A DNA stretch of 64,000 bases from Nitrospiraceae bacterium (GCA_019637075.1 JAHBWI010000003.1:558001-622000); one strand, 5' to 3'. Shown: positions 1-64,000, counted from the stretch's first letter. Made by a program: numbers and translations. Notes: generated by a model from the letters alone, not told the origin.

Positions 1-570
1 GCAGGAGCGCTTGTCGACGTGGAGCCGTCTCAATGGTTTGATCTTGCGCAACTGCTGTTCTCAAGTAATGAGGCTTATGCGGCCCATTTTTCACTGTACG
101 GTGCATTATCGCTGAAGGTTCCGCTCACCTACGGTCAGAGCCTGATCAGCGGGATGGCGTCCATCGTTCCAAGAGCTGTGTGGCCGGACCGTCCTCCCGA
201 TATTTATTATTACTATGCGGAGCAAGTGGGGGCGGCAGAAGGACAGGGGTACACAATTCATCATGCAGCCGGATGGTATCTGAACTTCGGCATACTAGGT
301 GTCGCGATTGGGGCGCTCGTATGGGGCTATGTGTGGGCAGCATGCATATCAGCTCCGGAGAAGTGGTCAGAGCAAGATTCACAGTTCGCCGGAATTTGCA
401 GATTGATTGCCCCCACGATGTTCGTCGCGAGCATTCCGATGCTGATGCGTGTTGGTGTCGAGGGATACAAGGGCTTGCTGGTGGAAGGGTTGCTGATACC
501 GACCATGATTCTCGTCTGTGGCTCTTGTCGTTGGGGCTGGCCTGCTGGGTCGGCAACGTCGCGTGCATAA
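1..570 (+). CDS. Wzy-like O-antigen/EPS polymerase, C-terminal part
   Basis: The reading frame is open from the first base, so the gene starts outside the window and only the last 189 codons are seen. The fragment has hydrophobic membrane stretches and a loop with PRAVWPDRPPD followed by a Tyr-rich run. A Pro-Arg...Trp-Pro-Asp-x-Pro loop of this kind is common in oligosaccharide repeat-unit polymerases of exopolysaccharide clusters. A glycosyltransferase follows after 18 bases, and the next genes are all polysaccharide genes. In that pathway the protein would join lipid-linked repeat units at the periplasmic face. The family call is inferred from the loop and context; another polytopic EPS protein is possible. 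Confidence 0.55.
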   Translation, partial: AGALVDVEPSQWFDLAQLLFSSNEAYAAHFSLYGALSLKVPLTYGQSLISGMASIVPRAVWPDRPPDIYYYYAEQVGAAEGQGYTIHHAAGWYLNFGILGVAIGALVWGYVWAACISAPEKWSEQDSQFAGICRLIAPTMFVASIPMLMRVGVEGYKGLLVEGLLIPTMILVCGSCRWGWPAGSATSRA

Positions 571-588
571 AACTTTCAGAATAGTCCC

Positions 589-1638
589 GTGACAATGGCG
601 TCGCCAATGAAGTTTGTCACGGTGCTTGTACCATGTCGAAACGAGGCCGATTACATCCAAGCATGCCTTGATTCAATCATTGCCGGCGACTACCCCCATG
701 CACTGATGGAGGTGCTCGTCATAGATGGAATGAGCCAGGATGGAACTAGGCCGATACTCCGTGAGTATTCAATGCGTTATTCATTCGTGCGGATGGTGGA
801 CAATGAGCGCCAAACGACGCCTTGTGCACTGAATGTTGGCATTCGAGAAGCGAAGGGAGCGTTTATTGTACGAATGGACGCACATGCAACCTATTGTCCT
901 GACTATATTTCGAAGCTGGTCTCGTTTCTCCTCTCGACTGGTGCCGATAACGTCGGAGGAGTAAGGATTTCCGTTCCGGGCCGACGGGGCGTGGTTGCGG
1001 CTTCAATTGCCTGTGCCGTATCTCATCCGTTTGGGGTTGGAAGTTCCCTATACACCTCCACCCTATCGAAGCCTCGATGGGTTGATACTGTGTGGGGGGG
1101 ATGTTACAGGCGGGAGGTTTTCGATAAAATCGGCCTTTTCGACGAGCAGTTTGTAAGAAACCAAGACGATGAGTTCAACCATCGTCTCATCATCAATGGG
1201 GGAAAGGTTCTACTGGTGCCGGAAGTTCGCGCCTACTACTATGCTCGTACTTCCCTCGCGAAGCTATGGCGTACTTACTATCAGTATGGGTATTTCAAAC
1301 CGCTGACGGCCTATAAACTGATGCGCATTTTGACATTTCGACAATTGATTCCCTCCGTATTCCTGGTTGGACTACTGGCGGTTGTAATTCTGGGGTTGTT
1401 AGCCCCAGCCTTTTGGGGACTGACGCAGGGAGTTGTTGCTGCCTATGCGGCCGCGAATCTTATCGTTGCGGTGAGTATGATACGGCAATATGGCTGGGCG
1501 CCGAGCCTCTTTTCCGTACTTGTCTTTCCGATCATTCATGCAGCGTATGGAACCGGTTTTCTTCACGGTTGTTGGGACATATGGGTGTTCCGCCGGCACG
1601 GTGGTCTCGATGGTCGGGCGGTTCCCTTGTCGCGCTAA
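589..1638 (+). CDS. Family 2 glycosyltransferase (ExoA-like)
   Basis: This is a 349-residue GT-A glycosyltransferase that probably adds one sugar to the lipid-linked repeat unit on the cytoplasmic face. The N-terminus has the family 2 opening VLVPCRNEADYI, then VLVIDGMSQDGT, a metal-binding RMDAHA motif near residue 100, and NQDDEFNHRL near residue 200, which carries the probable catalytic acidic residues. The C-terminal third holds two or three membrane helices, as in ExoA-type enzymes of succinoglycan synthesis. The frame opens with GTG at 589; ATG at 595 and 607 are alternatives. It sits in a same-strand run of polysaccharide genes. The donor and acceptor sugars cannot be read from sequence. 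Confidence 0.9.
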   Translation: MTMASPMKFVTVLVPCRNEADYIQACLDSIIAGDYPHALMEVLVIDGMSQDGTRPILREYSMRYSFVRMVDNERQTTPCALNVGIREAKGAFIVRMDAHATYCPDYISKLVSFLLSTGADNVGGVRISVPGRRGVVAASIACAVSHPFGVGSSLYTSTLSKPRWVDTVWGGCYRREVFDKIGLFDEQFVRNQDDEFNHRLIINGGKVLLVPEVRAYYYARTSLAKLWRTYYQYGYFKPLTAYKLMRILTFRQLIPSVFLVGLLAVVILGLLAPAFWGLTQGVVAAYAAANLIVAVSMIRQYGWAPSLFSVLVFPIIHAAYGTGFLHGCWDIWVFRRHGGLDGRAVPLSR

Positions 1639-1673
1639 CTGGTGCGTAGCCAGGGAAAGGACCTGGTGCCGCT

Positions 1674-2396
1674 ATGCAGACAGTGCAGTCAGACTTCGAG
1701 CGGGATCGGCTTGAGCCCATTTGGGAGCAAAGAAAGATCCCCGTCCCCCAGAACATTTATGGGCTGTCTAATCCCGGACAACTCTTTATGTTGCAGGAAC
1801 GCGAACGAGGTGTGCTCGACATCTTGAGGGAAATGGATCGCGACGTCTTGCGAAATGGGAAAATTCTCGAAGTTGGCTGTGGTAGTGGAGTTTGGATTCG
1901 GGATCTCGTTAGGTGGGGCGCCAATCCCGGGAACATTACCGGCGTAGAACTCTTGCCAGAAAGAGCGGCCACGGCTCAACGGCTTAGCCCTGCCGGGGTC
2001 TGTATTCATTGTGGTGATGCGAGAACGTTGATGTTTCCAGATGAAAGCTTCGATCTGGTTATTCAATCGACAGTCTTTACCTCGATCCTGGATCCCTTGG
2101 CTCAGATACAACTCGCAAAGGAAATGCTGAGAGTACTGAAGCAGGACGGGATCATTCTGTGGTACGACTTTTATCGCGATAACCCGTGGAATCCTGATGT
2201 GCGTGGCGTCAAGAAGCGCGAAATCCTGAGACTGTTCCCAGCGTGTCACGTTCAACTCCGCAGCATGACATTACTGCCTCCGCTTGTTCGCATGGTCGCG
2301 CCGGTCTCATGGCTTGCCTGTCAGGTACTGAGTCTCGTGCCCTTGTTGCGCACGCACTATCTCGGAACCATCCGCAAAGGCTTACGCTATGAGTGA
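1674..2396 (+). CDS. Class I SAM-dependent methyltransferase
   Basis: This 240-residue protein has the class I methyltransferase fold. Motif I is ILEVGCGSGVWIRDL (near residue 65), the acidic end of strand 2 is GVELLPE, and the motif IV region is SFDLVIQSTVFTSI. The C-terminus is hydrophobic (PPLVRMVAPVSWLACQVLSLVPLL) and may attach the protein to the membrane. The last eight bases overlap the start of the aminotransferase gene, so translation is probably coupled. In this cluster it probably methylates a sugar of the growing polysaccharide; the acceptor is unknown. Confidence 0.85.
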   Translation: MQTVQSDFERDRLEPIWEQRKIPVPQNIYGLSNPGQLFMLQERERGVLDILREMDRDVLRNGKILEVGCGSGVWIRDLVRWGANPGNITGVELLPERAATAQRLSPAGVCIHCGDARTLMFPDESFDLVIQSTVFTSILDPLAQIQLAKEMLRVLKQDGIILWYDFYRDNPWNPDVRGVKKREILRLFPACHVQLRSMTLLPPLVRMVAPVSWLACQVLSLVPLLRTHYLGTIRKGLRYE

Positions 2397-3549
2397 GCGC
2401 TCTGTGCCGTTCCATCTGCCGGATATTGGTGCGGAAGAAATCTCCGCGGTGACGAAGGTGCTTGAGTCAGGTTGGTTGACGACAGGGAACAAAGTAAAAC
2501 AGTTCGAGGAGCGTTTCGCCGCACAAGTCGGAACTGAGCATGCGGTGGCGACGAATTCCTGTACGGCCGCATTGCATGTCGCGTTGGATGCCGTCGGAGT
2601 GCAAGAGGGAGATGAAGTTATCGTCCCGACCATGACGTTTGCCGCTACCGCGGAGGTCGTGGTGTATTTCAAAGCTATTCCGGTTCTGGTGGACTGTGAC
2701 CCGACCACATTGAATTTAGACCCGAACAGGTTTGCTGAAAAAATTACCAGTCGGACAAAAGCCGTGATCCCCGTACATTTCGCCGGACACCCATGCGATA
2801 TGCAGTCTCTATCGGAGGTCGCGGCGGCTCACAAACTGGCGGTCGTCGAAGATGCCGCCCACGCATTTCCCTCCGTCTATCGGGGCAGAAGAATCGGCTC
2901 CATCGGCGACATCACTTGTTTTTCTTTTTATGCTACGAAGACCCTGACGACCGGTGAAGGGGGGATGGCCACGACCAACAATCAGGCGTGGGCTGAACAC
3001 ATGCGCCGGATGACCCTGCATGGGATTACCAAGGACGCATGGGCTCGGTATACGGATGCCGGCTCGTGGTATTACGAAATCGAAGCGCCCGGGTATAAGT
3101 ACAACCTGACGGATATCGCAGCCGCGATCGGGGTTGAACAACTGGCCAAAGCGCGCCGTTCCCTTGAGGCGCGGAAGACGGTTGCCGCGGCTTATCATGC
3201 CGGGTTCGCCGATTTGCCTGAATTGCGACTTCCGCAGGCTGCGAGGGATGTTGAGCATTCCTGGCACCTCTACGTGATCCAGCTTGACTTACAGCGGCTC
3301 CGTATCACGCGTAACGGGTTTATAGAAGCGCTGAAAAAACTTGGGGTGGGCACATCCGTTCATTTCATACCGCTACACCTCCACCCCTACTATCGGTCGA
3401 GATTTGGCTTCACCTCTAGGGACTATCCGGTCGCAAGCGAGGCGTTCGACCGGATAGTTTCATTGCCCATTTATCCACGGATGAGCGACGCAGACATCCG
3501 GCACGTCATTGATTCCGTACGGACCGTTGTTGCCGAGTATCGCCGGTGA
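2389..3549 (+). CDS. DegT/DnrJ/EryC1/StrS sugar aminotransferase
   Basis: This is a PLP-dependent aminotransferase of 386 residues, the usual family length. It would convert a 4-keto (or 3-keto) nucleotide sugar to an amino sugar. The Schiff-base lysine is K184 in SFYATKTLTTGEGG, the PLP-pyridine aspartate is D155 in EDAAHA, and the substrate-loop motif TNSCTAALH is at 55-63. The gene overlaps the methyltransferase by eight bases, and its stop TGA overlaps the GTG start of the next gene, so the three genes form a tightly coupled unit. The exact sugar (for example a 4-amino-4,6-dideoxyhexose) cannot be settled from sequence. Confidence 0.93.
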   Translation: MSERSVPFHLPDIGAEEISAVTKVLESGWLTTGNKVKQFEERFAAQVGTEHAVATNSCTAALHVALDAVGVQEGDEVIVPTMTFAATAEVVVYFKAIPVLVDCDPTTLNLDPNRFAEKITSRTKAVIPVHFAGHPCDMQSLSEVAAAHKLAVVEDAAHAFPSVYRGRRIGSIGDITCFSFYATKTLTTGEGGMATTNNQAWAEHMRRMTLHGITKDAWARYTDAGSWYYEIEAPGYKYNLTDIAAAIGVEQLAKARRSLEARKTVAAAYHAGFADLPELRLPQAARDVEHSWHLYVIQLDLQRLRITRNGFIEALKKLGVGTSVHFIPLHLHPYYRSRFGFTSRDYPVASEAFDRIVSLPIYPRMSDADIRHVIDSVRTVVAEYRR

Positions 3550-4133
3550 TCAAGCGCTGCATGGATTTCATGCTTGCCCTGGTGGGGGTCGTTTTCCTGT
3601 TTCCGCTGCTTGTCTGCATCGCCTTGTGGGTCAAATTCGACTCGCTTGGGCCGGTGTTTTTCCTGCACGAACGGATCGGTCGGAATTTTCGTCCATTTCG
3701 CATGTACAAGTTTCGCACGATGTGCGCAAATGCGGGGCTGGATGGAGGCGAAATCACCGTGAGCGGAGACGCGCGGGTGACCGTTGTGGGGCGATGGCTG
3801 AGACGGACAAAACTCGATGAGCTGCCGCAATTGCTGAATGTCTTGCGTGGAGAAATGAGTCTCGTGGGGCCGCGGCCTGAAGTGCGCCACTATGTTGAGC
3901 AGTTCCGCCACGACTATGAGGAGTTATTGAAGGTCCGTCCGGGAATCACGGATCCCGCCTCGCTCAAGTATCGAAATGAAGAGACAATCCTTGCGGAGAC
4001 AGAATGTCCCGAGGAGTATTACGTTCAACACATCCTGCCCGATAAGATTCGAGTGGCCAGAGAATATGTGCGAAATGCCTCATTTCTCGGCGATCTCCTC
4101 ATCCTGCTTCGCACAATCAGTCGGCTTCCATAG
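3546..4133 (+). CDS. Bacterial sugar transferase (undecaprenyl-phosphate priming type)
   Basis: This 195-residue protein is the short catalytic form of the WcaJ/WbaP family. It has one N-terminal membrane (re-entrant) helix, then HERIGRN, FRMYKFRTM, and the signature from TKLDELPQL through SLVGPRPE. These monotopic enzymes move a phospho-sugar onto undecaprenyl phosphate and so start repeat-unit synthesis. It lacks the long N-terminal membrane domain of WbaP. The GTG start overlaps the preceding stop codon (GTGA). It is the last of the assembly genes before the outer-membrane and export genes. Confidence 0.93.
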   Translation: MIKRCMDFMLALVGVVFLFPLLVCIALWVKFDSLGPVFFLHERIGRNFRPFRMYKFRTMCANAGLDGGEITVSGDARVTVVGRWLRRTKLDELPQLLNVLRGEMSLVGPRPEVRHYVEQFRHDYEELLKVRPGITDPASLKYRNEETILAETECPEEYYVQHILPDKIRVAREYVRNASFLGDLLILLRTISRLP

Positions 4134-4216
4134 CAACAGGTTGATGCCTGTCGGCGATTGACTTGTTCCCCTCCGTTTTCCCAAAATTACCCCTTTGCCC
4201 TGTAGGAGGAATCGGG

Positions 4217-5851
4217 TTGGTCCGTCGGCTTTTTGTTTGCGTTGTGCCGGTCGTGCTCCTCTTCGTGCTCGCGTACGAGGGGATTGGTCATGCGACATCG
4301 AATGTGCCGCTCCACCACTGGTCGTATGAGGCAATCGAACGGTTGGTCGGTCTCGACCTGATCGATCGCGCCATCCTGGGCCCGAAGCCCTACAGTCGGA
4401 AGCAAGCGGCGGAGTATGTTGCGCGCGCGGTCGAGCGGATTCGTCAAGATGAGGTCGAGGTCGACGGGCGCGAGGCCGTCGGGGAGCCGTTGCTTGAACG
4501 GCTGATGCAGGAGTTTCGTCCGGAGTTGGTGCGGATGGGCATCTTGCGCCGCTCGGCCGGCGACCCTCAGGGGATGTTGCGCTATGGACTGCGCGTGCAA
4601 TCCGAGATGGATGTCTCCTCGATCGGCGGCGGGCAGACCGTGCGGTTTCGCGAAAATCGGGGCGGCGAATACTACGTCAACGGCGTGCAGAACCAAACCG
4701 ATGCGCGAGGTTGGGTCGAGTTCAACGATTGGGCTTCCGCGATGGTTCAGCCGAAATTCATCAGCAACCGGCACCTGCTCGGTATCGGGGCCACGAACAA
4801 TAGCGAGAACTTTTACCTCCGTGAGTTCAGCCTTAAACTCACGTATGCCAACATCTCGGTTGAGGCGGGACGCGGGACCCAATGGTGGGGGCATGGCTAT
4901 CATGGTTCATTGTTGCTGACCGACCATGCCTTTCCCATGGACATGATCCGAGTCGGCACCGATCGACCCTTTCGTCTGCCCGGTTTCTTGAGTGGACTTG
5001 GTGAATGGAAGATCAACTCGTTCCTGGCCCAGCTCGAGCGGGATCGGGACTTTTCTCGTGCCAAGGTATTCGGTCTCCGCTTGAGCTACTTGCCGACCAC
5101 TTGGCTCGAACTCGGGCTGACTCGGTTGACCCAGTTCGATGGTCGAGGACATGACCAATCGTTTCCGGGGGCGGTGGTGGATGCCTATATCCATGAGTCC
5201 AACCAAACGGGCAATCGTGATGTGAACGAGCAGGCGATGGTGGATTTTCGATTGCGGGTGCCGCACGTGTCCTATTTGGTCCCCTTTCCTGCAGGGCTGC
5301 AGCTCTATGGCGAGATGGGTACCGAAGACAAGTGGTCGGAGCTGCCGATTCCGAGTCGAACGGCCATTCTGGGAGGAATTTACATCCCGCAGGTGTTCTC
5401 CGGCGACAGCATGGATCTCCGCATCGAGTATGCCGACACCGATTTGGGGCGGCGACGGCATCCCGAGTTGCGGCAGGTTTGGTACAACAACTTTCCCTAC
5501 GCGAGCGGGATGCGGTACCGCGGGTTTGCTTTGGGGCACCATATGGGCACCGACGGGATCGACCTCTTCGTGCGCACGACTCGCTACCTCGCGGAGGCGC
5601 TGCAACTCGGGGCGAACTTCAATCTTCAGGAACGGGACCGAGGGCAACCGATTCACGAGCGAAAGCGGGAGGCTGCTATTGACCTGACCTATTGGTATTC
5701 CTCGTCGCTCCAATTCATGGGCGGCTACATCTTTCAGCGCTTGAGCAACCCGGGGCAGGTGACCGCCATCAACCCCTTCGCCGAGACGTTCGCTGGCGGG
5801 GTGACGGCCAAGAATCATTTGTTCTGGACCGGGGTTGTTGTCCAATTTTGA
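4217..5851 (+). CDS. Wzi-family capsule assembly outer-membrane protein
   Basis: The product is about 544 residues and fits the Wzi family of outer-membrane beta-barrels that hold capsule or exopolysaccharide at the surface. A TTG start at 4217 is preferred because TAGGAGGA lies six bases upstream and because it opens directly on a signal peptide (VRRLFVCVVPVVLL, cleavage near GHA). An upstream TTG at 4163 would add 18 uncharged residues without a ribosome site. After the signal comes a helical region (PLHHWSYEAIERLVGLDLI...PYSRKQAAEYV), as in Wzi homologues, then many short alternating strands, ending in a C-terminal phenylalanine (VVVQF) typical of barrels inserted by BamA. Confidence 0.85.
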   Translation: MVRRLFVCVVPVVLLFVLAYEGIGHATSNVPLHHWSYEAIERLVGLDLIDRAILGPKPYSRKQAAEYVARAVERIRQDEVEVDGREAVGEPLLERLMQEFRPELVRMGILRRSAGDPQGMLRYGLRVQSEMDVSSIGGGQTVRFRENRGGEYYVNGVQNQTDARGWVEFNDWASAMVQPKFISNRHLLGIGATNNSENFYLREFSLKLTYANISVEAGRGTQWWGHGYHGSLLLTDHAFPMDMIRVGTDRPFRLPGFLSGLGEWKINSFLAQLERDRDFSRAKVFGLRLSYLPTTWLELGLTRLTQFDGRGHDQSFPGAVVDAYIHESNQTGNRDVNEQAMVDFRLRVPHVSYLVPFPAGLQLYGEMGTEDKWSELPIPSRTAILGGIYIPQVFSGDSMDLRIEYADTDLGRRRHPELRQVWYNNFPYASGMRYRGFALGHHMGTDGIDLFVRTTRYLAEALQLGANFNLQERDRGQPIHERKREAAIDLTYWYSSSLQFMGGYIFQRLSNPGQVTAINPFAETFAGGVTAKNHLFWTGVVVQF

Positions 5852-5949
5852 GCCGATAGCTGTTCGGCCTCCTGTAGTTGACGTCAGGAAGCTTGATTGG
5901 CTACTGTGGCAAGGCTATACGGGGAACTCCCACTTCTAGGTACAGGACG

Positions 5950-8541
5950 ATGTCGATTAGCCTTGGAACACGCTTGCTCATTTGGATGATCTGCAGTGCG
6001 ATGGTCTTGCCGCCCGCTCTGTTGGCTCAAACTCTACCGGTGCCGCTACCGGGTTTGGGATCGGCAGGTGCATCAGCAGGCAGTCCCGTTGCACCGTCGA
6101 TCCCGTTTGGGGCCGGGGCTTTGGGGTTATATGGCTTGCAAGGGTCGCCGGGCCAGCCGATCGTCACGAATCCGACGGCGTTACAACCGCTGACCCCGAC
6201 TCAGACTCCCTGTCCGACCAGACCGACCGCGGACCTTTCCCCCGAATCGACGATTCCCAACTTGAACGACTATTGGCCGCTTGAGCCGCGCAGTCTGCTG
6301 CCCGGATCGGTCGAACAACGGTTGCGGCAGGAGCAGGAAGAACTTGACCGCAAGCAAGAAACGCTTCGTGTCCAGAAGGAACGGCGCGAGCTTGAATATC
6401 AGGCTCAGGTGGAGCGGGAGAAACAGACCTTGGCCCGCCGACCAGGTCAGGCTGGAATTCCCGGGGCATTGGTGCCCATGTTGCCGGGCCAGCAGGTTCC
6501 GTCCGCTGATCAGCGTGCTCCGCTGACTGTACAGGATGCTGAGAAGAAGCCGTTCACGGGCGAACTCCTGCGCGCCCAAGATTTTTCAATCGAGGAAGCC
6601 TTCGCGCAGTTTTCCATTCTGCAAGGTGTAAAGAGCCGGCTGAAGCAGTTCGGCTACGAGTTCTTCGATGCCAATGCGAATACCTTTTCTCCCGTGCAGG
6701 ATGTCCCTGTAGGACCCGATTATGTCATCGGTCCCCAGGATTCGCTGGGGGTGCACATTTGGAATGTGCCGGACCAAAGTTTCAATCGGAGCTATATCGC
6801 ACCGGTAGAACGGGACGGGATGTTGGTGTTGCCGCAGGTGGGGGCGATCCCGGTCGGCGGCCAAACGTTTGTCGAAGCCGAAAAGACGATCCGTGCCAGG
6901 CTCAGTACGTTGCTCAAGCGGTTCGAATTACACGTGTCGATGGCGCGTATCCGGACGATGAAGGTGTTTGTGGTGGGCGAGGTCGTCCGCCCCGGCGCAT
7001 ATGAATTGAGCGCTTTGGCGACGGCCTCCAATGCACTCTATGCGGCCTGCGGCCCCGCCCATTCCGGTTCGCTCCGCCAGGTCAAGATCATGCGCGACGG
7101 AAAGGCTGTGGCCGAGCTGGACCTCTATGAGTTTCTGATGCAGGGCGATCGTCGCGGTGATGTGCGGCTCCAGGGTGGCGATGTGGTAATGGTGCCGCCG
7201 GTCGGCCCTGTCGTGGCGATCAGCGGCGCGGTCAAACGGCCGGCGATTTATGAAGCCAAGCCCGGTACGCGCTTGACCGACCTGTTGTCTTTGGCCGGAG
7301 GCTTAACCCCCCTGTCGGATCGGCAGCGGTGCCACATGTTCCGGCTCGACCCCAATGTCGAGGGGCGCCAGCTTATCGACGTGGACCTGGTTCTGGCCAT
7401 GCGGTCACGCGGTGATGAAAAGAGTCGAATCGGTGTAGCGGGCGGCGACCCCATTCTCTTGGATGGCGACTACATTCGTATCGGGACATTGCCGACTCAG
7501 GCGGTGAACGTGGTGAGTCTGGTCGGTGCGGTCAAGACGCCGGGTCCCTATGAATTCCGGGCGGGTATGCACCTGCGCGACTTGTTGACCAAGGACAAGC
7601 TGACTGTCGATGCCCATCAGGATCGCGCGGAGATCGTCCGGACCGATCCCGCCACTTACCAGACGAAGGTCATTTCCTTCAGCCCCAAGGCACTGTTTGA
7701 CGGAAGCGAGGCCGACAATCTCCCCCTGTCACGACTGGATCAGGTCGTGGTGTCGACCCAAGTGCGGCCGCCGAGCCTTGTGCTTGTTGAGGGTGAGGTG
7801 AAACGGCCCGGCTATCTTACCATCGAGACCGGCGAGCGCCTGAGCTCGGTGCTGAAGCGGGTCGGAGGGTTCACGCCGAATTCTTTCCCCAGTGGGCTTG
7901 TGTTGGTGCGCGAGTCGGTCAAAATCAAGCAGCAGAGTGAACTGGAGCGATACATCGCATCAGAGCGGCAGCGCTTGACCGCGCAGGCGGCGGGAGTTGC
8001 AGCCGGGACGGCCGGGCTGAGCGGACCTGCGGCCCTTTCGACAGGTGGAGCGATCGCGGAGCAGCAGGTGTTGATGTTGCGACTCCAGCAATTGGAAGCC
8101 ATCACCTCCCGCGTTGAACTCGGCCGGGTGGTGGTCAAAATGGATTCGCTCGAAAAGCTCGAGGGGAGTGAGGACGATATCATTCTCGAAGCCAGAGACA
8201 TGATCCGTATCCCGACGCCGCCACAGACTGTTAGTATTATCGGGTCGGTACGGAATCCCAGCACGGTCGTGCACCGACCGAATCTCGAATTTGAAGACTA
8301 TCTGCGGCAGGCTGGCGGCATGACCGAAGATGCCAACAAGAAAGAGTCCTACATCATGCGGGCCAACGGGACGACTGAAGCCACCTACCTGGCCGTCAAG
8401 GACGTACGGCCCGGCGATACGATCGTGATCCCGCAAAAAATCGAGACTCGGACGCCGCAGCTGGCGCTGTGGCAGACGGTGGCCAGTATCATCGGCAGCT
8501 TGGCTCTCACGGCGGCGGGCATCGCCGTGGTGGGACGTTGA
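5950..8541 (+). CDS. Polysaccharide export protein with Poly_export and several SLBB domains
   Basis: This 863-residue secreted protein belongs to the Wza-like export family. ATG 5950 gives a normal signal peptide (MSISLGTRLLIWMIC... LLAQ), so the 24 upstream in-frame codons from 5878 are probably untranslated. A proline/glycine-rich stretch and a charged coiled coil (EQRLRQEQEELDRKQETLR, near residue 120) come first. The Poly_export domain starts near VGPDYVIGPQDSLGVHIW. Repeated SLBB modules follow, each opening with a phrase like VFVVGEVVRPGAYEL, VAISGAVKRPAIYEA, VSLVGAVKTPGPYEF, VLVEGEVKRPGYLTI. A C-terminal helix (ASIIGSLALTAAGIAVV) could span a membrane. It is much longer than Wza, because of the added SLBB units. 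Confidence 0.93.
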   Translation: MSISLGTRLLIWMICSAMVLPPALLAQTLPVPLPGLGSAGASAGSPVAPSIPFGAGALGLYGLQGSPGQPIVTNPTALQPLTPTQTPCPTRPTADLSPESTIPNLNDYWPLEPRSLLPGSVEQRLRQEQEELDRKQETLRVQKERRELEYQAQVEREKQTLARRPGQAGIPGALVPMLPGQQVPSADQRAPLTVQDAEKKPFTGELLRAQDFSIEEAFAQFSILQGVKSRLKQFGYEFFDANANTFSPVQDVPVGPDYVIGPQDSLGVHIWNVPDQSFNRSYIAPVERDGMLVLPQVGAIPVGGQTFVEAEKTIRARLSTLLKRFELHVSMARIRTMKVFVVGEVVRPGAYELSALATASNALYAACGPAHSGSLRQVKIMRDGKAVAELDLYEFLMQGDRRGDVRLQGGDVVMVPPVGPVVAISGAVKRPAIYEAKPGTRLTDLLSLAGGLTPLSDRQRCHMFRLDPNVEGRQLIDVDLVLAMRSRGDEKSRIGVAGGDPILLDGDYIRIGTLPTQAVNVVSLVGAVKTPGPYEFRAGMHLRDLLTKDKLTVDAHQDRAEIVRTDPATYQTKVISFSPKALFDGSEADNLPLSRLDQVVVSTQVRPPSLVLVEGEVKRPGYLTIETGERLSSVLKRVGGFTPNSFPSGLVLVRESVKIKQQSELERYIASERQRLTAQAAGVAAGTAGLSGPAALSTGGAIAEQQVLMLRLQQLEAITSRVELGRVVVKMDSLEKLEGSEDDIILEARDMIRIPTPPQTVSIIGSVRNPSTVVHRPNLEFEDYLRQAGGMTEDANKKESYIMRANGTTEATYLAVKDVRPGDTIVIPQKIETRTPQLALWQTVASIIGSLALTAAGIAVVGR

Positions 8542-8647
8542 TTGCGGGCGCACAGGGCCTCCGGCGTAATAGCAGAAGGCCCGGGGAAAGGGATATTGTG
8601 ACCTCAACCGCATGCCAGCTGCCGGAAGCCACGTGCAGGTTTAAGAG

Positions 8648-9880
8648 ATGGATTGGCAATCCGACACACCCCAAGCGTTGATGGAGCCTCCACGGACTCG
8701 CGTGGAGGAGCCGGCACCGATCGACGGCGTGAGCCTGTTCGATTACTGGGACGTCGTGGTCTCGCGGTGGAAACTGATCGGCGGGCTCTGTCTGGGGGCG
8801 ATTGCGCTGGCCGCGACCGTGAGCCTTTTGCTGCCGAAGATCTACGAGTCGACCGCGGCCGTGCTGCCGCAATTGGAGAGTAAAGAGACGGGTGCGCTCG
8901 GCGCCCTGTTGATGGCGACCGGTGCGGCCGGTAATGTGGCGCAGAATCTTGGCGTGAATCTGCCGGGGTTGCCCACCACGCCGACCGACGTGTTCGTGTC
9001 GATCCTCAAGTCTCGTGTCATGGCCGATGACGTGATCGCCAAGTTCAATTTGATGGAACGCTATCGGGAAAAGACGATGGTCGACACTCGCGAAGAGCTG
9101 TCCGACCGCGTACGCATTACCGTGACGAAGGAAAAGGTCGTGAAGGTGGCCGTGGAGGATATTGATCCGCAAGTGGCCGCGGACATGGCCAATTTCTACG
9201 TGGCCAATCTCGACCGCCTGAACCGGACGGTGAATGTCAGCAAGGCCGGGCAGAATCGCGTCTTCATCGAACGACGGTTGGCGGAGACGCAAGAGACCAT
9301 GGGCAAGGCCGAAGAAGCGCTACGGGATTTCCAGACGAAGAATCGCACGGTCGCCGTAGAAGCCCAATCCAAGGTCATGATCGAAGCGGCGGCCATGATC
9401 CAGGCCCAGATCACTGCGCAGGAAGTACAGTCCCAGGTGATGGGAACGTATCTGTCGAGCGATAACCCGGACCTGGCCCGGATCCATTCCAATATCGAAG
9501 AGCTGAAAAAGCAGTTGGCCCTGATGGAGTCGGGTAAAAACGGCAAGGGCATGTTGCCGGGGCAGGATCGGCTTCACCCGGCGATGGTGTCGGTGCCGGA
9601 GTTGGCGTTGCAATATGCCCGGCTGTTCCGTCAGGTGAAGGTGCAGGAGACCTTGTTCTCGCTGCTCACGTCGCAGTACGAGCAGGCAAAGATCGCCGAG
9701 GCCCGCGATACGCCGACCGTCCAGGTGCTTGATCCCGGGGTGCCGGCCGACAAGCGCAGCCGGCCTCGGGTTTTGTTGAACACGGCCGTCGCCGGCGTGC
9801 TGGCGTTGGTCGTCGGCGTCTTCCTTGCCTTCTTCCTGGACTACCGATCGCGCGTTAGGCCTGCCGCGACACTCCGCTAA
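8648..9880 (+). CDS. Wzz/chain-length determinant family protein
   Basis: This 410-residue inner-membrane protein has the Wzz layout: a first membrane helix near residues 41-62 (LIGGLCLGAIALAATVSLLL), a long periplasmic part with coiled-coil helices (ETQETMGKAEEALRDFQTKN), and a second helix near 378-400 (AGVLALVVGVFLAFFLDY). It has no Walker motifs, so it lacks the tyrosine-kinase domain of Wzc-type proteins. It would set polymer length and contact the export protein encoded just upstream. A weak inverted repeat (GGGCCT at 8555 with AGGCCC at 8577) lies in the gap before it. It is the last gene of the polysaccharide cluster. Confidence 0.92.
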   Translation: MDWQSDTPQALMEPPRTRVEEPAPIDGVSLFDYWDVVVSRWKLIGGLCLGAIALAATVSLLLPKIYESTAAVLPQLESKETGALGALLMATGAAGNVAQNLGVNLPGLPTTPTDVFVSILKSRVMADDVIAKFNLMERYREKTMVDTREELSDRVRITVTKEKVVKVAVEDIDPQVAADMANFYVANLDRLNRTVNVSKAGQNRVFIERRLAETQETMGKAEEALRDFQTKNRTVAVEAQSKVMIEAAAMIQAQITAQEVQSQVMGTYLSSDNPDLARIHSNIEELKKQLALMESGKNGKGMLPGQDRLHPAMVSVPELALQYARLFRQVKVQETLFSLLTSQYEQAKIAEARDTPTVQVLDPGVPADKRSRPRVLLNTAVAGVLALVVGVFLAFFLDYRSRVRPAATLR

Positions 9881-9881
9881 A

Positions 9882-9911
9882 TTGACGATTTTTCAAGTCC
9901 GGTGGTAGAAT
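9882..9911 (+). promoter_or_regulatory. Sigma-70-type promoter of hpnH
   Basis: TTGACG at 9882-9887 and TAGAAT at 9906-9911 are separated by 18 bases, close to the sigma-70 consensus. It lies just after the Wzz stop codon and about 75 bases before the hpnH ATG, so hpnH is probably transcribed separately from the polysaccharide genes. Confidence 0.6.
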
Positions 9912-9987
9912 CCCCTCGATTATCCTGAGAAGACCGACTTTCTCGGTCGCATTCCATACAGCGAACTCTAAACCAGAGGAGAGAGGG

Positions 9988-11004
9988 ATGGCTGTTCCAG
10001 TCTCCCAGATGTATACAGTTGCGAAGTACGTACTCACCCAAAAGCTTAAGGGGGTTAAGCGCTATCCCCTGGTGCTGATGCTCGAACCGTTGTTCCGCTG
10101 CAACTTGGCTTGCGCGGGCTGCGGGAAGATCCAGTACCCCGACCATGTGCTCGACAAGCGGCTGACCCCGGAACAGTGCTGGGCGGCGGCCGAAGAGTGC
10201 GGGGCGCCGATCGTCGCCATTCCAGGCGGCGAACCCCTGATCCATCCGGAAATCGGGCGGATCGTGGAGGGGTTGGTCGCGCAGAAGCGGTACATCTATG
10301 TCTGCACCAATGCGATTTTGCTCGAGCGGAAGCTCAAGGACTTTCCCCCGTCCAAGTATCTGACGTTCAGCGTTCACATGGACGGGTTGAAGCGGGAGCA
10401 TGATCTAGCGGTCTGCCGCGATGGGGTGTACGACGTCGCGGTGAGGGCGATTAAAGAAGCCCTGAACCGTGGGCATCGCGTGACGACCAACACGACGTTG
10501 TTCGACGACGCGAACCCCGATCGCGTGCGCCAGTTCTTCGACGAGATGATGGCCCTGGGTGTCGAGGGGATGATGATTTCCCCCGGCTACAGTTACCAGA
10601 AGGCCCCTGACCAGCAGCACTTTCTCAAGAAGGCCAAGACCAGGGAACTTTTCTCGAAGATTCTGCACAGCCCGAAGCGGGCATGGAAGTTCAACCAGTC
10701 GCCGTTGTTCCTGGACTTCCTTATGGGCATTAAGGAGTACCAGTGCACGCCCTGGGGCAATCCCACGTACAACGTGTTCGGCTGGCAGAAGCCCTGTTAT
10801 CTGCTGCAGGAAGGCTATACGAAGACGTTTCGCGAGCTGATGGAAGCGACGGAGTGGCAGAACTACGGGACCAGCAAGAACGAAAAGTGCGCCGAGTGTA
10901 TGGTGCACTGCGGGTATGAGGCGTCGGCGGTTGAAGACACCTTCGGCACGGTGTCAGGGTTTGCCCGCACCGTGAAGATCACCCTGTTGCCGACAGCCAG
11001 ATAA
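9988..11004 (+). CDS. hpnH: Adenosyl-hopene transferase HpnH (radical SAM)
   Basis: HpnH adds the 5'-deoxyadenosyl group of SAM to diploptene, the first step to C35 extended hopanoids of the membrane. The 338-residue product matches the family in length and in its opening (AVPVSQMYTVAKYVLTQKL). The radical-SAM cysteines are C38, C42 and C45 in CNLACAGC. IPGGEPLIHPEI follows as the SAM-binding GGE motif. The C-terminal part has further cysteines (KPCYLL, CAECMVHCGYE), as expected for HpnH. The ribosome site AGAGGAGAGAGGG is just before the ATG. No other hopanoid gene is in the window, so it is separated from an hpn cluster. Confidence 0.95.
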   Translation: MAVPVSQMYTVAKYVLTQKLKGVKRYPLVLMLEPLFRCNLACAGCGKIQYPDHVLDKRLTPEQCWAAAEECGAPIVAIPGGEPLIHPEIGRIVEGLVAQKRYIYVCTNAILLERKLKDFPPSKYLTFSVHMDGLKREHDLAVCRDGVYDVAVRAIKEALNRGHRVTTNTTLFDDANPDRVRQFFDEMMALGVEGMMISPGYSYQKAPDQQHFLKKAKTRELFSKILHSPKRAWKFNQSPLFLDFLMGIKEYQCTPWGNPTYNVFGWQKPCYLLQEGYTKTFRELMEATEWQNYGTSKNEKCAECMVHCGYEASAVEDTFGTVSGFARTVKITLLPTAR

Positions 11005-11106
11005 GGAGCGCAGGGCACATGCCATGTCGCAAATGGTTGGTTGAAACGGCAAATTCTATTGCGGCTAGAGGCTGTACGCCATTGGCCGTAACCCCTTTGG
11101 TCCATC

Positions 11107-11496
11107 ATGACTGAGCCCAACTCGCAACCCACTCACTTCAGCAGCCCCGAAGGGAAGGTGCTGCGTCCTTCTTCGGCGGCCGAGCTGCAGCAGGCCATCG
11201 AGCTCGCCTTCGACTATCGCGGTGATGTGACGATCGAGCGAACATCCGGCGAGTCGATCCCATGCTTCGTGTTCAACCGATCCGGCGAGGGGCCCTCGGC
11301 TTGGCTCGAAGTGTTCCCCTCAAACGGCGCCGGTGTCCTGACCATTCCCTACACCGACGTGGCTGCCATTACCTTCTCGGGTGAGGATACCGCCAACGGC
11401 AAATCCTGGGAATCCTGGCACGCCAAGAAGGAATCCGAGCGTCGGGCCGAATCCGAGCGTGTGGAGGCTGAAGCCAGGGCCCGCGGCCACCTCTGA
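11107..11496 (+). CDS. Conserved hypothetical protein, 129 aa
   Basis: I do not recognise this soluble 129-residue protein. The first 100 residues look like a small beta-rich domain (DVTIERTSGESIPCFVFNRS, LTIPYTDVAAITFSGED). The end is a charged helix rich in Glu, Arg and Ala that could form a coiled coil. The IPYTDVAAITF phrase resembles strands of small RNA- or ligand-binding barrels, but that is only an impression. It is about 100 bases downstream of hpnH on the same strand and may be cotranscribed. Codon use looks like that of its neighbours. Confidence 0.6.
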   Translation: MTEPNSQPTHFSSPEGKVLRPSSAAELQQAIELAFDYRGDVTIERTSGESIPCFVFNRSGEGPSAWLEVFPSNGAGVLTIPYTDVAAITFSGEDTANGKSWESWHAKKESERRAESERVEAEARARGHL

Positions 11497-11500
11497 GGGG

Positions 11501-11527
11501 CGAGCAGCGGGCGTTGTCCGTTGCTCG
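11501..11527 (+). terminator. Strong hairpin after the 129-aa gene, terminator-like
   Basis: CGAGCAGCGG (11501-11510) pairs with CCGTTGCTCG (11518-11527) over ten positions with one G-T wobble and a seven-base loop. It starts four bases after the stop codon. No T-tract follows directly, so it may stop transcription weakly, protect the mRNA 3' end, or serve another purpose. Confidence 0.4.
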
Positions 11528-11791
11528 TGAAACGCCGTCGGGTAACAGGACGGACGTGTCGATCATCCCACTCTGTTTTTTTCTCCGAAGCTCCCTCACG
11601 CCGTAGATCATTCACCCGCCGCGGTTCCCATTCATCGCAACTGTATGGCCGATCCTTCACTGATGGATTCTGCGGAGGTGTTCGTATGCAATGAGCACCA
11701 CCGTGATAAGCAGGTGTTCCTGCGTACGATCCCGTCGAATCTGTGCTGGAGTTTAGAGTGATTTCTCGTGCTGTTTGACTCGATCCATTTG
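11528..11791. other. Gap with no convincing gene
   Basis: About 260 bases between the hairpin and the next promoter. A 38-codon ORF (11645-11761, plus strand) exists but has no ribosome site and no recognisable features. I see nothing else. Confidence 0.4.
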
Positions 11792-11820
11792 TTGACAAAG
11801 AGGGTGCCCTATGCTAGAAG
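11792..11820 (+). promoter_or_regulatory. Strong sigma-70 promoter with extended -10
   Basis: A perfect -35 TTGACA (11792-11797), 17 bases, then TAGAAG (11815-11820) preceded by TG (TGCTAGAAG), an extended -10. A transcript would start near 11827 and carry a leader of about 95 bases to the ATG at 11921. Confidence 0.6.
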
Positions 11821-11920
11821 GATCGGCCTCAAAATTGGGCATGCCCATGTCGATGTGGCCGCTCGCTGCGTGGGGTTCAGCAGGGTTTGCTCGAGGGCGA
11901 ACAGCAGGTCGACAAGGGGT

Positions 11921-12466
11921 ATGACAAGACGAGGTCGGAGGACAATCGGTTGCGGTGCCTCCGCATGGTGTTGGGTTGCATTGGGGATCATCGGACCCCT
12001 CGCGTGGCCGTCGATTTCACTCGCGAGTCACGCAGCCGATCACCGCTTCACCGTTGAAGGGTTCGTATGTGGCTCCGATGGGAAGGGGCGAGCCGGGGTT
12101 GACGTCCTGGTGAAGGACACCCGGATCACCTACGGGCAGACAGTCCAGACCGATGGTGACGGGTACTACAAGGTTACCCTTCACCTGCATAACGATAACG
12201 TGGGCGACCCGCTGTTGGTGGAAGTCGGCGGGGAGCAGCAGAATCATAAAATTCAGTTTGATCCGAACGACCTCGAGACGGAACGAAAGCTCTGGGTCAG
12301 TTTTGGAAGTGGGTGCGAGAGCGATCTCGGCCCGCCGAAGTGGTTCTTGATCGGGCTGGGTGTCTCGGCTGTTGCTATTCTGGGGTGGATTGGGCTAAAG
12401 ATCTCCCGCAAGCGGGCTCGTGAAGAGCAACGGCAAAGAAAGGGACAGGGCAAGCGGCATAAATAG
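11921..12466 (+). CDS. Secreted, C-terminally anchored protein with a carboxypeptidase-regulatory-like domain
   Basis: The likely start is ATG 11921, with AAGGGG just upstream and an Arg-rich signal peptide (MTRRGRRTIGC... ISLASHA). The in-frame extension back to 11768 overlaps the promoter and is rejected. The mature part (HRFTVEGFVCGSDGKGRAGVDVLVKD... TVQTDGDGYYKVTLHL) is a small beta-sandwich like the carboxypeptidase regulatory/transthyretin-like family. One membrane helix (WFLIGLGVSAVAILGWIGL) and a very basic cytoplasmic tail end the 181-residue protein. The main domain thus sits outside the cytoplasm. Function unknown; the gene is followed by a strong terminator. Confidence 0.65.
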   Translation: MTRRGRRTIGCGASAWCWVALGIIGPLAWPSISLASHAADHRFTVEGFVCGSDGKGRAGVDVLVKDTRITYGQTVQTDGDGYYKVTLHLHNDNVGDPLLVEVGGEQQNHKIQFDPNDLETERKLWVSFGSGCESDLGPPKWFLIGLGVSAVAILGWIGLKISRKRAREEQRQRKGQGKRHK

Positions 12467-12559
12467 AGAGCGGTCCGTGGGGCGTTGTCCCTCGCCGGAT
12501 CGAGTGATGTTGTGCAGGCGGGGGAAGTCCAACTGTGACCTCGTTGTTCGCTGAATCTT

Positions 12560-12612
12560 GACGCTTTTGCCGAGGCTGCCGTACTCCGCCTCGACGAAAG
12601 CGTCTTTTTTTT
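12560..12612 (+). terminator. Rho-independent terminator before the respiratory operon
   Basis: GACGCTTTTGCCGAGGC (12560-12576) pairs with GCCTCGACGAAAGCGTC (12588-12604) over 17 positions with two mismatches around an 11-base loop, and eight T residues follow directly (12605-12612). It lies 94 bases after the upstream stop and 68 bases before the first cytochrome gene. It could end the upstream transcript or act as an attenuator in the operon leader. Confidence 0.88.
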
Positions 12613-12680
12613 CTGTCAATGGGCACACTGTCGAGACGGCATACAGGTCTCGGCACGAAGAAAGGAGCGGGTAAACCGTT

Positions 12681-13187
12681 ATGAAGCACGCAGGATTGAG
12701 CAAGTTGGCTGTCGTCGTCGGCGCGATTGGGTTCGGGCTTGCCGTAGCCGGGTGCGGCGGTGGTGGTGAGGGGGGTGGAGAAGGACCGATCGTTCCTCCG
12801 CCGCCGGCTCCCGCTGAGTATGCCGACAAGCATATGCCTGCCGGATGGTGGACCGATCCGAAGATTGTCGAGGAAGGCAAGGAAATCTACATCGGCGCGA
12901 AGAACCCGGACGTGAACTGCGCCAGCTGTCACGGCAAGGACGGCAAGCCGGTCAAGGCCGGTGCCCGCGATTTCCGCAACGGTGACCGCATGAAGATGTA
13001 CTCGGACTCGGTGTGGTTCTGGCGTATCTCGGAAGGCGTGCCTAACACCAAGATGAAGGCCTGGAAGAGCAAGCTTTCGGATGAAGACCGATGGAAGGTC
13101 ATGGCGTTCGAAGCCAGCTTCGGTCTCGCCGGCAAGGGCTGGGATCCGAACAAGAAGGAATGGGTTCCTGCCAATCAGGTGAAGTAA
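12681..13187 (+). CDS. Monohaem c-type cytochrome lipoprotein
   Basis: The 168-residue product opens with a signal ending in a lipobox (LAVAGC), then a Gly/Pro-rich linker (GGGGEGGGEGP, PPPPAPAEY) and one cytochrome c domain. The haem site is CASCH near residues 75-79; likely distal Met residues are in the segment NTKMKAW. As a periplasmic lipoprotein it would carry electrons near the membrane. AAAGGAGCGGG lies before the ATG. It is the first gene of the operon running to 24114 and precedes the first bd-like subunit by 65 bases, which suggests it is an electron donor or acceptor of that complex. Confidence 0.9.
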   Translation: MKHAGLSKLAVVVGAIGFGLAVAGCGGGGEGGGEGPIVPPPPAPAEYADKHMPAGWWTDPKIVEEGKEIYIGAKNPDVNCASCHGKDGKPVKAGARDFRNGDRMKMYSDSVWFWRISEGVPNTKMKAWKSKLSDEDRWKVMAFEASFGLAGKGWDPNKKEWVPANQVK

Positions 13188-13252
13188 CGAAGGCTGGGTT
13201 TTGAATCTGCGGTGGGTCAATCGGTCGGAATGAGGAGGAGCGGCGAGACATC

Positions 13253-14956
13253 ATGAAAATCTGGCAGCGCTGTTTGTTAGCTCTGTTCGCGATTGTGGCG
13301 GTCTGGGGAGGTGTTGCGTATGCGCAGGCCCCCAGTGCGCCTCCCGTGGAGTTCCCTTACACCGGGAACCGCACGGCGGTCTGGATCGTCGCGCAGCTCC
13401 ACATCCTCTTCGCCGGTTTCATTCTGGGTGCCCCGATCTTCGTGGTCATCTCTGAATGGCTGGGGTACCGCAAACAGGATCCGCGTTACGATCGGCTCGC
13501 GAAGGAGGTCACCAAGGTCACGGTCATTCTTTATAGTATGACCGCGTTGACCGGCGGCCTCTTCATTTTCGTGCTGCTGGCGACCTATCCGCAGTTCACT
13601 ACCTGGTTGATCAATCATTTCTTCCTCATCTTCGCCGTCGTGTATCCGCTGTTATTCATTGCGGAAACATTCGTGCTGTACATGTACTTCTACACCTGGG
13701 ATCACATGAAGGGGGAGAAGAAGGCGCGCCACATTGCTATGGGTGTGCTGCTGAACCTCATCGGAACGATCACGTTGTTCGTGATCGATGCCCCGACTTC
13801 GTTCATGAATACGCCGGTCAAGGCGGAGGGTGTGTCTCCGGCGGAGTTCTTGGCCGCGGCGTCGTTGTGGGACAAGGTGTTCAACTACAGCTGGATGCCT
13901 CTGAACTTGCATCGCCTGGTCGGCAACGTGACCTTCGGTGGGTTCGTGGCCGGCCTGATCGCCGCCTACATGTACATGGGCGCGAAGAAGGATGAAGAGC
14001 GTTCCTATTACGATTGGATGGGTTTCGTCGGCAACATGATCGGCGTGGGCGCGCTCTTGTTCCTGCCGTTCATGGGCTACCTGTTGGCCTACGAACTCTG
14101 TGACTACGACGCCTCGATCTGCCCCTACATGATGGCCGACCAGCTGTCGATGTTCTTCGAAATGCAGGGCGCTATGATCGGGCTAATCTTCTTGGCCAGC
14201 AACTACTATATCTGGCTCAGCATGAAGCGTATCGAAGGTGTTGAGCGGGTCCGCATGACGGTGCTCGCGCCGGTCATCATGGTGGCATTGCCGCTGGTCA
14301 TGACCAAGGTACTCACCGATTACCCCGTGCCGGATCCCCGATCATTGGCCTTCTTGTTGCCGATGTTGCTGGCGCCGGTGATTTTGGGCCGCTTCATCCC
14401 CATCACCGTCTCGTCGAGCACGGTCATTAAGGTCGGCTTCCTTATGGTTGTGGTTGGTAACGCGATTTGGATGACGCCCCACGGATTCGTACCGACCGGC
14501 GCCAAGTTGGTGGCCGAACTCGAACTGCCGTCCGACTGGAACTTCCTGGCCCTCATGCCGGCGAAGAACAGCGCGGCCTTCACGCTGGTGTTCGTCACGG
14601 TCGTCAACTATGTCATTTATAATCGTGCCGTTTCGCAGGGCACGATCGTGTGGGGCAAGATCGACTTCGCCTCGCAATTCGTTCTGGTGTTCTTGGCGTT
14701 CAGCGCCATCTGGACTATGGGTCTGATGGGCGCCGTCCGGTCCTTGCTGCGGAAGTACTTCCACACGTACAACTTGCTGCCGGACTTCACGGCCGAATCC
14801 TTCACGCCGACGCTGTCGTATTCGGCTTGGTGGATTACCGGTATCACGGTGGTGTTCTATGCCGTGGTCAGCTTCGCGATCATCGTGACCTTGCGTCCCT
14901 CCGACTCCAAGGGCCATGCCCATGAGGCGAGCCCGGTTCCAGCGGGGGCGAAGTAA
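13253..14956 (+). CDS. Cytochrome bd-like oxidase subunit I homologue (first copy)
   Basis: This 567-residue polytopic protein is a distant CydA homologue. A first His at residue 50 (VAQLHILFAGFILGAP) fits the CydA N-terminal haem ligand, and H220 (LNLHRLVGN) fits the second haem region. It lacks the GRQPW quinol-loop motif of true CydA, and no CydB gene is present. Unusually it starts with a signal-like segment (VWGGVAYAQA). Published Nitrospira genome work describes several such bd-like proteins and discusses them as candidate terminal oxidases. Here it stands among c-type cytochromes and a Rieske/cytochrome b pair, so exchange of electrons with those is likely; oxygen reduction is not shown by the sequence. 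Confidence 0.85.
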   Translation: MKIWQRCLLALFAIVAVWGGVAYAQAPSAPPVEFPYTGNRTAVWIVAQLHILFAGFILGAPIFVVISEWLGYRKQDPRYDRLAKEVTKVTVILYSMTALTGGLFIFVLLATYPQFTTWLINHFFLIFAVVYPLLFIAETFVLYMYFYTWDHMKGEKKARHIAMGVLLNLIGTITLFVIDAPTSFMNTPVKAEGVSPAEFLAAASLWDKVFNYSWMPLNLHRLVGNVTFGGFVAGLIAAYMYMGAKKDEERSYYDWMGFVGNMIGVGALLFLPFMGYLLAYELCDYDASICPYMMADQLSMFFEMQGAMIGLIFLASNYYIWLSMKRIEGVERVRMTVLAPVIMVALPLVMTKVLTDYPVPDPRSLAFLLPMLLAPVILGRFIPITVSSSTVIKVGFLMVVVGNAIWMTPHGFVPTGAKLVAELELPSDWNFLALMPAKNSAAFTLVFVTVVNYVIYNRAVSQGTIVWGKIDFASQFVLVFLAFSAIWTMGLMGAVRSLLRKYFHTYNLLPDFTAESFTPTLSYSAWWITGITVVFYAVVSFAIIVTLRPSDSKGHAHEASPVPAGAK

Positions 14957-14994
14957 GGTACGACTACGAGTAGGGAGCGAGAAACGAGGCACTC

Positions 14995-15798
14995 ATGGGA
15001 AATATCATCAAGAAAACCATCATCGGAGTTGTGATCGGAGGAATTCTGTTCGGGGCGACCAATGCCCTTGGATTCCCCTTCGTGTTCCAAGCGCTGTTCT
15101 TCGGCTATGCCATGCTCGGCGCCATCGTGTTCATTATCTTGGATTTGCCGACGCTGAAGCCGTTCGGCGGCGTAAAGGCCGTCGGAGCCTTGATCGTATT
15201 TTACGTTGTCCTTTGCGTCGTCTATATTTCGGGTGCTTCGCTGTGGCCCCAATATGATCCCGAGGACGAGAAGGGCAAGATCGACAAGATTCTCAAGCCG
15301 AAGCGGGAACAATACGAGGCCGGCAAGGTCGATGTGTTGATGCAGCGCGCAAAGGCCTTGGACGAAAAGGCCAAGGAGCTCACGGCGCGTCTTCAGTCGC
15401 TCGGCGCGGCCCAGGCCCCGGCCGATCAAAAAGCCGGTGGTGATTCGGCGCCGACCTCGACTGTGGCTTCCAGCGGAGATATTGCGAAAATGGGCGAGGA
15501 ACAGTGGCAGCTGCAGGAGTGCTACAACTGCCACAAGTTGAAGGGTGAAGGCGGCAAGAAGCGCGGTCCGGAACTCGACAACCTGGGCAATCTGCTTTCG
15601 GCGGATGAAATTGCCCGAAAGATTCTCGATCCGAAGAGCTACAAGGCGGAAGGTTTCGATCAGGAGTACGAGAAGGGTAAGATGCCCGACAAGTACAAGG
15701 ACCTGATGGAACCGAAGGACGTGCAGGCGTTGGCTGCGTGGTTGGCGACGTTCAAGAATGCGTCGGTCAATACCCCGAAGCCCATCAAGATGAAGTGA
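14995..15798 (+). CDS. Membrane-anchored monohaem c-type cytochrome
   Basis: The 267-residue product has three probable N-terminal membrane helices within residues 7-82, a charged coiled-coil linker (EQYEAGKVDVLMQRAKALDE), an Ala/Pro/Ser-rich linker, and a C-terminal cytochrome c domain with the haem site CYNCH near residue 177. The domain's likely Met ligand is in KGKMPDKY. Anchoring through several helices and a long linker would let the haem domain swing between partners. The Rieske gene begins two bases after its stop, so the two proteins are probably made together. Confidence 0.88.
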   Translation: MGNIIKKTIIGVVIGGILFGATNALGFPFVFQALFFGYAMLGAIVFIILDLPTLKPFGGVKAVGALIVFYVVLCVVYISGASLWPQYDPEDEKGKIDKILKPKREQYEAGKVDVLMQRAKALDEKAKELTARLQSLGAAQAPADQKAGGDSAPTSTVASSGDIAKMGEEQWQLQECYNCHKLKGEGGKKRGPELDNLGNLLSADEIARKILDPKSYKAEGFDQEYEKGKMPDKYKDLMEPKDVQALAAWLATFKNASVNTPKPIKMK

Positions 15799-15800
15799 GC

Positions 15801-16742
15801 ATGATGCAGCCGAAACTGAAATCGAAAGTTCGTTGTACCGATCGTGAGGTGGGGGAAGTCCGCCGGATCGTTATGGATCCGCTCTCCCATGAGATCAGCC
15901 ACATTGTGGTTGGCGGTGACGGCATGGGGCCGGCCGAACGGCAGGTACCCATCGGTCAAGTGCAGGGTGTCACCGAGGAAGCGGTCACGCTGCGTTTGGC
16001 CTCGGCCGACTTTGGGGGGCTCCCACCGTTCAAGCGCGACGAGTATGTGACGACCCACGAGGTGGAAATCGCCCACCTCGAGGAGAAGATCCACGTCACA
16101 CCCGGTGAGGTGCTGGTTCCGTTCCCTGAGTTGGAGCGGAGCGTCAAGCGTCGGACGTTCTTCGCAAATTTCACCCACGCCATCGGCTTCCTGATCGGAT
16201 TTCCGTTGGCCTTCCCAGTCCTGAAATATCTGATGAAGCCGATGTATGCGCCCTTCGACAACAGCTGGCTCAAGATCGGCAATGTCGGGAAGATCAAGCA
16301 GGACGATGTCGGCATTCAGTATAAGTACAAGCGCAAGGTCAAAGAAGCCTACATGCCCGAACAGGAAATCGACAAAAACGTTTGGGTGCTGAAGGCGACG
16401 CCGAAAGTGTTGGAGACCATCTATCAAGGCAAGGACATGGAGTTCCGTGATGCCGCCGGGAAGCACGTCTGGACGAACAAGAAAGATGTCCCGTACGTGG
16501 CCTATTCGGGTAAATGCCCCCATCTCGGATGCGGCTTCAAGTGGCGGACCCACAAGACCCTTGGCCAGGTGTTTCTCTGCCCTTGCCATCTGAGCATCTA
16601 TGACGCGGCAGGCAAAGTGTTGGACGGACCGGCCCCTCGGGCGTTGGATCCGCTCCCGATTCAAGTGACGGCCACCGGCGAAATCGCCATTATCGACATG
16701 GAATTCAAAGCGGGCACCAAGGCCCAGGTTCGGATTGTCTAA
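15801..16742 (+). CDS. Rieske iron-sulfur protein with N-terminal PRC-barrel-like domain
   Basis: The 313-residue product has three parts. Residues 6-66 look like a PRC barrel (VRCTDREVGEVRRIVMDP... ERQVPIGQVQGV). Residues about 122-145 form one membrane helix. The C-terminal part is a Rieske domain: box 1 CPHLGC gives C239 and H241 as [2Fe-2S] ligands and C244 for the disulfide, box 2 CPCH gives C260 and H263 as ligands and C262. It would pass electrons from quinol at cytochrome b to a c-type cytochrome. ATG 15801 is preferred to the longer frame from 15738, which lies inside the previous gene. Cytochrome b starts directly after the stop. The barrel is not part of ordinary Rieske proteins. 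Confidence 0.92.
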   Translation: MMQPKLKSKVRCTDREVGEVRRIVMDPLSHEISHIVVGGDGMGPAERQVPIGQVQGVTEEAVTLRLASADFGGLPPFKRDEYVTTHEVEIAHLEEKIHVTPGEVLVPFPELERSVKRRTFFANFTHAIGFLIGFPLAFPVLKYLMKPMYAPFDNSWLKIGNVGKIKQDDVGIQYKYKRKVKEAYMPEQEIDKNVWVLKATPKVLETIYQGKDMEFRDAAGKHVWTNKKDVPYVAYSGKCPHLGCGFKWRTHKTLGQVFLCPCHLSIYDAAGKVLDGPAPRALDPLPIQVTATGEIAIIDMEFKAGTKAQVRIV

Positions 16743-17858
16743 ATGGATACGACCACGCAGCCGACCAATCAGCAGCCTTCAGTCATCGAACAGGTTCTTG
16801 CCTTCGTCGACGAACGCGTCGGCCTGAAGACCCTTCAGGCCAAGATGCTCAACGAGCCGGTCCCCGGAGGGTCTCGCTGGGCCTATGTGTTCGGTTCCGT
16901 CCTGCTCTTCATCTTCATCATGCAGGCCGTGACGGGCATCCTGTTGATGTTCTACTACGTGCCGACCGCCGACCATGCCTACGCGAGCACCCAATACATC
17001 ATCCACACCGTCGATTACGGCTGGTTCCTCCTCAGTTACCATTTCTGGGGATCCACCGCGATGGTGGTCTGTGTGTTCGCCCATATGTCGCAGGTGTTCC
17101 TATGGGGCGCTTATAAAAAGCCCCGCGAGCTCATCTGGTTGGTAGGTTTGGCCCTGTTTGGGATCGTGATGGGATTTGGTTTCACCGGTTACCTGCTCCC
17201 GTGGGACCAGCGTGCCTATTGGGCCACCACGGTCGGCGTCGAGATCATGGACAAGACGCCCGTGCTGGGTGACTTCATGGCTCGCTTCCTCAAGGGCGGT
17301 CCGACGCCCGGCCAGATGACCCTCAGCCGATTCTTCGTCATTCACGTCATGGTGCTCCCGGCGGCGCTGATGGGGCTCGCCGGTCTCCACCTCTTCCTGT
17401 TCCGCAAAGCCGGTCCTGCCGGGCCGTTCCGCGGCAGCGTGGAGGAGATCAAGGCCAAGACCGACTACTTCTTCCCGCGTCAGATTTGGAAAGACATCGT
17501 GGGAATGGTGGTGGTGTTCCTGTCGATCTGCAGCCTTGCGTTCTGGGAGCCGGTCGTTCTGCTTGAAGAAGCCACGCCCGATCCCGGCGACTACCATCCC
17601 GAGCCGGAGTGGTACTTCTTGTTCCTGTTCCAATTGCTGCGTTTGAAGGTGTTCGCGGGAGAGTTCGGGCAGTTCCTGGGCGCGATTGCGTTGCCGGGTG
17701 TCTTCATGGCGTTGCTGGCAGCCCTGCCGTTCATCGACCGCGATCCCGAAAGAAACATTTTCAAACGGCCTATCGCGCTGATCAGCTGGATCGTCGTGAT
17801 GTCCAGCATCCTGATTTTCACCGTGGCCGCGATCATCAACCGTGAATTCCTCGAATAG
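16743..17858 (+). CDS. Cytochrome b, b6-type with subunit-IV-like C-terminus
   Basis: This 371-residue subunit binds two b haems and the quinol sites of a bc-type complex. Haem ligands are H100 and H114 in one helix and H201 and H216 in the other. Fourteen residues lie between the second pair, the spacing known for b6-type rather than mitochondrial-type cytochrome b. The Qo-site motif PEWY is at 288-291. The chain carries on into a subunit-IV-like region, so b6 and subunit IV are fused and shorter than classical cytochrome b. The start follows the Rieske stop with no gap, which supports a shared complex. Confidence 0.95.
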   Translation: MDTTTQPTNQQPSVIEQVLAFVDERVGLKTLQAKMLNEPVPGGSRWAYVFGSVLLFIFIMQAVTGILLMFYYVPTADHAYASTQYIIHTVDYGWFLLSYHFWGSTAMVVCVFAHMSQVFLWGAYKKPRELIWLVGLALFGIVMGFGFTGYLLPWDQRAYWATTVGVEIMDKTPVLGDFMARFLKGGPTPGQMTLSRFFVIHVMVLPAALMGLAGLHLFLFRKAGPAGPFRGSVEEIKAKTDYFFPRQIWKDIVGMVVVFLSICSLAFWEPVVLLEEATPDPGDYHPEPEWYFLFLFQLLRLKVFAGEFGQFLGAIALPGVFMALLAALPFIDRDPERNIFKRPIALISWIVVMSSILIFTVAAIINREFLE

Positions 17859-17876
17859 CCGGAGGGTCTGGGGCAC

Positions 17877-18896
17877 ATGACGGGTCGAGAAAGCATGTCG
17901 TCATTTAAGTTAGGGCTCACCATCTTCTGGAACGCCTGCTGGACGGCCCTGCCGATCAAGATGGGCTTCGCGCTCCTCTTCATGGCGATGGGCACGATGC
18001 ATCTCGAGAACAAGCTGGCCGTGGCGTTCTTGTTTCTCCTGATCAGTCCGGTCAGCGTCTTTGCGTTCTTTGTGGTGACCGGGGCGTTGGGTTTTCATTT
18101 CGGCGAGGGGCTGGGACTGACGTTCCTGCTTCTCATTTCCATCCCGATCGACATTTGGGCAATTGGGTTGGTGTCTCGGACCGCCTTCCTCGAACGGCTG
18201 CGTATTGAGCCGCCCGCATCGATCGGTTCAGCCTTGTGGGTCAGGTTTGCCCTGGCTGGGGCGATCTATTTGCCGTTGTTGTGGCTCATCGAGGGGGGCG
18301 CGACGGATGTGGCGCGTTCGTTGGCGCACGACATCGTAAACAGCGACATGCTCAAGGCTTTGCCGGTGGCGGAAAAGATCGGTCTTGAGCTCAGCATCTG
18401 GGGCACCGTCTCGACGGTAATGTTGGTGATTTTGTGCCTTGTCGGCATGACGATTCTCGGGCGGCTCGTTCAGAGCAAGGTGAATCAAGCCAATGCCCTG
18501 AGCGACAGTTACCAAGGTTTGATTACCCGTTGGGATATGGAGCGAGTTCCTGCAGACCAGAGCTTGATGCTGACGGCCTTTACCGGCGTCGGTGCCGTCA
18601 TGAGCATTCTCTTCTGGGCCGTTCTTCCGGTGTCTACGCCCCATCCCCATGAATGCTGTAAACCGGCCGAAGTGAAGGTGGAGCCGGCCTACGATCTGCA
18701 GAAGTCACTCACCAAGGACGAAAAGTCCTTCAAAGATTCCGAAATGAAGATCGCGGCCCTCGAAGCGAAGGCTGCCGAAGAAGAAAAGCAGAAGGATAAG
18801 GCGCCGGGCAAAGAGAAGGCAGCTGCCAAGGATAGTGCGCCGAAGGCGGATGCCAAAGCACAACCAGCCCCTGGGGGAAAGCCGGCAGGTAAGTGA
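17877..18896 (+). CDS. Unknown membrane protein of the respiratory operon
   Basis: I do not recognise the family. The 339-residue protein has about seven hydrophobic segments in its first 250 residues, then a periplasmic or cytoplasmic tail rich in Lys, Ala, Glu and Pro. Where the tail begins there is HPHECC, a possible metal-binding cluster. GGAGGG lies 12 bases before ATG 17877; ATG 17895 is a possible start. It lies between cytochrome b and the second bd-like subunit, with one base between its stop and the next start, so it is probably a structural or assembly part of the same complex. Confidence 0.7.
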   Translation: MTGRESMSSFKLGLTIFWNACWTALPIKMGFALLFMAMGTMHLENKLAVAFLFLLISPVSVFAFFVVTGALGFHFGEGLGLTFLLLISIPIDIWAIGLVSRTAFLERLRIEPPASIGSALWVRFALAGAIYLPLLWLIEGGATDVARSLAHDIVNSDMLKALPVAEKIGLELSIWGTVSTVMLVILCLVGMTILGRLVQSKVNQANALSDSYQGLITRWDMERVPADQSLMLTAFTGVGAVMSILFWAVLPVSTPHPHECCKPAEVKVEPAYDLQKSLTKDEKSFKDSEMKIAALEAKAAEEEKQKDKAPGKEKAAAKDSAPKADAKAQPAPGGKPAGK

Positions 18897-18897
18897 T

Positions 18898-20778
18898 ATG
18901 AAGGTTAAGGACGAGGTGACAACCATGGTGCACCAGGCTCGGGCTCATACGAAACGGTGGAATCAGCTGCTGGGTCGTGTGGCCCTCTTTGCGGGAATCG
19001 CGGCAGTCTTCGGGCTGCTGGGAATGCCCGATGCCGGCTACGCGGAAGGTGGAAGCGGGCAGACCGAGTACCGAGACATTCCCGGTATCGGCAGCCGGAA
19101 TTTGGTCTGGATTGTCGCGCAGCTTCACTTGCTCCTCGCGGGGTTCGTGCTCGGGGTGCCGATTTTCGCCTGGCTGTGCGAAGTCGTGGCCTGGAAGTCC
19201 GGTGACAAGCGGTACGACAAGTTGGCTAAGGAGTTCACGAAGCTGTTGACCTCGTCTTATGCGACGACGGCGCTCTTCGGCGGTATCCTATTGTTCCTCC
19301 TCGTGGCCTTCTATCCCAAGTTGATGAACTACCTGACGGACATTTTCTTTCCGTCATTCCTGCTCTACTGCATGCTGTTCCTCATCGAAACCGCGACCCT
19401 GTACCTCTATTGGTACGGCTGGGATGCGATGGCCGAAGGCGGCAAGAAGAATCTTCACGTGTTCCTGGGTTTCCTGCTGAACGTCTTTGCTTTCTTCATC
19501 ATGATCGTGCCGAATTCATGGGCGACCTTCCAGGCGAGCCCCGTCGTGATTGCGGAAGGAACCGATTTCCAGCGCGCCTGGGCCGCAACGTGGAATCCGA
19601 CCTGGTGGCCTGTGAACATTCACCGGATCATCGCCAACGTCGTATTGGGTGGGTATATCTGCGGCGCCTATGCCGGTATTCGCTATCTGTCCGCGAAGAC
19701 GACCGAAGAGCGTTACCACTACGATTGGATGGGTTACGTCGGCAACTTCATCGGCGTGTTCGGTCTGTTGCCCCTCCCGTTTGCCGGCTACTGGCTGATG
19801 CGGGAAATCTATCAATACAACCAGCAGATGGGCATTACGCTCATGGGCGGATTCCTCTCCTGGCTGTTTATCCTGCAGGCCATGCTCATCGGAGTCCTGT
19901 TCCTCAGCGCCAACTATTATTTCTGGCTCGGCATTACGCATCGCATCCCAGGATCGGAAGTGCAATATCGCAAGCCGATCATGGCGATGTTGGTCATCCT
20001 CCTCCTCTGTCTCGGCGTGTGGATGACGCCGCACTCCCTTGTGGCCAGCTTGGAAGAAGCCCGGAAGATGGGCGGCACGCACCACCCGCTCCTGGGTGTA
20101 TTCGGAGTTATGTCGGCCAAGATGACGGTGTCCAACCTGATGATTCTCGTGACGTTCATGAGTTTCATCATGTATTGGCGCGCCGGCAAGGAAGATACGG
20201 CTGGATGGGCGAAGGCCGCCAAGGCCGTCATGGGCGCCGTACTGGTGCTCGCGGGTATTGCCGTCATTGTGCTCGGTGTGTGGGGATATTTCGTCCCGGC
20301 AATCATCCGCATCAACTACTTCTCGACCTCCCAGGTCGGTATCGTCCTGTTCGTGATGTTGACGATTACGCCACTGACGGCATTGCTGTTGAAGAGTGCC
20401 AAAACCACCACCGAAATGGTGTGGGGGAAAATGCCGCCGCGCGCGGGCTATTCCTTGGTCCTCAACGCAATCATGGTCATTCTTCTGATGACGTTGATGG
20501 GCTATGCACGGTCCTCCTCACGGGTCCACTGGCACATCTACGGTGTCATGCGTGACTCCTCTCCCTATGCCTATTCACCGGCTCTCGGGTACGCTGCCGC
20601 GTTCATGGCGCTATGCACGTTCCTGTTTTGTCTGCTGGTGGCCTTCATTTTCTGGGTGGCCACAATGGGAGACAAGGCCAAGGCGGCGGCAGGCGGGCAG
20701 GCGACCAAGGGTGCGGTGCCGCAGGGTGCGTTGCCGCAAATGGCCGGTGGATCACCAGACAATCCGTCCCAGGGATGA
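18898..20778 (+). CDS. Cytochrome bd-like oxidase subunit I homologue (second copy)
   Basis: This 626-residue paralogue of the product of 13253-14956 shares its order of motifs: VAQLHLLLAGFVLGVP with H77, NIHRIIANV with H242, and HYDWMGYVGNFIGV where the first copy has YYDWMGFVGNMIGV. It also has a signal-like N-terminus (ending DAGYAEGG) and lacks GRQPW. The C-terminus is Ala/Gly-rich. ATG 18898, one base after the preceding stop with AGGT upstream, is preferred over the in-frame ATG at 18835 inside the previous gene. The two copies may form a heterodimer in place of CydA-CydB; this is inference. Confidence 0.85.
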   Translation: MKVKDEVTTMVHQARAHTKRWNQLLGRVALFAGIAAVFGLLGMPDAGYAEGGSGQTEYRDIPGIGSRNLVWIVAQLHLLLAGFVLGVPIFAWLCEVVAWKSGDKRYDKLAKEFTKLLTSSYATTALFGGILLFLLVAFYPKLMNYLTDIFFPSFLLYCMLFLIETATLYLYWYGWDAMAEGGKKNLHVFLGFLLNVFAFFIMIVPNSWATFQASPVVIAEGTDFQRAWAATWNPTWWPVNIHRIIANVVLGGYICGAYAGIRYLSAKTTEERYHYDWMGYVGNFIGVFGLLPLPFAGYWLMREIYQYNQQMGITLMGGFLSWLFILQAMLIGVLFLSANYYFWLGITHRIPGSEVQYRKPIMAMLVILLLCLGVWMTPHSLVASLEEARKMGGTHHPLLGVFGVMSAKMTVSNLMILVTFMSFIMYWRAGKEDTAGWAKAAKAVMGAVLVLAGIAVIVLGVWGYFVPAIIRINYFSTSQVGIVLFVMLTITPLTALLLKSAKTTTEMVWGKMPPRAGYSLVLNAIMVILLMTLMGYARSSSRVHWHIYGVMRDSSPYAYSPALGYAAAFMALCTFLFCLLVAFIFWVATMGDKAKAAAGGQATKGAVPQGALPQMAGGSPDNPSQG

Positions 20779-20854
20779 TGACGGTCGCACGGTGATGAAT
20801 TACTAGTTCTGAGTTGGAAAACTCACAACTATACACTCAATAGTCGGGGACTCT

Positions 20855-21469
20855 ATGAGCGAAGTCGTTAAACTGCAGCTAATCGGTCTCTGTGTGATCG
20901 GCCTCGGAACGGTCATTCTGCTGTTCGTCAAGGCGCAATTCCTTCGGGTGATCGGCTTCGTAGCCATTGTCCTGGGACTCTTCTCCCTGGTGGCTCTCGC
21001 GGTGCCTCAGATGGCCTCGCTGCCTCCCGCGGAGGAAAGCATCAACATCGCCGACATCAAGACGCCGACCGACATGGCTTCGATCGGACAGAAAATTTTC
21101 TTCAGCAAGGGCCAATGCGCGCTCTGTCATTCCATCGGACCGAGCGAATCGGCGCGCTGTCCTGATTTGAAGGGCATCGGATCCAAGTTGTCGCGCGAGT
21201 TCCTCTTCGAGAGTTTGACTGAACCACAGGCGTACATTTACCTGGACTATCGTCACGAAGGCGCGCCGAAGGAATATCCGGCCCGGATGCCGTACATCAA
21301 TAAGAACCCGATCGGGTTGTCGAGAAACGAAATTCTGTCGGTCATCGCATTCCTCCAGCAGATGAGCGGTGAGCCGATCAGCGTGAATCCGTCGGACCTG
21401 GAAATGCCGGGAGCGACTCCGGTGAAGGCTGCTGACGCCGGTATGGTATCAGTGGCGCAGGCCCGTTAG
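20855..21469 (+). CDS. Membrane-anchored monohaem c-type cytochrome
   Basis: The 204-residue protein has two N-terminal membrane helices (QLIGLCVIGLGTVILLFV and VIGFVAIVLGLFSLVALAV) and a cytochrome c domain with haem site CALCH near residue 88. PARMPYI probably supplies the distal Met. A small hairpin (TGAGTT, loop GGAA, AACTCA; 20810-20825) lies in the 76-base gap before it, the widest gap within this part of the operon. It may set a boundary in mRNA stability. The role is electron transfer on the periplasmic side of the membrane. Confidence 0.88.
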   Translation: MSEVVKLQLIGLCVIGLGTVILLFVKAQFLRVIGFVAIVLGLFSLVALAVPQMASLPPAEESINIADIKTPTDMASIGQKIFFSKGQCALCHSIGPSESARCPDLKGIGSKLSREFLFESLTEPQAYIYLDYRHEGAPKEYPARMPYINKNPIGLSRNEILSVIAFLQQMSGEPISVNPSDLEMPGATPVKAADAGMVSVAQAR

Positions 21470-21498
21470 TCGATCCTGGGAGACGTGTAGGAGGCGAT

Positions 21499-22224
21499 AT
21501 GGGTGGCGTACTTGTCAGACCGGTAATCCTGACGGTCATTGTCTATCTGTTTTTGAAGTTTGTCGTTCCGAATCTGCCGCACTCCGCGCCGTTGCCCTCG
21601 AGCCTGATTTTTGTATACCTCATGCTCACGCTTACCGGCGTGGTAATTTTCGCCACCCTGAGCGGCGCGTCGAAGGACGCCTTCTTCGGTCCGATTTTCC
21701 GCTTTCTGTCGGGCGAAGCGGGCGCGGCCATGCAAGCGCCTCGCTATTTGGTGCTGGCCTTGTTCCCCCTCCTGATCGGATGGCAGACCTACGGCAGCAC
21801 GGCACCGAGCGATGCGCCTCCGGCCGAAAACCGCACCATTCACCCGGCACCTCCGGGCGAATACAGCGGTTTGTCGAATCCCGTGCCGAAAACGCCGGAA
21901 AACATCATGTACGGCAAGGGTCTGTATGCGTCACGCTGCGCCCCTTGCCACGGGAATTTTGACGGCAAAGGCTTTGCGGCTGCAGGGTTCAATCCTCCTC
22001 CGGCCAATTTTAAGGATCCGACGACGATCGCGATGTTGCAGGAGAGCTTCCTCTTCTGGCGCATCAAGAAGGGCGGCGTTGGTCTGCCGGTGGAAGGCAT
22101 GCCGTGGAAGTCTGCGATGCCGCGCTGGGAATTGGAAATGTCCGACGAGGACATTTGGAAAGTGATCATGGGTGAGTATGACGGCGCCGGTCAGAAGCCC
22201 CGTACCTGGGACGAAACCGAGTAG
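21499..22224 (+). CDS. Membrane-anchored monohaem c-type cytochrome
   Basis: The 241-residue product has three hydrophobic stretches (residues about 6-25, 36-55, 80-97) and then a Pro-rich linker and a cytochrome c domain. The haem site CAPCH is near residue 151, and GMPWKSAMPRWE gives candidate Met ligands. AGGAGG precedes the ATG. Its C-terminal domain resembles that of the first cytochrome of the operon (FLFWRIKKGG compared with VWFWRISEG), so the two cytochromes are related and may bind equivalent partners. Confidence 0.88.
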   Translation: MGGVLVRPVILTVIVYLFLKFVVPNLPHSAPLPSSLIFVYLMLTLTGVVIFATLSGASKDAFFGPIFRFLSGEAGAAMQAPRYLVLALFPLLIGWQTYGSTAPSDAPPAENRTIHPAPPGEYSGLSNPVPKTPENIMYGKGLYASRCAPCHGNFDGKGFAAAGFNPPPANFKDPTTIAMLQESFLFWRIKKGGVGLPVEGMPWKSAMPRWELEMSDEDIWKVIMGEYDGAGQKPRTWDETE

Positions 22225-22267
22225 GCAGCCGTTCATCGGCACCGCGTCGCGTAATTAAGGGGAACGT

Positions 22268-23092
22268 ATGGCACGAGCGAGGAGAAGGGGACAGCGATCG
22301 ATAATGGGGGTACTGGCCCTCGTCGGGCTGGGCCTGGTATGGGGAACCATGCCTGCGCACAGTCAGGAGAGCGTGGCTGTGCGGGCCAATCTCGTCAAGG
22401 GCAGTTTGCCGACCGACGACCCAACGGCTGCGGCGTGGGCAACGGCGCAGCCGGCGGAATTCCCGATGTCCCCCCAGGTACATTGGCCGGTGCGAATTAC
22501 TGAAGTGACGGCGAAGACCGTCAAGGTGCGCGGATTACACGACGGCAAGAACGTCGCGATCATGGTGGAGTATTCCGATCCAACGGAAGATCCGGACGAC
22601 GCCGCCGCGCTTGAATTCATGGTCGGTGACACGAAGGCCCACTTCGCCCACGGCCAACCGATGTTTCAGGTCGAAGGTGGCCCGGTCAATATCTGGTACT
22701 GGAAGAACAAGGATGGGAAAGGTGTCGACATGTCCGCGAAGGGCTTCGGCACCTTGAAACCCCAATCCCATCAAGATGTGAACGCCAAAGGCGTCTATCA
22801 GTCCGGCACGTGGAAAGTGGTGTTCTCACGTCCGCTGGCCACGGAGCATCCGACTGAGGACACCCAGATCAAGCCCGGAGACTTCATCAGCATCGCCTTT
22901 GCGGTGTGGGACGGCAAGAAACTCGAAAGCGGGCAGCCCAAGGAAAAGGGCTCGGAAAAGGCGATCTCCTCGTGGTGGTACTTCCGTGCGGAACCGCCAC
23001 CCGACTATTCACCGTACATCTACGCCCTGCTTGCAGTGGCATTGGCGGTAGGTTTCGAGTTAGTCCTCGTGAGACGACTAAAGAAAGGGTAG
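22268..23092 (+). CDS. NxrC-like / ethylbenzene dehydrogenase gamma-type haem-binding protein
   Basis: This 274-residue secreted protein looks like the haem b-binding gamma subunits of type II DMSO reductase enzymes, the group that includes the candidate gamma subunit NxrC of Nitrospira nitrite oxidoreductase. It has a signal peptide (ending AHSQE), the opening motif DPTAAAWATAQP, and the phrase GGPVNIWYWKN typical of the fold; known relatives use a Met/Lys haem pair. It ends in a membrane helix (YIYALLAVALAVGFELVLV) with a basic tail, so it is anchored. No alpha or beta subunit is nearby. In this operon it probably serves as an electron-transfer subunit of the bd-like complex. Confidence 0.78.
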   Translation: MARARRRGQRSIMGVLALVGLGLVWGTMPAHSQESVAVRANLVKGSLPTDDPTAAAWATAQPAEFPMSPQVHWPVRITEVTAKTVKVRGLHDGKNVAIMVEYSDPTEDPDDAAALEFMVGDTKAHFAHGQPMFQVEGGPVNIWYWKNKDGKGVDMSAKGFGTLKPQSHQDVNAKGVYQSGTWKVVFSRPLATEHPTEDTQIKPGDFISIAFAVWDGKKLESGQPKEKGSEKAISSWWYFRAEPPPDYSPYIYALLAVALAVGFELVLVRRLKKG

Positions 23093-23097
23093 CGAGC

Positions 23098-24114
23098 ATG
23101 AGGGCGTGGGGACGGATACGCGTTGCAGGAACGGTAGCGGGACTCATCGGTCTCTTCGGTGTGATCGGCGCGGGTTGCTCGATGTTCCAGAACGAGCAAT
23201 CGGCAAAGGGGCAAAAGCTCTATGCCCACTATTGCATGCACTGTCACGGCGAGCACGGACGGCAGAATGAGGGCTTCAACTGGTCCTCCATGACCGACCC
23301 GAAACCGAAGGATCTGTCCAACAAATCGGAAATGGGGACCTTCAAAGACGAGGATATCTTCAACACGATTTCCCGTGACATGAAGGACACCAGCCCAAAC
23401 GGCGACAAGATCGGCGACGACGAGTTCGCGGTGCCGACCATGCCGACGTTCAAATATACCCTCTCGGAAGAAGAAATCTGGGCGATCGTGGGCTATGTCC
23501 GAAGCCTGCATGGCATGAAGCTGGAGTTTAAGGTCGACGGCCGAAAGAAGGAATTGGAAGAGGCCAACAAGGCCGCTGAGCAAAAATTTGAAGAAGCCAA
23601 GCGCGTGGCAGAGGAAGCCGAAAAGAAGGCCACCGAGGAAGCCGAGAAAAAGAACGTCGACGTCGACGACAATGCCTTTGCCAAAGAAGTCGCGGTAATG
23701 GGCCAAGCCAAGAAGGCAGCGGACGCCGCGGCGGAAAACCTGAAGAACTTTACGACTCGCCCCGGCAAAGGCGTGAACATCACCAGACCGGACCTCACGA
23801 TGAAGGCGGATGCCGAAAACAAATTGGCGGAAGTCGGCAAGCGGCTGTATGTGAACAAGTATGGCTGCAACGGTTGCCACAAGATCGGCGACGAAGGCGG
23901 CAAGGTCGGTCCCGCATTGGACCGCGCCGGGTTCCGTTTGAATCCGACGTGGGTCTATCGCTGGTTGCGGAATCCTCAAGCCATGAAGCCAGACACCCGG
24001 ATGCCCGCGCTGGGATTCACGGACGCGGATGCCAAGGCCGTGAGCTTGTACCTCAAGACCTTGCGCGCACCGAAGCCAGACAAGCCCATCGATAAGGTCG
24101 AGACAGAAGGCTAA
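23098..24114 (+). CDS. Dihaem c-type cytochrome lipoprotein
   Basis: ATG 23098, with AAAGGG upstream, gives a signal peptide ending in a lipobox (VIGAGC); the longer frame from 22906 overlaps the previous gene and is rejected. The 338-residue protein has two cytochrome c domains: CMHCH in the first and CNGCH in the second. Between them is a long Lys/Glu/Ala-rich helix (ANKAAEQKFEEAKRVAEEAE), probably a coiled coil. The second domain has RMPALGF as its likely Met site. It ends the operon; its stop overlaps the stop of the convergent prenyltransferase by four bases. Confidence 0.9.
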   Translation: MRAWGRIRVAGTVAGLIGLFGVIGAGCSMFQNEQSAKGQKLYAHYCMHCHGEHGRQNEGFNWSSMTDPKPKDLSNKSEMGTFKDEDIFNTISRDMKDTSPNGDKIGDDEFAVPTMPTFKYTLSEEEIWAIVGYVRSLHGMKLEFKVDGRKKELEEANKAAEQKFEEAKRVAEEAEKKATEEAEKKNVDVDDNAFAKEVAVMGQAKKAADAAAENLKNFTTRPGKGVNITRPDLTMKADAENKLAEVGKRLYVNKYGCNGCHKIGDEGGKVGPALDRAGFRLNPTWVYRWLRNPQAMKPDTRMPALGFTDADAKAVSLYLKTLRAPKPDKPIDKVETEG

Positions 24115-25013
24115 CCGACGGCGGCAATACTGCCGAGCCACAGTCCAACTAGGATGGCGGCGCCGGCATAAATGTGTTGATAGAACATCGCAAAGGCCTC
24201 TGGCGGAGTCAGAGGCCTTTGCAGTTTCTGGAGCTGTAGGGCGAAGATACCCGCCGAAACGAGCAGCAGCGCGTAATACGTGTAGCCCAACCCACTCACG
24301 AGCCCGGCGAACACGAGGCATCCCAGCATTCCGGTCAGACAAAGGGCCACCGCCATCGGCACGTGATTCCCGAACCACAGGGCCGAGGATTTCACTCCGA
24401 CGCGACGGTCATCGTCCCGATCCTGGAGCGCGTAGATCGTATCGTACGCCACCGCCCAGCAAACGGTGGCGCCGAATAGGAGCCACGCCGGCAACTCGAC
24501 GGTGTCGCGTGAGGCGGCCCAGGCCATAATCGCCCCCCATCCGAAGGCGACGCCGAGCATGGCTTGGGGCAAGTGAATCCAGCGCTTCATGAGCGGATAA
24601 CAGGCGGCGAGCGCGACGGCGATCGGGCTGAGCCAGATCGTGAGAGGATTGAGCCGTAGGACCAGGCCGCCGGCGATGACGAGTAGCACTGCGGCAATGA
24701 TCAGGGCCTGGCGAACGGACAGCCGCCCGGAGGCGAGGGGACGTGTCAGCGTTCTAGAGACCTGGCGGTCGAAGTTGCGATCGGCGAGATCGTTGAACAC
24801 GACTCCAAGACTGCGCATGACGAATGCGCCGGCGACAAAAGTCGAGACCAGCGAAACCGGTGGAAGCCCCTGGTTGGCCAGCACGAGGCTCCAGAGGCTG
24901 GGCAACAGTAAGAGCCAGGTGCCGGACTGATTGCGAAGCCGGATCAGGTCTGCGGCGGCGGACCAGGTGAACGGTGGGTCGGGCCGATCGGCCGAAGAAT
25001 GGTTGCTGGTCAC
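24111..25013 (-). CDS. UbiA-family polyprenyltransferase
   Basis: This polytopic enzyme (about 300 residues) joins a polyprenyl chain to an aromatic acid during quinone synthesis. The two Asp-rich diphosphate-binding motifs are NDLADRNFD (74-82) and YDTIYALQDRDDD. The start is probably GTG 25013, which gives the family length; in-frame ATG 25118 would run into the divergent gene. Because this type of organism uses menaquinone, the enzyme could be UbiA-like MqnP of the futalosine route rather than true UbiA; the sequence alone does not decide. Placement beside the respiratory operon fits a role in quinone supply. Confidence 0.88.
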   Translation of the reverse strand: MTSNHSSADRPDPPFTWSAAADLIRLRNQSGTWLLLLPSLWSLVLANQGLPPVSLVSTFVAGAFVMRSLGVVFNDLADRNFDRQVSRTLTRPLASGRLSVRQALIIAAVLLVIAGGLVLRLNPLTIWLSPIAVALAACYPLMKRWIHLPQAMLGVAFGWGAIMAWAASRDTVELPAWLLFGATVCWAVAYDTIYALQDRDDDRRVGVKSSALWFGNHVPMAVALCLTGMLGCLVFAGLVSGLGYTYYALLLVSAGIFALQLQKLQRPLTPPEAFAMFYQHIYAGAAILVGLWLGSIAAVG

Positions 25014-25106
25014 CGCAGGGACGATAACGGAGGGCCTGCGTCCTGTCAACGGCGCGAGAGCAGGATCGGTTGTTCGGGCCTTGGGGATTGGGTATAAGGA
25101 ACTATC

Positions 25107-27089
25107 GTGCCGTATCATCTTATGGATCAGCAAAGCGGGAGAAGGCGGAAGGCCTTCGGTAAGGCGGCCGTGGCGGCAGTGCTGTGCATCGCGCTGTCGG
25201 GGTGCCAGTTCTTCTCTCAACGTAGCGGCCTGTCGACGAACTACAATCTCCCACTGACGGTTCAGCTTCGTCTTGATGCCAGCATCGTCGCGGCCGAAAT
25301 CCAATATCGCGATGCCTGCGGAAAAACCGTCAGCTTGCCCATCCATCCGCAACTGGAACAAGCCATTGAGAAACGGATGAAGCGAGTTTTTCAGAAGGTC
25401 TTGCCGGTCAATGACTTACAGTCGACCTCGGACGGGAGGGTGGATGCCGCGCTGGGCCCTCATCAGATCGATCTCTTCGTGCCACGAAAGAGCAACAAAT
25501 CCTATCCGGCCACTGCCACATTGGGAGTCGAGTTTTCCTATACTGACCAACAGGGCAATCTCCTGCACAGTAAACGATTGCAGGCTTCTGCCACCGGCGA
25601 AGCAGAGGCGAAGGCTGATACCTGCGATGTGACTGGAGTCGGTCCAGCGGTCCAGGAGGCTATTGAGAAGTTGGCCGAGGGCATGGCCGAACAGCTTGGC
25701 ACCGCGTCGAAGGTACGCGAAGTGGCGCAGCTGAAGAAAAGCGGCAGCGCGCCGGTTGCGACGCCGATCACGCCCATGGAATCCGCTATGCCTCACGCAG
25801 CAGGGGCCGCGACCGCACCGTCGGTCTCGGTCGTTCCGGTGGAGCCCCCATCGGCGCCGGTGCCTGCGTCTGCCCCCGTCCCCACTCCGTCTCAGCCGGC
25901 GGAGCTGCAGGCCGGACCCACCAAGCTCTCGTTCCGGACGATCCTCCGTGATGAGAGTCGCAACCAGATTCTGGAGCAGGCGGAGCCCTTCACCGTCGAA
26001 TTTGAGGTGAAGAATGAGGGCACGGTGGCGGCGCAGGCGGTGGAAATCGTGCTGGCCGGGCATCCGGCGATCGTGGGCGAACTGAAACCGACGGTCGTGG
26101 TCGGAGTGATCGAGCCTGGTCAGGTTCGCCGGGTTGCGGTCGAAGGCAAGTTGGGTCAGGTGTCGGGGGCAGAGCAAGGCGAATTGATCTGCACGCTGCG
26201 GGCTGCCGCAGGGGTCGAACTTCCGGCTCCCAAACGATTCGTGGTGGCTATCAGTCCGGAACGTGCCGACGAGGTGGAAGTCCTATCGGTTGACGTGGAT
26301 CAATTGCCGAAGACGCCTGGAAAGTTGAAACAGCCCAATGCCGTGGGGATCGCCATCGGTGTCGGCAGTTTTCGTGATCCCGCCATGCCGGCCGTAAAGT
26401 TTGCCGCGCGTGACGCGGAGGTCGTGGGCCAGTACTTCCATTCTGTCCTGGGAATTCCCCTGCCGAGGGTCAAGGTCGTCACGGACAGCCACGGTCTGAA
26501 AGACGATCTCGCTGAGGTTTTCGAACGGTGGCTTCCGAAGCAGGGCGGGCCGCCGACCATCGCCTATGTCTATGTGTCTGGGCGGGCTGTGGTCGACGCG
26601 ACCTCCGGGGCGGTGTCGATCATTCCCTACGATGGGTCGCTCGTCTCCACAGGGCGTATGTTTTCCCTCGCCCGTGTGCAGCGGGCACTGGCCCATACCT
26701 CGGTCAAGAAAGTCGTCTTGTTCTTGGATCTCTCCCTGGATCCCTCGCCGGGTGCCGACTCATCCAAACCGACCCAGCCGGTCTGGGAAGAGTCAGATGG
26801 CCAGCAAGCGGTGATGTGGATGGTGGGAAATCCTATCCTGCAGGAAGCGCACGCCCATCAGCAAGGCCAGCACGGACTCTTTACCTACTTTCTCCTGAAG
26901 GGATTACGGGGCGCTGCCGATCTGGACAAGAATGGAACGGTCCTTACGGGGGAACTTTGCAGTTACGTGCATGGACAGGTCACCTCGGCGGCGAGAAATC
27001 AGTTCCACAATTCACAGGAACCACTGTGTCGACCAGGCAATGGAGAATTCTCGCCGATACGAGGGCTGCCGTTGAGCAAGCTGAAATAA
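25107..27089 (+). CDS. Lipoprotein with a CARDB-like and a degenerate caspase-like domain
   Basis: The 660-residue product starts at GTG 25107 (AAGGA six bases upstream) and has a lipobox LSGC with Cys33. Residues about 35-200 are a mixed domain, then a Pro/Ala linker, a CARDB-like beta-sandwich (FTVEFEVKNEGTVAAQAVEIVL) and a C-terminal domain (about 410-645) with the layout of peptidase C14/caspase: AVGIAIGVGSFRD... KFAARDAEVVGQYF... PTIAYVYVSG... VVLFLDLSLD. Where active family members have SGHG and DxCxSG, this protein has SGRAV and DLSLD, so both catalytic His and Cys are missing. It is probably a non-enzymatic scaffold at a membrane; the function is unknown. Confidence 0.72.
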   Translation: MPYHLMDQQSGRRRKAFGKAAVAAVLCIALSGCQFFSQRSGLSTNYNLPLTVQLRLDASIVAAEIQYRDACGKTVSLPIHPQLEQAIEKRMKRVFQKVLPVNDLQSTSDGRVDAALGPHQIDLFVPRKSNKSYPATATLGVEFSYTDQQGNLLHSKRLQASATGEAEAKADTCDVTGVGPAVQEAIEKLAEGMAEQLGTASKVREVAQLKKSGSAPVATPITPMESAMPHAAGAATAPSVSVVPVEPPSAPVPASAPVPTPSQPAELQAGPTKLSFRTILRDESRNQILEQAEPFTVEFEVKNEGTVAAQAVEIVLAGHPAIVGELKPTVVVGVIEPGQVRRVAVEGKLGQVSGAEQGELICTLRAAAGVELPAPKRFVVAISPERADEVEVLSVDVDQLPKTPGKLKQPNAVGIAIGVGSFRDPAMPAVKFAARDAEVVGQYFHSVLGIPLPRVKVVTDSHGLKDDLAEVFERWLPKQGGPPTIAYVYVSGRAVVDATSGAVSIIPYDGSLVSTGRMFSLARVQRALAHTSVKKVVLFLDLSLDPSPGADSSKPTQPVWEESDGQQAVMWMVGNPILQEAHAHQQGQHGLFTYFLLKGLRGAADLDKNGTVLTGELCSYVHGQVTSAARNQFHNSQEPLCRPGNGEFSPIRGLPLSKLK

Positions 27090-27120
27090 GCCGAACGCCT
27101 CGTACAAACCTGCGTGAGCA

Positions 27121-27150
27121 TTGACAGGTCTTTCCTTGCCTCAGTAATAT
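27121..27150 (+). promoter_or_regulatory. Promoter of tRNA-Thr
   Basis: TTGACA (27121-27126) and TAATAT (27145-27150) with an 18-base spacer form a near-consensus sigma-70 promoter. Transcription would start near 27157, about 27 bases before the mature tRNA 5' end. Confidence 0.7.
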
Positions 27151-27183
27151 GGCGTTTCTGTTCTCGTTTCTCGGTCTCGCCAA

Positions 27184-27259
27184 GCCGGCGTAGCTCAGTT
27201 GGCAGAGCAGCGGTTTCGTAAACCGCAGGTCGCTGGTTCGATTCCAGTCGCCGGCTCCA
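27184..27259 (+). tRNA. tRNA-Thr (anticodon CGT)
   Basis: The 76-base sequence folds as a standard cloverleaf: acceptor GCCGGCG/CGCCGGC, D stem GCTC/GAGC, anticodon stem GCGGT/ACCGC with loop TTCGTAA (anticodon CGT at 27217-27219, reading ACG), T arm with TTCGATT, discriminator T, and an encoded CCA end. It has its own promoter. No integrase or duplicated 3' end marks an inserted element next to it. Confidence 0.96.
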
Positions 27260-27512
27260 TGCACCAAATCCAAAACCAGAGCGGATGCGATGGTTCTGGG
27301 CGACGGGTGGAAGTCCTTCCGCCTATCTGCTTCGCTACCAGCGTCTCTTCGCTTCCAGCAGTCCCTGTCGGGCTTTCTCGGTAATTCGCCTCGAGTCTCG
27401 GAAGTCACGTTCTCACTCCATGCGCCGTGCGCTTCGCTCAACTTGCATGCCGAGGCGGTCAGCTGCGACTGCAAGAACAGGCCAGGGAAAGAAACGATCA
27501 TTCGGCAAGGTA

Positions 27513-27629
27513 CTAAAGCTTGGCGATACCGAAGATCCACACAGAAATGAGGAAGATGAAGGCAAGAAGCGCCAGCCATCTGAACAGACGTTCCGTCGGG
27601 CGCTCCGGTTGTGGGTAGGTTTGGGGCAT
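27513..27629 (-). CDS. Small 38-aa single-span membrane protein
   Basis: An ATG at 27629 opens a 38-codon frame: a hydrophilic, Pro-rich start (MPQTYPQPERPTERLFRW) followed by one clear membrane helix (LALLAFIFLISVWIFGIA). A charged N-terminus with an Arg just before the helix suggests the N-terminus stays inside. The hydrophobic pattern is what real small membrane proteins show and is rare by chance in GC-rich DNA. No clear Shine-Dalgarno sequence is seen. It lies alone, opposite in strand to the tRNA. The function is unknown. Confidence 0.45.
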   Translation of the reverse strand: MPQTYPQPERPTERLFRWLALLAFIFLISVWIFGIAKL

Positions 27630-28065
27630 GGGTGAGTGATTTCTCAGTTGTAGCGTGATTGCTACCAGGTGCGGCCGAAGTTAGGACCTGTCCGGAACCC
27701 TAGTTTCTTCCAAGAATCATTCGAGGCAGGTGTGGCGAGGTGCGAGTGTGCGCTGTCGAACTCCCGGACGGAGTAGTCAATCAGTTGCTTGTTTCAGGCC
27801 GGGTCTCGTACGACCACTCGTGCGAATACGCGCATCGCGCACGGTGCACAGCCGCCCACAGCAGGTCGTACCGGATTGAACTCACAAACTCATGGCGCTG
27901 AAAAGGCGCAATGCCACGGGGTTGTGTGGTGTTGAGGAAAATGGAGCAGGGGATCGAACTTTGCTATGACCAAGACGGTAACGGGTCAAACTGTAACGGA
28001 GACGGCTTTTCCGCAGAGAGGCCGCAATGCGAGATGGTTGATGTCTTCTCCGAAAGGAGGGCGAG
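27630..28065. other. Gap of 436 bases without a convincing gene
   Basis: No supported gene on either strand. The bases 27942-27960 look like the reverse complement of a tRNA T-arm/acceptor end but no cloverleaf can be built around them. The region holds the upstream control sequence of the gene at 28066, whose AAAGGAGG ribosome site is at its right end. Confidence 0.4.
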
Positions 28066-28425
28066 ATGAAGCCCTTGGCAACAATCATGGTTACCCTGAT
28101 TGCCCCCAGCGTCCTCCAGGTCAGTGGGATCGTCGGGGAGCCCGCAGGCTGGGGCCAATCGCGCCCTGATTCCGTGGTATTGCAGACTATTACTGGGGAG
28201 GTGTCCTCCGTTGTGGGGGAGTTTCATATGGCGAAAAATTCCGACGGCCGCGACACCCTTGAGATTTTCGACCGGTCCTATTTCGTGAGGAACCAAGCCG
28301 GTGAGACCATTCGGCTGGAACTCACCGACCATACGAGAGTCGAGCGCCGGGTCAATCCGGGAGACAGGATAGAAGCCACAATGTCCCGGGAGGGTTATGC
28401 GCTGTCGGTAATTCGGGTCGAGTAG
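28066..28425 (+). CDS. Small secreted protein of unknown function, 119 aa
   Basis: A strong ribosome site (AAAGGAGGGCGAG) precedes the ATG. A signal peptide (about 30 residues, ending near GWGQS) is followed by one small beta-rich domain: VVLQTITGEVSSVVGEFHMAK, YFVRNQAGETIRLELTD, RRVNPGDRIEATMSREGYAL. The last phrase resembles small periplasmic OB-like or DUF5666-type domains that describe a metal-independent beta barrel. That likeness is tentative. It stands alone, facing the DUF3015 gene. Confidence 0.7.
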   Translation: MKPLATIMVTLIAPSVLQVSGIVGEPAGWGQSRPDSVVLQTITGEVSSVVGEFHMAKNSDGRDTLEIFDRSYFVRNQAGETIRLELTDHTRVERRVNPGDRIEATMSREGYALSVIRVE

Positions 28426-28591
28426 GGCCGGGACGAGGCCATGCTGATGTCATCGCGCGAAGCAGGCCGGTGGTTGTACCTCAAGCGAGAGACCTCGCAG
28501 TGCTCCTCCGATCCCAAGCCGCTTGGGTGGATCGAGATCAGAGAAGCGCTGCCTGTGCCTGTAGATCGAAGGCGTCGACCTCAGATTTTCG

Positions 28592-29134
28592 TTACTTGTT
28601 TTCTTCCCAGGATGGATCGGTGACGAAGGCGGTCTGCCTCAACAGCGGATGTTCCGCCATAGCGGCTCGGATCGCTTCCAACATCGAGAGCGGGGTCGCG
28701 TGCTCGGACGGAATCAATGTGCTGTATTTCTCCTGGAGCAGCCGGAAAAACGCCGGTTGATCTTGTTCTTGGATCCCGAGCAGCGTGGCCAACGCGGCCA
28801 AGTGTTCGCCCTGTCCCTGGGCCATTTCCTGCTCCAGACTCTTGAAGGATCCGGAGGTGAGACTCACGTGCTTGCTTTTCATCACGACGCCATCATTCGT
28901 GCAGCCTGAGGTGCCGGAAGAAATCCCGAACGTTTGGCTGCCGAACGTGGCGTTGGTGGTGGCCATCATGACTTGAGGGGCGATCTGCTTGGGCCCGCTG
29001 TAATCCATCCAGGCCAACTTCCCTAGTCCACAGCCAGGGCCATTGTCGGGGTTGCCCCCGGCCTGCGTGTCGACGGCGTAGGCGACCAAGATGCTGCCTA
29101 TGACGATCGCTGCCGCTATGTGATGTCGGCTCAT
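28592..29134 (-). CDS. DUF3015 family periplasmic protein
   Basis: The 180-residue product has a signal peptide (MSRHHIAAAIVIGSILVAYAV... QAGG) and the DUF3015 pattern: GPGCGLGKLAWMDYSG near the start, QVMMATTNATFGSQTFGISSGTSGC, and a helical C-terminal half (LATLLGIQEQDQPAFFRLLQ). The two Cys (GPGCG and SGTSGC) probably form a disulfide. GGAGG is found about ten bases before the ATG. Members occur in many Gram-negative bacteria, but their function is not known. Confidence 0.88.
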   Translation of the reverse strand: MSRHHIAAAIVIGSILVAYAVDTQAGGNPDNGPGCGLGKLAWMDYSGPKQIAPQVMMATTNATFGSQTFGISSGTSGCTNDGVVMKSKHVSLTSGSFKSLEQEMAQGQGEHLAALATLLGIQEQDQPAFFRLLQEKYSTLIPSEHATPLSMLEAIRAAMAEHPLLRQTAFVTDPSWEENK

Positions 29135-29522
29135 AGTGACGAGTCCTCCAAGGTTTGGGGTGTATGTGCTCAGAGTACCGCAAGTGAGTCAGAGGTCAAT
29201 CAAACAGTGCAATCGATGGGGGCACTGGGAATATCGGGGCTACAAGGCCATTGGGACAAGGCTACCTCTTGTCTCGGCAATATGAGTGCTGTGGGGGGCG
29301 GGCATTGTCCGCCCGCCTTCCTGCATTCGACCCTCTTTCCCGGATGGTCAGGGCGCATCCGCAGAACCACAGGATCTCACTTGTAGACCGGGATATATTT
29401 CGAGTATCCTTGCGCGGTTGTCGAGATCGCAATTGGGCGCCGCGGCGGGCTCTCCACGTCCCCTCGTCGCTGCATGCGGGTGCTCGACGCGCAATGTCGA
29501 TCCGGTTCGCGTGGAGTTGGGC
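29135..29522. other. Divergent gap with a GC-rich hairpin
   Basis: This 388-base space separates two divergent genes. GGCGGGC (29297-29303) pairs with GCCCGCC (29311-29317) around a seven-base loop. TTGTAG (29381) and TATCCT (29405), 18 bases apart, could be a weak promoter for the plus-strand gene. In-frame codons back to 29286 exist but lack coding character. Confidence 0.35.
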
Positions 29523-30851
29523 GTGATTCTTCGAATTGCCCCACTGTACCGGTCATCGTCCCTTCTGCTGCTCAACACGATCGTTGGGTTGCTCCTGCTC
29601 AATTGTCTCCTCGCTGGTCTGTTTTGGCTCATCGACGTTTTTGGCGACCCTGCTCGCTCGGCGGAAGCCACAACGCACAAGGCAAGTGGTCCCTTTTTCA
29701 ATGCCGATGGATCTCCCATCGACAACGGCAAGCGCTCGTCGTATCAATTGGAATGGTTTGATTTCAACGGCTATGGACTCGATGATCAGCAATATGCGTC
29801 GGAGGTGCTGGATGAGTTCTATGAACTCGCCCTCGAAGGGATGGCGTATCAGCCCTGGGTGCTGTTCTCTGAGCCGCCGTTTCAGGGCAAACGTGTGAGG
29901 GTTGAGGTTGATACACAAGGGTTCCCGCACCGGCGTACGGTCAATCCCGAGAATTCGGCAGGGTTGCCGGAAGTCACGATCCTGGCCTTGGGAGGAAGCA
30001 CGACCTTCGGCTATAACGTGTCGGACGAACAGACGTGGCCGAGCTATTTGGCCGCGCTGCTCAATGAGCGGGCGAGAGCATTGAACCTGGCCGTTCACGT
30101 CTCCGTACTGAACTACGGCAGGGGCTACTACTATCCGAGCCAGGAAACCGTGCTGCTGGTCGATCTCATTCGTGCGGGGCACCGTCCGAGCGCGGTGCTG
30201 TTCTTGGATGGAGTCAACTGGGGGGAGAGCGGTGACGTCCCCAATTTATATCGTCGGGCGGAACAACAGTTCCATCGATTGCAGTTTGCCGAGGGGGTCG
30301 ACTGGCCCCAGGTAGTCGGGTCCATGACTGACAATATCCCCATGGTCCGGCTCGCGCACGCCATTGCACGCCGAGTGTCGCTTGCGGGGCAGCGGAGCGT
30401 GGCGCAACAGGTTGCGGCGGCGGGGGAGATCAGCGTCGACCATATCGTGAATAGCTTCAGTCAGAACCGCGTTCTCGCCACCGCCATCTGCCGATCCTAC
30501 GGCATCGAACCGTATTTTTTCCTTCAACCCCATGCCCTGTATAACTACACCCCCGGTCTCTATCGGAGACCACTGACGCACGATGCCACCGTCTGGGCCG
30601 GACAAGTGCAGCGGGTCTATCCACGGCTGGAGGCGGAATCCGGATTCATCAATCTCAGCGGCCTCTTCAAACGATGGGGACAGGACAAGAAGGCCATCAT
30701 TGATGAACTTCATTACAATCCCGCCTTCCACCGATTCCTTGCCCAACAGATCGCCGATCATATCGATCTGAAGAGCATGAAGCCTCGGTCGGTTCCCCTG
30801 GACCAGCAGGCCGCTACGGGCTTGCCCCGAGAGTTGATTCAAACCAATTGA
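29523..30851 (+). CDS. Membrane-anchored SGNH-hydrolase-like protein
   Basis: GTG 29523, with GGAG six bases upstream, gives a 442-residue protein that opens with a membrane helix (LLLLNTIVGLLLLNCLLAGLFWLI). The rest lies outside the cytoplasm. ILALGGSTTFGY carries the candidate nucleophile Ser of the SGNH fold, LNYGRGYYYPSQE the middle block, and DELHYNPAFHRFLA near the end the Asp-x-x-His pair. Such proteins de-esterify or acylate surface polymers and lipids; the substrate here is unknown. The longer frame from 29286 has no membrane logic and is rejected. The neighbours give no pathway. Confidence 0.72.
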   Translation: MILRIAPLYRSSSLLLLNTIVGLLLLNCLLAGLFWLIDVFGDPARSAEATTHKASGPFFNADGSPIDNGKRSSYQLEWFDFNGYGLDDQQYASEVLDEFYELALEGMAYQPWVLFSEPPFQGKRVRVEVDTQGFPHRRTVNPENSAGLPEVTILALGGSTTFGYNVSDEQTWPSYLAALLNERARALNLAVHVSVLNYGRGYYYPSQETVLLVDLIRAGHRPSAVLFLDGVNWGESGDVPNLYRRAEQQFHRLQFAEGVDWPQVVGSMTDNIPMVRLAHAIARRVSLAGQRSVAQQVAAAGEISVDHIVNSFSQNRVLATAICRSYGIEPYFFLQPHALYNYTPGLYRRPLTHDATVWAGQVQRVYPRLEAESGFINLSGLFKRWGQDKKAIIDELHYNPAFHRFLAQQIADHIDLKSMKPRSVPLDQQAATGLPRELIQTN

Positions 30852-31061
30852 GTCCGGCCCTTATCACCGCGGATGGGACCGCGATCAGACAAATGGTGAT
30901 GGGATACGGAGTCGGATCACCCCACTCAGGAGCAGTGGCCTGTCTTTCCCGTCCCGCTCGACTTCCCAGGCTTTCTTGTCGCTACCGGTCCACTGTGCTA
31001 GGATTTGGATCGCTGGCTCACACCTATAGGCCGGTGTTTTTCCGTCAGGCTGAGTCCGTTC

Positions 31062-31388
31062 ATGTCGCGAATCTGGCAACCGTTGAGACATTGTCGCATT
31101 CTCCTGGTCTTGCTCATCTGGATCCTTGCCGGCACACTGGCTTGGTTCGACCTCCTCGATCTCCAAGATGATCTGGTTCGGCCGGTGGCTGAACGGCAGC
31201 AAGTCATGGAAGCAGAGTCCGACGAGCTGCGAGGGACCGCCGTGCTGGCGATCACGATTGTAGACTCCCTGATCGAGACTCCCTTGCCCTCCCAAGCCGC
31301 ACCTGCCTTTGCTCGGGCCGCCGCCTGGGAAGATGCGCAGGCCCACGCCAGACTCCGGCACGCCAGGCTCTCCGTCTATCGACTCTAG
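31062..31388 (+). CDS. Small single-span membrane protein of unknown function
   Basis: ATG 31062 gives 108 residues: a basic start (MSRIWQPLRHCR), one membrane helix (ILLVLLIWILAGTLAWF), then an acidic stretch and an Ala-rich tail that is probably periplasmic and helical. The frame can be extended to 31005 but the helix is then internal. No strong ribosome site is seen. It is on the same strand as, and 153 bases before, the RND pump gene; whether it belongs with the pump is uncertain. A small hairpin (CATCGA-GCG-TCGATG at 31449-31463) lies between them. Confidence 0.45.
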   Translation: MSRIWQPLRHCRILLVLLIWILAGTLAWFDLLDLQDDLVRPVAERQQVMEAESDELRGTAVLAITIVDSLIETPLPSQAAPAFARAAAWEDAQAHARLRHARLSVYRL

Positions 31389-31541
31389 ATCATCCGCACG
31401 CGAAAGCCCAGTCACGCCCTCGACTCGATCCTCGCCTAACGGGCGGAGCATCGAGCGTCGATGGTGCGGTAGCGCATGGAATGAAATCCGCTCGGCCCTG
31501 CCGGTGCGGGTATGTCGATAGAATTCTACGAGGATCGCGGC

Positions 31542-34500
31542 ATGATCGAGCGCATCGTCCAATTCGCCCTGACCCAGCGCCTGTTCGTGTGTATTTTGGG
31601 ACTCGCTCTCCTGTTCGGCGGCCTGTATGCCTTCCACATTCTGGATGTCGTGGCCTATCCCGATCCGTCCCCGCCGATGATCGAAGTCATCACCCAGTAT
31701 CCGGGGTGGTCGGGCGAGCAGATGGAACGGGCGATCACCCTGCCGATCGAGATCGCGTTGCAGGGTATGCCGGGGCTGACCGACATCCGGTCCCTCTCGA
31801 TATTTGGCCTCAGCGACATCAAGGTATATTTCGATTTTTCGACGGATTACTTCCGCGACCGTCAGGAGGTCTTGAACCGGCTTCAGCAAGTCACGCTTCC
31901 GCAGAATATCCAGCCGACGATTTCACCCTGGTCGGCGATCGCCGAGATCTATCGCTATGAGTTGGTCGGGGAGCAGAGCAGCCTCACGGATTTGAAGACC
32001 ACTCAAGACTGGCAGATTCGCCGGGAGTTCAAGCGCGTGCCGGGCGTGATCGACGTGTCCACCTTCGGCGGCACGACCAAGGAATACCACGTCGAGCTCG
32101 ATCCCGGGCAGCTCATGAGCTACAACGTCACGCTCGATCAGGTCATGGACGGGCTGGCCAAGAGCAATACCGACGTCGGCGGAAACTACCTCACGATGGG
32201 GTCGCAGAGCTTCAATATCCGCGGCATGGGTCTGATCAAGAAGCTTGACGATATCGCCAACACGGTCGTGACGGAAAAAGAAGGGACGCCCGTTTTTATC
32301 CGCAATCTGGGGAAAACCAGTCTCGGGTATCGCGTTCGCCTCGGCAAGGTCGGGATCGACGACCGTGACGATGTCGTGGAAGGTGTGGTGCTGCTGCAGC
32401 GGGGTGCCCAGGCCTTGCCCGTGCTCGAAAAAGTACACGAGAAAGTGGCCGACCTGAACACGCGCAAGCTGCCGCAGGGCGTCAAGATCAAGACTTTCTA
32501 CGACCGCACCGTGCTCATTCACACGACAATCGAAACTGTCGTGGACATCTTGATCGCGGGTATCGTGCTGGTCTCCGTCATTCTTTACATCTTTCTCGGC
32601 CACTTCCGCACGTCGATGATCGTCGCCTTGACCGTGCCGGTCGCGCTCCTGTTCACCTTCGGCATGATGGTGCTGAACAAGCAATCGGCGAACCTCATTT
32701 CCTTGGGGGCCGTGGACTTCGGCATCATCGTGGACTCGACCCTGATCATGGTGGAGAGCATTTTCTACCACATCTCCCACAGGCGGTCGCACGGCCTGAC
32801 GGTGCCGATGCATGTGATGCGGGCGGCGCGCGAGGTGGGCCGCCCGATCTTCTTCGCCACCACGATTATCGTGATCGCGTTTCTGCCCCTGTTCACCATG
32901 ACCGGGGTGCCAGGCAAGGTTTTCGCGCCGATGTCGCTGACATATGGATTTGCGCTGTCGGGCGCCTTGCTGATGGCCTTCACGCTGGCTCCCGCGCTCT
33001 GCTCCCTCCTGCTGTCGACTGCCGTTGAGGAGCGGGATACCAAAATCGTGGAGCTCCTGAAACGGTGGTATTTGGCCGTGCTGGGGTGGGGTCTTCGGCA
33101 TGAGATGGTCGTGATCGGTATCGCGGTCCTCTCGTTGGTGGCGGCGATAGCGGCGGTCCCATTCGTGGGCGGGGAATTCATGCCGGCCCTTGAAGAAGGC
33201 AATATCTGGATGCGAACCACCTTCCCGGTCGATATATCCTTCGAGGAGGCCAGCCACCTCGTGACCCAAATTCGGAGCGTGTTTCGTCAATTTCCGGAAG
33301 TTATCAGCGCAGCGTCGCAACTCGGTCGGCCGGACGATGGCACCGATCCCACGAGCTTTTTCAATGCCGAGTTTCTCGTGACGCTGAAGCCGTTCAAACA
33401 ATGGCGGGCGGAGGTGCCCGACAAGAAGGCGCTCATCGATGCCATCGAGCAGCGCCTTGCGGTGATCCCGGGCGTGACCTTCAATTTTTCTCAAGCCATT
33501 CAGGACAACGTCCAGGAAGCGATGTCCGGCGTCAAGGGCGAAAACGCCATCAAGCTGTTCGGGAGCGACCTGAAGACGCTGGAGGCGCTCGCCAAGCAAC
33601 TCGAGCAGGTCATGAAAGGCGTCGAGGGGGTCAAGGACCTCGGAGTGCTGCATCTGCTGGGGCAGCCCAATCTCGTGATCGAGGTGAACCGCGAAGAATG
33701 CGCGCGGTATGGACTCAAGGTCGGCGACGTCAACGACGTGATTCAAGCCGCCGTGGGCGGGCAGGCGGTGACGCAGGTTTATGAAGGGGAACGGTGGTTC
33801 GACCTGGTCGTGCGATTCCTGCCGGAGTTCCGGCGCGACATCGACTCCATCGGCAATATCGTCGTGAGCACTCCGGAAGGCGCGAGGATTCCGCTCAAGC
33901 AGCTTTCGACGATCACGGAACAGACCGGAGCCTTCATCGTCTATCGGGAAAACAACGAGCGCTATATCCCCATCAAGTTCAGTGTGCGGGGGCGGGACCT
34001 GGAAGGGGCCGTGGGCGAGGCGCAGAAGCGAATTGCCGAAACGGTGCAGTTTCCCGAAGGCTATCGCATCGAGTGGCACGGGGAATTCGACCAGTTGCAG
34101 GATGAGAAGAGCCGCTTGGCGAGGATCGTCCCCGTGACGCTTCTCTTGATTCTGTTCCTGGTGTATTTCGTGCTCAATTCATTGCGCGATGCTTTGCTGG
34201 TGCTGGCGGCGGTGCCGTTCTCGCTGGTGGGAGGCGTGCTGGCGCTGCTCGTGACCGGCACCCACTTCAGTATTTCAGCCGCGGTGGGATTCATCTCATT
34301 GTTCGGCGTGGCAGTACAGGGCGCCTTGATCCTGGTGAGCCGCATGCAGGACCTGCTCGACGAGGGGCATGACATTCGTAGCGCGATCATGAAAGCGGCG
34401 GAGGTTCGCATGCGGCCGGTGCTGATGACCTCGCTCGCGGCGGCGATCGGACTCTTACCTGCCGCCATTGCCAGCGGCATCGGCGCCCAGTCCCAGCAAC

Positions 34501-34658
34501 CGCTGGCGCGTGTCGTGGTCGGAGGGATGCTGACCTCCGCGGCGCTGATCTTGATCGTGCTGCCGGTGATGTATCAGCTCCTGCATCGGTTGCGTGGCGC
34601 GCCTCAATTGCCGGAAGCGGGAGATGGCGCGAGTCATCAACACTCAATATCGCACTGA
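31542..34658 (+). CDS. Heavy-metal RND efflux pump (CzcA/CusA family)
   Basis: This 1038-residue inner-membrane pump uses the proton gradient to export metal ions from the periplasm. The usual 12 membrane helices and two large periplasmic loops are present. In helix 4 DFGIIVDSTLIMVES carries the Asp-Asp-Glu proton relay of the HME subgroup. GAGG eight bases before ATG 31542 makes it a better start than ATG 31512. The common partners (membrane fusion protein CusB/CzcB and outer-membrane channel) are not next to it: upstream is only a small membrane protein, downstream the convergent sortase. The metal cannot be told from these motifs alone. Confidence 0.92.
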   Translation: MIERIVQFALTQRLFVCILGLALLFGGLYAFHILDVVAYPDPSPPMIEVITQYPGWSGEQMERAITLPIEIALQGMPGLTDIRSLSIFGLSDIKVYFDFSTDYFRDRQEVLNRLQQVTLPQNIQPTISPWSAIAEIYRYELVGEQSSLTDLKTTQDWQIRREFKRVPGVIDVSTFGGTTKEYHVELDPGQLMSYNVTLDQVMDGLAKSNTDVGGNYLTMGSQSFNIRGMGLIKKLDDIANTVVTEKEGTPVFIRNLGKTSLGYRVRLGKVGIDDRDDVVEGVVLLQRGAQALPVLEKVHEKVADLNTRKLPQGVKIKTFYDRTVLIHTTIETVVDILIAGIVLVSVILYIFLGHFRTSMIVALTVPVALLFTFGMMVLNKQSANLISLGAVDFGIIVDSTLIMVESIFYHISHRRSHGLTVPMHVMRAAREVGRPIFFATTIIVIAFLPLFTMTGVPGKVFAPMSLTYGFALSGALLMAFTLAPALCSLLLSTAVEERDTKIVELLKRWYLAVLGWGLRHEMVVIGIAVLSLVAAIAAVPFVGGEFMPALEEGNIWMRTTFPVDISFEEASHLVTQIRSVFRQFPEVISAASQLGRPDDGTDPTSFFNAEFLVTLKPFKQWRAEVPDKKALIDAIEQRLAVIPGVTFNFSQAIQDNVQEAMSGVKGENAIKLFGSDLKTLEALAKQLEQVMKGVEGVKDLGVLHLLGQPNLVIEVNREECARYGLKVGDVNDVIQAAVGGQAVTQVYEGERWFDLVVRFLPEFRRDIDSIGNIVVSTPEGARIPLKQLSTITEQTGAFIVYRENNERYIPIKFSVRGRDLEGAVGEAQKRIAETVQFPEGYRIEWHGEFDQLQDEKSRLARIVPVTLLLILFLVYFVLNSLRDALLVLAAVPFSLVGGVLALLVTGTHFSISAAVGFISLFGVAVQGALILVSRMQDLLDEGHDIRSAIMKAAEVRMRPVLMTSLAAAIGLLPAAIASGIGAQSQQPLARVVVGGMLTSAALILIVLPVMYQLLHRLRGAPQLPEAGDGASHQHSISH

Positions 34659-34661
34659 TCC

Positions 34662-35234
34662 TCAGGACTCTTCCACAGCCCGAACGACGTAGCGTAGAGG
34701 ACCGCCTGGGCGTAGCGCGTCGAACGGGTAACAGGTCACGAGGACGAGCTCGTGACCTGTGTCTTGTAAGGCAAGGCTGTCCTGTCTGGCATCCATTACG
34801 CGGGATTGCGTGACCGTAAACTGCCTCGTCCGCCCGTCGGTTCCCGTCACTTCCAGCCGGTCGTTCGGTCTGAGATCACGAAGAAAGCGAAAGTGCGTAT
34901 CGCGATGACCGGTGACGACCATGGTGCCGGCTTGATGAGGGAGCGCGCTCGACGTGAGATGCCCCGGTCCGAAGGCCAGCGTGCGGCCGTAGGCTCCCGA
35001 GAGCACGATCATGTCCACCCCCGAGCCCGGTGCGCGCAGTCGCGCGACCGGGCTCGTATCCGCCCAGGGCCAGGGTTTCGGATCGACCTCACCCTGGAGG
35101 GCACGGGACCAAGCTCGCTGCAGCAGGAACTGCGCGAGCCCGGCCTTCGCGTAGATCCATGCGCCCTGGCCCAGTTGCCAGCAACCAAGACACAGGAGGC
35201 CGGCGAGCAGGCGCGTCAGCAAAGACGATCGCAT
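34662..35234 (-). CDS. Class GN sortase (Gram-negative dedicated sortase)
   Basis: This 190-residue transpeptidase has an N-terminal membrane anchor and a small sortase barrel. The catalytic residues are H110 in VVTGHRDTHF, C168 in LVLVTCYPFDA, and probably R181 in GGPLRYVV. It resembles the sortase of the proteobacterial dedicated sortase systems, where one sortase serves one target made next door. It would cleave the LPATA signal of the protein encoded just upstream and join it to an acceptor in the cell envelope. Its ATG lies inside the end of the target gene (19-base overlap), so the two are coupled. Confidence 0.93.
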   Translation of the reverse strand: MRSSLLTRLLAGLLCLGCWQLGQGAWIYAKAGLAQFLLQRAWSRALQGEVDPKPWPWADTSPVARLRAPGSGVDMIVLSGAYGRTLAFGPGHLTSSALPHQAGTMVVTGHRDTHFRFLRDLRPNDRLEVTGTDGRTRQFTVTQSRVMDARQDSLALQDTGHELVLVTCYPFDALRPGGPLRYVVRAVEES

Positions 35235-37375
35235 TGGTCGTTACTCCAATCGGATCGGTGCCGTCTCGCAACCCACAGCAGCCAAGCCAGGAAGAGGCTG
35301 GCTGCTCCGGCCAGGGCGTGCAGCGGGCCAGCCGTGGCCGTGGCCGGAAGTCCCATGATGGCTTGATAATCCTGGCCTTGGGCCAGGTTTGTGCCGAGGG
35401 GATGTGACTGCAGCTGATGGTCGCCCGGCCGCGCCGGCGTCACGTCCACGGCCACGAGGCTCGTGTACTTGCTGACTAAGTGATGGTCGAGAGCTACCTG
35501 AAGCACGGCGTTTCGAATCTGTTCCTCCGGCGACCCGGTGAAGGCTTCGGCCAGCAGCGCCGCGATTTTCTTTCTCGCCCAATACACTGAGAGCCCCTCC
35601 TTGGACGATGCTTCGCGAAGAGCGACCGGCATTGACCAGGCTCCAGACCCCATTTCCCCTCGGATCGTCGCCTGCGCGGGGGCCGCTTCCGCTCGCACCG
35701 CAAGGACAACCGGTTCTCCTTCATAGAGGTCGGCCAGGTGCGACGGATAAACCTGCGCGTTCGTCCAGCCCGCGACATCCAGTGTCACGTCGTGCAGGAC
35801 CGGCCGCTCGAGTTTACGAAACAGCCCGTCCATCTTCTCTCTGACTTCGGTCACATTGCCGATGTAGGTGAAGGAGCCGCGTCCCATCTCCGCAGCCTTG
35901 TGCATCAGATGGCTATTGGGCGCCGACCCGATGCCGACCGTGAAAAATCGCCTCGCTCCCAGTTTCTGCTGTAGGAGCTCGAACAATTCGTCTTCGTTAC
36001 CGACCTGTCCGTCTGTCAGGAGCACGATTTGTTGCAGGCGGGACGTGTCTTGCACGCTCTTCAAGGCCTGTCGGACGGCCGGTACGATTTCGGTGCCGCC
36101 GTCGGCCACGAGATGGTCGGTATACCGGACGGCCTTTTTCATCGACTCCGGTGTGACCGGCTCCAAGCCGGTAAAGAGCGACCGAACCACGTTATTGAAT
36201 TGAATCACGTTGAATCGATCCTGCGTGGTCAAGCGAGACAAGGCTGAAGACAGAGAGGCCTTTGCCTGCTCGATGGAGGTGCCGGCCATGGAGCCGGAGG
36301 TGTCGATGATGAAGGTGATGTCACGGGGCGGTCGCGGGGCGGAGGTTCCCGTCTGGGCCGGCGGCATGAGCATCAGGAGCGCGTAGGTGTGCCCTTCCCG
36401 CTGCTCCGTGAACAGGGTCGCGGATGGCGCGGCGGAGGGGGACGGGGTCCAAGTCAGCTCAAAGTCTCGATCGGCCGGCACAGTCTCCTCTCGTAGCGTG
36501 ATCAACCGCCGGTTGTCGGAGTCCGGAAGCACGAGGATCGGATGGTAGGGAGATTCGACCCTATCGACAGGAAATCCCGCAGCCAGGGTTACGGAGAGGC
36601 TTACCGGATTCGTCGGCCCATCACCGGGGGTGTGGATCGGCGGTGTGATGCGCGAGGCATCCGGTACCCGATCCGTATCGAGGGTGATGCCTGTCCCTTG
36701 CTGACCCTTTCCCTCGATCAGCACCGGCGTCCCGGGGCTATACCGATGGCCCACCACCATGGGGAATCGTAGCGAGAAGCGACCCTGGTCATACCGGACG
36801 ATCTCCTGGTACTGGATTTCGACGGTGATCGTTTCGCCGGGTCCGATGTTGGCAACCGAAGTCGTGAAGATGTTGGGCCGTTCTTGCTCGACCAGACTGG
36901 CGCGCTGACCCTGCTGCTTGCCCCGTTCATAGGTCTGCTTCGCCTCGCCCCGTTCCTTGACATGTCCTTCGATGATTCGGTCGCCCACATGCATGAGCAG
37001 GTGATCGACAGCCGCGGTTTCCGGAAGCGGAAAAACATAGATCCCCTCCACCCACGCGCCTTTCTTGCGGCTGGGGTTACGGAACTCTTGCCTGACGGTG
37101 GCGCGTGCGATGATGCCGGTTACTGCGATCTGCACGTCCGTTTTCAGGATCGGCGCAGGCACATAGCGGCCTGGTTCCCCAGTGCGAAAGAGCAGCGAGC
37201 CTTCCCCGATTTCCTGAAGGCCGATGGTTGACAGACTATGCGTGGAGATCTGTTCTTCAGCCCGGGGCTGGGCTGGGGCGAAGACTGGGGTAATCATGCT
37301 GAGGAGGAGGAGAAAGAGACGGATGGGAGGCGTCGATATGAACCGGGAACGTAGTGCGTGATGAACTGCTGCCAT
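35216..37375 (-). CDS. Sortase target protein with VIT and VWA domains
   Basis: ATG 37375, five bases after GAGG, gives a 719-residue secreted protein. After the signal peptide a VIT domain runs to about residue 170 (VTGIIARATVRQEFRNPS... WVEGIYVFPLPE). The VWA domain has an intact MIDAS start (ITFIIDTSGSMAGTS). The C-terminus is a sorting signal: LPATA at about 676-680, a hydrophobic helix, and the basic stretch ARRHR. After that it has 12 more residues that arise from overlap with the sortase gene. The LPxTA form instead of LPxTG is usual for Gram-negative dedicated sortases. Metal-dependent adhesion or ligand binding is likely. Confidence 0.92.
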   Translation of the reverse strand: MAAVHHALRSRFISTPPIRLFLLLLSMITPVFAPAQPRAEEQISTHSLSTIGLQEIGEGSLLFRTGEPGRYVPAPILKTDVQIAVTGIIARATVRQEFRNPSRKKGAWVEGIYVFPLPETAAVDHLLMHVGDRIIEGHVKERGEAKQTYERGKQQGQRASLVEQERPNIFTTSVANIGPGETITVEIQYQEIVRYDQGRFSLRFPMVVGHRYSPGTPVLIEGKGQQGTGITLDTDRVPDASRITPPIHTPGDGPTNPVSLSVTLAAGFPVDRVESPYHPILVLPDSDNRRLITLREETVPADRDFELTWTPSPSAAPSATLFTEQREGHTYALLMLMPPAQTGTSAPRPPRDITFIIDTSGSMAGTSIEQAKASLSSALSRLTTQDRFNVIQFNNVVRSLFTGLEPVTPESMKKAVRYTDHLVADGGTEIVPAVRQALKSVQDTSRLQQIVLLTDGQVGNEDELFELLQQKLGARRFFTVGIGSAPNSHLMHKAAEMGRGSFTYIGNVTEVREKMDGLFRKLERPVLHDVTLDVAGWTNAQVYPSHLADLYEGEPVVLAVRAEAAPAQATIRGEMGSGAWSMPVALREASSKEGLSVYWARKKIAALLAEAFTGSPEEQIRNAVLQVALDHHLVSKYTSLVAVDVTPARPGDHQLQSHPLGTNLAQGQDYQAIMGLPATATAGPLHALAGAASLFLAWLLWVARRHRSDWSNDQCDRLC

Positions 37376-37470
37376 GATGACCTCGATCGAATGGTTGAGG
37401 GTGGTGGTTTGGCTGTCCAAGGGCCGCGTGAGGGGAGACGCCCTCACGCGGGTGCGGCGTTGGATAGAGC

Positions 37471-38295
37471 TCAGTGCGCGGAGTCGCTTTCCGGCACGTC
37501 AGCCGGAGGTACCACGGTCTCGAAAGTCGAAGGTGTGGAGGAGAGTAGGCTGTCTCCGGTGACGGTGTGGTCATTGCCCAGGATGGCATGGTCCACCTCA
37601 CTCGGCTGATTGTCGAGATCCGCCGGTGCCGCCACGGTTGGGATGACCATATGGTCCAACCCGATCTTGCGCAGTTCGAGATGCACCCGGCGATTCATCC
37701 GCCGGCAGGCATCGCTCTGGTCGACGCAGAGGGCTCCTTCTTCACCCAAGCTCACGGTCCGGATGGCCGTTTCCGGAACGCCGAGGGCCATCAGTTGCTG
37801 CTTCACGCCATCCGCGCGCTTCTGACCAAGGATCTTGTTGTAGTGCGCCGAGCCCTGCTGGTCGGTATAGCCCTGCACGAGCACGCCCCAGTCGGCCTCC
37901 TGTTTGAGGAATTCGGCATGTTTCAGAAGTGCAGCCTTGCCGTCGTCGGTGAGGCCCTTGCGGCCGATCTCGAAGAAGATATCATCGTGGAGTACGTCGC
38001 TGATGCGGGTGGCCACCGCGGTTGCTGCAATGGGGATAGCTGGTGTCACGGCAGGAAGGATCTCCGGCTGACTCTTCAGTGCTTGGGAGACCTGCGCGTT
38101 GTCCACTGCTTCGCTCGGCCAGTTACTATGGGCGGCCTCGTCTGTTTGCGAGTAGTACCAAAATCCCGCGACGACGGTCGCAAGGAAGAAGACCAACCCC
38201 CCGAGGATATAGATCTCCTTCATTTCCTTGTCCGGGCCCACGATGGTGGGAGCGACTGAACTTGAGCTGACGGTTGCGGTCGGTGATTTCTGCAT
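37471..38295 (-). CDS. OmpA-like protein of the dedicated sortase system (PdsO-like)
   Basis: The 274-residue product has a short cytoplasmic start, one membrane helix (IYILGGLVFFLATVVAGFWYY), a linker, and an OmpA/MotB-type peptidoglycan-binding domain: DIFFEIGRKGLTDDGKAAL, VLVQGYTDQQGS and RRMNRRVHLEL. The third phrase contains the Arg pair that binds peptidoglycan. A similar OmpA-like protein accompanies the sortase and VIT/VWA target in proteobacterial dedicated sortase systems. AAGGAGG precedes the ATG. It is the first gene of the three-gene unit and could fix the system to the wall. Confidence 0.9.
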   Translation of the reverse strand: MQKSPTATVSSSSVAPTIVGPDKEMKEIYILGGLVFFLATVVAGFWYYSQTDEAAHSNWPSEAVDNAQVSQALKSQPEILPAVTPAIPIAATAVATRISDVLHDDIFFEIGRKGLTDDGKAALLKHAEFLKQEADWGVLVQGYTDQQGSAHYNKILGQKRADGVKQQLMALGVPETAIRTVSLGEEGALCVDQSDACRRMNRRVHLELRKIGLDHMVIPTVAAPADLDNQPSEVDHAILGNDHTVTGDSLLSSTPSTFETVVPPADVPESDSAH

Positions 38296-38433
38296 GGTGA
38301 CTGCCTCCTTCGATATACAGCCGGATGATCCCGTGCTGGTTGTGTGGTCCTGTCTGTCGTGTGGTCTCCCTCTGTGATCGACCTGGCCCCATGTTCACCT
38401 CCCTTCCGGCCGTCGCGGTTGGGCGAAGGCTAG

Positions 38434-38449
38434 AGCAAGGCTGGGACCA
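38434..38449 (-). promoter_or_regulatory. Candidate sigma-54 (-24/-12) promoter of the sortase unit
   Basis: Read on the minus strand the bases are TGGTCCCAGCCTTGCT. They hold TGG and TTGC with exactly ten bases between GG and GC, as sigma-54 needs, and a perfect TTGCT -12 element; the rest of the -24 element is weak. A transcript would start near 38424, about 130 bases before the OmpA-like gene. A sigma-54 activator gene is 1.3 kb away. Confidence 0.35.
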
Positions 38450-38550
38450 GGTTGTGACAAGAACGAAATCTAGGATTTATTCGTTGAGTCAAAGGCTTAG
38501 AGGGAGGAGTCTCATGAGGGGATCGGCCGAGGGTGCGGGGATCAGCGGGG

Positions 38551-38778
38551 CATGCGGGGACAGACCCGCATGAATCAGATCCTACATGGCTGGAAGTAAT
38601 TCCGAACTACGGTGATCCACTTTGCAGCGGGCCAGAGATCGCTCTGGTTCTGTCGAACCTATTTGGGTAGACTCTTCCCAGGCTGGACAATTCTACGGAG
38701 GCACTCCCACGGAGGAGTGTGGCGTAGATCGGAAAGCCGGCAACGACGGTATTGACCGACGCCTGGGATATCCCAGGC
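38551..38778 (+). promoter_or_regulatory. Hairpin-rich leader before the gene at 38797
   Basis: Five inverted repeats follow one another: CATGCGGG/CCCGCATG (38551-38572), GGAA/TTCC (38592-38603), CCAGAG/CTCTGG (38632-38647), a two-part stem CTACG/CGTAG with CACTC/GAGTG inside (38693-38727), and the perfect palindrome GCCTGGG-ATAT-CCCAGGC (38761-38778). The last ends 18 bases before the ATG and just before the ribosome site. The rest of the 501-base divergent gap (38296-38796) holds the candidate sigma-54 site and no gene. No known riboswitch consensus fits. Confidence 0.5.
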
Positions 38779-38796
38779 CATTATCGGAGGAGAAAA

Positions 38797-39696
38797 ATGG
38801 TTCGAACCTTTGGTCGTTCATTGGTCGCCCTGTCCACGTTAGGGGGCCTGTTCGTGATGGTCGGGACGGTTTGGGCTGACTGTGTCGATGGGGTACGGGA
38901 GGCGACCCAAGCGGAACTGGCCTTCGCCGTTCGCGCTGAGGCGGCGCTGGCGGCTGCCCTTCCTGCGCCGATCCCGAGCAGCGAACGCCGCGGTGCCGCA
39001 TACGACTTCACCCGGCAACCCAAGCTGTCCTTCTGCAAGGCCGACCCGGAGGGCTCCTTTTCCCCGGCGATGGCCGGAGGTTACCTTTACAAGTTTCCCA
39101 AGGCGGAAGCCGATCGGCTATATGGTGAACGCAAGGCCATCGAGAAGCAGATCGAGGCGTTAGAAACACTCCCACCGGAAGAAAATGCGCGGTACAAAGA
39201 GCTATTGGCGCAGATGCGCTCCGCCTACGATGGGGCGCCACGGCGGAGCCGAAAAGATCCGCCATTTACGGCCGAGCAGCAGGCTCAGGTCGAGCGGGCG
39301 AACACGGAAGGGCGCAAGCTCGAGGCAGCAGCGAACAAGGTTGTCGCCGACCACAAGGCGAGCGTAGTGGCTCAGGCCGATCAGCTGCGCGCCCAGGCGA
39401 AGAAGCTGGAGACCTTTCCTCAAGAGTTTCTCGTGCGGCTCGCGATAAATGTGGACCGGTTCCCGGAGGCAAGCAGCACGACCGAAACAGTGGGTACCCC
39501 GAGTGTTCGGCGGAGCGCCGGCTTGGCCGTGCACAATGTTGTGGTCGCAGTCGAGGGGCCTGAGGGGGGCGCCCGTCAGGCGATCTTTGATGCCATCGAC
39601 AAGGCGTATCTCAAGAGCCTAGTGGGGCAACCGTTGCCCGAGGTCGAGGCGTCAAAGGCCCGTGCCGAACGGGGTGGCTCAGGCCAAGCCCGATGA
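38797..39696 (+). CDS. Secreted helical protein of unknown function, 299 aa
   Basis: ATG 38797 follows TCGGAGGAGAAAA and gives a signal peptide (MVRTFGRSLVALSTLGGLF... VWA). The mature part is Ala/Glu-rich and mostly helical, with likely coiled-coil stretches (LYGERKAIEKQIEALETLP; KASVVAQADQLRAQAKKLET). Two Cys are present after cleavage (ADCVDG and LSFCKAD), enough for one disulfide. I know no family for it. It is divergent from the sortase unit and convergent with the CHASE2 regulator, so it may be a target of that regulator. The frame upstream to 38752 runs through the palindrome and is rejected. Confidence 0.75.
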   Translation: MVRTFGRSLVALSTLGGLFVMVGTVWADCVDGVREATQAELAFAVRAEAALAAALPAPIPSSERRGAAYDFTRQPKLSFCKADPEGSFSPAMAGGYLYKFPKAEADRLYGERKAIEKQIEALETLPPEENARYKELLAQMRSAYDGAPRRSRKDPPFTAEQQAQVERANTEGRKLEAAANKVVADHKASVVAQADQLRAQAKKLETFPQEFLVRLAINVDRFPEASSTTETVGTPSVRRSAGLAVHNVVVAVEGPEGGARQAIFDAIDKAYLKSLVGQPLPEVEASKARAERGGSGQAR

Positions 39697-39725
39697 CGTG
39701 CCGCCCACTGTCTGCCTGTAAGACG

Positions 39726-42389
39726 TTACGGCTTCGGCGCGGCGGCGCTTTGACGAAAGTGTTCGCGCACGAGGGCTTCAACGGACTTGAAGTGGCGGTC
39801 GGGCAGGTTTTTGAAGCGGCGTTTGCAGTCCGCGAGGGCTTCCTCCGCTCCCGTGAAGGGTTGGATCGTCTCGAGCAGGTGGTTGTAGTAATCGAGCAAT
39901 TTCAGTTCGACCGTTCTCGTGAGGGATGAATCCCCCGCCAGCGTGGCGGCCGCTTGAGCCTTATCGCCTCGACTGTGCACGAGGGCTTGGAAGCAGAGTC
40001 CCTTGAGCCGCTGGGTGACGGTGCTGCGATCCCAACCCAAAGCTTTGGCCGTTGCTTGCATATCGAACCCGTGTTGCCGGAGTATCGTCAAGACGGCTGC
40101 GTCCCCGCTCGCATCCGGAAGCAGCGGCGGCATGGGCCGGGCGACCGCTCCCGTTGTCGCAGTCCCATCAAGCCGCAAGTCGAGGGCCGTGAGGATCGGT
40201 CGGTCGCTCAGGGCGGCTGCCTGCTCAAGGCACTGCCGTAGTTCACGGACGTTCCCTTTCCACGGTTGATGGGCCAGGGTCTCGAGCGCCTCCTGCGACA
40301 GCTGCATCGGAGGACGGTCGCTTCCCCGCGTCAGCTCGTTCAGACAACGCTCCGCCAGCGGGCCGATGTCCTCCGGACGGTCGCGCAGGGGTGGGAGCGT
40401 CAATACCAGCCCTTTCAATCGAAAATACAGGTCTTCTCGGAACCAACCCTCGGAGACGCCGCGTTGAAGGTCCTTGTTGGTCGCGGCCACGATGCGAACG
40501 TCGACGGTCGTGGGGGTCGTCGCCCCGACTCGATAGAATGTTCTGTCTTGGAGCACCCGCAGCAGTTTGCTTTGATGGTCGAGCCGGAGGTCGCCGATCT
40601 CATCGAGAAAAATCGTGCCCTGATGGGCCAGTTCGAAGAAGCCCTTCCGGTCGGAGAGGGCGCCGGTGAAACTGCCTCGGACGTGGCCGAACAGTTCGCT
40701 CTCGAAGAGTTCGGGTGAAATAGCCGCCATGTTCACGGCGACAAAAGCTTTGGCGCCGCGAGGGCTCAAGCGATGGACGGCCCGCGCGAAGAGTTCCTTC
40801 CCCGTGCCGGGCTCACCCAGGATCAGCACGGTCACCGCCGACCGAGAGCCCTTCTTGATGTCGCGGAATGCCCCCAGCATCCTGGGGTGTCTGGTCACGA
40901 TGCCCAATTGCTCGCATTCGCGGCGGAGTTGATCCTGCTCGACATCCCCCAGCGGGCCACCACTTCCGGCCGCAGTGCGCAAACCGCCCAACTGTCGTTC
41001 CAATTCATCGATGCGACTGCGCGCAGCTGTTTCCTGTTGCTGCGCCTCAAGCATCCGATGGTGGAGGTCGGCGGAAGTTTTCAATAGCTCGGCTTCTTTC
41101 GTGGCAGACTGAGATGCCTGAATTCGGGCCGACTCCAAATCCTCTTCGAGCGACTCGACCGCATTCTCCCTACAGACCAAGGCCTCACGCGCCGCGCTGA
41201 GATCCTGCTGTATGTGCAGCATGTCCTGCTCCACGAGCGCCATGCGCCGTGATGCCATCACGTGACCGAGCAGCCCTGTCGTCAGTAAGACTAAACTGGA
41301 AGCTGTGAAGGGTAAGACGACCGGCAACACGACCTGCATGCCCCACAGGGAGACCAGCACGATGAGCGTATAGATGCCCAGACTAGCCACGCCGAACAGC
41401 CACCCGGCGGCATTTGCCCGTCGCAGCGTCACGTAGGCGATCCCGGCAGCGAGCGCAATCGCCACCGCCAGCCGACCTCCGGCCGGAATGGTATGAATCC
41501 AGTGACGGGTCAGCAGAGTATTGAGCAGATGCACGTGCAGCAGGCCGTCGGACACTTCCTGGCCTGAGGGAAGCAGGTAAGCAGGAGCTTGCCTGGGCTG
41601 CAACAACAGCACGGCGATCTTGCCGCTGATCATATGATCAAGCTCGTCGCCATGCTTGCCGTCCAGTAGTTTCATGAAGTCGGCAAAGCTGATCGAGCGG
41701 AATGCCGTGGCGCTTCCGTCCTGCACCACACTCAGGAGCAGGTTTGTAGAAGAGGGGCCAAGAAGCCTCTCCGTATTAGGATGCTCGGCCGTCGATTTCA
41801 TAGCCAAGAGGACGCCAAAGGCCGGGAGATCAAGGGCGCCGACATGGCTCGAGAGCGGTAGCCGACGCACGACCCGATCCGGATCGAGTTCGGGAAGGAT
41901 GGACGCGGGTTCCGGGGGAAGTGTGCCCTTGCCGGATGATTCGAGCGTCGGATCGCTCCCGATCCAGGACTGAGGGTACAGCGGATACGCCACAGACCCG
42001 ACAGACTTGATGGCTTCGATCAGGAGGGCGTCGCTCACCGCCCCACCGAGGTTCGGGGGGCTGGGTCGGTCGATTGGAAGATCGATGCCGATCCTTGAGG
42101 CGCCGGCGTCATGTAGCGCGGTGATGCTGCGGGCGACGAGACTGCGGTCCCACAGGCCGGTGCCGAATTGCTGATCAGCGGATTGGTCGCGAAGGATGAG
42201 CAGGATATCGGGACTGGCAGCAGGCGAATGTCGAAGTGTGAGCCAGGTATCGTAAGGGCCGGAATCGAGGGCAGAGTAGAGGGCCGGCGCCCACGCCCAG
42301 AGCAACGCCGCCAGCAGGGTGGCGACGAGACCGGTCGTCACCGCCTGCAACCACAGAGTGCTGAAGAACACACGTGTCGCCTGGCCCAT
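39726..42389 (-). CDS. Membrane-bound CHASE2 sensor with sigma-54 AAA+ activator and HTH
   Basis: The 887-residue protein joins sensing and gene activation in one chain. An N-terminal helix and a CHASE2 domain (WDRSLVARSITALHDAGASRIGIDL) lie in the periplasm; about three membrane helices follow, then a coiled coil. The AAA+ domain has Walker A GEPGTGKE, Walker B TIFLDEIGD, and GSFTGA in place of the usual GAFTGA that contacts sigma-54. A Fis-type HTH (QATAKALGWDRSTVTQRLKG) comes next and then about 80 more residues that may hold a second helix-turn-helix. There is no receiver domain. It starts 12 bases after the TPR gene stop, so the two form an operon. Confidence 0.92.
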   Translation of the reverse strand: MGQATRVFFSTLWLQAVTTGLVATLLAALLWAWAPALYSALDSGPYDTWLTLRHSPAASPDILLILRDQSADQQFGTGLWDRSLVARSITALHDAGASRIGIDLPIDRPSPPNLGGAVSDALLIEAIKSVGSVAYPLYPQSWIGSDPTLESSGKGTLPPEPASILPELDPDRVVRRLPLSSHVGALDLPAFGVLLAMKSTAEHPNTERLLGPSSTNLLLSVVQDGSATAFRSISFADFMKLLDGKHGDELDHMISGKIAVLLLQPRQAPAYLLPSGQEVSDGLLHVHLLNTLLTRHWIHTIPAGGRLAVAIALAAGIAYVTLRRANAAGWLFGVASLGIYTLIVLVSLWGMQVVLPVVLPFTASSLVLLTTGLLGHVMASRRMALVEQDMLHIQQDLSAAREALVCRENAVESLEEDLESARIQASQSATKEAELLKTSADLHHRMLEAQQQETAARSRIDELERQLGGLRTAAGSGGPLGDVEQDQLRRECEQLGIVTRHPRMLGAFRDIKKGSRSAVTVLILGEPGTGKELFARAVHRLSPRGAKAFVAVNMAAISPELFESELFGHVRGSFTGALSDRKGFFELAHQGTIFLDEIGDLRLDHQSKLLRVLQDRTFYRVGATTPTTVDVRIVAATNKDLQRGVSEGWFREDLYFRLKGLVLTLPPLRDRPEDIGPLAERCLNELTRGSDRPPMQLSQEALETLAHQPWKGNVRELRQCLEQAAALSDRPILTALDLRLDGTATTGAVARPMPPLLPDASGDAAVLTILRQHGFDMQATAKALGWDRSTVTQRLKGLCFQALVHSRGDKAQAAATLAGDSSLTRTVELKLLDYYNHLLETIQPFTGAEEALADCKRRFKNLPDRHFKSVEALVREHFRQSAAAPKP

Positions 42390-42401
42390 GGCAAACGCCC
42401 G

Positions 42402-43856
42402 CTATGGCTTGGTGCTATCGGCGTTGAACTCTTCCAGGATGCGCTTCGCGTCGTCGCGGGGCAGCCCCTTGAGATATCCCTTGGCTTTGGGGAGATCGAC
42501 GGAAACGCCTTGCCCCTTACCATAGATCCGGGCGAGCGCCACCTTGGATGGGACGACTCCATCACCGGCCGTGTTATCGAGGAACGTGAGGATCCATTGA
42601 CCATGGGGAGGTAATTGACTGTCGAGCCCTTGTTCGTAGAGCCGCACCAGCGCGTCGTGTGCCGCGTCGTTGAGGGCATAGGCTTCTCTGAGAAGAACGG
42701 GGAGCGCATCGGCCGTGCGGCCGAGCTTCAGCAGCGTGGTGCCGACGGTGGCGCCGTTCCGGTCGCGATCGAGATCCGGGAAATCCAGCCAAATCTGTTC
42801 GCAATAGTCGCGAAAGGCGTCGGCGGCTGCTTTGGATTGTTTCGTCTGGAGTGAACCCTTCACCGCAGCCAATCGTCGGAGTTGCGTGAGGGCTTGGGCG
42901 GCCTCCGGCAGCCCTTGCTCAAAGGCGCGGGACCACCACGTGATGGCCATGACTTGGTTCTTCTCCACGCCTTGGCCCGATCGGTAGGCGTTGCCGAGGA
43001 AATATTGAGCCTTGGCCAATCCGGCCAGGGCGGCGGCTTCGAGTTCCTGGGTGGCATCCTTTTCCTTGCCCGCCAGTTTCAACACCAGCCCCAATCGGTA
43101 ATGGGCTTCTGCGAAATCCGGTTTCCGACGCAGTGCTTCCTGGTAGGCCTGGATGGCCGACTGCACGTTGCCGCGTGTGTATTGGATCGTGCCGAGGCTG
43201 TAGTGCGCCTGTGTCAGCGAGGGGTCGAGTTTGATGGCTTCCTGGAGCTCGCTGACGGCGTTTCGCCACTCCTGCTTGGCCATCAGCGCGGTCCCAAGCT
43301 CCGCGTGCGCTTGGGCAGCGGTCGGGTGAAAACGAAGCGCCGTTCGGTATTCGTCGATGGCCCCATCGGTCTCCCCGAGTTGGAAGAGTGCGTTGGCCAG
43401 CTTCAGCCTTGGTTCCAGGGCATCCGGTTCCAGTTGCAGCAGTTTCCGGGAATGGGCCACGACATCCAGCGGTGGAAGCGCTACCGGAGATATCGGCGCA
43501 GCCGGAGACGCCGCCACTGCTGCCGGCTCTGCGGCGGAAGGCGGCGGGGGTGGTACGGCTGCGGCTGCCGGTGGTGGCGGAGGACTGGTTGGGGAGACTG
43601 GCGCCGACGGTGGCGGTGGCACCGGCGAAGGCTCAGATGGTGTAACGGCCGCGCCAGCCGGAGGTGCAGGCGGCGTCGGCGGTGGCCCAACGGGAATCGC
43701 AGCTTCGTGGGGCTCGGAGGGGAGTCGTTCTTCTTGAATCTGGGTCGATTCCGAGGCGGCCGGAAGGTCTTGGGCCGCGGCAGATGAATGGGCGAGGCAC
43801 AGGGCGGCAGTCAGTAGCCATGCGCCTGCAGATGCAATCTCTCGTAAGGGGACCAT
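42402..43856 (-). CDS. Secreted TPR/Sel1-repeat protein with a Pro-rich linker
   Basis: ATG 43856 gives a signal peptide (MVPLREIASAGAWLLTAALC... AAAQ); a TTG seven codons upstream is an alternative. A long Pro/Ala linker (repeats such as PPPPPAAAA) spans about residues 45-130. Then come about four TPR units (for example AQAHAELGTALMAKQEWRNA and AEAHYRLGLVLKLAGKEKDA) and Sel1-like units (AQYFLGNAYRSGQGVEKN; ARIYGKGQGV). Such repeats bind protein partners in the periplasm. It is cotranscribed with the CHASE2 regulator and may present a signal to its periplasmic domain; that link is inference. Confidence 0.85.
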   Translation of the reverse strand: MVPLREIASAGAWLLTAALCLAHSSAAAQDLPAASESTQIQEERLPSEPHEAAIPVGPPPTPPAPPAGAAVTPSEPSPVPPPPSAPVSPTSPPPPPAAAAVPPPPPSAAEPAAVAASPAAPISPVALPPLDVVAHSRKLLQLEPDALEPRLKLANALFQLGETDGAIDEYRTALRFHPTAAQAHAELGTALMAKQEWRNAVSELQEAIKLDPSLTQAHYSLGTIQYTRGNVQSAIQAYQEALRRKPDFAEAHYRLGLVLKLAGKEKDATQELEAAALAGLAKAQYFLGNAYRSGQGVEKNQVMAITWWSRAFEQGLPEAAQALTQLRRLAAVKGSLQTKQSKAAADAFRDYCEQIWLDFPDLDRDRNGATVGTTLLKLGRTADALPVLLREAYALNDAAHDALVRLYEQGLDSQLPPHGQWILTFLDNTAGDGVVPSKVALARIYGKGQGVSVDLPKAKGYLKGLPRDDAKRILEEFNADSTKP

Positions 43857-44276
43857 GGTATCGGAAGCCGTCTCCAATGCCTAAACACCCTTTTATATAC
43901 CATACGCGCAAACGACAACAACTCTTGGCTTGCCGTTCCGAAGGGGCAATGGCGAAGAAGATATCTGTTTGCCTGGGGCTCTGTTGTGGCAGGCAGGTCA
44001 GATAGGGCGTATTCGACGGTACAGACCTCGTGGAGAAGCGGTGGGTTGCATTATGGAGGAGATATACGTATTATGGCTGAATGGTGATGCCTACGCGTAG
44101 TTATTCTTAAATCAAGTTAGCCGTGTTTCACGGTCCTGCCGGTGTCCAGCCGGTCGGAGCGTGGGGCGCACCGTGAAGTCGTGCGCGGTTCCATCCAGTC
44201 TTCCTTCAGATTCATGTGACAGCCGGAGGATTTTGCGCCGGCCGGGGCGATACGGCACAGCGGTTGGATGGGCTCC
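43857..44276. other. Divergent gap with an inverted repeat
   Basis: About 420 bases separate the TPR gene and the GMC gene. It is AT-richer than its surroundings. TTCACGGT (44127-44134) is repeated inverted as ACCGTGAA (44170-44177), 35 bases apart, with smaller GC-rich repeats between. Two tiny frames (14-16 codons, from 43949 and 44052) are too short to support. Confidence 0.35.
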
Positions 44277-45908
44277 ATGTTTATTGATGCCAGGGAAGTC
44301 GAGTTCGGCGCCGTTATCAAGAGTGATGTCTGCATTGTCGGCGGCGGGATCGCCGGGTTGACGCTGGCTCGAGAACTCGACCGGCGAGGCATCGATACCT
44401 GTCTTCTTGAAAGCGGCGGGCTCTCACCGGACCGTGCCATCAGGGATCTTTCACGCGGCGAGAACGTGGGGGTGCCCTACGAGGTGGCGGAGGGGTCGCG
44501 GAGCCGCTACCTGGGTGGAGGGACCAATGCCTGGGACGGACGATGCCAGCCGCTGGACGACCAGGATTTTCGTATTCGCGATTGGGTGCCCAACAGCGGG
44601 TGGCCGATCGGGCCTGACGACCTCAAACCCCACTACGACCAGGCGCAGACCGCCCTGGGCCTCGGCCCCAACTCCTACGATCTTCGAAGCTGGGTTGATC
44701 GACTGGCGCGAGCTGACGTGCGCCGCCTCCCGCTCCCAGCCGGCCGCGTGACAGACAGCCTCTCGCAGTTCAGTTCGCCGGAATCGTTTGGATCTCTTTA
44801 CCATCGGGCCTTGGACCGGGCCGCGCACCTTCGAGTCTTTCTCTATGCCACTGTCGTCGAGATCGAAACCGACCCAGCTGCGGTTGCGGCGCGGCGGGCG
44901 ATCGTCTTTTCTCTCAAGGGACGCAAGATGACGGTCACGGCCAGGATTTTCGTGCTGGCCGCGGGAGCGATCGAAAATGCCAGGATCTTGCTGGCTTCGA
45001 ACAAGACCAGACGCGCGGGTTTGGGGAATAGCTATGACCTGGTCGGACGCTACTTCATGGACCACCCGTCCGTGCTTGCCGGTGAGGTGAGGTTCGTCGA
45101 TGGTTGGAAGAACAACCGGCTGTATGACGAGCGATTCAACCGGTGCGATCCCGATGTGGCGGTAGAGGGAGTCAGCTTCGCGGGGTACTGTCACTTGGCG
45201 TCTGACCTACAGCGGGAGGAACGCCTGCTGAATTCGAGTATTTGGTTCTCCTCCGTATACGTGGGCGAGCATCCGGCTGTCACCAATGCGCTCGAGGGGC
45301 TCAGGCGCCGGGTCGTGGACGGCGAGGGGCCGCGCGAGCGCCTGACCGATCTGCTGACTCGATTGGCCTCTCACCCGAAAGAGGCGTTGCAGACTCTCCT
45401 TGCGCGCTGGTTGGGCGTGAGACAGAAAGTCAGTCGTGTTCACTTACGCGCGCTGGTCGAGCCGGTTCCCGATGCGGAAAGTCGCGTCACGCTGTCGGAG
45501 GAACAAGATGAATTGGGCACCGCGCGGGTTCGCGTTCGATGGCGATTGGATGCGTTGGCACAGCGAACGTTGGATCGCACCTGTGCGATTTTTGCGGAGG
45601 AACTGGAGCGGGCCGGCGTGGCAAAAGTGACGCTCGGGCCGAAGCTCGAGGGAAAGGATTGGCAGAGCCAGATCGACTTTGCGTCGAATCAGCACCAAAT
45701 GGGTACTACCCGGATGCATGATTCGCCGCGGGCCGGCGTCGTCGATCGGTACGGTCTTGTCCACGGTATGCGGAATCTCTACGTCGCGGGTGGGTCTGTG
45801 TTCCCGACGGCCGGCGCCGGTCCGCCGTCGCTGACCGTGGTCGCGTTGGCCCTGCGGATGGCGGATCGGCTGATCGATGAGTTGAAGCCGGGAGGTAGGC
45901 TGAGATAG
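44277..45908 (+). CDS. GMC-family FAD-dependent oxidoreductase
   Basis: This enzyme of about 543 residues oxidises an alcohol or sugar with FAD. The N-terminal Rossmann motif is DVCIVGGGIAGLTLARELDRRG with the ribose-binding Glu in CLLESGG. YLGGGTNAWDGRCQP contacts the flavin. The C-terminal GMC part has NQHQMGTTRMHDSP, in which a His is the usual base, and LYVAGGSVFPTAGAGPPSLT. ATG 44277 is chosen over ATG 44268 because the protein then opens MFIDAREV, like relatives; neither has a good ribosome site. It stands alone and its substrate is unknown; sugar or polyol oxidation would be in line with the family. Confidence 0.88.
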   Translation: MFIDAREVEFGAVIKSDVCIVGGGIAGLTLARELDRRGIDTCLLESGGLSPDRAIRDLSRGENVGVPYEVAEGSRSRYLGGGTNAWDGRCQPLDDQDFRIRDWVPNSGWPIGPDDLKPHYDQAQTALGLGPNSYDLRSWVDRLARADVRRLPLPAGRVTDSLSQFSSPESFGSLYHRALDRAAHLRVFLYATVVEIETDPAAVAARRAIVFSLKGRKMTVTARIFVLAAGAIENARILLASNKTRRAGLGNSYDLVGRYFMDHPSVLAGEVRFVDGWKNNRLYDERFNRCDPDVAVEGVSFAGYCHLASDLQREERLLNSSIWFSSVYVGEHPAVTNALEGLRRRVVDGEGPRERLTDLLTRLASHPKEALQTLLARWLGVRQKVSRVHLRALVEPVPDAESRVTLSEEQDELGTARVRVRWRLDALAQRTLDRTCAIFAEELERAGVAKVTLGPKLEGKDWQSQIDFASNQHQMGTTRMHDSPRAGVVDRYGLVHGMRNLYVAGGSVFPTAGAGPPSLTVVALALRMADRLIDELKPGGRLR

Positions 45909-45932
45909 TTCCCCGGCCGGCCCGGCTCTGTT

Positions 45933-46631
45933 TCAGGTCGACCAATAGCCCAGGATCACGACGAGCAGGGCCAAAATACTAAGGAGGCCCAAAATCACAT
46001 AGCGCCACCAGAACAGTTGGTTGTGCAGCGGCAGAAAGCCCAGGCTGACTCCCTCTGCGAGCAGCCAATTGCGGAACTCCTGCGGAGCGATTACGGCCAA
46101 TCCCCGCTGTTCGCATGAGGCAATGAAGCGATCCACGATCGCTTCCCTCACCGACGAGCGAATGAACGCATCGAGCCATCCCGGCATCCAGATCCGGTCG
46201 AGAATCTTCCCCAACCATTTGTCCAGCAGTCTGCCGTATTGCGCGCGTATTTTCTGAATCGACTCGCCCTGCCCTTGATCGAATCCCGTGATGGCCGGGA
46301 GCGTATGCAGCCAGGCGCGCAAAGTCTGTTCGAGCTGTTCGACCGTTGCGGCGGCGGCATGGAGAAACCCGGCTACGGCACCTCCGCCGGCGCCCAGTAG
46401 CGCATAGAGCGCGGTCAGCGACCATGCTCCCACCTGGCTCCAGAGGCCTTGCTTGGAAACAGACCAGGTATAAAACAGCGCGGCCCCGACCATCAGGAGG
46501 GCGGCGAAGAGGGCATGGATCGGCAGGGCCCAGACGAGCGAGCGCAGGAAACTGCGGGGCAAGGCGTTGGCGGATCGGTGCGTCGGCTGATCCGACTCGG
46601 CCAGTGTGGGGGCGGCGGGGCGGCTATCCAC
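45933..46631 (-). CDS. Unknown membrane protein coupled to the HIT gene
   Basis: GTG 46631 overlaps the stop of the HIT gene by eight bases and gives a 232-residue protein; the longer frame from 46721 would lie inside the HIT gene. It has two close N-terminal membrane helices (LPIHALFAALLMVGAALFY; LTALYALLGAGGGAVAGFL), a helical soluble middle (ESIQKIRAQYGRLLDKWLGK), and a C-terminal helix (YVILGLLSILALLVVILGY). The Gly-rich second helix is like those of small pore or assembly proteins. I do not know the family. Translation is coupled to the HIT protein. Confidence 0.65.
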   Translation of the reverse strand: MDSRPAAPTLAESDQPTHRSANALPRSFLRSLVWALPIHALFAALLMVGAALFYTWSVSKQGLWSQVGAWSLTALYALLGAGGGAVAGFLHAAAATVEQLEQTLRAWLHTLPAITGFDQGQGESIQKIRAQYGRLLDKWLGKILDRIWMPGWLDAFIRSSVREAIVDRFIASCEQRGLAVIAPQEFRNWLLAEGVSLGFLPLHNQLFWWRYVILGLLSILALLVVILGYWST

Positions 46632-47061
46632 GTTGATGGTGCGCGTTCCACCTCGCGCGTAGACGCTCGATGAGGGCTGCCTGAGCGTTGGGTTCCATCG
46701 CGAGCGGGGCATGTGCCACACGCCAGACCGGCTCCAGCGGGGCCGGATCGCGGTGCAAGCGGGGAATCAGATGCCAGTGAATATGCGGCAACTGGTTCCC
46801 CAAGAGTTCGTAGTTGATCTTGGCCGCCTGGAAGATGTCGGACAGGACACCCGCCATGGCGGACACGTCTTCGATCAGTCGAGCCCGTTCGGCCGATGTC
46901 AGATGAAAGAGTTCGGTCGCATGCCGTTGCAGCACGAGCACGGTCCAACCGGGAAAGAATTGATCATCGTGGAGATAGGCGTGGGTGATGCCGCATTCTG
47001 TAATGAAACGATCGGCGAAAGGCCAGGTACCCAGGCAGGCTTTGCAGTCCGGCGTGACCAT
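46624..47061 (-). CDS. HIT family protein
   Basis: This 145-residue protein has the histidine-triad motif HIHWHLIPR; the middle His is the nucleophile that forms an adenylated intermediate. HIT enzymes split nucleotide phosphoramidates or dinucleoside polyphosphates. The fold markers FPGWTVLVLQRH and ELFHLTSAERARL are in place. Two Cys (DCKACLG) near the start may bind zinc with the His residues, as in some HIT proteins. It is 2 bases downstream of the next gene and coupled to the membrane protein after it. Confidence 0.9.
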   Translation of the reverse strand: MVTPDCKACLGTWPFADRFITECGITHAYLHDDQFFPGWTVLVLQRHATELFHLTSAERARLIEDVSAMAGVLSDIFQAAKINYELLGNQLPHIHWHLIPRLHRDPAPLEPVWRVAHAPLAMEPNAQAALIERLRARWNAHHQRG

Positions 47062-47063
47062 GG

Positions 47064-47678
47064 TTATCGCAGGGTACGCGCTTCTTCCTCCGTGATGAGT
47101 CCCTTCTTGAGCAGCAACTGAATCAGTTTGTCGGTGCTGGTTTTCTGTTGGGAGGAGCCCGCCGTTGCCTCGCCGCCTTTCGCTTTCGGCGGCTCGCGTT
47201 TCAATCCAAGCACTCGGAAGGACGGGGTGAAGACGGCGACGTAATCACGATTACGGATCCGGACCGCCGCGGGGGGACTTTCGGTATAAGGTGTGAGGTC
47301 CGGTCGCCCCCCGGCGGGAATTCTAAAGAACGGTTTGCCGTCCTCGGTTTCACCGTCTTGACCCAGTATCTCCATCCGCACGAGCAGAGACTCGTTTTTC
47401 AGCGGCTCACGTTCCTCGCCAGCAATGTTCGTGATGCGATCCAACACGACGACCAACGAGTCCGCGATGAAGGCTTCACCGGAGGTATTGCGCACACTCA
47501 CATTGTATCGGTATTCGCTGGAGAAATTGTCGCGACTCATGAGAGTCACGACGGCGCTTGCCTTGCCGGTGAGGTCCGTCAGCTGGTCTACGGAGCTTGC
47601 TCTTCCGTCCGACGCCAGACCGATGAAGATGGTCGTGGCGATCAAGGCTAAGAGTCCCGCGCGTTGCATCCTGCTCAT
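47064..47678 (-). CDS. Secreted protein of unknown function, 204 aa
   Basis: ATG 47678 with GGGAGG upstream gives a signal peptide (MSRMQRAGLLALIATTIFIGLA... GRA), which the much longer frame to 48197 would bury. The mature protein is beta-rich (YRYNVSVRNTSGEAFIADSLVVVLD; VRIRNRDYVAVFTPSFRVLG). It ends in a short helical unit, KLIQLLLKKGLITEEEARTL, like the SHOCT-type tails and the tails of some porins in which a KGxITxEE motif recurs. It is cotranscribed with the HIT gene. The function is unknown. Confidence 0.75.
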   Translation of the reverse strand: MSRMQRAGLLALIATTIFIGLASDGRASSVDQLTDLTGKASAVVTLMSRDNFSSEYRYNVSVRNTSGEAFIADSLVVVLDRITNIAGEEREPLKNESLLVRMEILGQDGETEDGKPFFRIPAGGRPDLTPYTESPPAAVRIRNRDYVAVFTPSFRVLGLKREPPKAKGGEATAGSSQQKTSTDKLIQLLLKKGLITEEEARTLR

Positions 47679-47761
47679 GGGTGCCTCCCGGACCGGCTCA
47701 TTTCCCGAGCAGCATAGCAAAACCCGGCACTCAGTGCGAGCGGAACTGGCGCGGCGCGACC

Positions 47762-47791
47762 TTGACACCCTCTTTTGGTGGACGATATTCT
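47762..47791 (+). promoter_or_regulatory. Promoter of the HD/YjbQ/HtrA unit
   Basis: TTGACA (47762-47767) and TATTCT (47786-47791) with an 18-base spacer; GATATT two bases earlier is an alternative -10. The start would be near 47798, 33 bases before the ATG at 47831. Confidence 0.55.
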
Positions 47792-47830
47792 GGCCCTCGC
47801 ATTGATCCACGTACGCGCTGTCAACCCTCC

Positions 47831-48703
47831 ATGCCGAAGCCTCAGGCCAATCGCGCACCCCTGCTGGTATCTCGTGCCCTCGCGACCAGGTTACTCCGTC
47901 TCTACGACTATCCGCACCCTCACCACCGCGGCCGAATGATTCGCGGATACGATTGCCCCCATGCGCTGCGGACGGCCAGGATGTGTGCGGCCGTCGCTCA
48001 GCGATTGGGCCATGGGCCGGAGCGTGTTCGACAATATCAGATTGCTTGTTTGCTGCACGATCTGGGGCGGGCGGGGTTGGACCGACGGCTTTTCGGGCGC
48101 ATCTGGTCCTGGGCGCGCTCGCACGGCGTCCCCACGAGGCCGCGTGAGTGGCGGGCTCGGCATCCGAAGACGCCCTATGGCCGGGAAACCGAAGCATTCC
48201 TCCGCCTCCACAAGGCCGCGCTCGAGGCCGAGGGCATTTGCATGGATCGCTGGGGCTGCGAACAGGTGGAAATGCGGCTCGGATACGCGCGCCGCTTGGC
48301 TCGCTGTCTGAAAACGGTCAAACCGTCGCTCAGAGACCTCGGGGTGATCTGGTCGGGGTGGATGGGCACGGTCATGCTCTATTACTACTACCCGGAAAAG
48401 TTGGCTCGATCTCGTCCGTGGGTGAAACAACTCGGAGAAGTGTTGGTCGCTTGCGAGCAATTCGAAGCCTACAGCAACCAACGGCGAGGGCGCGACTATT
48501 ATGTGCGGAAGCAGGAAAAGTTATCGGACGCCTTTGCCTATCTGGATGAGCTCAAGCGCGAAGGCATCCTGAGTGCCGCGGTCGTCGAGGCCCTACGCGG
48601 CTTAACGGCTGAAGGCGCCTTCGATGCCGTTCTTGAGGAAGCCCGTGGCCGCGCCATCACCGGCGGGGAGCGGCGTCTCTTACGGCAAATGACAGGAGGA
48701 TAA
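47831..48703 (+). CDS. HD-domain phosphohydrolase-like protein
   Basis: ATG 47831 gives 290 residues. CPHALRTARMC and CLLHDLGR place the first His and the His-Asp pair of an HD metal site; PYGRETEAFLRLHKAALEAEG follows where HD-GYP proteins have their GYP region, but a GYP triplet is absent. A c-di-GMP phosphodiesterase role is therefore possible but not supported by the motif. The C-terminal 100 residues are helical and basic. The frame upstream to 47681 crosses the promoter. It starts a unit with yjbQ (4 bases after) and the HtrA gene. Confidence 0.82.
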   Translation: MPKPQANRAPLLVSRALATRLLRLYDYPHPHHRGRMIRGYDCPHALRTARMCAAVAQRLGHGPERVRQYQIACLLHDLGRAGLDRRLFGRIWSWARSHGVPTRPREWRARHPKTPYGRETEAFLRLHKAALEAEGICMDRWGCEQVEMRLGYARRLARCLKTVKPSLRDLGVIWSGWMGTVMLYYYYPEKLARSRPWVKQLGEVLVACEQFEAYSNQRRGRDYYVRKQEKLSDAFAYLDELKREGILSAAVVEALRGLTAEGAFDAVLEEARGRAITGGERRLLRQMTGG

Positions 48704-48707
48704 TGGG

Positions 48708-49130
48708 ATGCCGGTCAAGACGATCCCCTTGCGGGTCTCGATGCAAGGGGGAACCAGGTTCGAGAACATTACGGCCTCGGTGCACAAGGCCCTGGCGGAC
48801 AGCGCGCTGCGAGCCGGCATCGTCACGATCTTCATCCGGCATACCACGGCATCGGTGCTGATCATCGAAGATGAGCCGGGCATTCGCGCCGATACGGCGG
48901 AGATCTGGAGTCGGCTCATTCCGGCCGATCCGACGTGGCAACACAACACGCGCAATGCCGGGGAAGACAACGGGCATAGTCATCTGCGCGGGCAACTCCA
49001 AGGCCAGTCTGTGACGATTCCCTTTGCGGAGGGCGCGATGCTTCTTGGCACGTGGCAACAACTCGTGGTCCTGGATTTCGATACGCGAGCACGGACGCGC
49101 GAGGTCATCGTGCAGGTGATCGGTGAGTAG
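48708..49130 (+). CDS. YjbQ family protein (UPF0047, secondary thiamine-phosphate synthase-like)
   Basis: The 140-residue protein is a full-length member of the YjbQ family, small enzymes that form trimers and can weakly make thiamine phosphate. The conserved motifs IFIRHTTASVLI (His and Thr of the active site), HNTRNAGEDNGHSHLRGQL (two His) and GTWQQLVVLDFD are all in place. AGGAGG precedes the ATG. The true role of the family is open; its position before a protease and the proteasome locus does not explain it. Confidence 0.92.
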   Translation: MPVKTIPLRVSMQGGTRFENITASVHKALADSALRAGIVTIFIRHTTASVLIIEDEPGIRADTAEIWSRLIPADPTWQHNTRNAGEDNGHSHLRGQLQGQSVTIPFAEGAMLLGTWQQLVVLDFDTRARTREVIVQVIGE

Positions 49131-49134
49131 CCAG

Positions 49135-50250
49135 ATGCCTGAGGTTCGCGCGAAGCGCGTCACCAAGATAGGGTCGCTGGCGGCGGTTGTCTGGCTGACC
49201 TTGAGCGCACTGTCTCCGGTGGCCGGGGCCTATGATGCGGCGGACGGCTCTCTGCGGGCGCAACAGGCTGTGTCGTCGGACCTGAGTCCGGAGGAGCAGG
49301 CCACCATTTCGGTGTTCGAGCGAGCCACCCGGTCGGTCGTGTTCATTGCCAATACGGCTATGCAGCGTGATCCATGGTCGTTTAACCTCTTCGAAGTGCC
49401 GCAGGGATCAGGAACCGGGTTCGTCTGGAGCAAGCAAGGCCACATCGTCACCAACTTTCACGTCGTCTACGGAGCCGATGCCATCACGGTGACCTTGGCT
49501 GATCGCACGGAATACAAGGCCAAGCTCGTCGGTGCGGATCCTGATCATGATGTCGCCGTGTTGCAGATCCAGGCCCCTGATTCTTCGCTCCAGCCCATTT
49601 CGATCGGCAGTTCCCAGAGCCTGCGGGTCGGCCAGAAAGTCCTCGCGATCGGCAATCCCTTCGGTCTGGACCATACGCTGACTACGGGTGTGGTCAGTGC
49701 CTTGGGCCGCACGATCAAGTCCATGAGCAACCGCACGATTGAAGGAGTGATCCAGACGGACGCCGCCATCAATCCCGGAAATTCCGGTGGACCGTTACTG
49801 GATAGCGTCGGCCGGTTGATCGGCGTCAACACGCAGATCGTCAGTCCCAGCGGGGCCTTCGCTGGTATCGGTTTCGCGGTCCCGGTGGATACCGTGGCGC
49901 GCATCGTGCCCGAGTTGATGAAGCACGGCAAATTGATCAGGCCGGGGCTGGGCGTCTCGCTCGTGCCGGACGCCATGGCTCGCCGGTGGGGCGTGCAGGG
50001 GCTCGCGATCGGCAAGGTGGGGCGGGGTAGCGCGGCGGAACGCGTCGGGCTTCGTGGGGCGCGTGAAACGCTGGGCGGACGCATCGAACTCGGAGACGTG
50101 ATTGTGGGGGTGGACGGACGATCGGTCGAGACCATCGACGATCTCATGGATATTATGGAGCAGCACAAAGTCGGGGATCAGGTCACCGTGGATTTCATGC
50201 GCGGCAACCGACGACAACAGGTGGTCGTGACCCTCCAGCCGGTCAACTGA
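49135..50250 (+). CDS. HtrA/DegP-like periplasmic serine protease
   Basis: The product (371 residues) has a signal peptide (VWLTLSALSPVAGA), a trypsin-like domain and one PDZ domain. The triad is His in IVTNFHVVYGA, Asp in DPDHDVAVLQI and Ser in NPGNSGGPLL. The PDZ domain near 260-370 (RPGLGVSLVPDAMARRWGVQ; GDVIVGVDGRSVETIDDLMD) selects substrates. Having one PDZ, it resembles DegS-type proteases, but it has no clear membrane anchor after signal cleavage. GTG 49123, overlapping the YjbQ stop, is another possible start. It degrades misfolded proteins in the periplasm. Confidence 0.92.
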   Translation: MPEVRAKRVTKIGSLAAVVWLTLSALSPVAGAYDAADGSLRAQQAVSSDLSPEEQATISVFERATRSVVFIANTAMQRDPWSFNLFEVPQGSGTGFVWSKQGHIVTNFHVVYGADAITVTLADRTEYKAKLVGADPDHDVAVLQIQAPDSSLQPISIGSSQSLRVGQKVLAIGNPFGLDHTLTTGVVSALGRTIKSMSNRTIEGVIQTDAAINPGNSGGPLLDSVGRLIGVNTQIVSPSGAFAGIGFAVPVDTVARIVPELMKHGKLIRPGLGVSLVPDAMARRWGVQGLAIGKVGRGSAAERVGLRGARETLGGRIELGDVIVGVDGRSVETIDDLMDIMEQHKVGDQVTVDFMRGNRRQQVVVTLQPVN

Positions 50251-50328
50251 CCCGGCCGGTTCCTCGCGACGCCGCTGCTCGCCCCTGTGTTAGGATGACT
50301 GGAATTCAAAGTACGAGGAGGAATTGTT

Positions 50329-52089
50329 ATGAGTGACCATCGCCAACCCGGGGATGCCGGACCGGAGCATCACGAACGGTCGGATCAGCCGGCCGGACGC
50401 GCCTCCACGTCCGCAGATCCTCTCGACCTGATAGACGAGTGCCTGGCATCGTTTCCCGACCAGGATCCGCGCCAGAAATTGCTCTACAAACTGCGCCACC
50501 TGATCATGGCCCAGTCGGTCGCACAGGGCCAGCGCGACATGGAGTTCAAGAAGCTCAATGAGGTGGTCGCCAAGCTGACGGCGCCGGCCAACCGCGTAGG
50601 GCTCTTGATCGAAGTGCCGGCTGAAGGCATCGCCAGGATCGTAGTCGGCGGAGCCGAGTACTATGCGAACATCGATCCGCGGATTGCCGCGGGCGACCTG
50701 AAGATCGGTACCCAGATTCTCGTCAACGAGGCCTACACCGTTATCAAGACTCTCGGCTACGATCGCAACGGGCCGGTCCTCAAGGTGGCTGAAGCGCTGC
50801 CGGATGGGCGGATCAGGTTCGAGCAAGATATGGGGCGCCAGGCCCTCATTCTCCAGCGTTCGAGCGATCTCGCCGGAATCGAATTGAAGCAGGGCGACGA
50901 GGTGCGGGTCGATCCCACCCACCGCATCGCCATCGAGCGGTTTGAAGGACGACAAGCCAAGAACCATCTCTTGGATGAAGTGCCGACGATCACCTGGGAG
51001 CAGATCGGTGGCCAACGGCAAGCCATCGATGCGATTCGCAAGGCCATCGAATACCCCTTGCTCCATGCCGACACCTTCACCCGATACCAGTTCACCCAGC
51101 CGAAGGGATTTCTCCTCTATGGACCTCCCGGCTGCGGCAAGACACTGATCGGTCAGGCGGCCGCGGCCAGCCTGGCGAAGGTGGTCGGGGAATCGACTGC
51201 CATGAACCAGGCTGGGGCGGTTTCGAATCGCCCGCCCGTGATCAGCGGTGCCTTTCTCCACATTAAAGGACCGGAAATCCTCAATATGTGGCTGGGCGAG
51301 TCGGAACGCATCGTCCGTGACCTGTTCGCCAAGGCCAGGGCTCGCCGGAAAGAAGGCGCCCTGCCGTTCATCTTTATCGATGAGGCCGAGTCGGTGCTGG
51401 GCACGCGCCGCTCCATGCGCTCCTTCAATATCAATAACACCCTGGTGCCGATGTTCTGTGCCGAAATGGACGGGATTGAATCCCTGCAGGATGTGGTCAT
51501 CATCCTTGCATCCAATCGACCGGATCTGATCGACCCGGCGGTGCTCAGACCGGGGCGTATCGATCGAAAGATCAAAGTGGCTCGTCCGGATCGGGCCGCG
51601 GCTACCGAAATTCTCGGCGTGTATCTGACGGCTGCGTTACCGCTTGAACGGCGTTTACTGGAGGAGCATGCGTCAGACGCCGATGCGGCGCGCAAGGCCG
51701 TGATCGAGGAGATCGTCGAGCGGCTTTTTGCCAAGTCGGATCAGAATCGCGTGCTGTCGATTCGTCTGCGCAATGGCCAGAACAAGGTGTTGTATCGGGG
51801 GGACATGGTCAGCGGCGCCATTCTGTCCTCGATCGTTCAACGGGCGAAGGAGCGGGCGGTCGAACGGGCGATCGAGCAGGGAGCGGAGGCCGCGGACAAC
51901 GGGCTGAGGCTGGCTGACTTGTTGGACGCCGTCGATCAGGAATACCGGGAGGGCGAGATGCTCCCGCCCGACGACGCGGCCGAAGAGTGGTTGAAGCTCT
52001 TGGATCACCATCCGGAGCAGGTGGTGGGGGTGTCATCATTCCGGCGCGGTCGACAAACGGAAGAGCGGCTGGTGAACCAAATTATCTGA
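50329..52089 (+). CDS. arc: Proteasome-associated ATPase ARC (Mpa-like)
   Basis: This 586-residue AAA+ unfoldase forms a hexamer that takes up tagged proteins and feeds them to the 20S core. The order is a coiled coil at about 50-85, two OB-like domains to about 215, then the ATPase domain with Walker A GPPGCGKT (about 265-272), Walker B FIFIDEAES, and the arginine-finger region RPGRIDRKIKV. The tail ends in RLVNQII and lacks the penultimate Tyr of GQYL/HbYX tails that open the core gate in actinobacteria. GAGGAGG precedes the ATG; TGTTAGGAT (50288-50296) is a possible extended -10. It starts the proteasome operon. Confidence 0.95.
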   Translation: MSDHRQPGDAGPEHHERSDQPAGRASTSADPLDLIDECLASFPDQDPRQKLLYKLRHLIMAQSVAQGQRDMEFKKLNEVVAKLTAPANRVGLLIEVPAEGIARIVVGGAEYYANIDPRIAAGDLKIGTQILVNEAYTVIKTLGYDRNGPVLKVAEALPDGRIRFEQDMGRQALILQRSSDLAGIELKQGDEVRVDPTHRIAIERFEGRQAKNHLLDEVPTITWEQIGGQRQAIDAIRKAIEYPLLHADTFTRYQFTQPKGFLLYGPPGCGKTLIGQAAAASLAKVVGESTAMNQAGAVSNRPPVISGAFLHIKGPEILNMWLGESERIVRDLFAKARARRKEGALPFIFIDEAESVLGTRRSMRSFNINNTLVPMFCAEMDGIESLQDVVIILASNRPDLIDPAVLRPGRIDRKIKVARPDRAAATEILGVYLTAALPLERRLLEEHASDADAARKAVIEEIVERLFAKSDQNRVLSIRLRNGQNKVLYRGDMVSGAILSSIVQRAKERAVERAIEQGAEAADNGLRLADLLDAVDQEYREGEMLPPDDAAEEWLKLLDHHPEQVVGVSSFRRGRQTEERLVNQII

Positions 52090-52093
52090 ACCC

Positions 52094-53620
52094 ATGCGTC
52101 TGTTCGGCATCGAAACGGAATACGGCATCACGCGCGAGGACCTCGATGTGGTGGATCCCGTCGAGGAATCCATGGCGCTGGTGCGCGCGCACTTGGAGGG
52201 GGGATTTCAGCGCCGTTGGGACTATGGCGGTGAGGATCCGCACGAGGATGCCAGGGGATTTCGGGTCCAGGGGCTGCAGCAGGACAAGGAAGAGGATGAG
52301 TTCGCCAAGGTCGACGCGCATCGGCCCTTTTCGTTTCACGAAATGAAGAGCGATCTGGTGCTGCCCAACGGCGCGCGGTTCTACAACGACCATACCCATC
52401 CCGAATACTCTACGCCGGAGTGCCGTACGCTCAAGGATTTGGTGGCCCATGATCGTGCAGGGGAACGCCTCATCCAACGGGCGGCGGACCGGCGCAACCG
52501 ACAGCTCGGTGGGCCCTGCGTACAGCTCTATAAAAACAACACGGATTTCCACGGCCATAGTTACGGCTGTCACGATAACTACCTCGTGCCCCGTTCCGTC
52601 CCATTCGACGGGCTGGTCGCGGGGCTCTTGCCGTTTCTGGTGAGCCGACAGGTGGTGGCGGGAGCGGGAAAGGTCGGTGTGGAGGCGCAGGAGTCTGGAT
52701 TCAAGCCCGGGGGATTTCAACTGTCCCAGCGGGCTGATTTCATGGAGACGGAATTGGGGGTCGATACGATGCACGACCGTCCCATCCTCAATACGCGGGA
52801 TGAACCCCATGCCGACAGGGTCAAGTACCGCCGCCTCCATCTCATTATCGGCGACGCCAACATGTGCGAATACGCGACTGCGCTGAAGGTCGGGACGACG
52901 CGAGTTGTGCTCGAGATGATCCGTGAAGGCACGGCTCCTGTGATCGAGTTGGCTCAACCGGTGGCGGCGGTGAAGGACCTGTCGCGGGACCCGGAACTCA
53001 AGGCGATGATTCGTCTGACGGACGGGCGGGAACGGTCCGCGCTCGAATTGCAGGAGGAGTATCTCAATGCCGCGCTTCGCATGAACTGGGACGGCGATGC
53101 CGATGCCGCCTGGGTTCTGGAAGAGTGGGCGAAAACGCTGAAAGCCCTGGCCGATGATCGCCCATCGCTCGTAGGGAAGGTGGATTGGGTGACGAAGCTA
53201 TGGCTGCTCGAGACGTTCGTGCGGGAGGAGCGGATTGGGTGGGACGATCCTTGGTTGGCGAGCCTGGACTTGGAATATCACAATGTGAATCCCGAGCGGA
53301 GTCTCTTCATGGGCTTGGAGAGTGAGGGAAAGACCTGGCGCATGACGACGGAGTCGGACATTACCCAGGCCATGGCGGTGGGCCCTGCAGATACCCGTGG
53401 CGGGCTCCGCGGGCTGTGCGTGCGGCGATTCGGCAGCGAGATCAAAGGGATGCAGTGGGAAAGAATTCAGTTCACGGGCGGCCTTCGCGCTCGAACGTTG
53501 GAGATGGGAGATCTGTTCGATCCTGATGCCGTGCGGGCCTGCGCCGCCGTGCTGGAGGCGGCCGATTCCGGGCCCGATGCAGTCTCCCGATGGAACGCAC
53601 GAAAGGATGGGCTGCGATGA
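52094..53620 (+). CDS. dop: Deamidase of the protein tag, Dop
   Basis: Dop turns the C-terminal Gln of the tag into Glu so that PafA can use it, and removes tags from targets. The 508-residue product opens GIETEYG (ATP-binding Glu) and carries the Dop-specific segment WDYGGEDPHEDARGF followed by a long loop; this loop is absent from the second homologue at 55528, which is why this one is called Dop. The catalytic Asp is D99 in YNDHTHPEYSTPEC. Further family motifs are LYKNNTDFHGHSYGCHDN, FQLSQRADF and INTRDEPHA-like LNTRDEPHA. The gene begins four bases after the ARC stop, and the UBact ATG overlaps its TGA. Confidence 0.93.
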   Translation: MRLFGIETEYGITREDLDVVDPVEESMALVRAHLEGGFQRRWDYGGEDPHEDARGFRVQGLQQDKEEDEFAKVDAHRPFSFHEMKSDLVLPNGARFYNDHTHPEYSTPECRTLKDLVAHDRAGERLIQRAADRRNRQLGGPCVQLYKNNTDFHGHSYGCHDNYLVPRSVPFDGLVAGLLPFLVSRQVVAGAGKVGVEAQESGFKPGGFQLSQRADFMETELGVDTMHDRPILNTRDEPHADRVKYRRLHLIIGDANMCEYATALKVGTTRVVLEMIREGTAPVIELAQPVAAVKDLSRDPELKAMIRLTDGRERSALELQEEYLNAALRMNWDGDADAAWVLEEWAKTLKALADDRPSLVGKVDWVTKLWLLETFVREERIGWDDPWLASLDLEYHNVNPERSLFMGLESEGKTWRMTTESDITQAMAVGPADTRGGLRGLCVRRFGSEIKGMQWERIQFTGGLRARTLEMGDLFDPDAVRACAAVLEAADSGPDAVSRWNARKDGLR

Positions 53621-53811
53621 GATACAGCATGTTGCCGGAACGCCGGGAAGGTCCTGTGGACCCTATGCCGAAGTCGCCTTCGCCATCGGAGGAAGGCGGG
53701 GGGCCGCGACGGCCGGAGACAGGGTCGCCGGACAAGGACAATTTGCTCAAGCGTATGCGGAAGGTCGATCCCAAGCAGGCGGAGCGATACCGGCAACGGA
53801 CGGGACAATAG
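53617..53811 (+). CDS. ubact: UBact, ubiquitin-like (Pup-like) protein tag
   Basis: ATG 53617 overlaps the Dop stop (ATGA) and gives 64 residues. The first half is disordered and rich in Pro, Gly, Ser and Glu. The second half, DKDNLLKRMRKVDPKQAERY, is a basic helix, and the chain ends in RQRTGQ. This C-terminus and the length fit UBact, the Pup analogue described from Nitrospirae and other Gram-negative phyla. Pup itself ends GGQ or GGE. A terminal Gln means that Dop must first deamidate it, and Dop is encoded directly upstream. An in-frame ATG at 53590 would add nine residues but lies inside dop. Confidence 0.92.
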   Translation: MRYSMLPERREGPVDPMPKSPSPSEEGGGPRRPETGSPDKDNLLKRMRKVDPKQAERYRQRTGQ

Positions 53812-53815
53812 ACGG

Positions 53816-53904
53816 AAAACGTGAGACGTCGGACGTGGGACGAGCGACCTGCGATGCGCAGAGCGAGTCGCTCTTTGATGGCGGCCGTCTCACAGCGCAC
53901 GTTT
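53816..53904. repeat. Inverted and direct repeats between UBact and prcB
   Basis: GTGAGACG (53821-53828) recurs inverted as CGTCTCAC (53886-53893), and AAACGTG (53817-53823) as CACGTTT (53898-53904). Inside are four units of a seven-base repeat (ACGTGAG, ACGTCGG, ACGTGGG, ACGAGCG) and a hairpin AGAGCG-AGT-CGCTCT (53860-53874). It is the only sizeable gap in the proteasome locus (113 bases), and may modulate readthrough or be a dispersed REP-like element. Confidence 0.6.
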
Positions 53905-53924
53905 GACGATCAACGAGGTAGGAG

Positions 53925-54698
53925 ATGGGGATGCAAGGGGATTTCTTTCAGCTCTTGAAGGAACAGGGGTATCGGTTTGGGAATCCGGCTACGGTCAACG
54001 GGGCCGGCGCGGAATTGACTCAGGCGACGACGATTCTGGCATTGCGCTATCGCGACGGGGTATTGGTCGCCGGTGATCGGCGGGCCACAGCCGGTAATAT
54101 GGTGATGTACGACCGGACAGACAAGGTACTGGAAATCGATCGCTACAGCGTGATGGCCATTGCGGGGGTGCCGGCCACCGCCTATGAAATGGTCCGGGTG
54201 TTGGAGCATTCGTTCAAGTACTATCGGCGTACACAATTGCAGGAACTCAGCTTCGAGGGCAAATTGCGCGCCGTGTCCAAACTCCTCAAAGAGAACGTGG
54301 CGGCGGCGTTGGCGGGTACCGGTGCGGTGGCTCCGATCTTTGCCGGGTATGATCACGACCAGGGCGCGGCGAAAATTTATTTCTACGATATTCTGGGGGC
54401 CGAGTTCGAAGGGGTCGAGTATGCGGTGTCGGGGTCCGGCTCACCGACCATTCGAGGAATTCTGCACTATATGAATACTTGGGAGGCCCCCCTGGCCACG
54501 CTGGACGAAGAACAGGCGACCATCCAGGCGCTGCGACTGCTGACGAGCGCGGCGGAGTTCGACAGCGCGACCGGAGGGGTGAATCGAGAGTCCAATCTTT
54601 ATCCGGTGATCAAACTGATTACCTCGGCCGGTGTGCGGCCGATAGAGGATCAACAACTCAAGGCTCTGTTCGAAACGAAGGTGGCACGCCATGTATGA
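53925..54698 (+). CDS. prcB: 20S proteasome beta subunit
   Basis: PrcB is the proteolytic subunit of the core. The 257-residue precursor has a 34-residue propeptide and would cut itself before T35 (sequence TTILALRYRDGVLVAGDRR). Counting from that Thr as 1, D17 and K33 fall exactly at the positions of the active-site residues of beta subunits, so the subunit should be active. GSGSPTIRG and the strand SVMAIAGVPAT are also typical. GAGGTAGGAG precedes ATG 53925; ATG 53931 is possible. Eight bases overlap with prcA ensure equal synthesis. Confidence 0.96.
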   Translation: MGMQGDFFQLLKEQGYRFGNPATVNGAGAELTQATTILALRYRDGVLVAGDRRATAGNMVMYDRTDKVLEIDRYSVMAIAGVPATAYEMVRVLEHSFKYYRRTQLQELSFEGKLRAVSKLLKENVAAALAGTGAVAPIFAGYDHDQGAAKIYFYDILGAEFEGVEYAVSGSGSPTIRGILHYMNTWEAPLATLDEEQATIQALRLLTSAAEFDSATGGVNRESNLYPVIKLITSAGVRPIEDQQLKALFETKVARHV

Positions 54699-55503
54699 CG
54701 AACCCTATCGGTGGGTGGAGGCGGTCGGCAATCGTCGCCAGTACCTGGATGAGCAATTCAAGCAAGGCGCTCCGGTGGTGGGAGTAACCTACGATGACGG
54801 CCTCGTCCTCGTGACGGTGAGCCGCGGCACGCCGAAGCTGTATGAAATTTATGATCGGATTGCGCTGGGAGGGATGGGCCATCCAGCCGACTTGGAAAAG
54901 CTGCGCTTCTCGCTGCTGGAGATGGCCCACGTCGAGGGCTTCAACCGGTCGCCGTCGGACGTGACGGGAACCAGGCTGATGAAGTACGGGTTGGCGCCGG
55001 TGATCAAGCAGGCCTTCGAGGAGATCTATAAAGCGCCCTTCATTGTGAAGATTCTCCTGGCGGAACTGGGGCAAAAGCCGGAACGCGATGTATTTCTGAC
55101 GATCAATTACGACGGGACGTTCGAGGAAACCCGGCGCTGGGCGGCGTTGGGTGCCACGACCGCGGTGCAGCGGCACATCGGCCGCTATCTCGATGCGCAG
55201 ACGGGATCAGGCCGGGGAACCCTGGCACAGACGGTTGAAGCGGCCCTGTGCGCCTGGTCCGTCGGATCGCTTGCCCAGATGGAGACGGCCGATTCCGGCG
55301 CCGAGGCGCCCGCGTCGGACGCGACTGCGGCGGACCTGCCCGGCAGGGACAGGCTTTTGTCGCACTTACGACGGACGGTGGCGGAAAAGTCGGTGGAATG
55401 CGTCGTCCTCGAGCGGAGCGGGCGTGGCTCGTCGCGTTATCGTGCCCTCGGGGCGGACGAACTGGGGGCGATGTTGCCGGCCGTGCTCAAATCGGAGCCA
55501 TAG
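54691..55503 (+). CDS. prcA: 20S proteasome alpha subunit
   Basis: PrcA (270 residues) forms the outer rings that gate entry to the core. It has the alpha-type N-terminus without a propeptide (MYDEPYRWVEAVGNRRQYLD) and lacks a catalytic Thr. LVLVTVSRGTPKLYEIYDRIALGGMGHPAD fits the core fold. The C-terminal 60 residues are Ala/Asp-rich and less conserved, then regain order (ECVVLERSGRGSSRYRAL). PafA begins 24 bases on. The N-terminal residues that would form the gate are shorter than in mycobacteria. Confidence 0.94.
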   Translation: MYDEPYRWVEAVGNRRQYLDEQFKQGAPVVGVTYDDGLVLVTVSRGTPKLYEIYDRIALGGMGHPADLEKLRFSLLEMAHVEGFNRSPSDVTGTRLMKYGLAPVIKQAFEEIYKAPFIVKILLAELGQKPERDVFLTINYDGTFEETRRWAALGATTAVQRHIGRYLDAQTGSGRGTLAQTVEAALCAWSVGSLAQMETADSGAEAPASDATAADLPGRDRLLSHLRRTVAEKSVECVVLERSGRGSSRYRALGADELGAMLPAVLKSEP

Positions 55504-55527
55504 CCGGCATCGAGGTTGTCGTTACCA

Positions 55528-57030
55528 ATGCTGAACCGTATTTTTGGTCTGGAAACTGAATATGGATTGCTGGTCAATCAGGATCGGCCGGACCACTCGC
55601 CTTCGTGGGTGGCCCAGCGGATCCGGGACCATATCTTCCAGAGCCGACGGCGGGGGATTCTCGACCTTCACCATCGAGGCCATGACGAGCCGCCGGGAAA
55701 CGGCGGTTTCTTGACCAATGCAGGTCGGGTGTATCTCGACATGGGGCATCTCGAATATGCCTCGCCTGAATGCACGACGCTCACGGATTTGGTTGCTGCC
55801 GATCGGGCCGGCGACCGAATCATCCAGGGCGCGGTGGCCGAGCTGGGCTTGGAAGACACCGTCTCCATCATCAAGAACAACATCGACCATGAGACCGATG
55901 CGACCTTCGGGTCGCACGAAAACTATCTGGTCTCCAGGCGGTTTCCATTTTCTCGCCGTGGCCTCACCCCGCTGGTCACCTTTTTGGTGACGCGGCAAAT
56001 CTTCACGGGCGCCGGACGCATCGGATGTGCCAGCGATCCCAACGAATGGGTGCAGATCGGCGGCCTCTTGCTTCACCGTCCCGGCCTGCGCGATGCGCGC
56101 AATCGCCTGCTGTTGCCGTATCAGATTTCACAGCGGGCCGATTTCATCGTGAACGATTTTTTCGAGTGGGTGCAGCACAACCGGGCGATCGTCAATACGC
56201 GGGATGAACCGCTGGCGGATCCGAACCAGTACCGGCGGATTCACTTGCTCTGCGGCGATTCCAACATGGCGGAGTACGCCACCGCCCTGAAGATGGGCAC
56301 GACCGGACTGGTCCTCCAACTGATCGAGGCAGGGCAGGCGCCCGCCGGTCTTGCCATCAGCGATCCCGTCGATGCGTTACAGGAGATTTCGCGGGACGCC
56401 GATCGTACCTGGGAGGTGCGATTGGAAACCGGCCAATCCATCTCGGCCATCGATATTCAGGAGCAGTTTTGGATGGCGGCCGACCGCCATTGCCGTGGCC
56501 AGGATGAGGAAACGGATTGGGTGTTGGACCAGTGGGCCTCGGTGTTGGCCGGGCTGCGTGGTGATTACCAGGGACTGGTGGGACGGGTGGATTGGGCCTC
56601 GAAACTTTGGCTCCTCGAAACCTATCGGGAGGCCGAGGGGGCCGAGTGGGATGATCCGGTGCTGAAAAGCTTGGATCTCGAGTACCACAATCTGCATCAG
56701 GCCAAGGGCCTCTACTTTGGGTTGGAAGAAGAAGGGCGTGGTCTTCGCCTCACGACCGATCGCGTGATCACGATGGCCGAGGACAACCCGCCTCGTAACA
56801 CGCGGGCCTTCGGCCGGGGGGAATTGATTCGCCATCTGTTGGGGGCCGGCTCCTCGACGGGTTTTGAGTCGTCGGGCGGGGAAGAAGAGGAAATGCCTTG
56901 TGACTATGTGATCAACTGGTCGAATTTCCGGCTGCGAGGGGCTGCCCCGTTCTTCATGCCGGACCCGTTCAAGACGTATGTGCAGGAAGTACGTCGCTAC
57001 GTGGGCGGGCCCCAACCGGCTAGTGCCTGA
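55528..57030 (+). CDS. pafA: Tag-protein ligase PafA
   Basis: PafA joins the terminal Glu of the tag to substrate lysines with ATP. The 500-residue product shares the fold with Dop (opening IFGLETEYG, then NNIDHETDATFGSHENYLVSRR, YQISQRADFI, VNTRDEPLADP), but lacks the WDY...DARGF loop. Its catalytic Asp is D71 in YLDMGHLEYASPEC. ATG 55528 is preferred to TTG 55516. It ends the proteasome locus; its stop overlaps the end of a convergent gene by 11 bases. A Dop role is less likely because the Dop loop is in the other homologue. Confidence 0.92.
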   Translation: MLNRIFGLETEYGLLVNQDRPDHSPSWVAQRIRDHIFQSRRRGILDLHHRGHDEPPGNGGFLTNAGRVYLDMGHLEYASPECTTLTDLVAADRAGDRIIQGAVAELGLEDTVSIIKNNIDHETDATFGSHENYLVSRRFPFSRRGLTPLVTFLVTRQIFTGAGRIGCASDPNEWVQIGGLLLHRPGLRDARNRLLLPYQISQRADFIVNDFFEWVQHNRAIVNTRDEPLADPNQYRRIHLLCGDSNMAEYATALKMGTTGLVLQLIEAGQAPAGLAISDPVDALQEISRDADRTWEVRLETGQSISAIDIQEQFWMAADRHCRGQDEETDWVLDQWASVLAGLRGDYQGLVGRVDWASKLWLLETYREAEGAEWDDPVLKSLDLEYHNLHQAKGLYFGLEEEGRGLRLTTDRVITMAEDNPPRNTRAFGRGELIRHLLGAGSSTGFESSGGEEEEMPCDYVINWSNFRLRGAAPFFMPDPFKTYVQEVRRYVGGPQPASA

Positions 57031-58006
57031 AGCCGAGCCGCTCCAGCGTGCTCTTGGGCACGTCGAATGAAAAGCGGAGCTGGACTGCCAGGTACTTCTG
57101 GACCAACCCCGACTGATCGAGTGGACGATCCTCCTCCCGGTAGAACGCCAGTTCCATTTCCTTCCAACGTACCGCGATCCCCACGATCCAATCCAACTCC
57201 GATGGGTTGACCGCACTGCTCGCATCGCGATCCGTGAAGAAATTCATATCCCCGTACAGCACGACTTTGTTTTTGTATAGGTCGAGGTCGGCGTGGGCGA
57301 CATACCGGAAAAGGGCGCGTCCGGTGTTATTGGGGCGGGCGAAATAACTGCTGTTATGGAACAGCCAGCCGGCGCCTGCATAGGCGGTGAGGTTTTGGTT
57401 GGGGAAGGTCTTCCGCCACCAGGAGGAGTCCTGCACAGCCTGGAAGCGCGCAGTGACCAGCGCGTCCGCATAGGACTGGATGATTCCGCTTCGATCAAGC
57501 GGGGCGTCCCGTTCGTATTGAAGGCGCCATGAGAAACGATCGATGATGCCGGTAAAGGCGTAGGTGCCGTCCCACTCCGACAGCCTGATCCAGCCGTTGG
57601 TCCGGTCCGAGAAAAAATTCTGATCGGTATAAAACGTGAGATATTGTTTGTAGAGATCGGTCTCGAGATGCAGCATGTGGCGCATGCCGACGAGGCCGGA
57701 ATTGTCTGGTCTGGCGGCGAAGGTGGGGTTTCTGACGAATGCGGCGGTCAGCAGATATCCACCGAATAAACTCTCTTCTTCTTCCCGCTCCTCATGGTCG
57801 GTTTCTTCCATCGAAGGAAGTGGGCGACCGTATTTTTCCAAGCCGAAGGCAGAGCCGGGGATCAACGGAAGGGCGGTTAGGACGGCAAAGCTCAGTGTGA
57901 GGATCCAGGCTTGCAGTGGCGTGCTCACACCGATGTGTTGAGCCGGCTCAACAGGGCCTGACGAGCCGCCACTGCACCCCGGCTTACGGCAGTCGATTGT
58001 CGCCAT
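57020..58006 (-). CDS. Secreted, probably beta-barrel protein with an internal duplication
   Basis: ATG 58006 gives 328 residues with an extended signal region (AWILTLSFAVLTALPLIPGSAFG). The mature part has alternating strands and is made of two similar halves: ARPDNSGLVGMRHMLHLETD and ARPNNTGRALFRYVAHADLD open them, FYTDQNFFSDR and LYGDMNFFTDR sit in the middle, and RDAPLDRSGIIQSYADALV and EDRPLDQSGLVQKYLAVQL close them. An outer-membrane location is likely from the aromatic strands. I do not know the family. It is convergent with pafA and probably not linked to it. Confidence 0.7.
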   Translation of the reverse strand: MATIDCRKPGCSGGSSGPVEPAQHIGVSTPLQAWILTLSFAVLTALPLIPGSAFGLEKYGRPLPSMEETDHEEREEEESLFGGYLLTAAFVRNPTFAARPDNSGLVGMRHMLHLETDLYKQYLTFYTDQNFFSDRTNGWIRLSEWDGTYAFTGIIDRFSWRLQYERDAPLDRSGIIQSYADALVTARFQAVQDSSWWRKTFPNQNLTAYAGAGWLFHNSSYFARPNNTGRALFRYVAHADLDLYKNKVVLYGDMNFFTDRDASSAVNPSELDWIVGIAVRWKEMELAFYREEDRPLDQSGLVQKYLAVQLRFSFDVPKSTLERLGFRH

Positions 58007-58032
58007 GACGGGCCGCGTTCCTCGCCTTCCTG

Positions 58033-58449
58033 CTACTGGCAATTGGCAAATATTTCTTCGCAATCGTTGGATGCGTCGACGGAGTTGGGGACGAATCGGT
58101 AGCGCACCGCCTCAATGCGATCGTCCCGTAACACGACTGTGGCCCAGCAACCGTGATGGATCCCGGCATGGCTGCCTTTCGACCCCACCACCGATTCCTC
58201 GAGCATCGGCGCTTCCCGATAGTACCGGAGCAGCGTGATCTCACCTTCGGTCGACTGACGCGTCGGAGTACCGGCACAGGACAGCAGCTGGGCTGTGGTC
58301 TTGCCCGGCATGGCAGATTGAATCGGATAGCCCTCCGTCACCGGAGGGGCACTGGCGCAACCGCCGAGCTCCGTCAACAGCAGGAAAAGGATCCCGAACC
58401 GGAGGAGCTTGGCGCCAGCTGTCGCTGGTGTCTGTGAACGCGAGGCCAT
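58033..58449 (-). CDS. Small lipoprotein of unknown function
   Basis: ATG 58449 gives 138 residues with a signal peptide ending in a lipobox (LTELGGC). The rest holds phrases like MPGKTTAQLLSCAGTPTRQSTEGEITLLRYYREA, which resembles the small BamE/SmpA-like fold in which a GxxxxxVxxLlGxP motif precedes paired strands. Four Cys remain in the mature chain and may form disulfides. The longer frame to 58635 hides the lipobox. It lies 26 bases upstream of the barrel-like gene on the same strand and may share its transcript. Confidence 0.7.
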   Translation of the reverse strand: MASRSQTPATAGAKLLRFGILFLLLTELGGCASAPPVTEGYPIQSAMPGKTTAQLLSCAGTPTRQSTEGEITLLRYYREAPMLEESVVGSKGSHAGIHHGCWATVVLRDDRIEAVRYRFVPNSVDASNDCEEIFANCQ

Positions 58450-58993
58450 CTTGCTGAGCTGGATAGCACAGGGCTGCAGGGAAAGACAATCCTGCGTGTA
58501 GAGTGACTCGGCGTGAGGCGTGTCGGTTTCGGAGTTGCACACTGCCTGGATCTCCCTAGAGCCGTCCGGCCTGGGACGATCGGGGCCGTGATGATCTAGG
58601 TGTTTTCCTGTGGGAGAAGGTTGTATTTGAGTCAATAGAGCCGTTCGTTCATTGACAATCGAATTCCATTCGATTAAGTAAGGACATCGTATCCGAGACG
58701 ATTCGTCATCCCTGCGTGGGCCAGTTCCATGGTCACCACAACTTTCATGCAGCCCATCGCGCGACGTAGTCGGCCGTGATGTGCGTCTCTCGCGCTAACA
58801 TTCATTGCGGACTCATCAGTGCGGGCCTGTAATGTGATCCTCCCCGCGGGGAAGATCATTCTTGTAGCGGGTCATCTTTTTTTTACAGATCGCAATCATG
58901 TTCAACCTGCCGGCGTAGACCACGACGCTCGTCAGTGGTTGTATTCCCGCCACCGCTCGTGAGGCTGCCGGTTCTCACCGAAGGAGGGGCGCC
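58450..58993. other. Divergent gap with a 22-base palindrome and T-tract
   Basis: This 544-base gap has no supported gene. At 58836-58857 lies a near-perfect 22-base palindrome built of GATC, a core TCCCCGCGGGGA, and GATC, with one mismatched pair. Fourteen bases on is a run of T (58873-58881). The palindrome could be an operator for the plus-strand gene or half of a terminator. AAGGAGG precedes the ATG at 58994. Confidence 0.4.
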
Positions 58994-60280
58994 ATGCCCA
59001 AAAAGGGAAATGCGGTCTATCCAAAAGGGAAGCTCGGAGAGGTTCAGGCCGACGAAGGCAGTGAAGCGGCTAGGCCGAATCCGGTCCTGATCGGGATTCC
59101 TGTCGTCGTGCGGGTTCAAGGTGGCGCGCCTGAGTTTGAGGGTGTGACCATCTCGGTCAGCCCGGAGCGGATCCGGTTTGCCACGAACTGTCTCATGCGA
59201 TCGGGCGCGCCCCTGTCGCTTCAGTTTCGTGTCGGGACCGGCGTGTGTTACCTCAACGTGTCGGGGCAGGTGATTTCCTGCATCCCGGCCGGACCGGATC
59301 ATTCACACAAGTTCGTTGTCGAGATTCAGCTGGCGGCGGTGCGCGAGTTCGAGCGGCGGATGTTGCAGTCAGCCCTGGAGGAAGTGCTTCAAGATGCGCT
59401 GATGAAGAAGGACGCCTTGCTGACGATCCACGGGACGCACGACAGTCTGGCGGAGGAGGCCACTCGACTACTGGAACAGACGACCGTGACGCATGCCCCC
59501 GCGCGGCGCGAACCATCGCCGAAGATGCGGGCCACGGAAGGCGGGGCCGACCCAGTGTGGGTGATGGAGATGAAGCGGGAGCTCAAGCCTTACTGGGAGG
59601 CCGTCCTCGAGACCCGCTTGGTCCAAGAAGCCTCCACGGCGACGCTCTCGCTGCCGCAAATGAAGGGTTGGCTGCTTCAGCTTTATCCTTTCATCGAGAC
59701 TTTCCCCAAATGGATTGCGCTGACGATTGCCCGGGCGTCGGATCACAAGACGCGCACGTTCATGATCGACAACATCCGTATTGAAAAGCGGCATGCCGCG
59801 CAGTGGGTCCATATGGCGCAGGGGTTCGGGATTCCTGAAGCGGAGATTTTTGCGGTCGAGCCGCTGTTGGAAGTCGAAGCCTTGACGCATTGGCTCTGGT
59901 CGATCAATACGCAAGGATCATTGGCGGAAGCGGTGGCGGCAACCAATTATGCGATCGAGGGAGTGACACAAGGAATTGCGAAATTGACCGTGAAGGGATT
60001 TCCTCGGTATGGAGAGATGCCGGGCATCAGCCTGGACAAACGGGCCTACGCATGGATGGAGAATCATGCGCGTTACGACGAGGTGCATCCGCTCCAAGCG
60101 CTGGAAGTGATGAAGTTGTACACCACCCGGGACTTGGAAGAGCGCGTGATCTTTGCGGCGCGCAGGAGCCTCGAGTATCTCTGCCTGGCGTTGGACGTCT
60201 GTTACGACCATTTTGCCCAGGGAGAGCCGCTGCCGGGAAGAAGGGCCGGCCGCTCGCAGGCTCGCGCAAGGGTGGGGTGA
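58994..60280 (+). CDS. Fusion of a PilZ-like domain with a haem-oxygenase-fold diiron-type domain
   Basis: The 428-residue product has an N-terminal beta-rich domain (about 30-115; IGIPVVVRVQG... FEGVTISVSPERIRFAT... VSGQVISCIP) that resembles PilZ-like barrels but lacks the RxxxR...DxSxxG c-di-GMP motif. A linker helix follows. The C-terminal domain (about 187-400) is helical like the TenA/PqqC/CADD group. Its E235, E264 and H267 (EKRH), E322, H358, D362 and H365 (HARYDEVH) are set out like the metal ligands of haem-oxygenase-like diiron enzymes. AAGGAGG precedes the ATG. The reaction is unknown; a regulatory barrel attached to such an enzyme is unusual. Confidence 0.78.
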   Translation: MPKKGNAVYPKGKLGEVQADEGSEAARPNPVLIGIPVVVRVQGGAPEFEGVTISVSPERIRFATNCLMRSGAPLSLQFRVGTGVCYLNVSGQVISCIPAGPDHSHKFVVEIQLAAVREFERRMLQSALEEVLQDALMKKDALLTIHGTHDSLAEEATRLLEQTTVTHAPARREPSPKMRATEGGADPVWVMEMKRELKPYWEAVLETRLVQEASTATLSLPQMKGWLLQLYPFIETFPKWIALTIARASDHKTRTFMIDNIRIEKRHAAQWVHMAQGFGIPEAEIFAVEPLLEVEALTHWLWSINTQGSLAEAVAATNYAIEGVTQGIAKLTVKGFPRYGEMPGISLDKRAYAWMENHARYDEVHPLQALEVMKLYTTRDLEERVIFAARRSLEYLCLALDVCYDHFAQGEPLPGRRAGRSQARARVG

Positions 60281-60326
60281 GGCTGCGCCGGCCTTGCCTT
60301 CGGGGCGGCGCGATCTGTGGCTCCCT

Positions 60327-60355
60327 TTGAGTTCCTCGCGCGAAAGCCGTACAAT
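60327..60355 (+). promoter_or_regulatory. Promoter of the histidine kinase gene
   Basis: TTGAGT (60327-60332), 17 bases, TACAAT (60350-60355). The predicted start near 60362 leaves a leader of almost 200 bases. A GC-rich inverted repeat (GCGCCG 60285, CGGCGC 60306) just before it may end the upstream transcript. Confidence 0.5.
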
Positions 60356-60558
60356 CATCTCAGTATGCTCATGGCTTGTTCCCTAGTGGGAACTGAGAGG
60401 ATACGTCCGAGCTCACTGTTTCGCTCGTCCTCGAGTGCAACAGGCCCTGTTGTCCGTTCCCGGCGGACCTGGAGCCGAGTCCAACGGTTCCAGCGTCTGC
60501 GTGCTCCTGCCGCTGTTGAGTTCTCGCCTACCCCCTCCCGTGATGTGAGGCTCAATTC

Positions 60559-63500
60559 ATGAACGCTTTCGCTCTGTCAGGATTGTTGACGGGCCTGACA
60601 TCCCTTGCCTTCGGATACTTCGTGTATTTGAAGGGGCGGGAGCGTGCGGTCAACCGTCTCTGGTTTTACTTCACGCTGTCGGTGGCGGTGTGGGGATGGG
60701 GCAGCATGTGGATCGGCCTTGCCCGCACGCCGTCTGATGCGTTGCTGGCCTGGAGGTTGGCGTTTGCCTGCGGCGTGGTGTGGATTCCCGTCCTCTTCGC
60801 GCATTTCGTCCATGCGTTTTGTGAATTGCCGCGGACGAGGTTTTTCACGGCTACTTACATTCATGGGGTGCTGTTCGTCCCCCTGGCGTTCACCGATTTC
60901 TTTTTTAACGACGTCCGACCGGTGTTCTCCTTTTACTACGCCACGCCGGGCTTCGTATTTCCGTATTTCGTGTTGTGGTGGCTTGCCACGGTCGCCTACA
61001 GCCATCTCTTGTTGATTGCGACCGGAAGCCACCGGACCGGACAGAAGCGGACCCAGGTCTCGTATTTCCTGCTCGCTACCTCCATCGGGTATATCTTCGG
61101 CGCGCTCGACTACCTTCCAATCTTTTCGATCGACCTCTATCCCTATGGAAACTTCGCGATCGTCCTGTATCCGGTCATCATGACCTACGCGATCGTGCGT
61201 TACCGGTTGATGGACATCAGCGTCGTCCTCAACAAGGGGCTGGCCTATGCGATCGTGCTGGGCATCATCGTGGTGGCGACCTCGATCGGAGCCGTATTGA
61301 GTAACCGCGCGACGGGGCATTCGACGCCGCCCCTGCTGGCCGGCACCCTGTTCTTGATCTGCGGTCTCTGGGTCTTCAGCAACAACCCCCGCGCGTTACC
61401 CAACGTGACCTTCAGCGCGCTGTGCGGGGCGTCCTGTCTATGGCTATTCGGCTGTTTCATGCTCTTCTCGGCTTCGCACGAGGATGAGGCTCAGTTCTGG
61501 ACAAGGGTGATCTATACGGGTGTCGTGTTCGTACCCGCTTTGGCCTATCACTTTGCCCAAAGTCTCGTGGGGATGGCCAGGCAGGACCGTCTGGTGCGTT
61601 GGCACTATGCAATCGGATTACTGTTTTTCATGTTGACGATGACCGATCTGCTGCTGGACGGCCACTATGTGTACTATTGGGGTCGTTACCCCAAGGCCGG
61701 GATGTTGCACCCGGTGTTTGCGGCCTATCTCCTGGGTACCGGCGCGTTGACGCTGTACCGGCTCTACGAAGGCTATCGGCTGTACGCGGGGACGACGCCG
61801 CTTCTGGCCTCGCAACTGAAATATACCTTGGCCGCCCTATCGCTTGGGTTCACCGCCTCCATCGATCTGCTGCAAAATTACGGGCTGGGCATCTATCCCC
61901 TCGGCTATCTCATGGCAGGCCTATCCGTCACGGTCGTGGCCTACACGATCGCCAGGTACGAACTTATGGACGTCTCTTTCGTCCCTAACCGGCCGAAGGT
62001 GATGTTGTCGATCAAGCTGCTCGGGCTCATTCCCGCGTATCTGGTGATCTTGCTGACGATCAAGATGTTTACGGGGACGTTGTACTATCTCTTGGCGGGC
62101 GTGCTGTTCGCCCTATTTGTGATCGTCGCCGGCGGGTTGGCGAATTTGCAGAAGGGGGTCGAACGTGCCATTGGGCAGACCCTGTTTCGGGAACGCTATG
62201 ACGCCTACGATACGCTGGTGCAGTTCTCCAAATCACTGGTCTCGATCCTCGAACTCAAATCGCTGACGAAAGAAATCGTGCAGACGCTGGCTCGCGTCAT
62301 GAACATCAGGACTGCTTCGGTCTATGTGCTCGATAAGGAACAGGGGATCTATGCCTTGGCGGCTTCCTACGGATTCAATTCGAGGGATCGGTTGGTGTCC
62401 TCCATCAAGATGGACGGCGAACTTCCCAAGGCGCTGATCCGGACTGATACGGCTCTCGTACGGGAGGAGATTGAATACGAAAAGGTCGACGAGGAGTATC
62501 TTCGCCTATTGGATCGGTTGCAGAGTCTGGAATCGGAAGTCTGCATTCCGCTCGTCAGCAAGGAGCGGCTGGTCGGATTTTGCAACCTGGGCCGCCGAAC
62601 AAATCAAGGTATGTATTCCTCCGAAGAGTTGAGTTTGCTGAAGACGTTGGCTCAGCATGCGGCAATTGCGATCGACAATGCCTTGCTGTACGAAGACCTC
62701 AGGCGGTCGCAGCTTCTGATGCGCCGCACAGACCGGCTCCGGTCCTTGGAAACCATGGCCGGCGGGTTTGCGCATGAGATCAGGAATCCGCTGACGTCCA
62801 TCAAGACGTTCGTGCAGCTGGCGCCTGATCGCCGGGACGATGTCGAATTCATGGAGCAGTTCAGTCAGGTGGTGTGCGAAGACGTAGAACGCATCGAGCG
62901 CTTGGTGCATGAAATCCTCGACTATGCCCGGTACATGACGCCCAAACTCACCCAGGAGAATCTCAACGATGTCGTGGCCTCCTGCCTGTACTTCATCGAG
63001 GTCAAGGCCAGTAGCAAGGCGATCACGATTCAGAAGGATCTCGCGCCGGATCTGTCGTATGTTCGGTTGGACCGCCAGCAGATCAAGCAGGTGCTGCTCA
63101 ACCTCTTTATCAATGCGATGGAAGCCATGGGGGACCAGGGCGGGAGGCTGACGGTCAAGACCAGGAAATTGATGAAACAGGTGAACGAGCCGTGGGTCCA
63201 AATTGAGGTGGAGGACAGTGGGCCGGGTATCTCACCTCGTGACCTCGAACATATTTTCGATCCCTTTTATACGACCAAGCATGAAAGCGGCGAGCGGGAG
63301 GGGACCGGCCTTGGTTTGACCATCGCGCACCAAATCATCCAAGAACATGGCGGGTACATCGAGGTGTCGAGCGAAATCGGTCATGGCACTACGTTCATGG
63401 TCAACTTGCCGGCCAACCCACCTGTGAACGACTGGCAAGCTCGTCAGCCTGGGTTCGAGGCAGAACAAAAAATGCCGGTGTCCGGGATTTTGGCGGGGCC

Positions 63501-63564
63501 GTCCCTGGCGCCGGATCTAGATTTCGGAAAAGCAGACCCCATCAGCAAGCCGGTCACGCCCTAA
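60559..63564 (+). CDS. Histidine kinase with duplicated multi-span sensor and GAF domain
   Basis: The 1001-residue kinase has two related membrane regions in a row (about 1-225 and 230-475), each of about seven to eight helices and each closing alike: YAIVRYRLMDISVVLNKG and YTIARYELMDVSFVPN. A GAF domain follows (about 555-710; SVYVLDKEQGIYALAASYGF). The kinase core has the H-box FAHEIRNPLTSIKTF with H739, the N-box NLFINAMEAM, and G-boxes DSGPGIS and GTGLGLTIAHQI. It has no receiver domain and no response regulator beside it. The N-terminal type is like 7TM sensor kinases. The signal is unknown. Confidence 0.93.
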   Translation: MNAFALSGLLTGLTSLAFGYFVYLKGRERAVNRLWFYFTLSVAVWGWGSMWIGLARTPSDALLAWRLAFACGVVWIPVLFAHFVHAFCELPRTRFFTATYIHGVLFVPLAFTDFFFNDVRPVFSFYYATPGFVFPYFVLWWLATVAYSHLLLIATGSHRTGQKRTQVSYFLLATSIGYIFGALDYLPIFSIDLYPYGNFAIVLYPVIMTYAIVRYRLMDISVVLNKGLAYAIVLGIIVVATSIGAVLSNRATGHSTPPLLAGTLFLICGLWVFSNNPRALPNVTFSALCGASCLWLFGCFMLFSASHEDEAQFWTRVIYTGVVFVPALAYHFAQSLVGMARQDRLVRWHYAIGLLFFMLTMTDLLLDGHYVYYWGRYPKAGMLHPVFAAYLLGTGALTLYRLYEGYRLYAGTTPLLASQLKYTLAALSLGFTASIDLLQNYGLGIYPLGYLMAGLSVTVVAYTIARYELMDVSFVPNRPKVMLSIKLLGLIPAYLVILLTIKMFTGTLYYLLAGVLFALFVIVAGGLANLQKGVERAIGQTLFRERYDAYDTLVQFSKSLVSILELKSLTKEIVQTLARVMNIRTASVYVLDKEQGIYALAASYGFNSRDRLVSSIKMDGELPKALIRTDTALVREEIEYEKVDEEYLRLLDRLQSLESEVCIPLVSKERLVGFCNLGRRTNQGMYSSEELSLLKTLAQHAAIAIDNALLYEDLRRSQLLMRRTDRLRSLETMAGGFAHEIRNPLTSIKTFVQLAPDRRDDVEFMEQFSQVVCEDVERIERLVHEILDYARYMTPKLTQENLNDVVASCLYFIEVKASSKAITIQKDLAPDLSYVRLDRQQIKQVLLNLFINAMEAMGDQGGRLTVKTRKLMKQVNEPWVQIEVEDSGPGISPRDLEHIFDPFYTTKHESGEREGTGLGLTIAHQIIQEHGGYIEVSSEIGHGTTFMVNLPANPPVNDWQARQPGFEAEQKMPVSGILAGPSLAPDLDFGKADPISKPVTP

Positions 63565-63618
63565 CCCTCCTCAGTCCGACCGGATCGAAATTTTCCAAGA
63601 CCGCCCTCTCGACTTCGG

Positions 63619-64000
63619 CTACAACCGACGCGTGTCGGCGGAGATAAGTTCAATGATCCGGTTCTCTGCCCAGAAGCGATCTTCTCCAGGCCGGCTCCGT
63701 TGAAAAAACCCACAGTGTCCGCCAAACCTTGTCGCGCTCACGGTGATCAACGGATTGCCCGTGATCGCAGGAACCGAGAACATCGAAAAGGGGATGAAGG
63801 GGTCATCTTGAGCCGTCAGGATCACGGTCGGTACTAGGACGTCTGACAGGACATGCCTGGCCCCCGATCGATCGTAGTAGTCCGTGACGTCACGATAGCC
63901 GCCGTCCGGCGCGGTGTAGACATCATCAAACGTCCGGATCGTGTCGATCTCCTCCATCGAGTCAAGATTCCATTTTCCCGAATCCATGGCGGCTTTCCGA
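63619..64000 (-). CDS. YheT-like alpha/beta hydrolase, C-terminal part
   Basis: The gene runs off the right edge; the frame is open to base 64000, and 126 codons are seen. The segment matches the C-terminal part of YheT-type hydrolases: IDTIRTFDDVYTAPDGGY, DVTDYYDRSGA, the catalytic Asp in TAQDDPFIP and the catalytic His in GGHCGFF. The nucleophile Ser lies outside the window. It is convergent with the kinase gene. Confidence 0.85.
   Translation of the reverse strand, partial: RKAAMDSGKWNLDSMEEIDTIRTFDDVYTAPDGGYRDVTDYYDRSGARHVLSDVLVPTVILTAQDDPFIPFSMFSVPAITGNPLITVSATRFGGHCGFFQRSRPGEDRFWAENRIIELISADTRRL

Follow-up and report, generated by a model that had tools for sequence, protein, structure and literature searches.

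A Conserved, Already Described Respiratory Operon of Nitrospira Favored to Encode a bc-Type Complex and a Putative OR-N Oxygen Reductase

Introduction

Nitrospira are among Earth's main nitrite oxidizers. According to the literature on these bacteria, the O2-reducing enzyme of most Nitrospira has never been isolated, and no enzyme of the bd-like family has been purified. The closest described counterpart of the genes considered here is a region of N. moscoviensis in which CIII_1 is found together with bd-like_1, bd-like_2 (a putative complex IV), alt_nxrC_1, and cytochromes c (Mundinger 2019, PMC6606698). That region is highly transcribed during nitrite oxidation, and its products were proposed to form a III–IV supercomplex that possibly contacts NXR (PMC6606698). 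A Cu_B site has been claimed for bd-like_2. It has been hypothesized, after Murali 2021, that an NIDE0901-like OR-N2 chain and an OR-N1 chain make up a CydAA′ oxidase fed by cytochrome c (PMC12342949 and PMC10839748). The quinone of Nitrospira is methyl-plastoquinone, with a potential of about +57 to +59 mV; while nitrite is oxidized, complex III is believed to work in reverse (PMC12324825).

Here we describe an operon in a 64-kb stretch of DNA (the window) from a Nitrospiraceae bacterium (GCA_019637075.1, the window genome). The operon is already known, its counterpart in N. moscoviensis being the CIII_1/bd-like_1/bd-like_2/alt_nxrC_1 region. The original prediction for this DNA, that it may encode one large alternative quinol–cytochrome c supercomplex, is therefore not new, the idea of a supercomplex having already been published (PMC6606698). 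Neither PMC6606698 nor PMC12342949 mentions bdB::c3 fusions, the in-operon Mrp variant of Nitrospiraceae, the PRC domain, or the leader hairpin, all of which are taken up below.

Results

Gene Content and Limits of the Operon

The operon consists of eleven genes, all on the plus strand, at positions 12681–24114. All of the predicted products are present, namely two CydA-like paralogues, a Rieske protein, a b6-type cytochrome b, five c-type cytochromes, an NxrC-like protein, and an uncharacterized membrane protein. The gaps are indeed short, ranging from −1 to 76 bases (in order, 65, 38, −1, 0, 18, 1, 76, 29, 43, and −1). Three starts were corrected: that of the Rieske gene to 15798 (not 15738), that of the second bd-like gene to 18898 (not 18835), and that of the gene for the di-heme cytochrome to 23092 (not 22906). 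The features of the region are as follows.

11921..12466, plus strand: carboxypeptidase-regulatory-like (Ig-fold) membrane-anchored protein, upstream neighbor (PF13620, below cut-off; upstream in 46 of 52 loci)
12560..12612, plus strand: leader hairpin and U-run, an intrinsic terminator or attenuator (MFE −28.2 kcal/mol, z −4.2)
12681..13187, plus strand: c1, mono-heme c-type lipoprotein (CASCH; Cys25 lipobox-like; PF13442)
13253..14956, plus strand: bdA, CydA-like chain, bd-like_1, OR-N1 type (PF01654, E 8.5e-24, positions 3–240; H50 and H220 invariant)
14995..15798, plus strand: c2, membrane-anchored mono-heme cytochrome c, possible c1/f equivalent (CYNCH; PF00034; TM segments)
15798..16742, plus strand: Rieske protein with an N-terminal cytoplasmic PRC-barrel-like domain (PF00355, E 1e-8; PRC match in 8 of 12 orthologues, best 2.2e-4)
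16743..17858, plus strand: cytochrome b, b6-type, with the C-terminal part fused and PEWY (PF00033, 1.1e-47; PF00032, 1.3e-8; four His ligands at least 97% conserved)
17877..18896, plus strand: uncharacterized membrane protein, about six helices, conserved TPHPH motif (in all spanning loci except one)
18898..20778, plus strand: bdB, CydA-like chain, bd-like_2, NIDE0901-like, OR-N2 (PF01654, E 1.6e-13; H77, H242, H395–H396, and H546 conserved)
20855..21469, plus strand: c3, membrane-anchored mono-heme cytochrome c (CALCH; fused to bdB in other genomes, at L019, L120–L125, and L160)
21499..22224, plus strand: c4, membrane-anchored mono-heme cytochrome c (CAPCH; PF13442)
22268..23092, plus strand: alt_NxrC_1-like protein, EB_dh fold, C-terminal TM segment (PF09459, E 7.4e-24)
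23092..24114, plus strand: c5, di-heme c-type lipoprotein (CMHCH and CNGCH; PF00034, E 2.1e-19)
24111..25103, minus strand: UbiA-type prenyltransferase (quinone synthesis), convergent neighbor (TIGR01474, 293 bits versus a cut-off of 275; kept in 47 of 48 loci)
24189..24223, unstranded: palindromic hairpin between the convergent operon and ubiA (14 pairs; MFE −30.4 kcal/mol, z −4.8)

The count of six heme sites in the five cytochromes was borne out by six CXXCH motifs, each at least 97% conserved among the 58–77 orthologues available per gene. The membrane protein at 17877–18896 had no match in Pfam, NCBIfam, or the PDB.

The operon is bracketed by two hairpins. The leader hairpin, which has eight T's, lies 68 nt ahead of c1 and was seen in 47 of 54 loci, mostly 45–106 nt from the start codon, with compensatory changes at 6 of its 15 pairs. 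No second copy was present in the window, and the fetched loci held at most one each. Its role is either to end the upstream gene's transcript or to attenuate the operon. The upstream gene (11921–12466) probably forms its own transcript, because a terminator comes after it, and the hairpin at 24189–24223 is the probable end of the operon transcript. The internal gaps tested contained no structure comparable to the two bracketing hairpins. The combination of bracketing hairpins and plain internal gaps supports, without proving, a single transcription unit. A scan for sigma-70 promoters returned nothing above chance.

Conservation of Gene Order

We fetched 80 related loci, 53 of which span the whole region. 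All eleven genes are found in the same order and on the same strand in 52 of these 53 Nitrospirales loci, and the order is identical in N. defluvii (L007) and N. moscoviensis (L025). Such collinearity is far above chance and strongly supports one conserved functional unit. To this extent the idea of one large quinol–cytochrome c supercomplex holds up; a single quinol–cytochrome c complex, however, is less likely than a bc-type complex accompanied by a cytochrome c-oxidizing oxygen reductase. Our preferred reading, which we consider probably correct, is that the operon encodes these two machines, the reductase being of the OR-N CydAA′ type, and that they share c-type cytochromes. Three observations set out below favor it over a single complex: the bd-like chains do not align to CydA past the fifth helix, several lineages have bdB fused to a cytochrome c, and no other oxygen reductase is recognized in the window genome.

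Nearly complete gene order was also found in two families of the same class outside the Nitrospirales, an ORF screen having recovered neither c4 nor c5 in one (L118) and no NxrC gene in the other (L119). The sole non-collinear locus (L079/L149, on the MAG chromosome CP070743), in which the Rieske protein is cut short after residue 182 and cytochrome b is lacking, at first suggested that bdA and bdB can occur where there is no bc complex. We rejected this interpretation: the short Rieske protein and the missing cytochrome b fit misassembly, which best explains the locus, and it was therefore left out as evidence.

The Two bd-Like Chains

By the naming used in the literature, in which NIDE0901-like chains are OR-N2, bdA and bdB would be OR-N1 and OR-N2, respectively, with oxidase activity that is putative. 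Both proteins match PF01654 only over the N-terminal 240 or so of its 418 positions. Aligned by profile with seven canonical CydA sequences, the chains likewise match over helices 1–5 only, with a probability of 97% for the bdB family and 93% for bdA; beyond the fifth helix they are unalignable to CydA, and the C-terminal half, which in CydA holds the b558 ligand M393, has no reliable alignment. The equivalents of the heme ligands H19 and H186 of E. coli CydA are kept in both chains (H50 and H220 in bdA, H77 and H242 in bdB). The equivalent of E99 is Tyr and that of E445 is Ser, and the quinol-binding Q-loop is not recognizable in the profile alignment, as was likewise reported in PMC3578206. 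In PDB searches with the bd-like chains only canonical CydA was matched, over the N-terminal half.

As was originally noted, GRQPW is absent from both paralogues and CydB is absent from the operon. A second, weak local profile match sets S541-R-V-H-W545 of bdB on GRQPW, and it is on this match that GRQPW looks to have been replaced by R-x-x-W-H. The His of the latter motif (H546 in bdB, H504 in bdA) is invariant in all 43 family members compared. Also conserved in bdB are H379, H395, H396, and H544. The H395–H396 pair is shared by bdB orthologues, fusions of the Manganitrophaceae type, and L126–L130, and is absent from the two bd-like genes on contig C10 and from bdA, in which E-L stands at its position. 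Judged from sequence, the conservation of this pair offers some footing for the published claim of a Cu_B-like site.

These residues bear on the possibility that bdB alone is catalytic and that bdA is a structural or proton-path subunit in the place of CydB, which would refine the two-machine reading. The confinement of the His pair to bdB-class chains, the incomplete conservation of H379 in bdA, and the occurrence of bdB::c3 without an adjacent bdA in Manganitrophaceae-type loci all point in this direction. Against it, bdA keeps H50, H160, H220, and H504 and may therefore hold heme too. We regard this refinement as a close call that falls slightly short of even. Structural modeling of the chains for heme and metal ligands, which had been proposed with the original prediction, was run on bdA and on the L019 bdB::c3 fusion; the AlphaFold models (pLDDT 59 and 56, respectively) were too poor for ligand geometry.

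Oxidases of the Window Genome and Its Relatives

The window genome had no match to COX1 (PF00115), the marker for heme-copper oxidases, at E ≤ 1 and no match to CydB (PF02322) above cut-off, a single 17-bit hit lying outside the operon. Its CydA-like genes number four, and all are bd-like. We also surveyed 90 Nitrospiraceae genomes that were at least 95% complete, using a threshold of E ≤ 1e-250 for bdB, which was found in 88. Twenty-two genomes were without a COX1 match and without CydB above cut-off; bdB was present in all of these except G227, which has no other recognized oxidase and gave no bdB match at the threshold. The presence of bdB in 21 of the 22 suggests that most relatives without another recognized oxidase depend on an OR-N protein, for which the pair encoded by the operon is the best candidate.

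The Rieske–Cytochrome b Side

The Rieske protein and cytochrome b have the features of bc1 and b6f complexes: the cluster motif (C240-P-H242-L-G-C245 and C261-P-C263-H264), the four cytochrome b histidines (H100/H114 and H201/H216, with the b6-type spacing of 14 residues between the last two), and PEWY. In the CPCHLSIYD segment of the Rieske protein, Ser (H+2) and Tyr (H+4) occupy positions associated with high-potential Rieske proteins. The N-terminal domain, ahead of a single predicted helix, matches the PRC-barrel in two-thirds of the orthologues compared, the window protein itself falling below the Pfam cut-off, and it is probable that the Rieske protein carries such a domain. The c2 gene shares a single base with the start of the Rieske gene, and no family model names its membrane-anchored product as c1 or f.

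Fusions of bdB to c3 and Mrp-Bearing Variants

In-frame bdB::c3 fusions, of which we found no published report, occur in L019, L120, L121–L125, and L160. The junction in L019 is at c3's own start and could reflect a lost stop codon; those in L120, L123, and L160 have a common, distinct linker. Two proteins of about 500–600 amino acids adjoin the fusion in L121–L125. The pair in L123 belongs to Proton_antipo_M (NuoL/M/MrpD-like), and the pair in L121 is homologous to it. Nitrospiraceae operons having both the fusion and two Mrp/NuoL-type proton-channel subunits were found in two genomes, and again we found no published report of them. L120 (G131, 99% complete) keeps the operon's other genes and has the order fusion–Mrp1–Mrp2. 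L160 (G272, another genus, 72% complete) also keeps the other genes and has the order Mrp1–Mrp2–fusion, its contig ending upstream of c2. Among 175 Nitrospiraceae genomes, four have a close Mrp1: these two and two others, in which it lies in an unrelated context (L161 and L162).

The bdA of L120 clusters with the N. moscoviensis lineage (SH-aLRT 93), and its bdB clusters with TO_2-type fusions (88/85), placement with Nitrospirales bdB being rejected (p = 0.025). From these trees L120 looks like an in-place replacement of the oxidase module, a pattern that suggests that bdB and c3 act as a unit alongside the bc genes. The fusion also hints, suggestively only, at cytochrome c as the donor. A further scheme is that one coupled machine splits nitrite electrons between O2 (downhill, through bdA/bdB) and quinone (uphill, through a reversed bc complex) and that, in some Nitrospiraceae, in-operon Mrp/NuoL-type ion pumps on the bdB–cytochrome c fusion strengthen the coupling; we consider it distinctly improbable.

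Deeper Nitrospirota Relatives

In L126, L128, L132, L135, and L136 the module comprises a bd-like protein, homologues of c3 and c4, and an NxrC-like protein. In L131, L133, and L134 the bd-like, c3, and c4 genes adjoin a gene for a protein of 1147–1149 amino acids. Pfam identifies in L131 a TAT-signal molybdopterin enzyme, an Fe-S subunit, and a nitrate-reductase-delta-like chaperone, and BLAST identifies an NxrC-like protein; the molybdoenzyme shares 41% identity with three NxrA-like proteins encoded in the window genome. We found no published report of deeper Nitrospirota with bd-like, c3, and c4 genes inside an NXR-like molybdoenzyme operon. In this group, the H19 equivalent is Met and H379 is Arg. 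The NXR-like context and these replacements suggest that the module may originally have served to exchange electrons with NXR/NAR-like enzymes and that O2 reduction would be a trait of the bdB class.

The same loci, and the conservation of the bd-like_3 cluster in anammox bacteria as well (PMC3578206), are what could be expected if the bd-like chains were not oxidases at all and instead served as cytochrome c:quinone modules, similar to alternative complex III, between NXR and the quinone pool. The fold alone therefore does not mean oxidase. Yet the Q-loop is unrecognizable, bdB of the operon type retains H19 and the His pair that are missing from most of those relatives, and the window genome would be left with no recognized oxidase. 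We judge the non-oxidase alternative unlikely.

Loci of this kind also bear on whether all of the products form one physical III–IV (and NXR) supercomplex, in which a reversed complex III would be driven locally by the oxidase. Strict co-conservation, the bdB::c3 fusions, and the position of the operon between terminator-like hairpins are in its favor. Shared regulation, however, also yields conserved operons, and in other lineages the bd-like–c3–c4–NxrC module occurs without adjoining bc genes. A supercomplex, which is compatible with the reading of a bc-type complex and an OR-N oxygen reductase, is in our view a tentative possibility, somewhat doubtful as matters stand.

Discussion

The operon is real, strongly conserved, and already described, and we favor its reading as a bc complex together with an OR-N oxidase, the assembly of the products and the reduction of O2 being putative. 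The first machine would consist of the Rieske protein, the b6-type cytochrome b, and probably c2; in the second, bdA and bdB would replace CydA and CydB, with c3 docking on bdB. Electrons from the periplasmic nitrite oxidoreductase would enter by way of alt_NxrC_1, c5, and c4. From there most would take the downhill route, by c3 and bdB/bdA, to O2; a smaller share would be driven uphill, by c2/Rieske and then cytochrome b, and reach methyl-plastoquinone to serve CO2 fixation. The direction of electron flow and the role of each cytochrome are, like O2 reduction and any physical supercomplex, inferred. Also in favor of this reading are the H19 and H186 equivalents kept in both chains, the survey of oxidases, the collinear gene order, and the high transcription in N. 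moscoviensis; against it stand the Tyr and Ser at the E99 and E445 positions, the relatives of bdB that accompany NXR-like molybdoenzymes or occur in anammox bacteria, and the genome G227.

On this reading the operon is the leading candidate for the O2-reducing enzyme of Nitrospira. The part worth following is the fused and Mrp-bearing variants, which offer handles on which cytochrome docks on which chain and on the coupling of the oxidase to ion pumping.

How, then, does the operon compare with known systems? In the CIII_1 region of Nitrospira (PMC6606698; Nitrospirales comparison of 2025, PMC12342949) the same kinds of genes are found together, and the window has nothing substantially different. 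With canonical cytochrome bd (E. coli CydAB) the bd-like chains have in common helices 1–5 with H19 and H186; where the canonical enzyme has CydB, GRQPW, a Q-loop, E99, and E445, however, the bd-like chains have no CydB, RxxWH, no recognizable Q-loop, Tyr, and Ser. With OR-N type CydAA′ oxygen reductases (Murali 2021, as cited in PMC10839748) the operon shares two CydA-like chains, no CydB, and no recognizable quinol site. Finally, in TO_2 of Ca. Manganitrophaceae (PMC9040806), cytochromes c and a periplasmic protein resembling cytochrome b accompany a bd-like protein, as in the window. TO_2-type loci carry a homologous bdB::c3 fusion, and the arrangement in L121–L125 matches the published one (PMC9040806). 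TO_2 has two MrpD-like subunits, whereas the window operon has none, and L120 and L160 are intermediates between the two.

Bd-Like Proteins in Related Operons

Variants of the operon in which the second bd-like chain is fused in frame to the membrane-anchored cytochrome c3 (bdB::c3), and in which two Mrp/NuoL-type subunits are in place, were found in two Nitrospiraceae genomes of different genera:

L120, 3107-17925 (genome G131): operon with bdB::c3 and two Mrp/NuoL-type subunits
L160, 2323-14582 (genome G272): operon with bdB::c3 and two Mrp/NuoL-type subunits

The two differ in gene order. In both fusions, the helix 3 glutamate equivalent to E107 is replaced by serine, the motif reading STTTLY in place of ETATLY. 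Because its third-helix region resembles that of L120 and the remainder resembles Nitrospirales bdB, the L160 fusion may be a mosaic.

In a MAG chromosome (CP070743.1), the operon lies in two pieces (L079 and L149), with the Rieske protein truncated at residue 182 and cytochrome b absent, a split that is probably a misassembly. In G227 (Nitrospiraceae, 99% complete), bdB was without a match at E ≤ 1e-250, and COX1 and CydB were also without a match. The genome of the window has a weak match to PF02322 (CydB; 17 bits) within a 959-aa frame (G000:C3:333781-334182).

Other Features of the Operon and Its Flanks

Three further features of the operon were delineated in the window:

12560-12612: leader hairpin with a U-run, conserved and covarying
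15798-16178 (+): PRC-barrel-like domain, N-terminus of the Rieske protein
17877-18896 (+): uncharacterised membrane protein in which an HPH motif is invariant

The membrane protein is conserved together with the operon, and searches of Pfam, NCBIfam, and PDB with it returned zero matches.

Upstream of the cluster lies HpnH (adenosyl-hopene transferase, 9988-11004), scoring well over the cut-off. On the other side, a 660-aa protein (25107-27089) with a weak match to caspase-like NF047832 overlaps the start of the region of the convergent prenyltransferase gene ubiA.

Comparison with Terminators and Molybdoenzyme Operons

The stem of the leader hairpin is conserved as CGCTTTT...AAAGCG, and the sequence conservation of the hairpin exceeds what a plain terminator would need.

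In three deeper Nitrospirota loci (L131, 2508-10788; L133; and L134), a bd-like protein is found with c3 and c4 inside an NXR/NAR-like molybdoenzyme operon, and there the position of the helix-1 histidine ligand is occupied by methionine.
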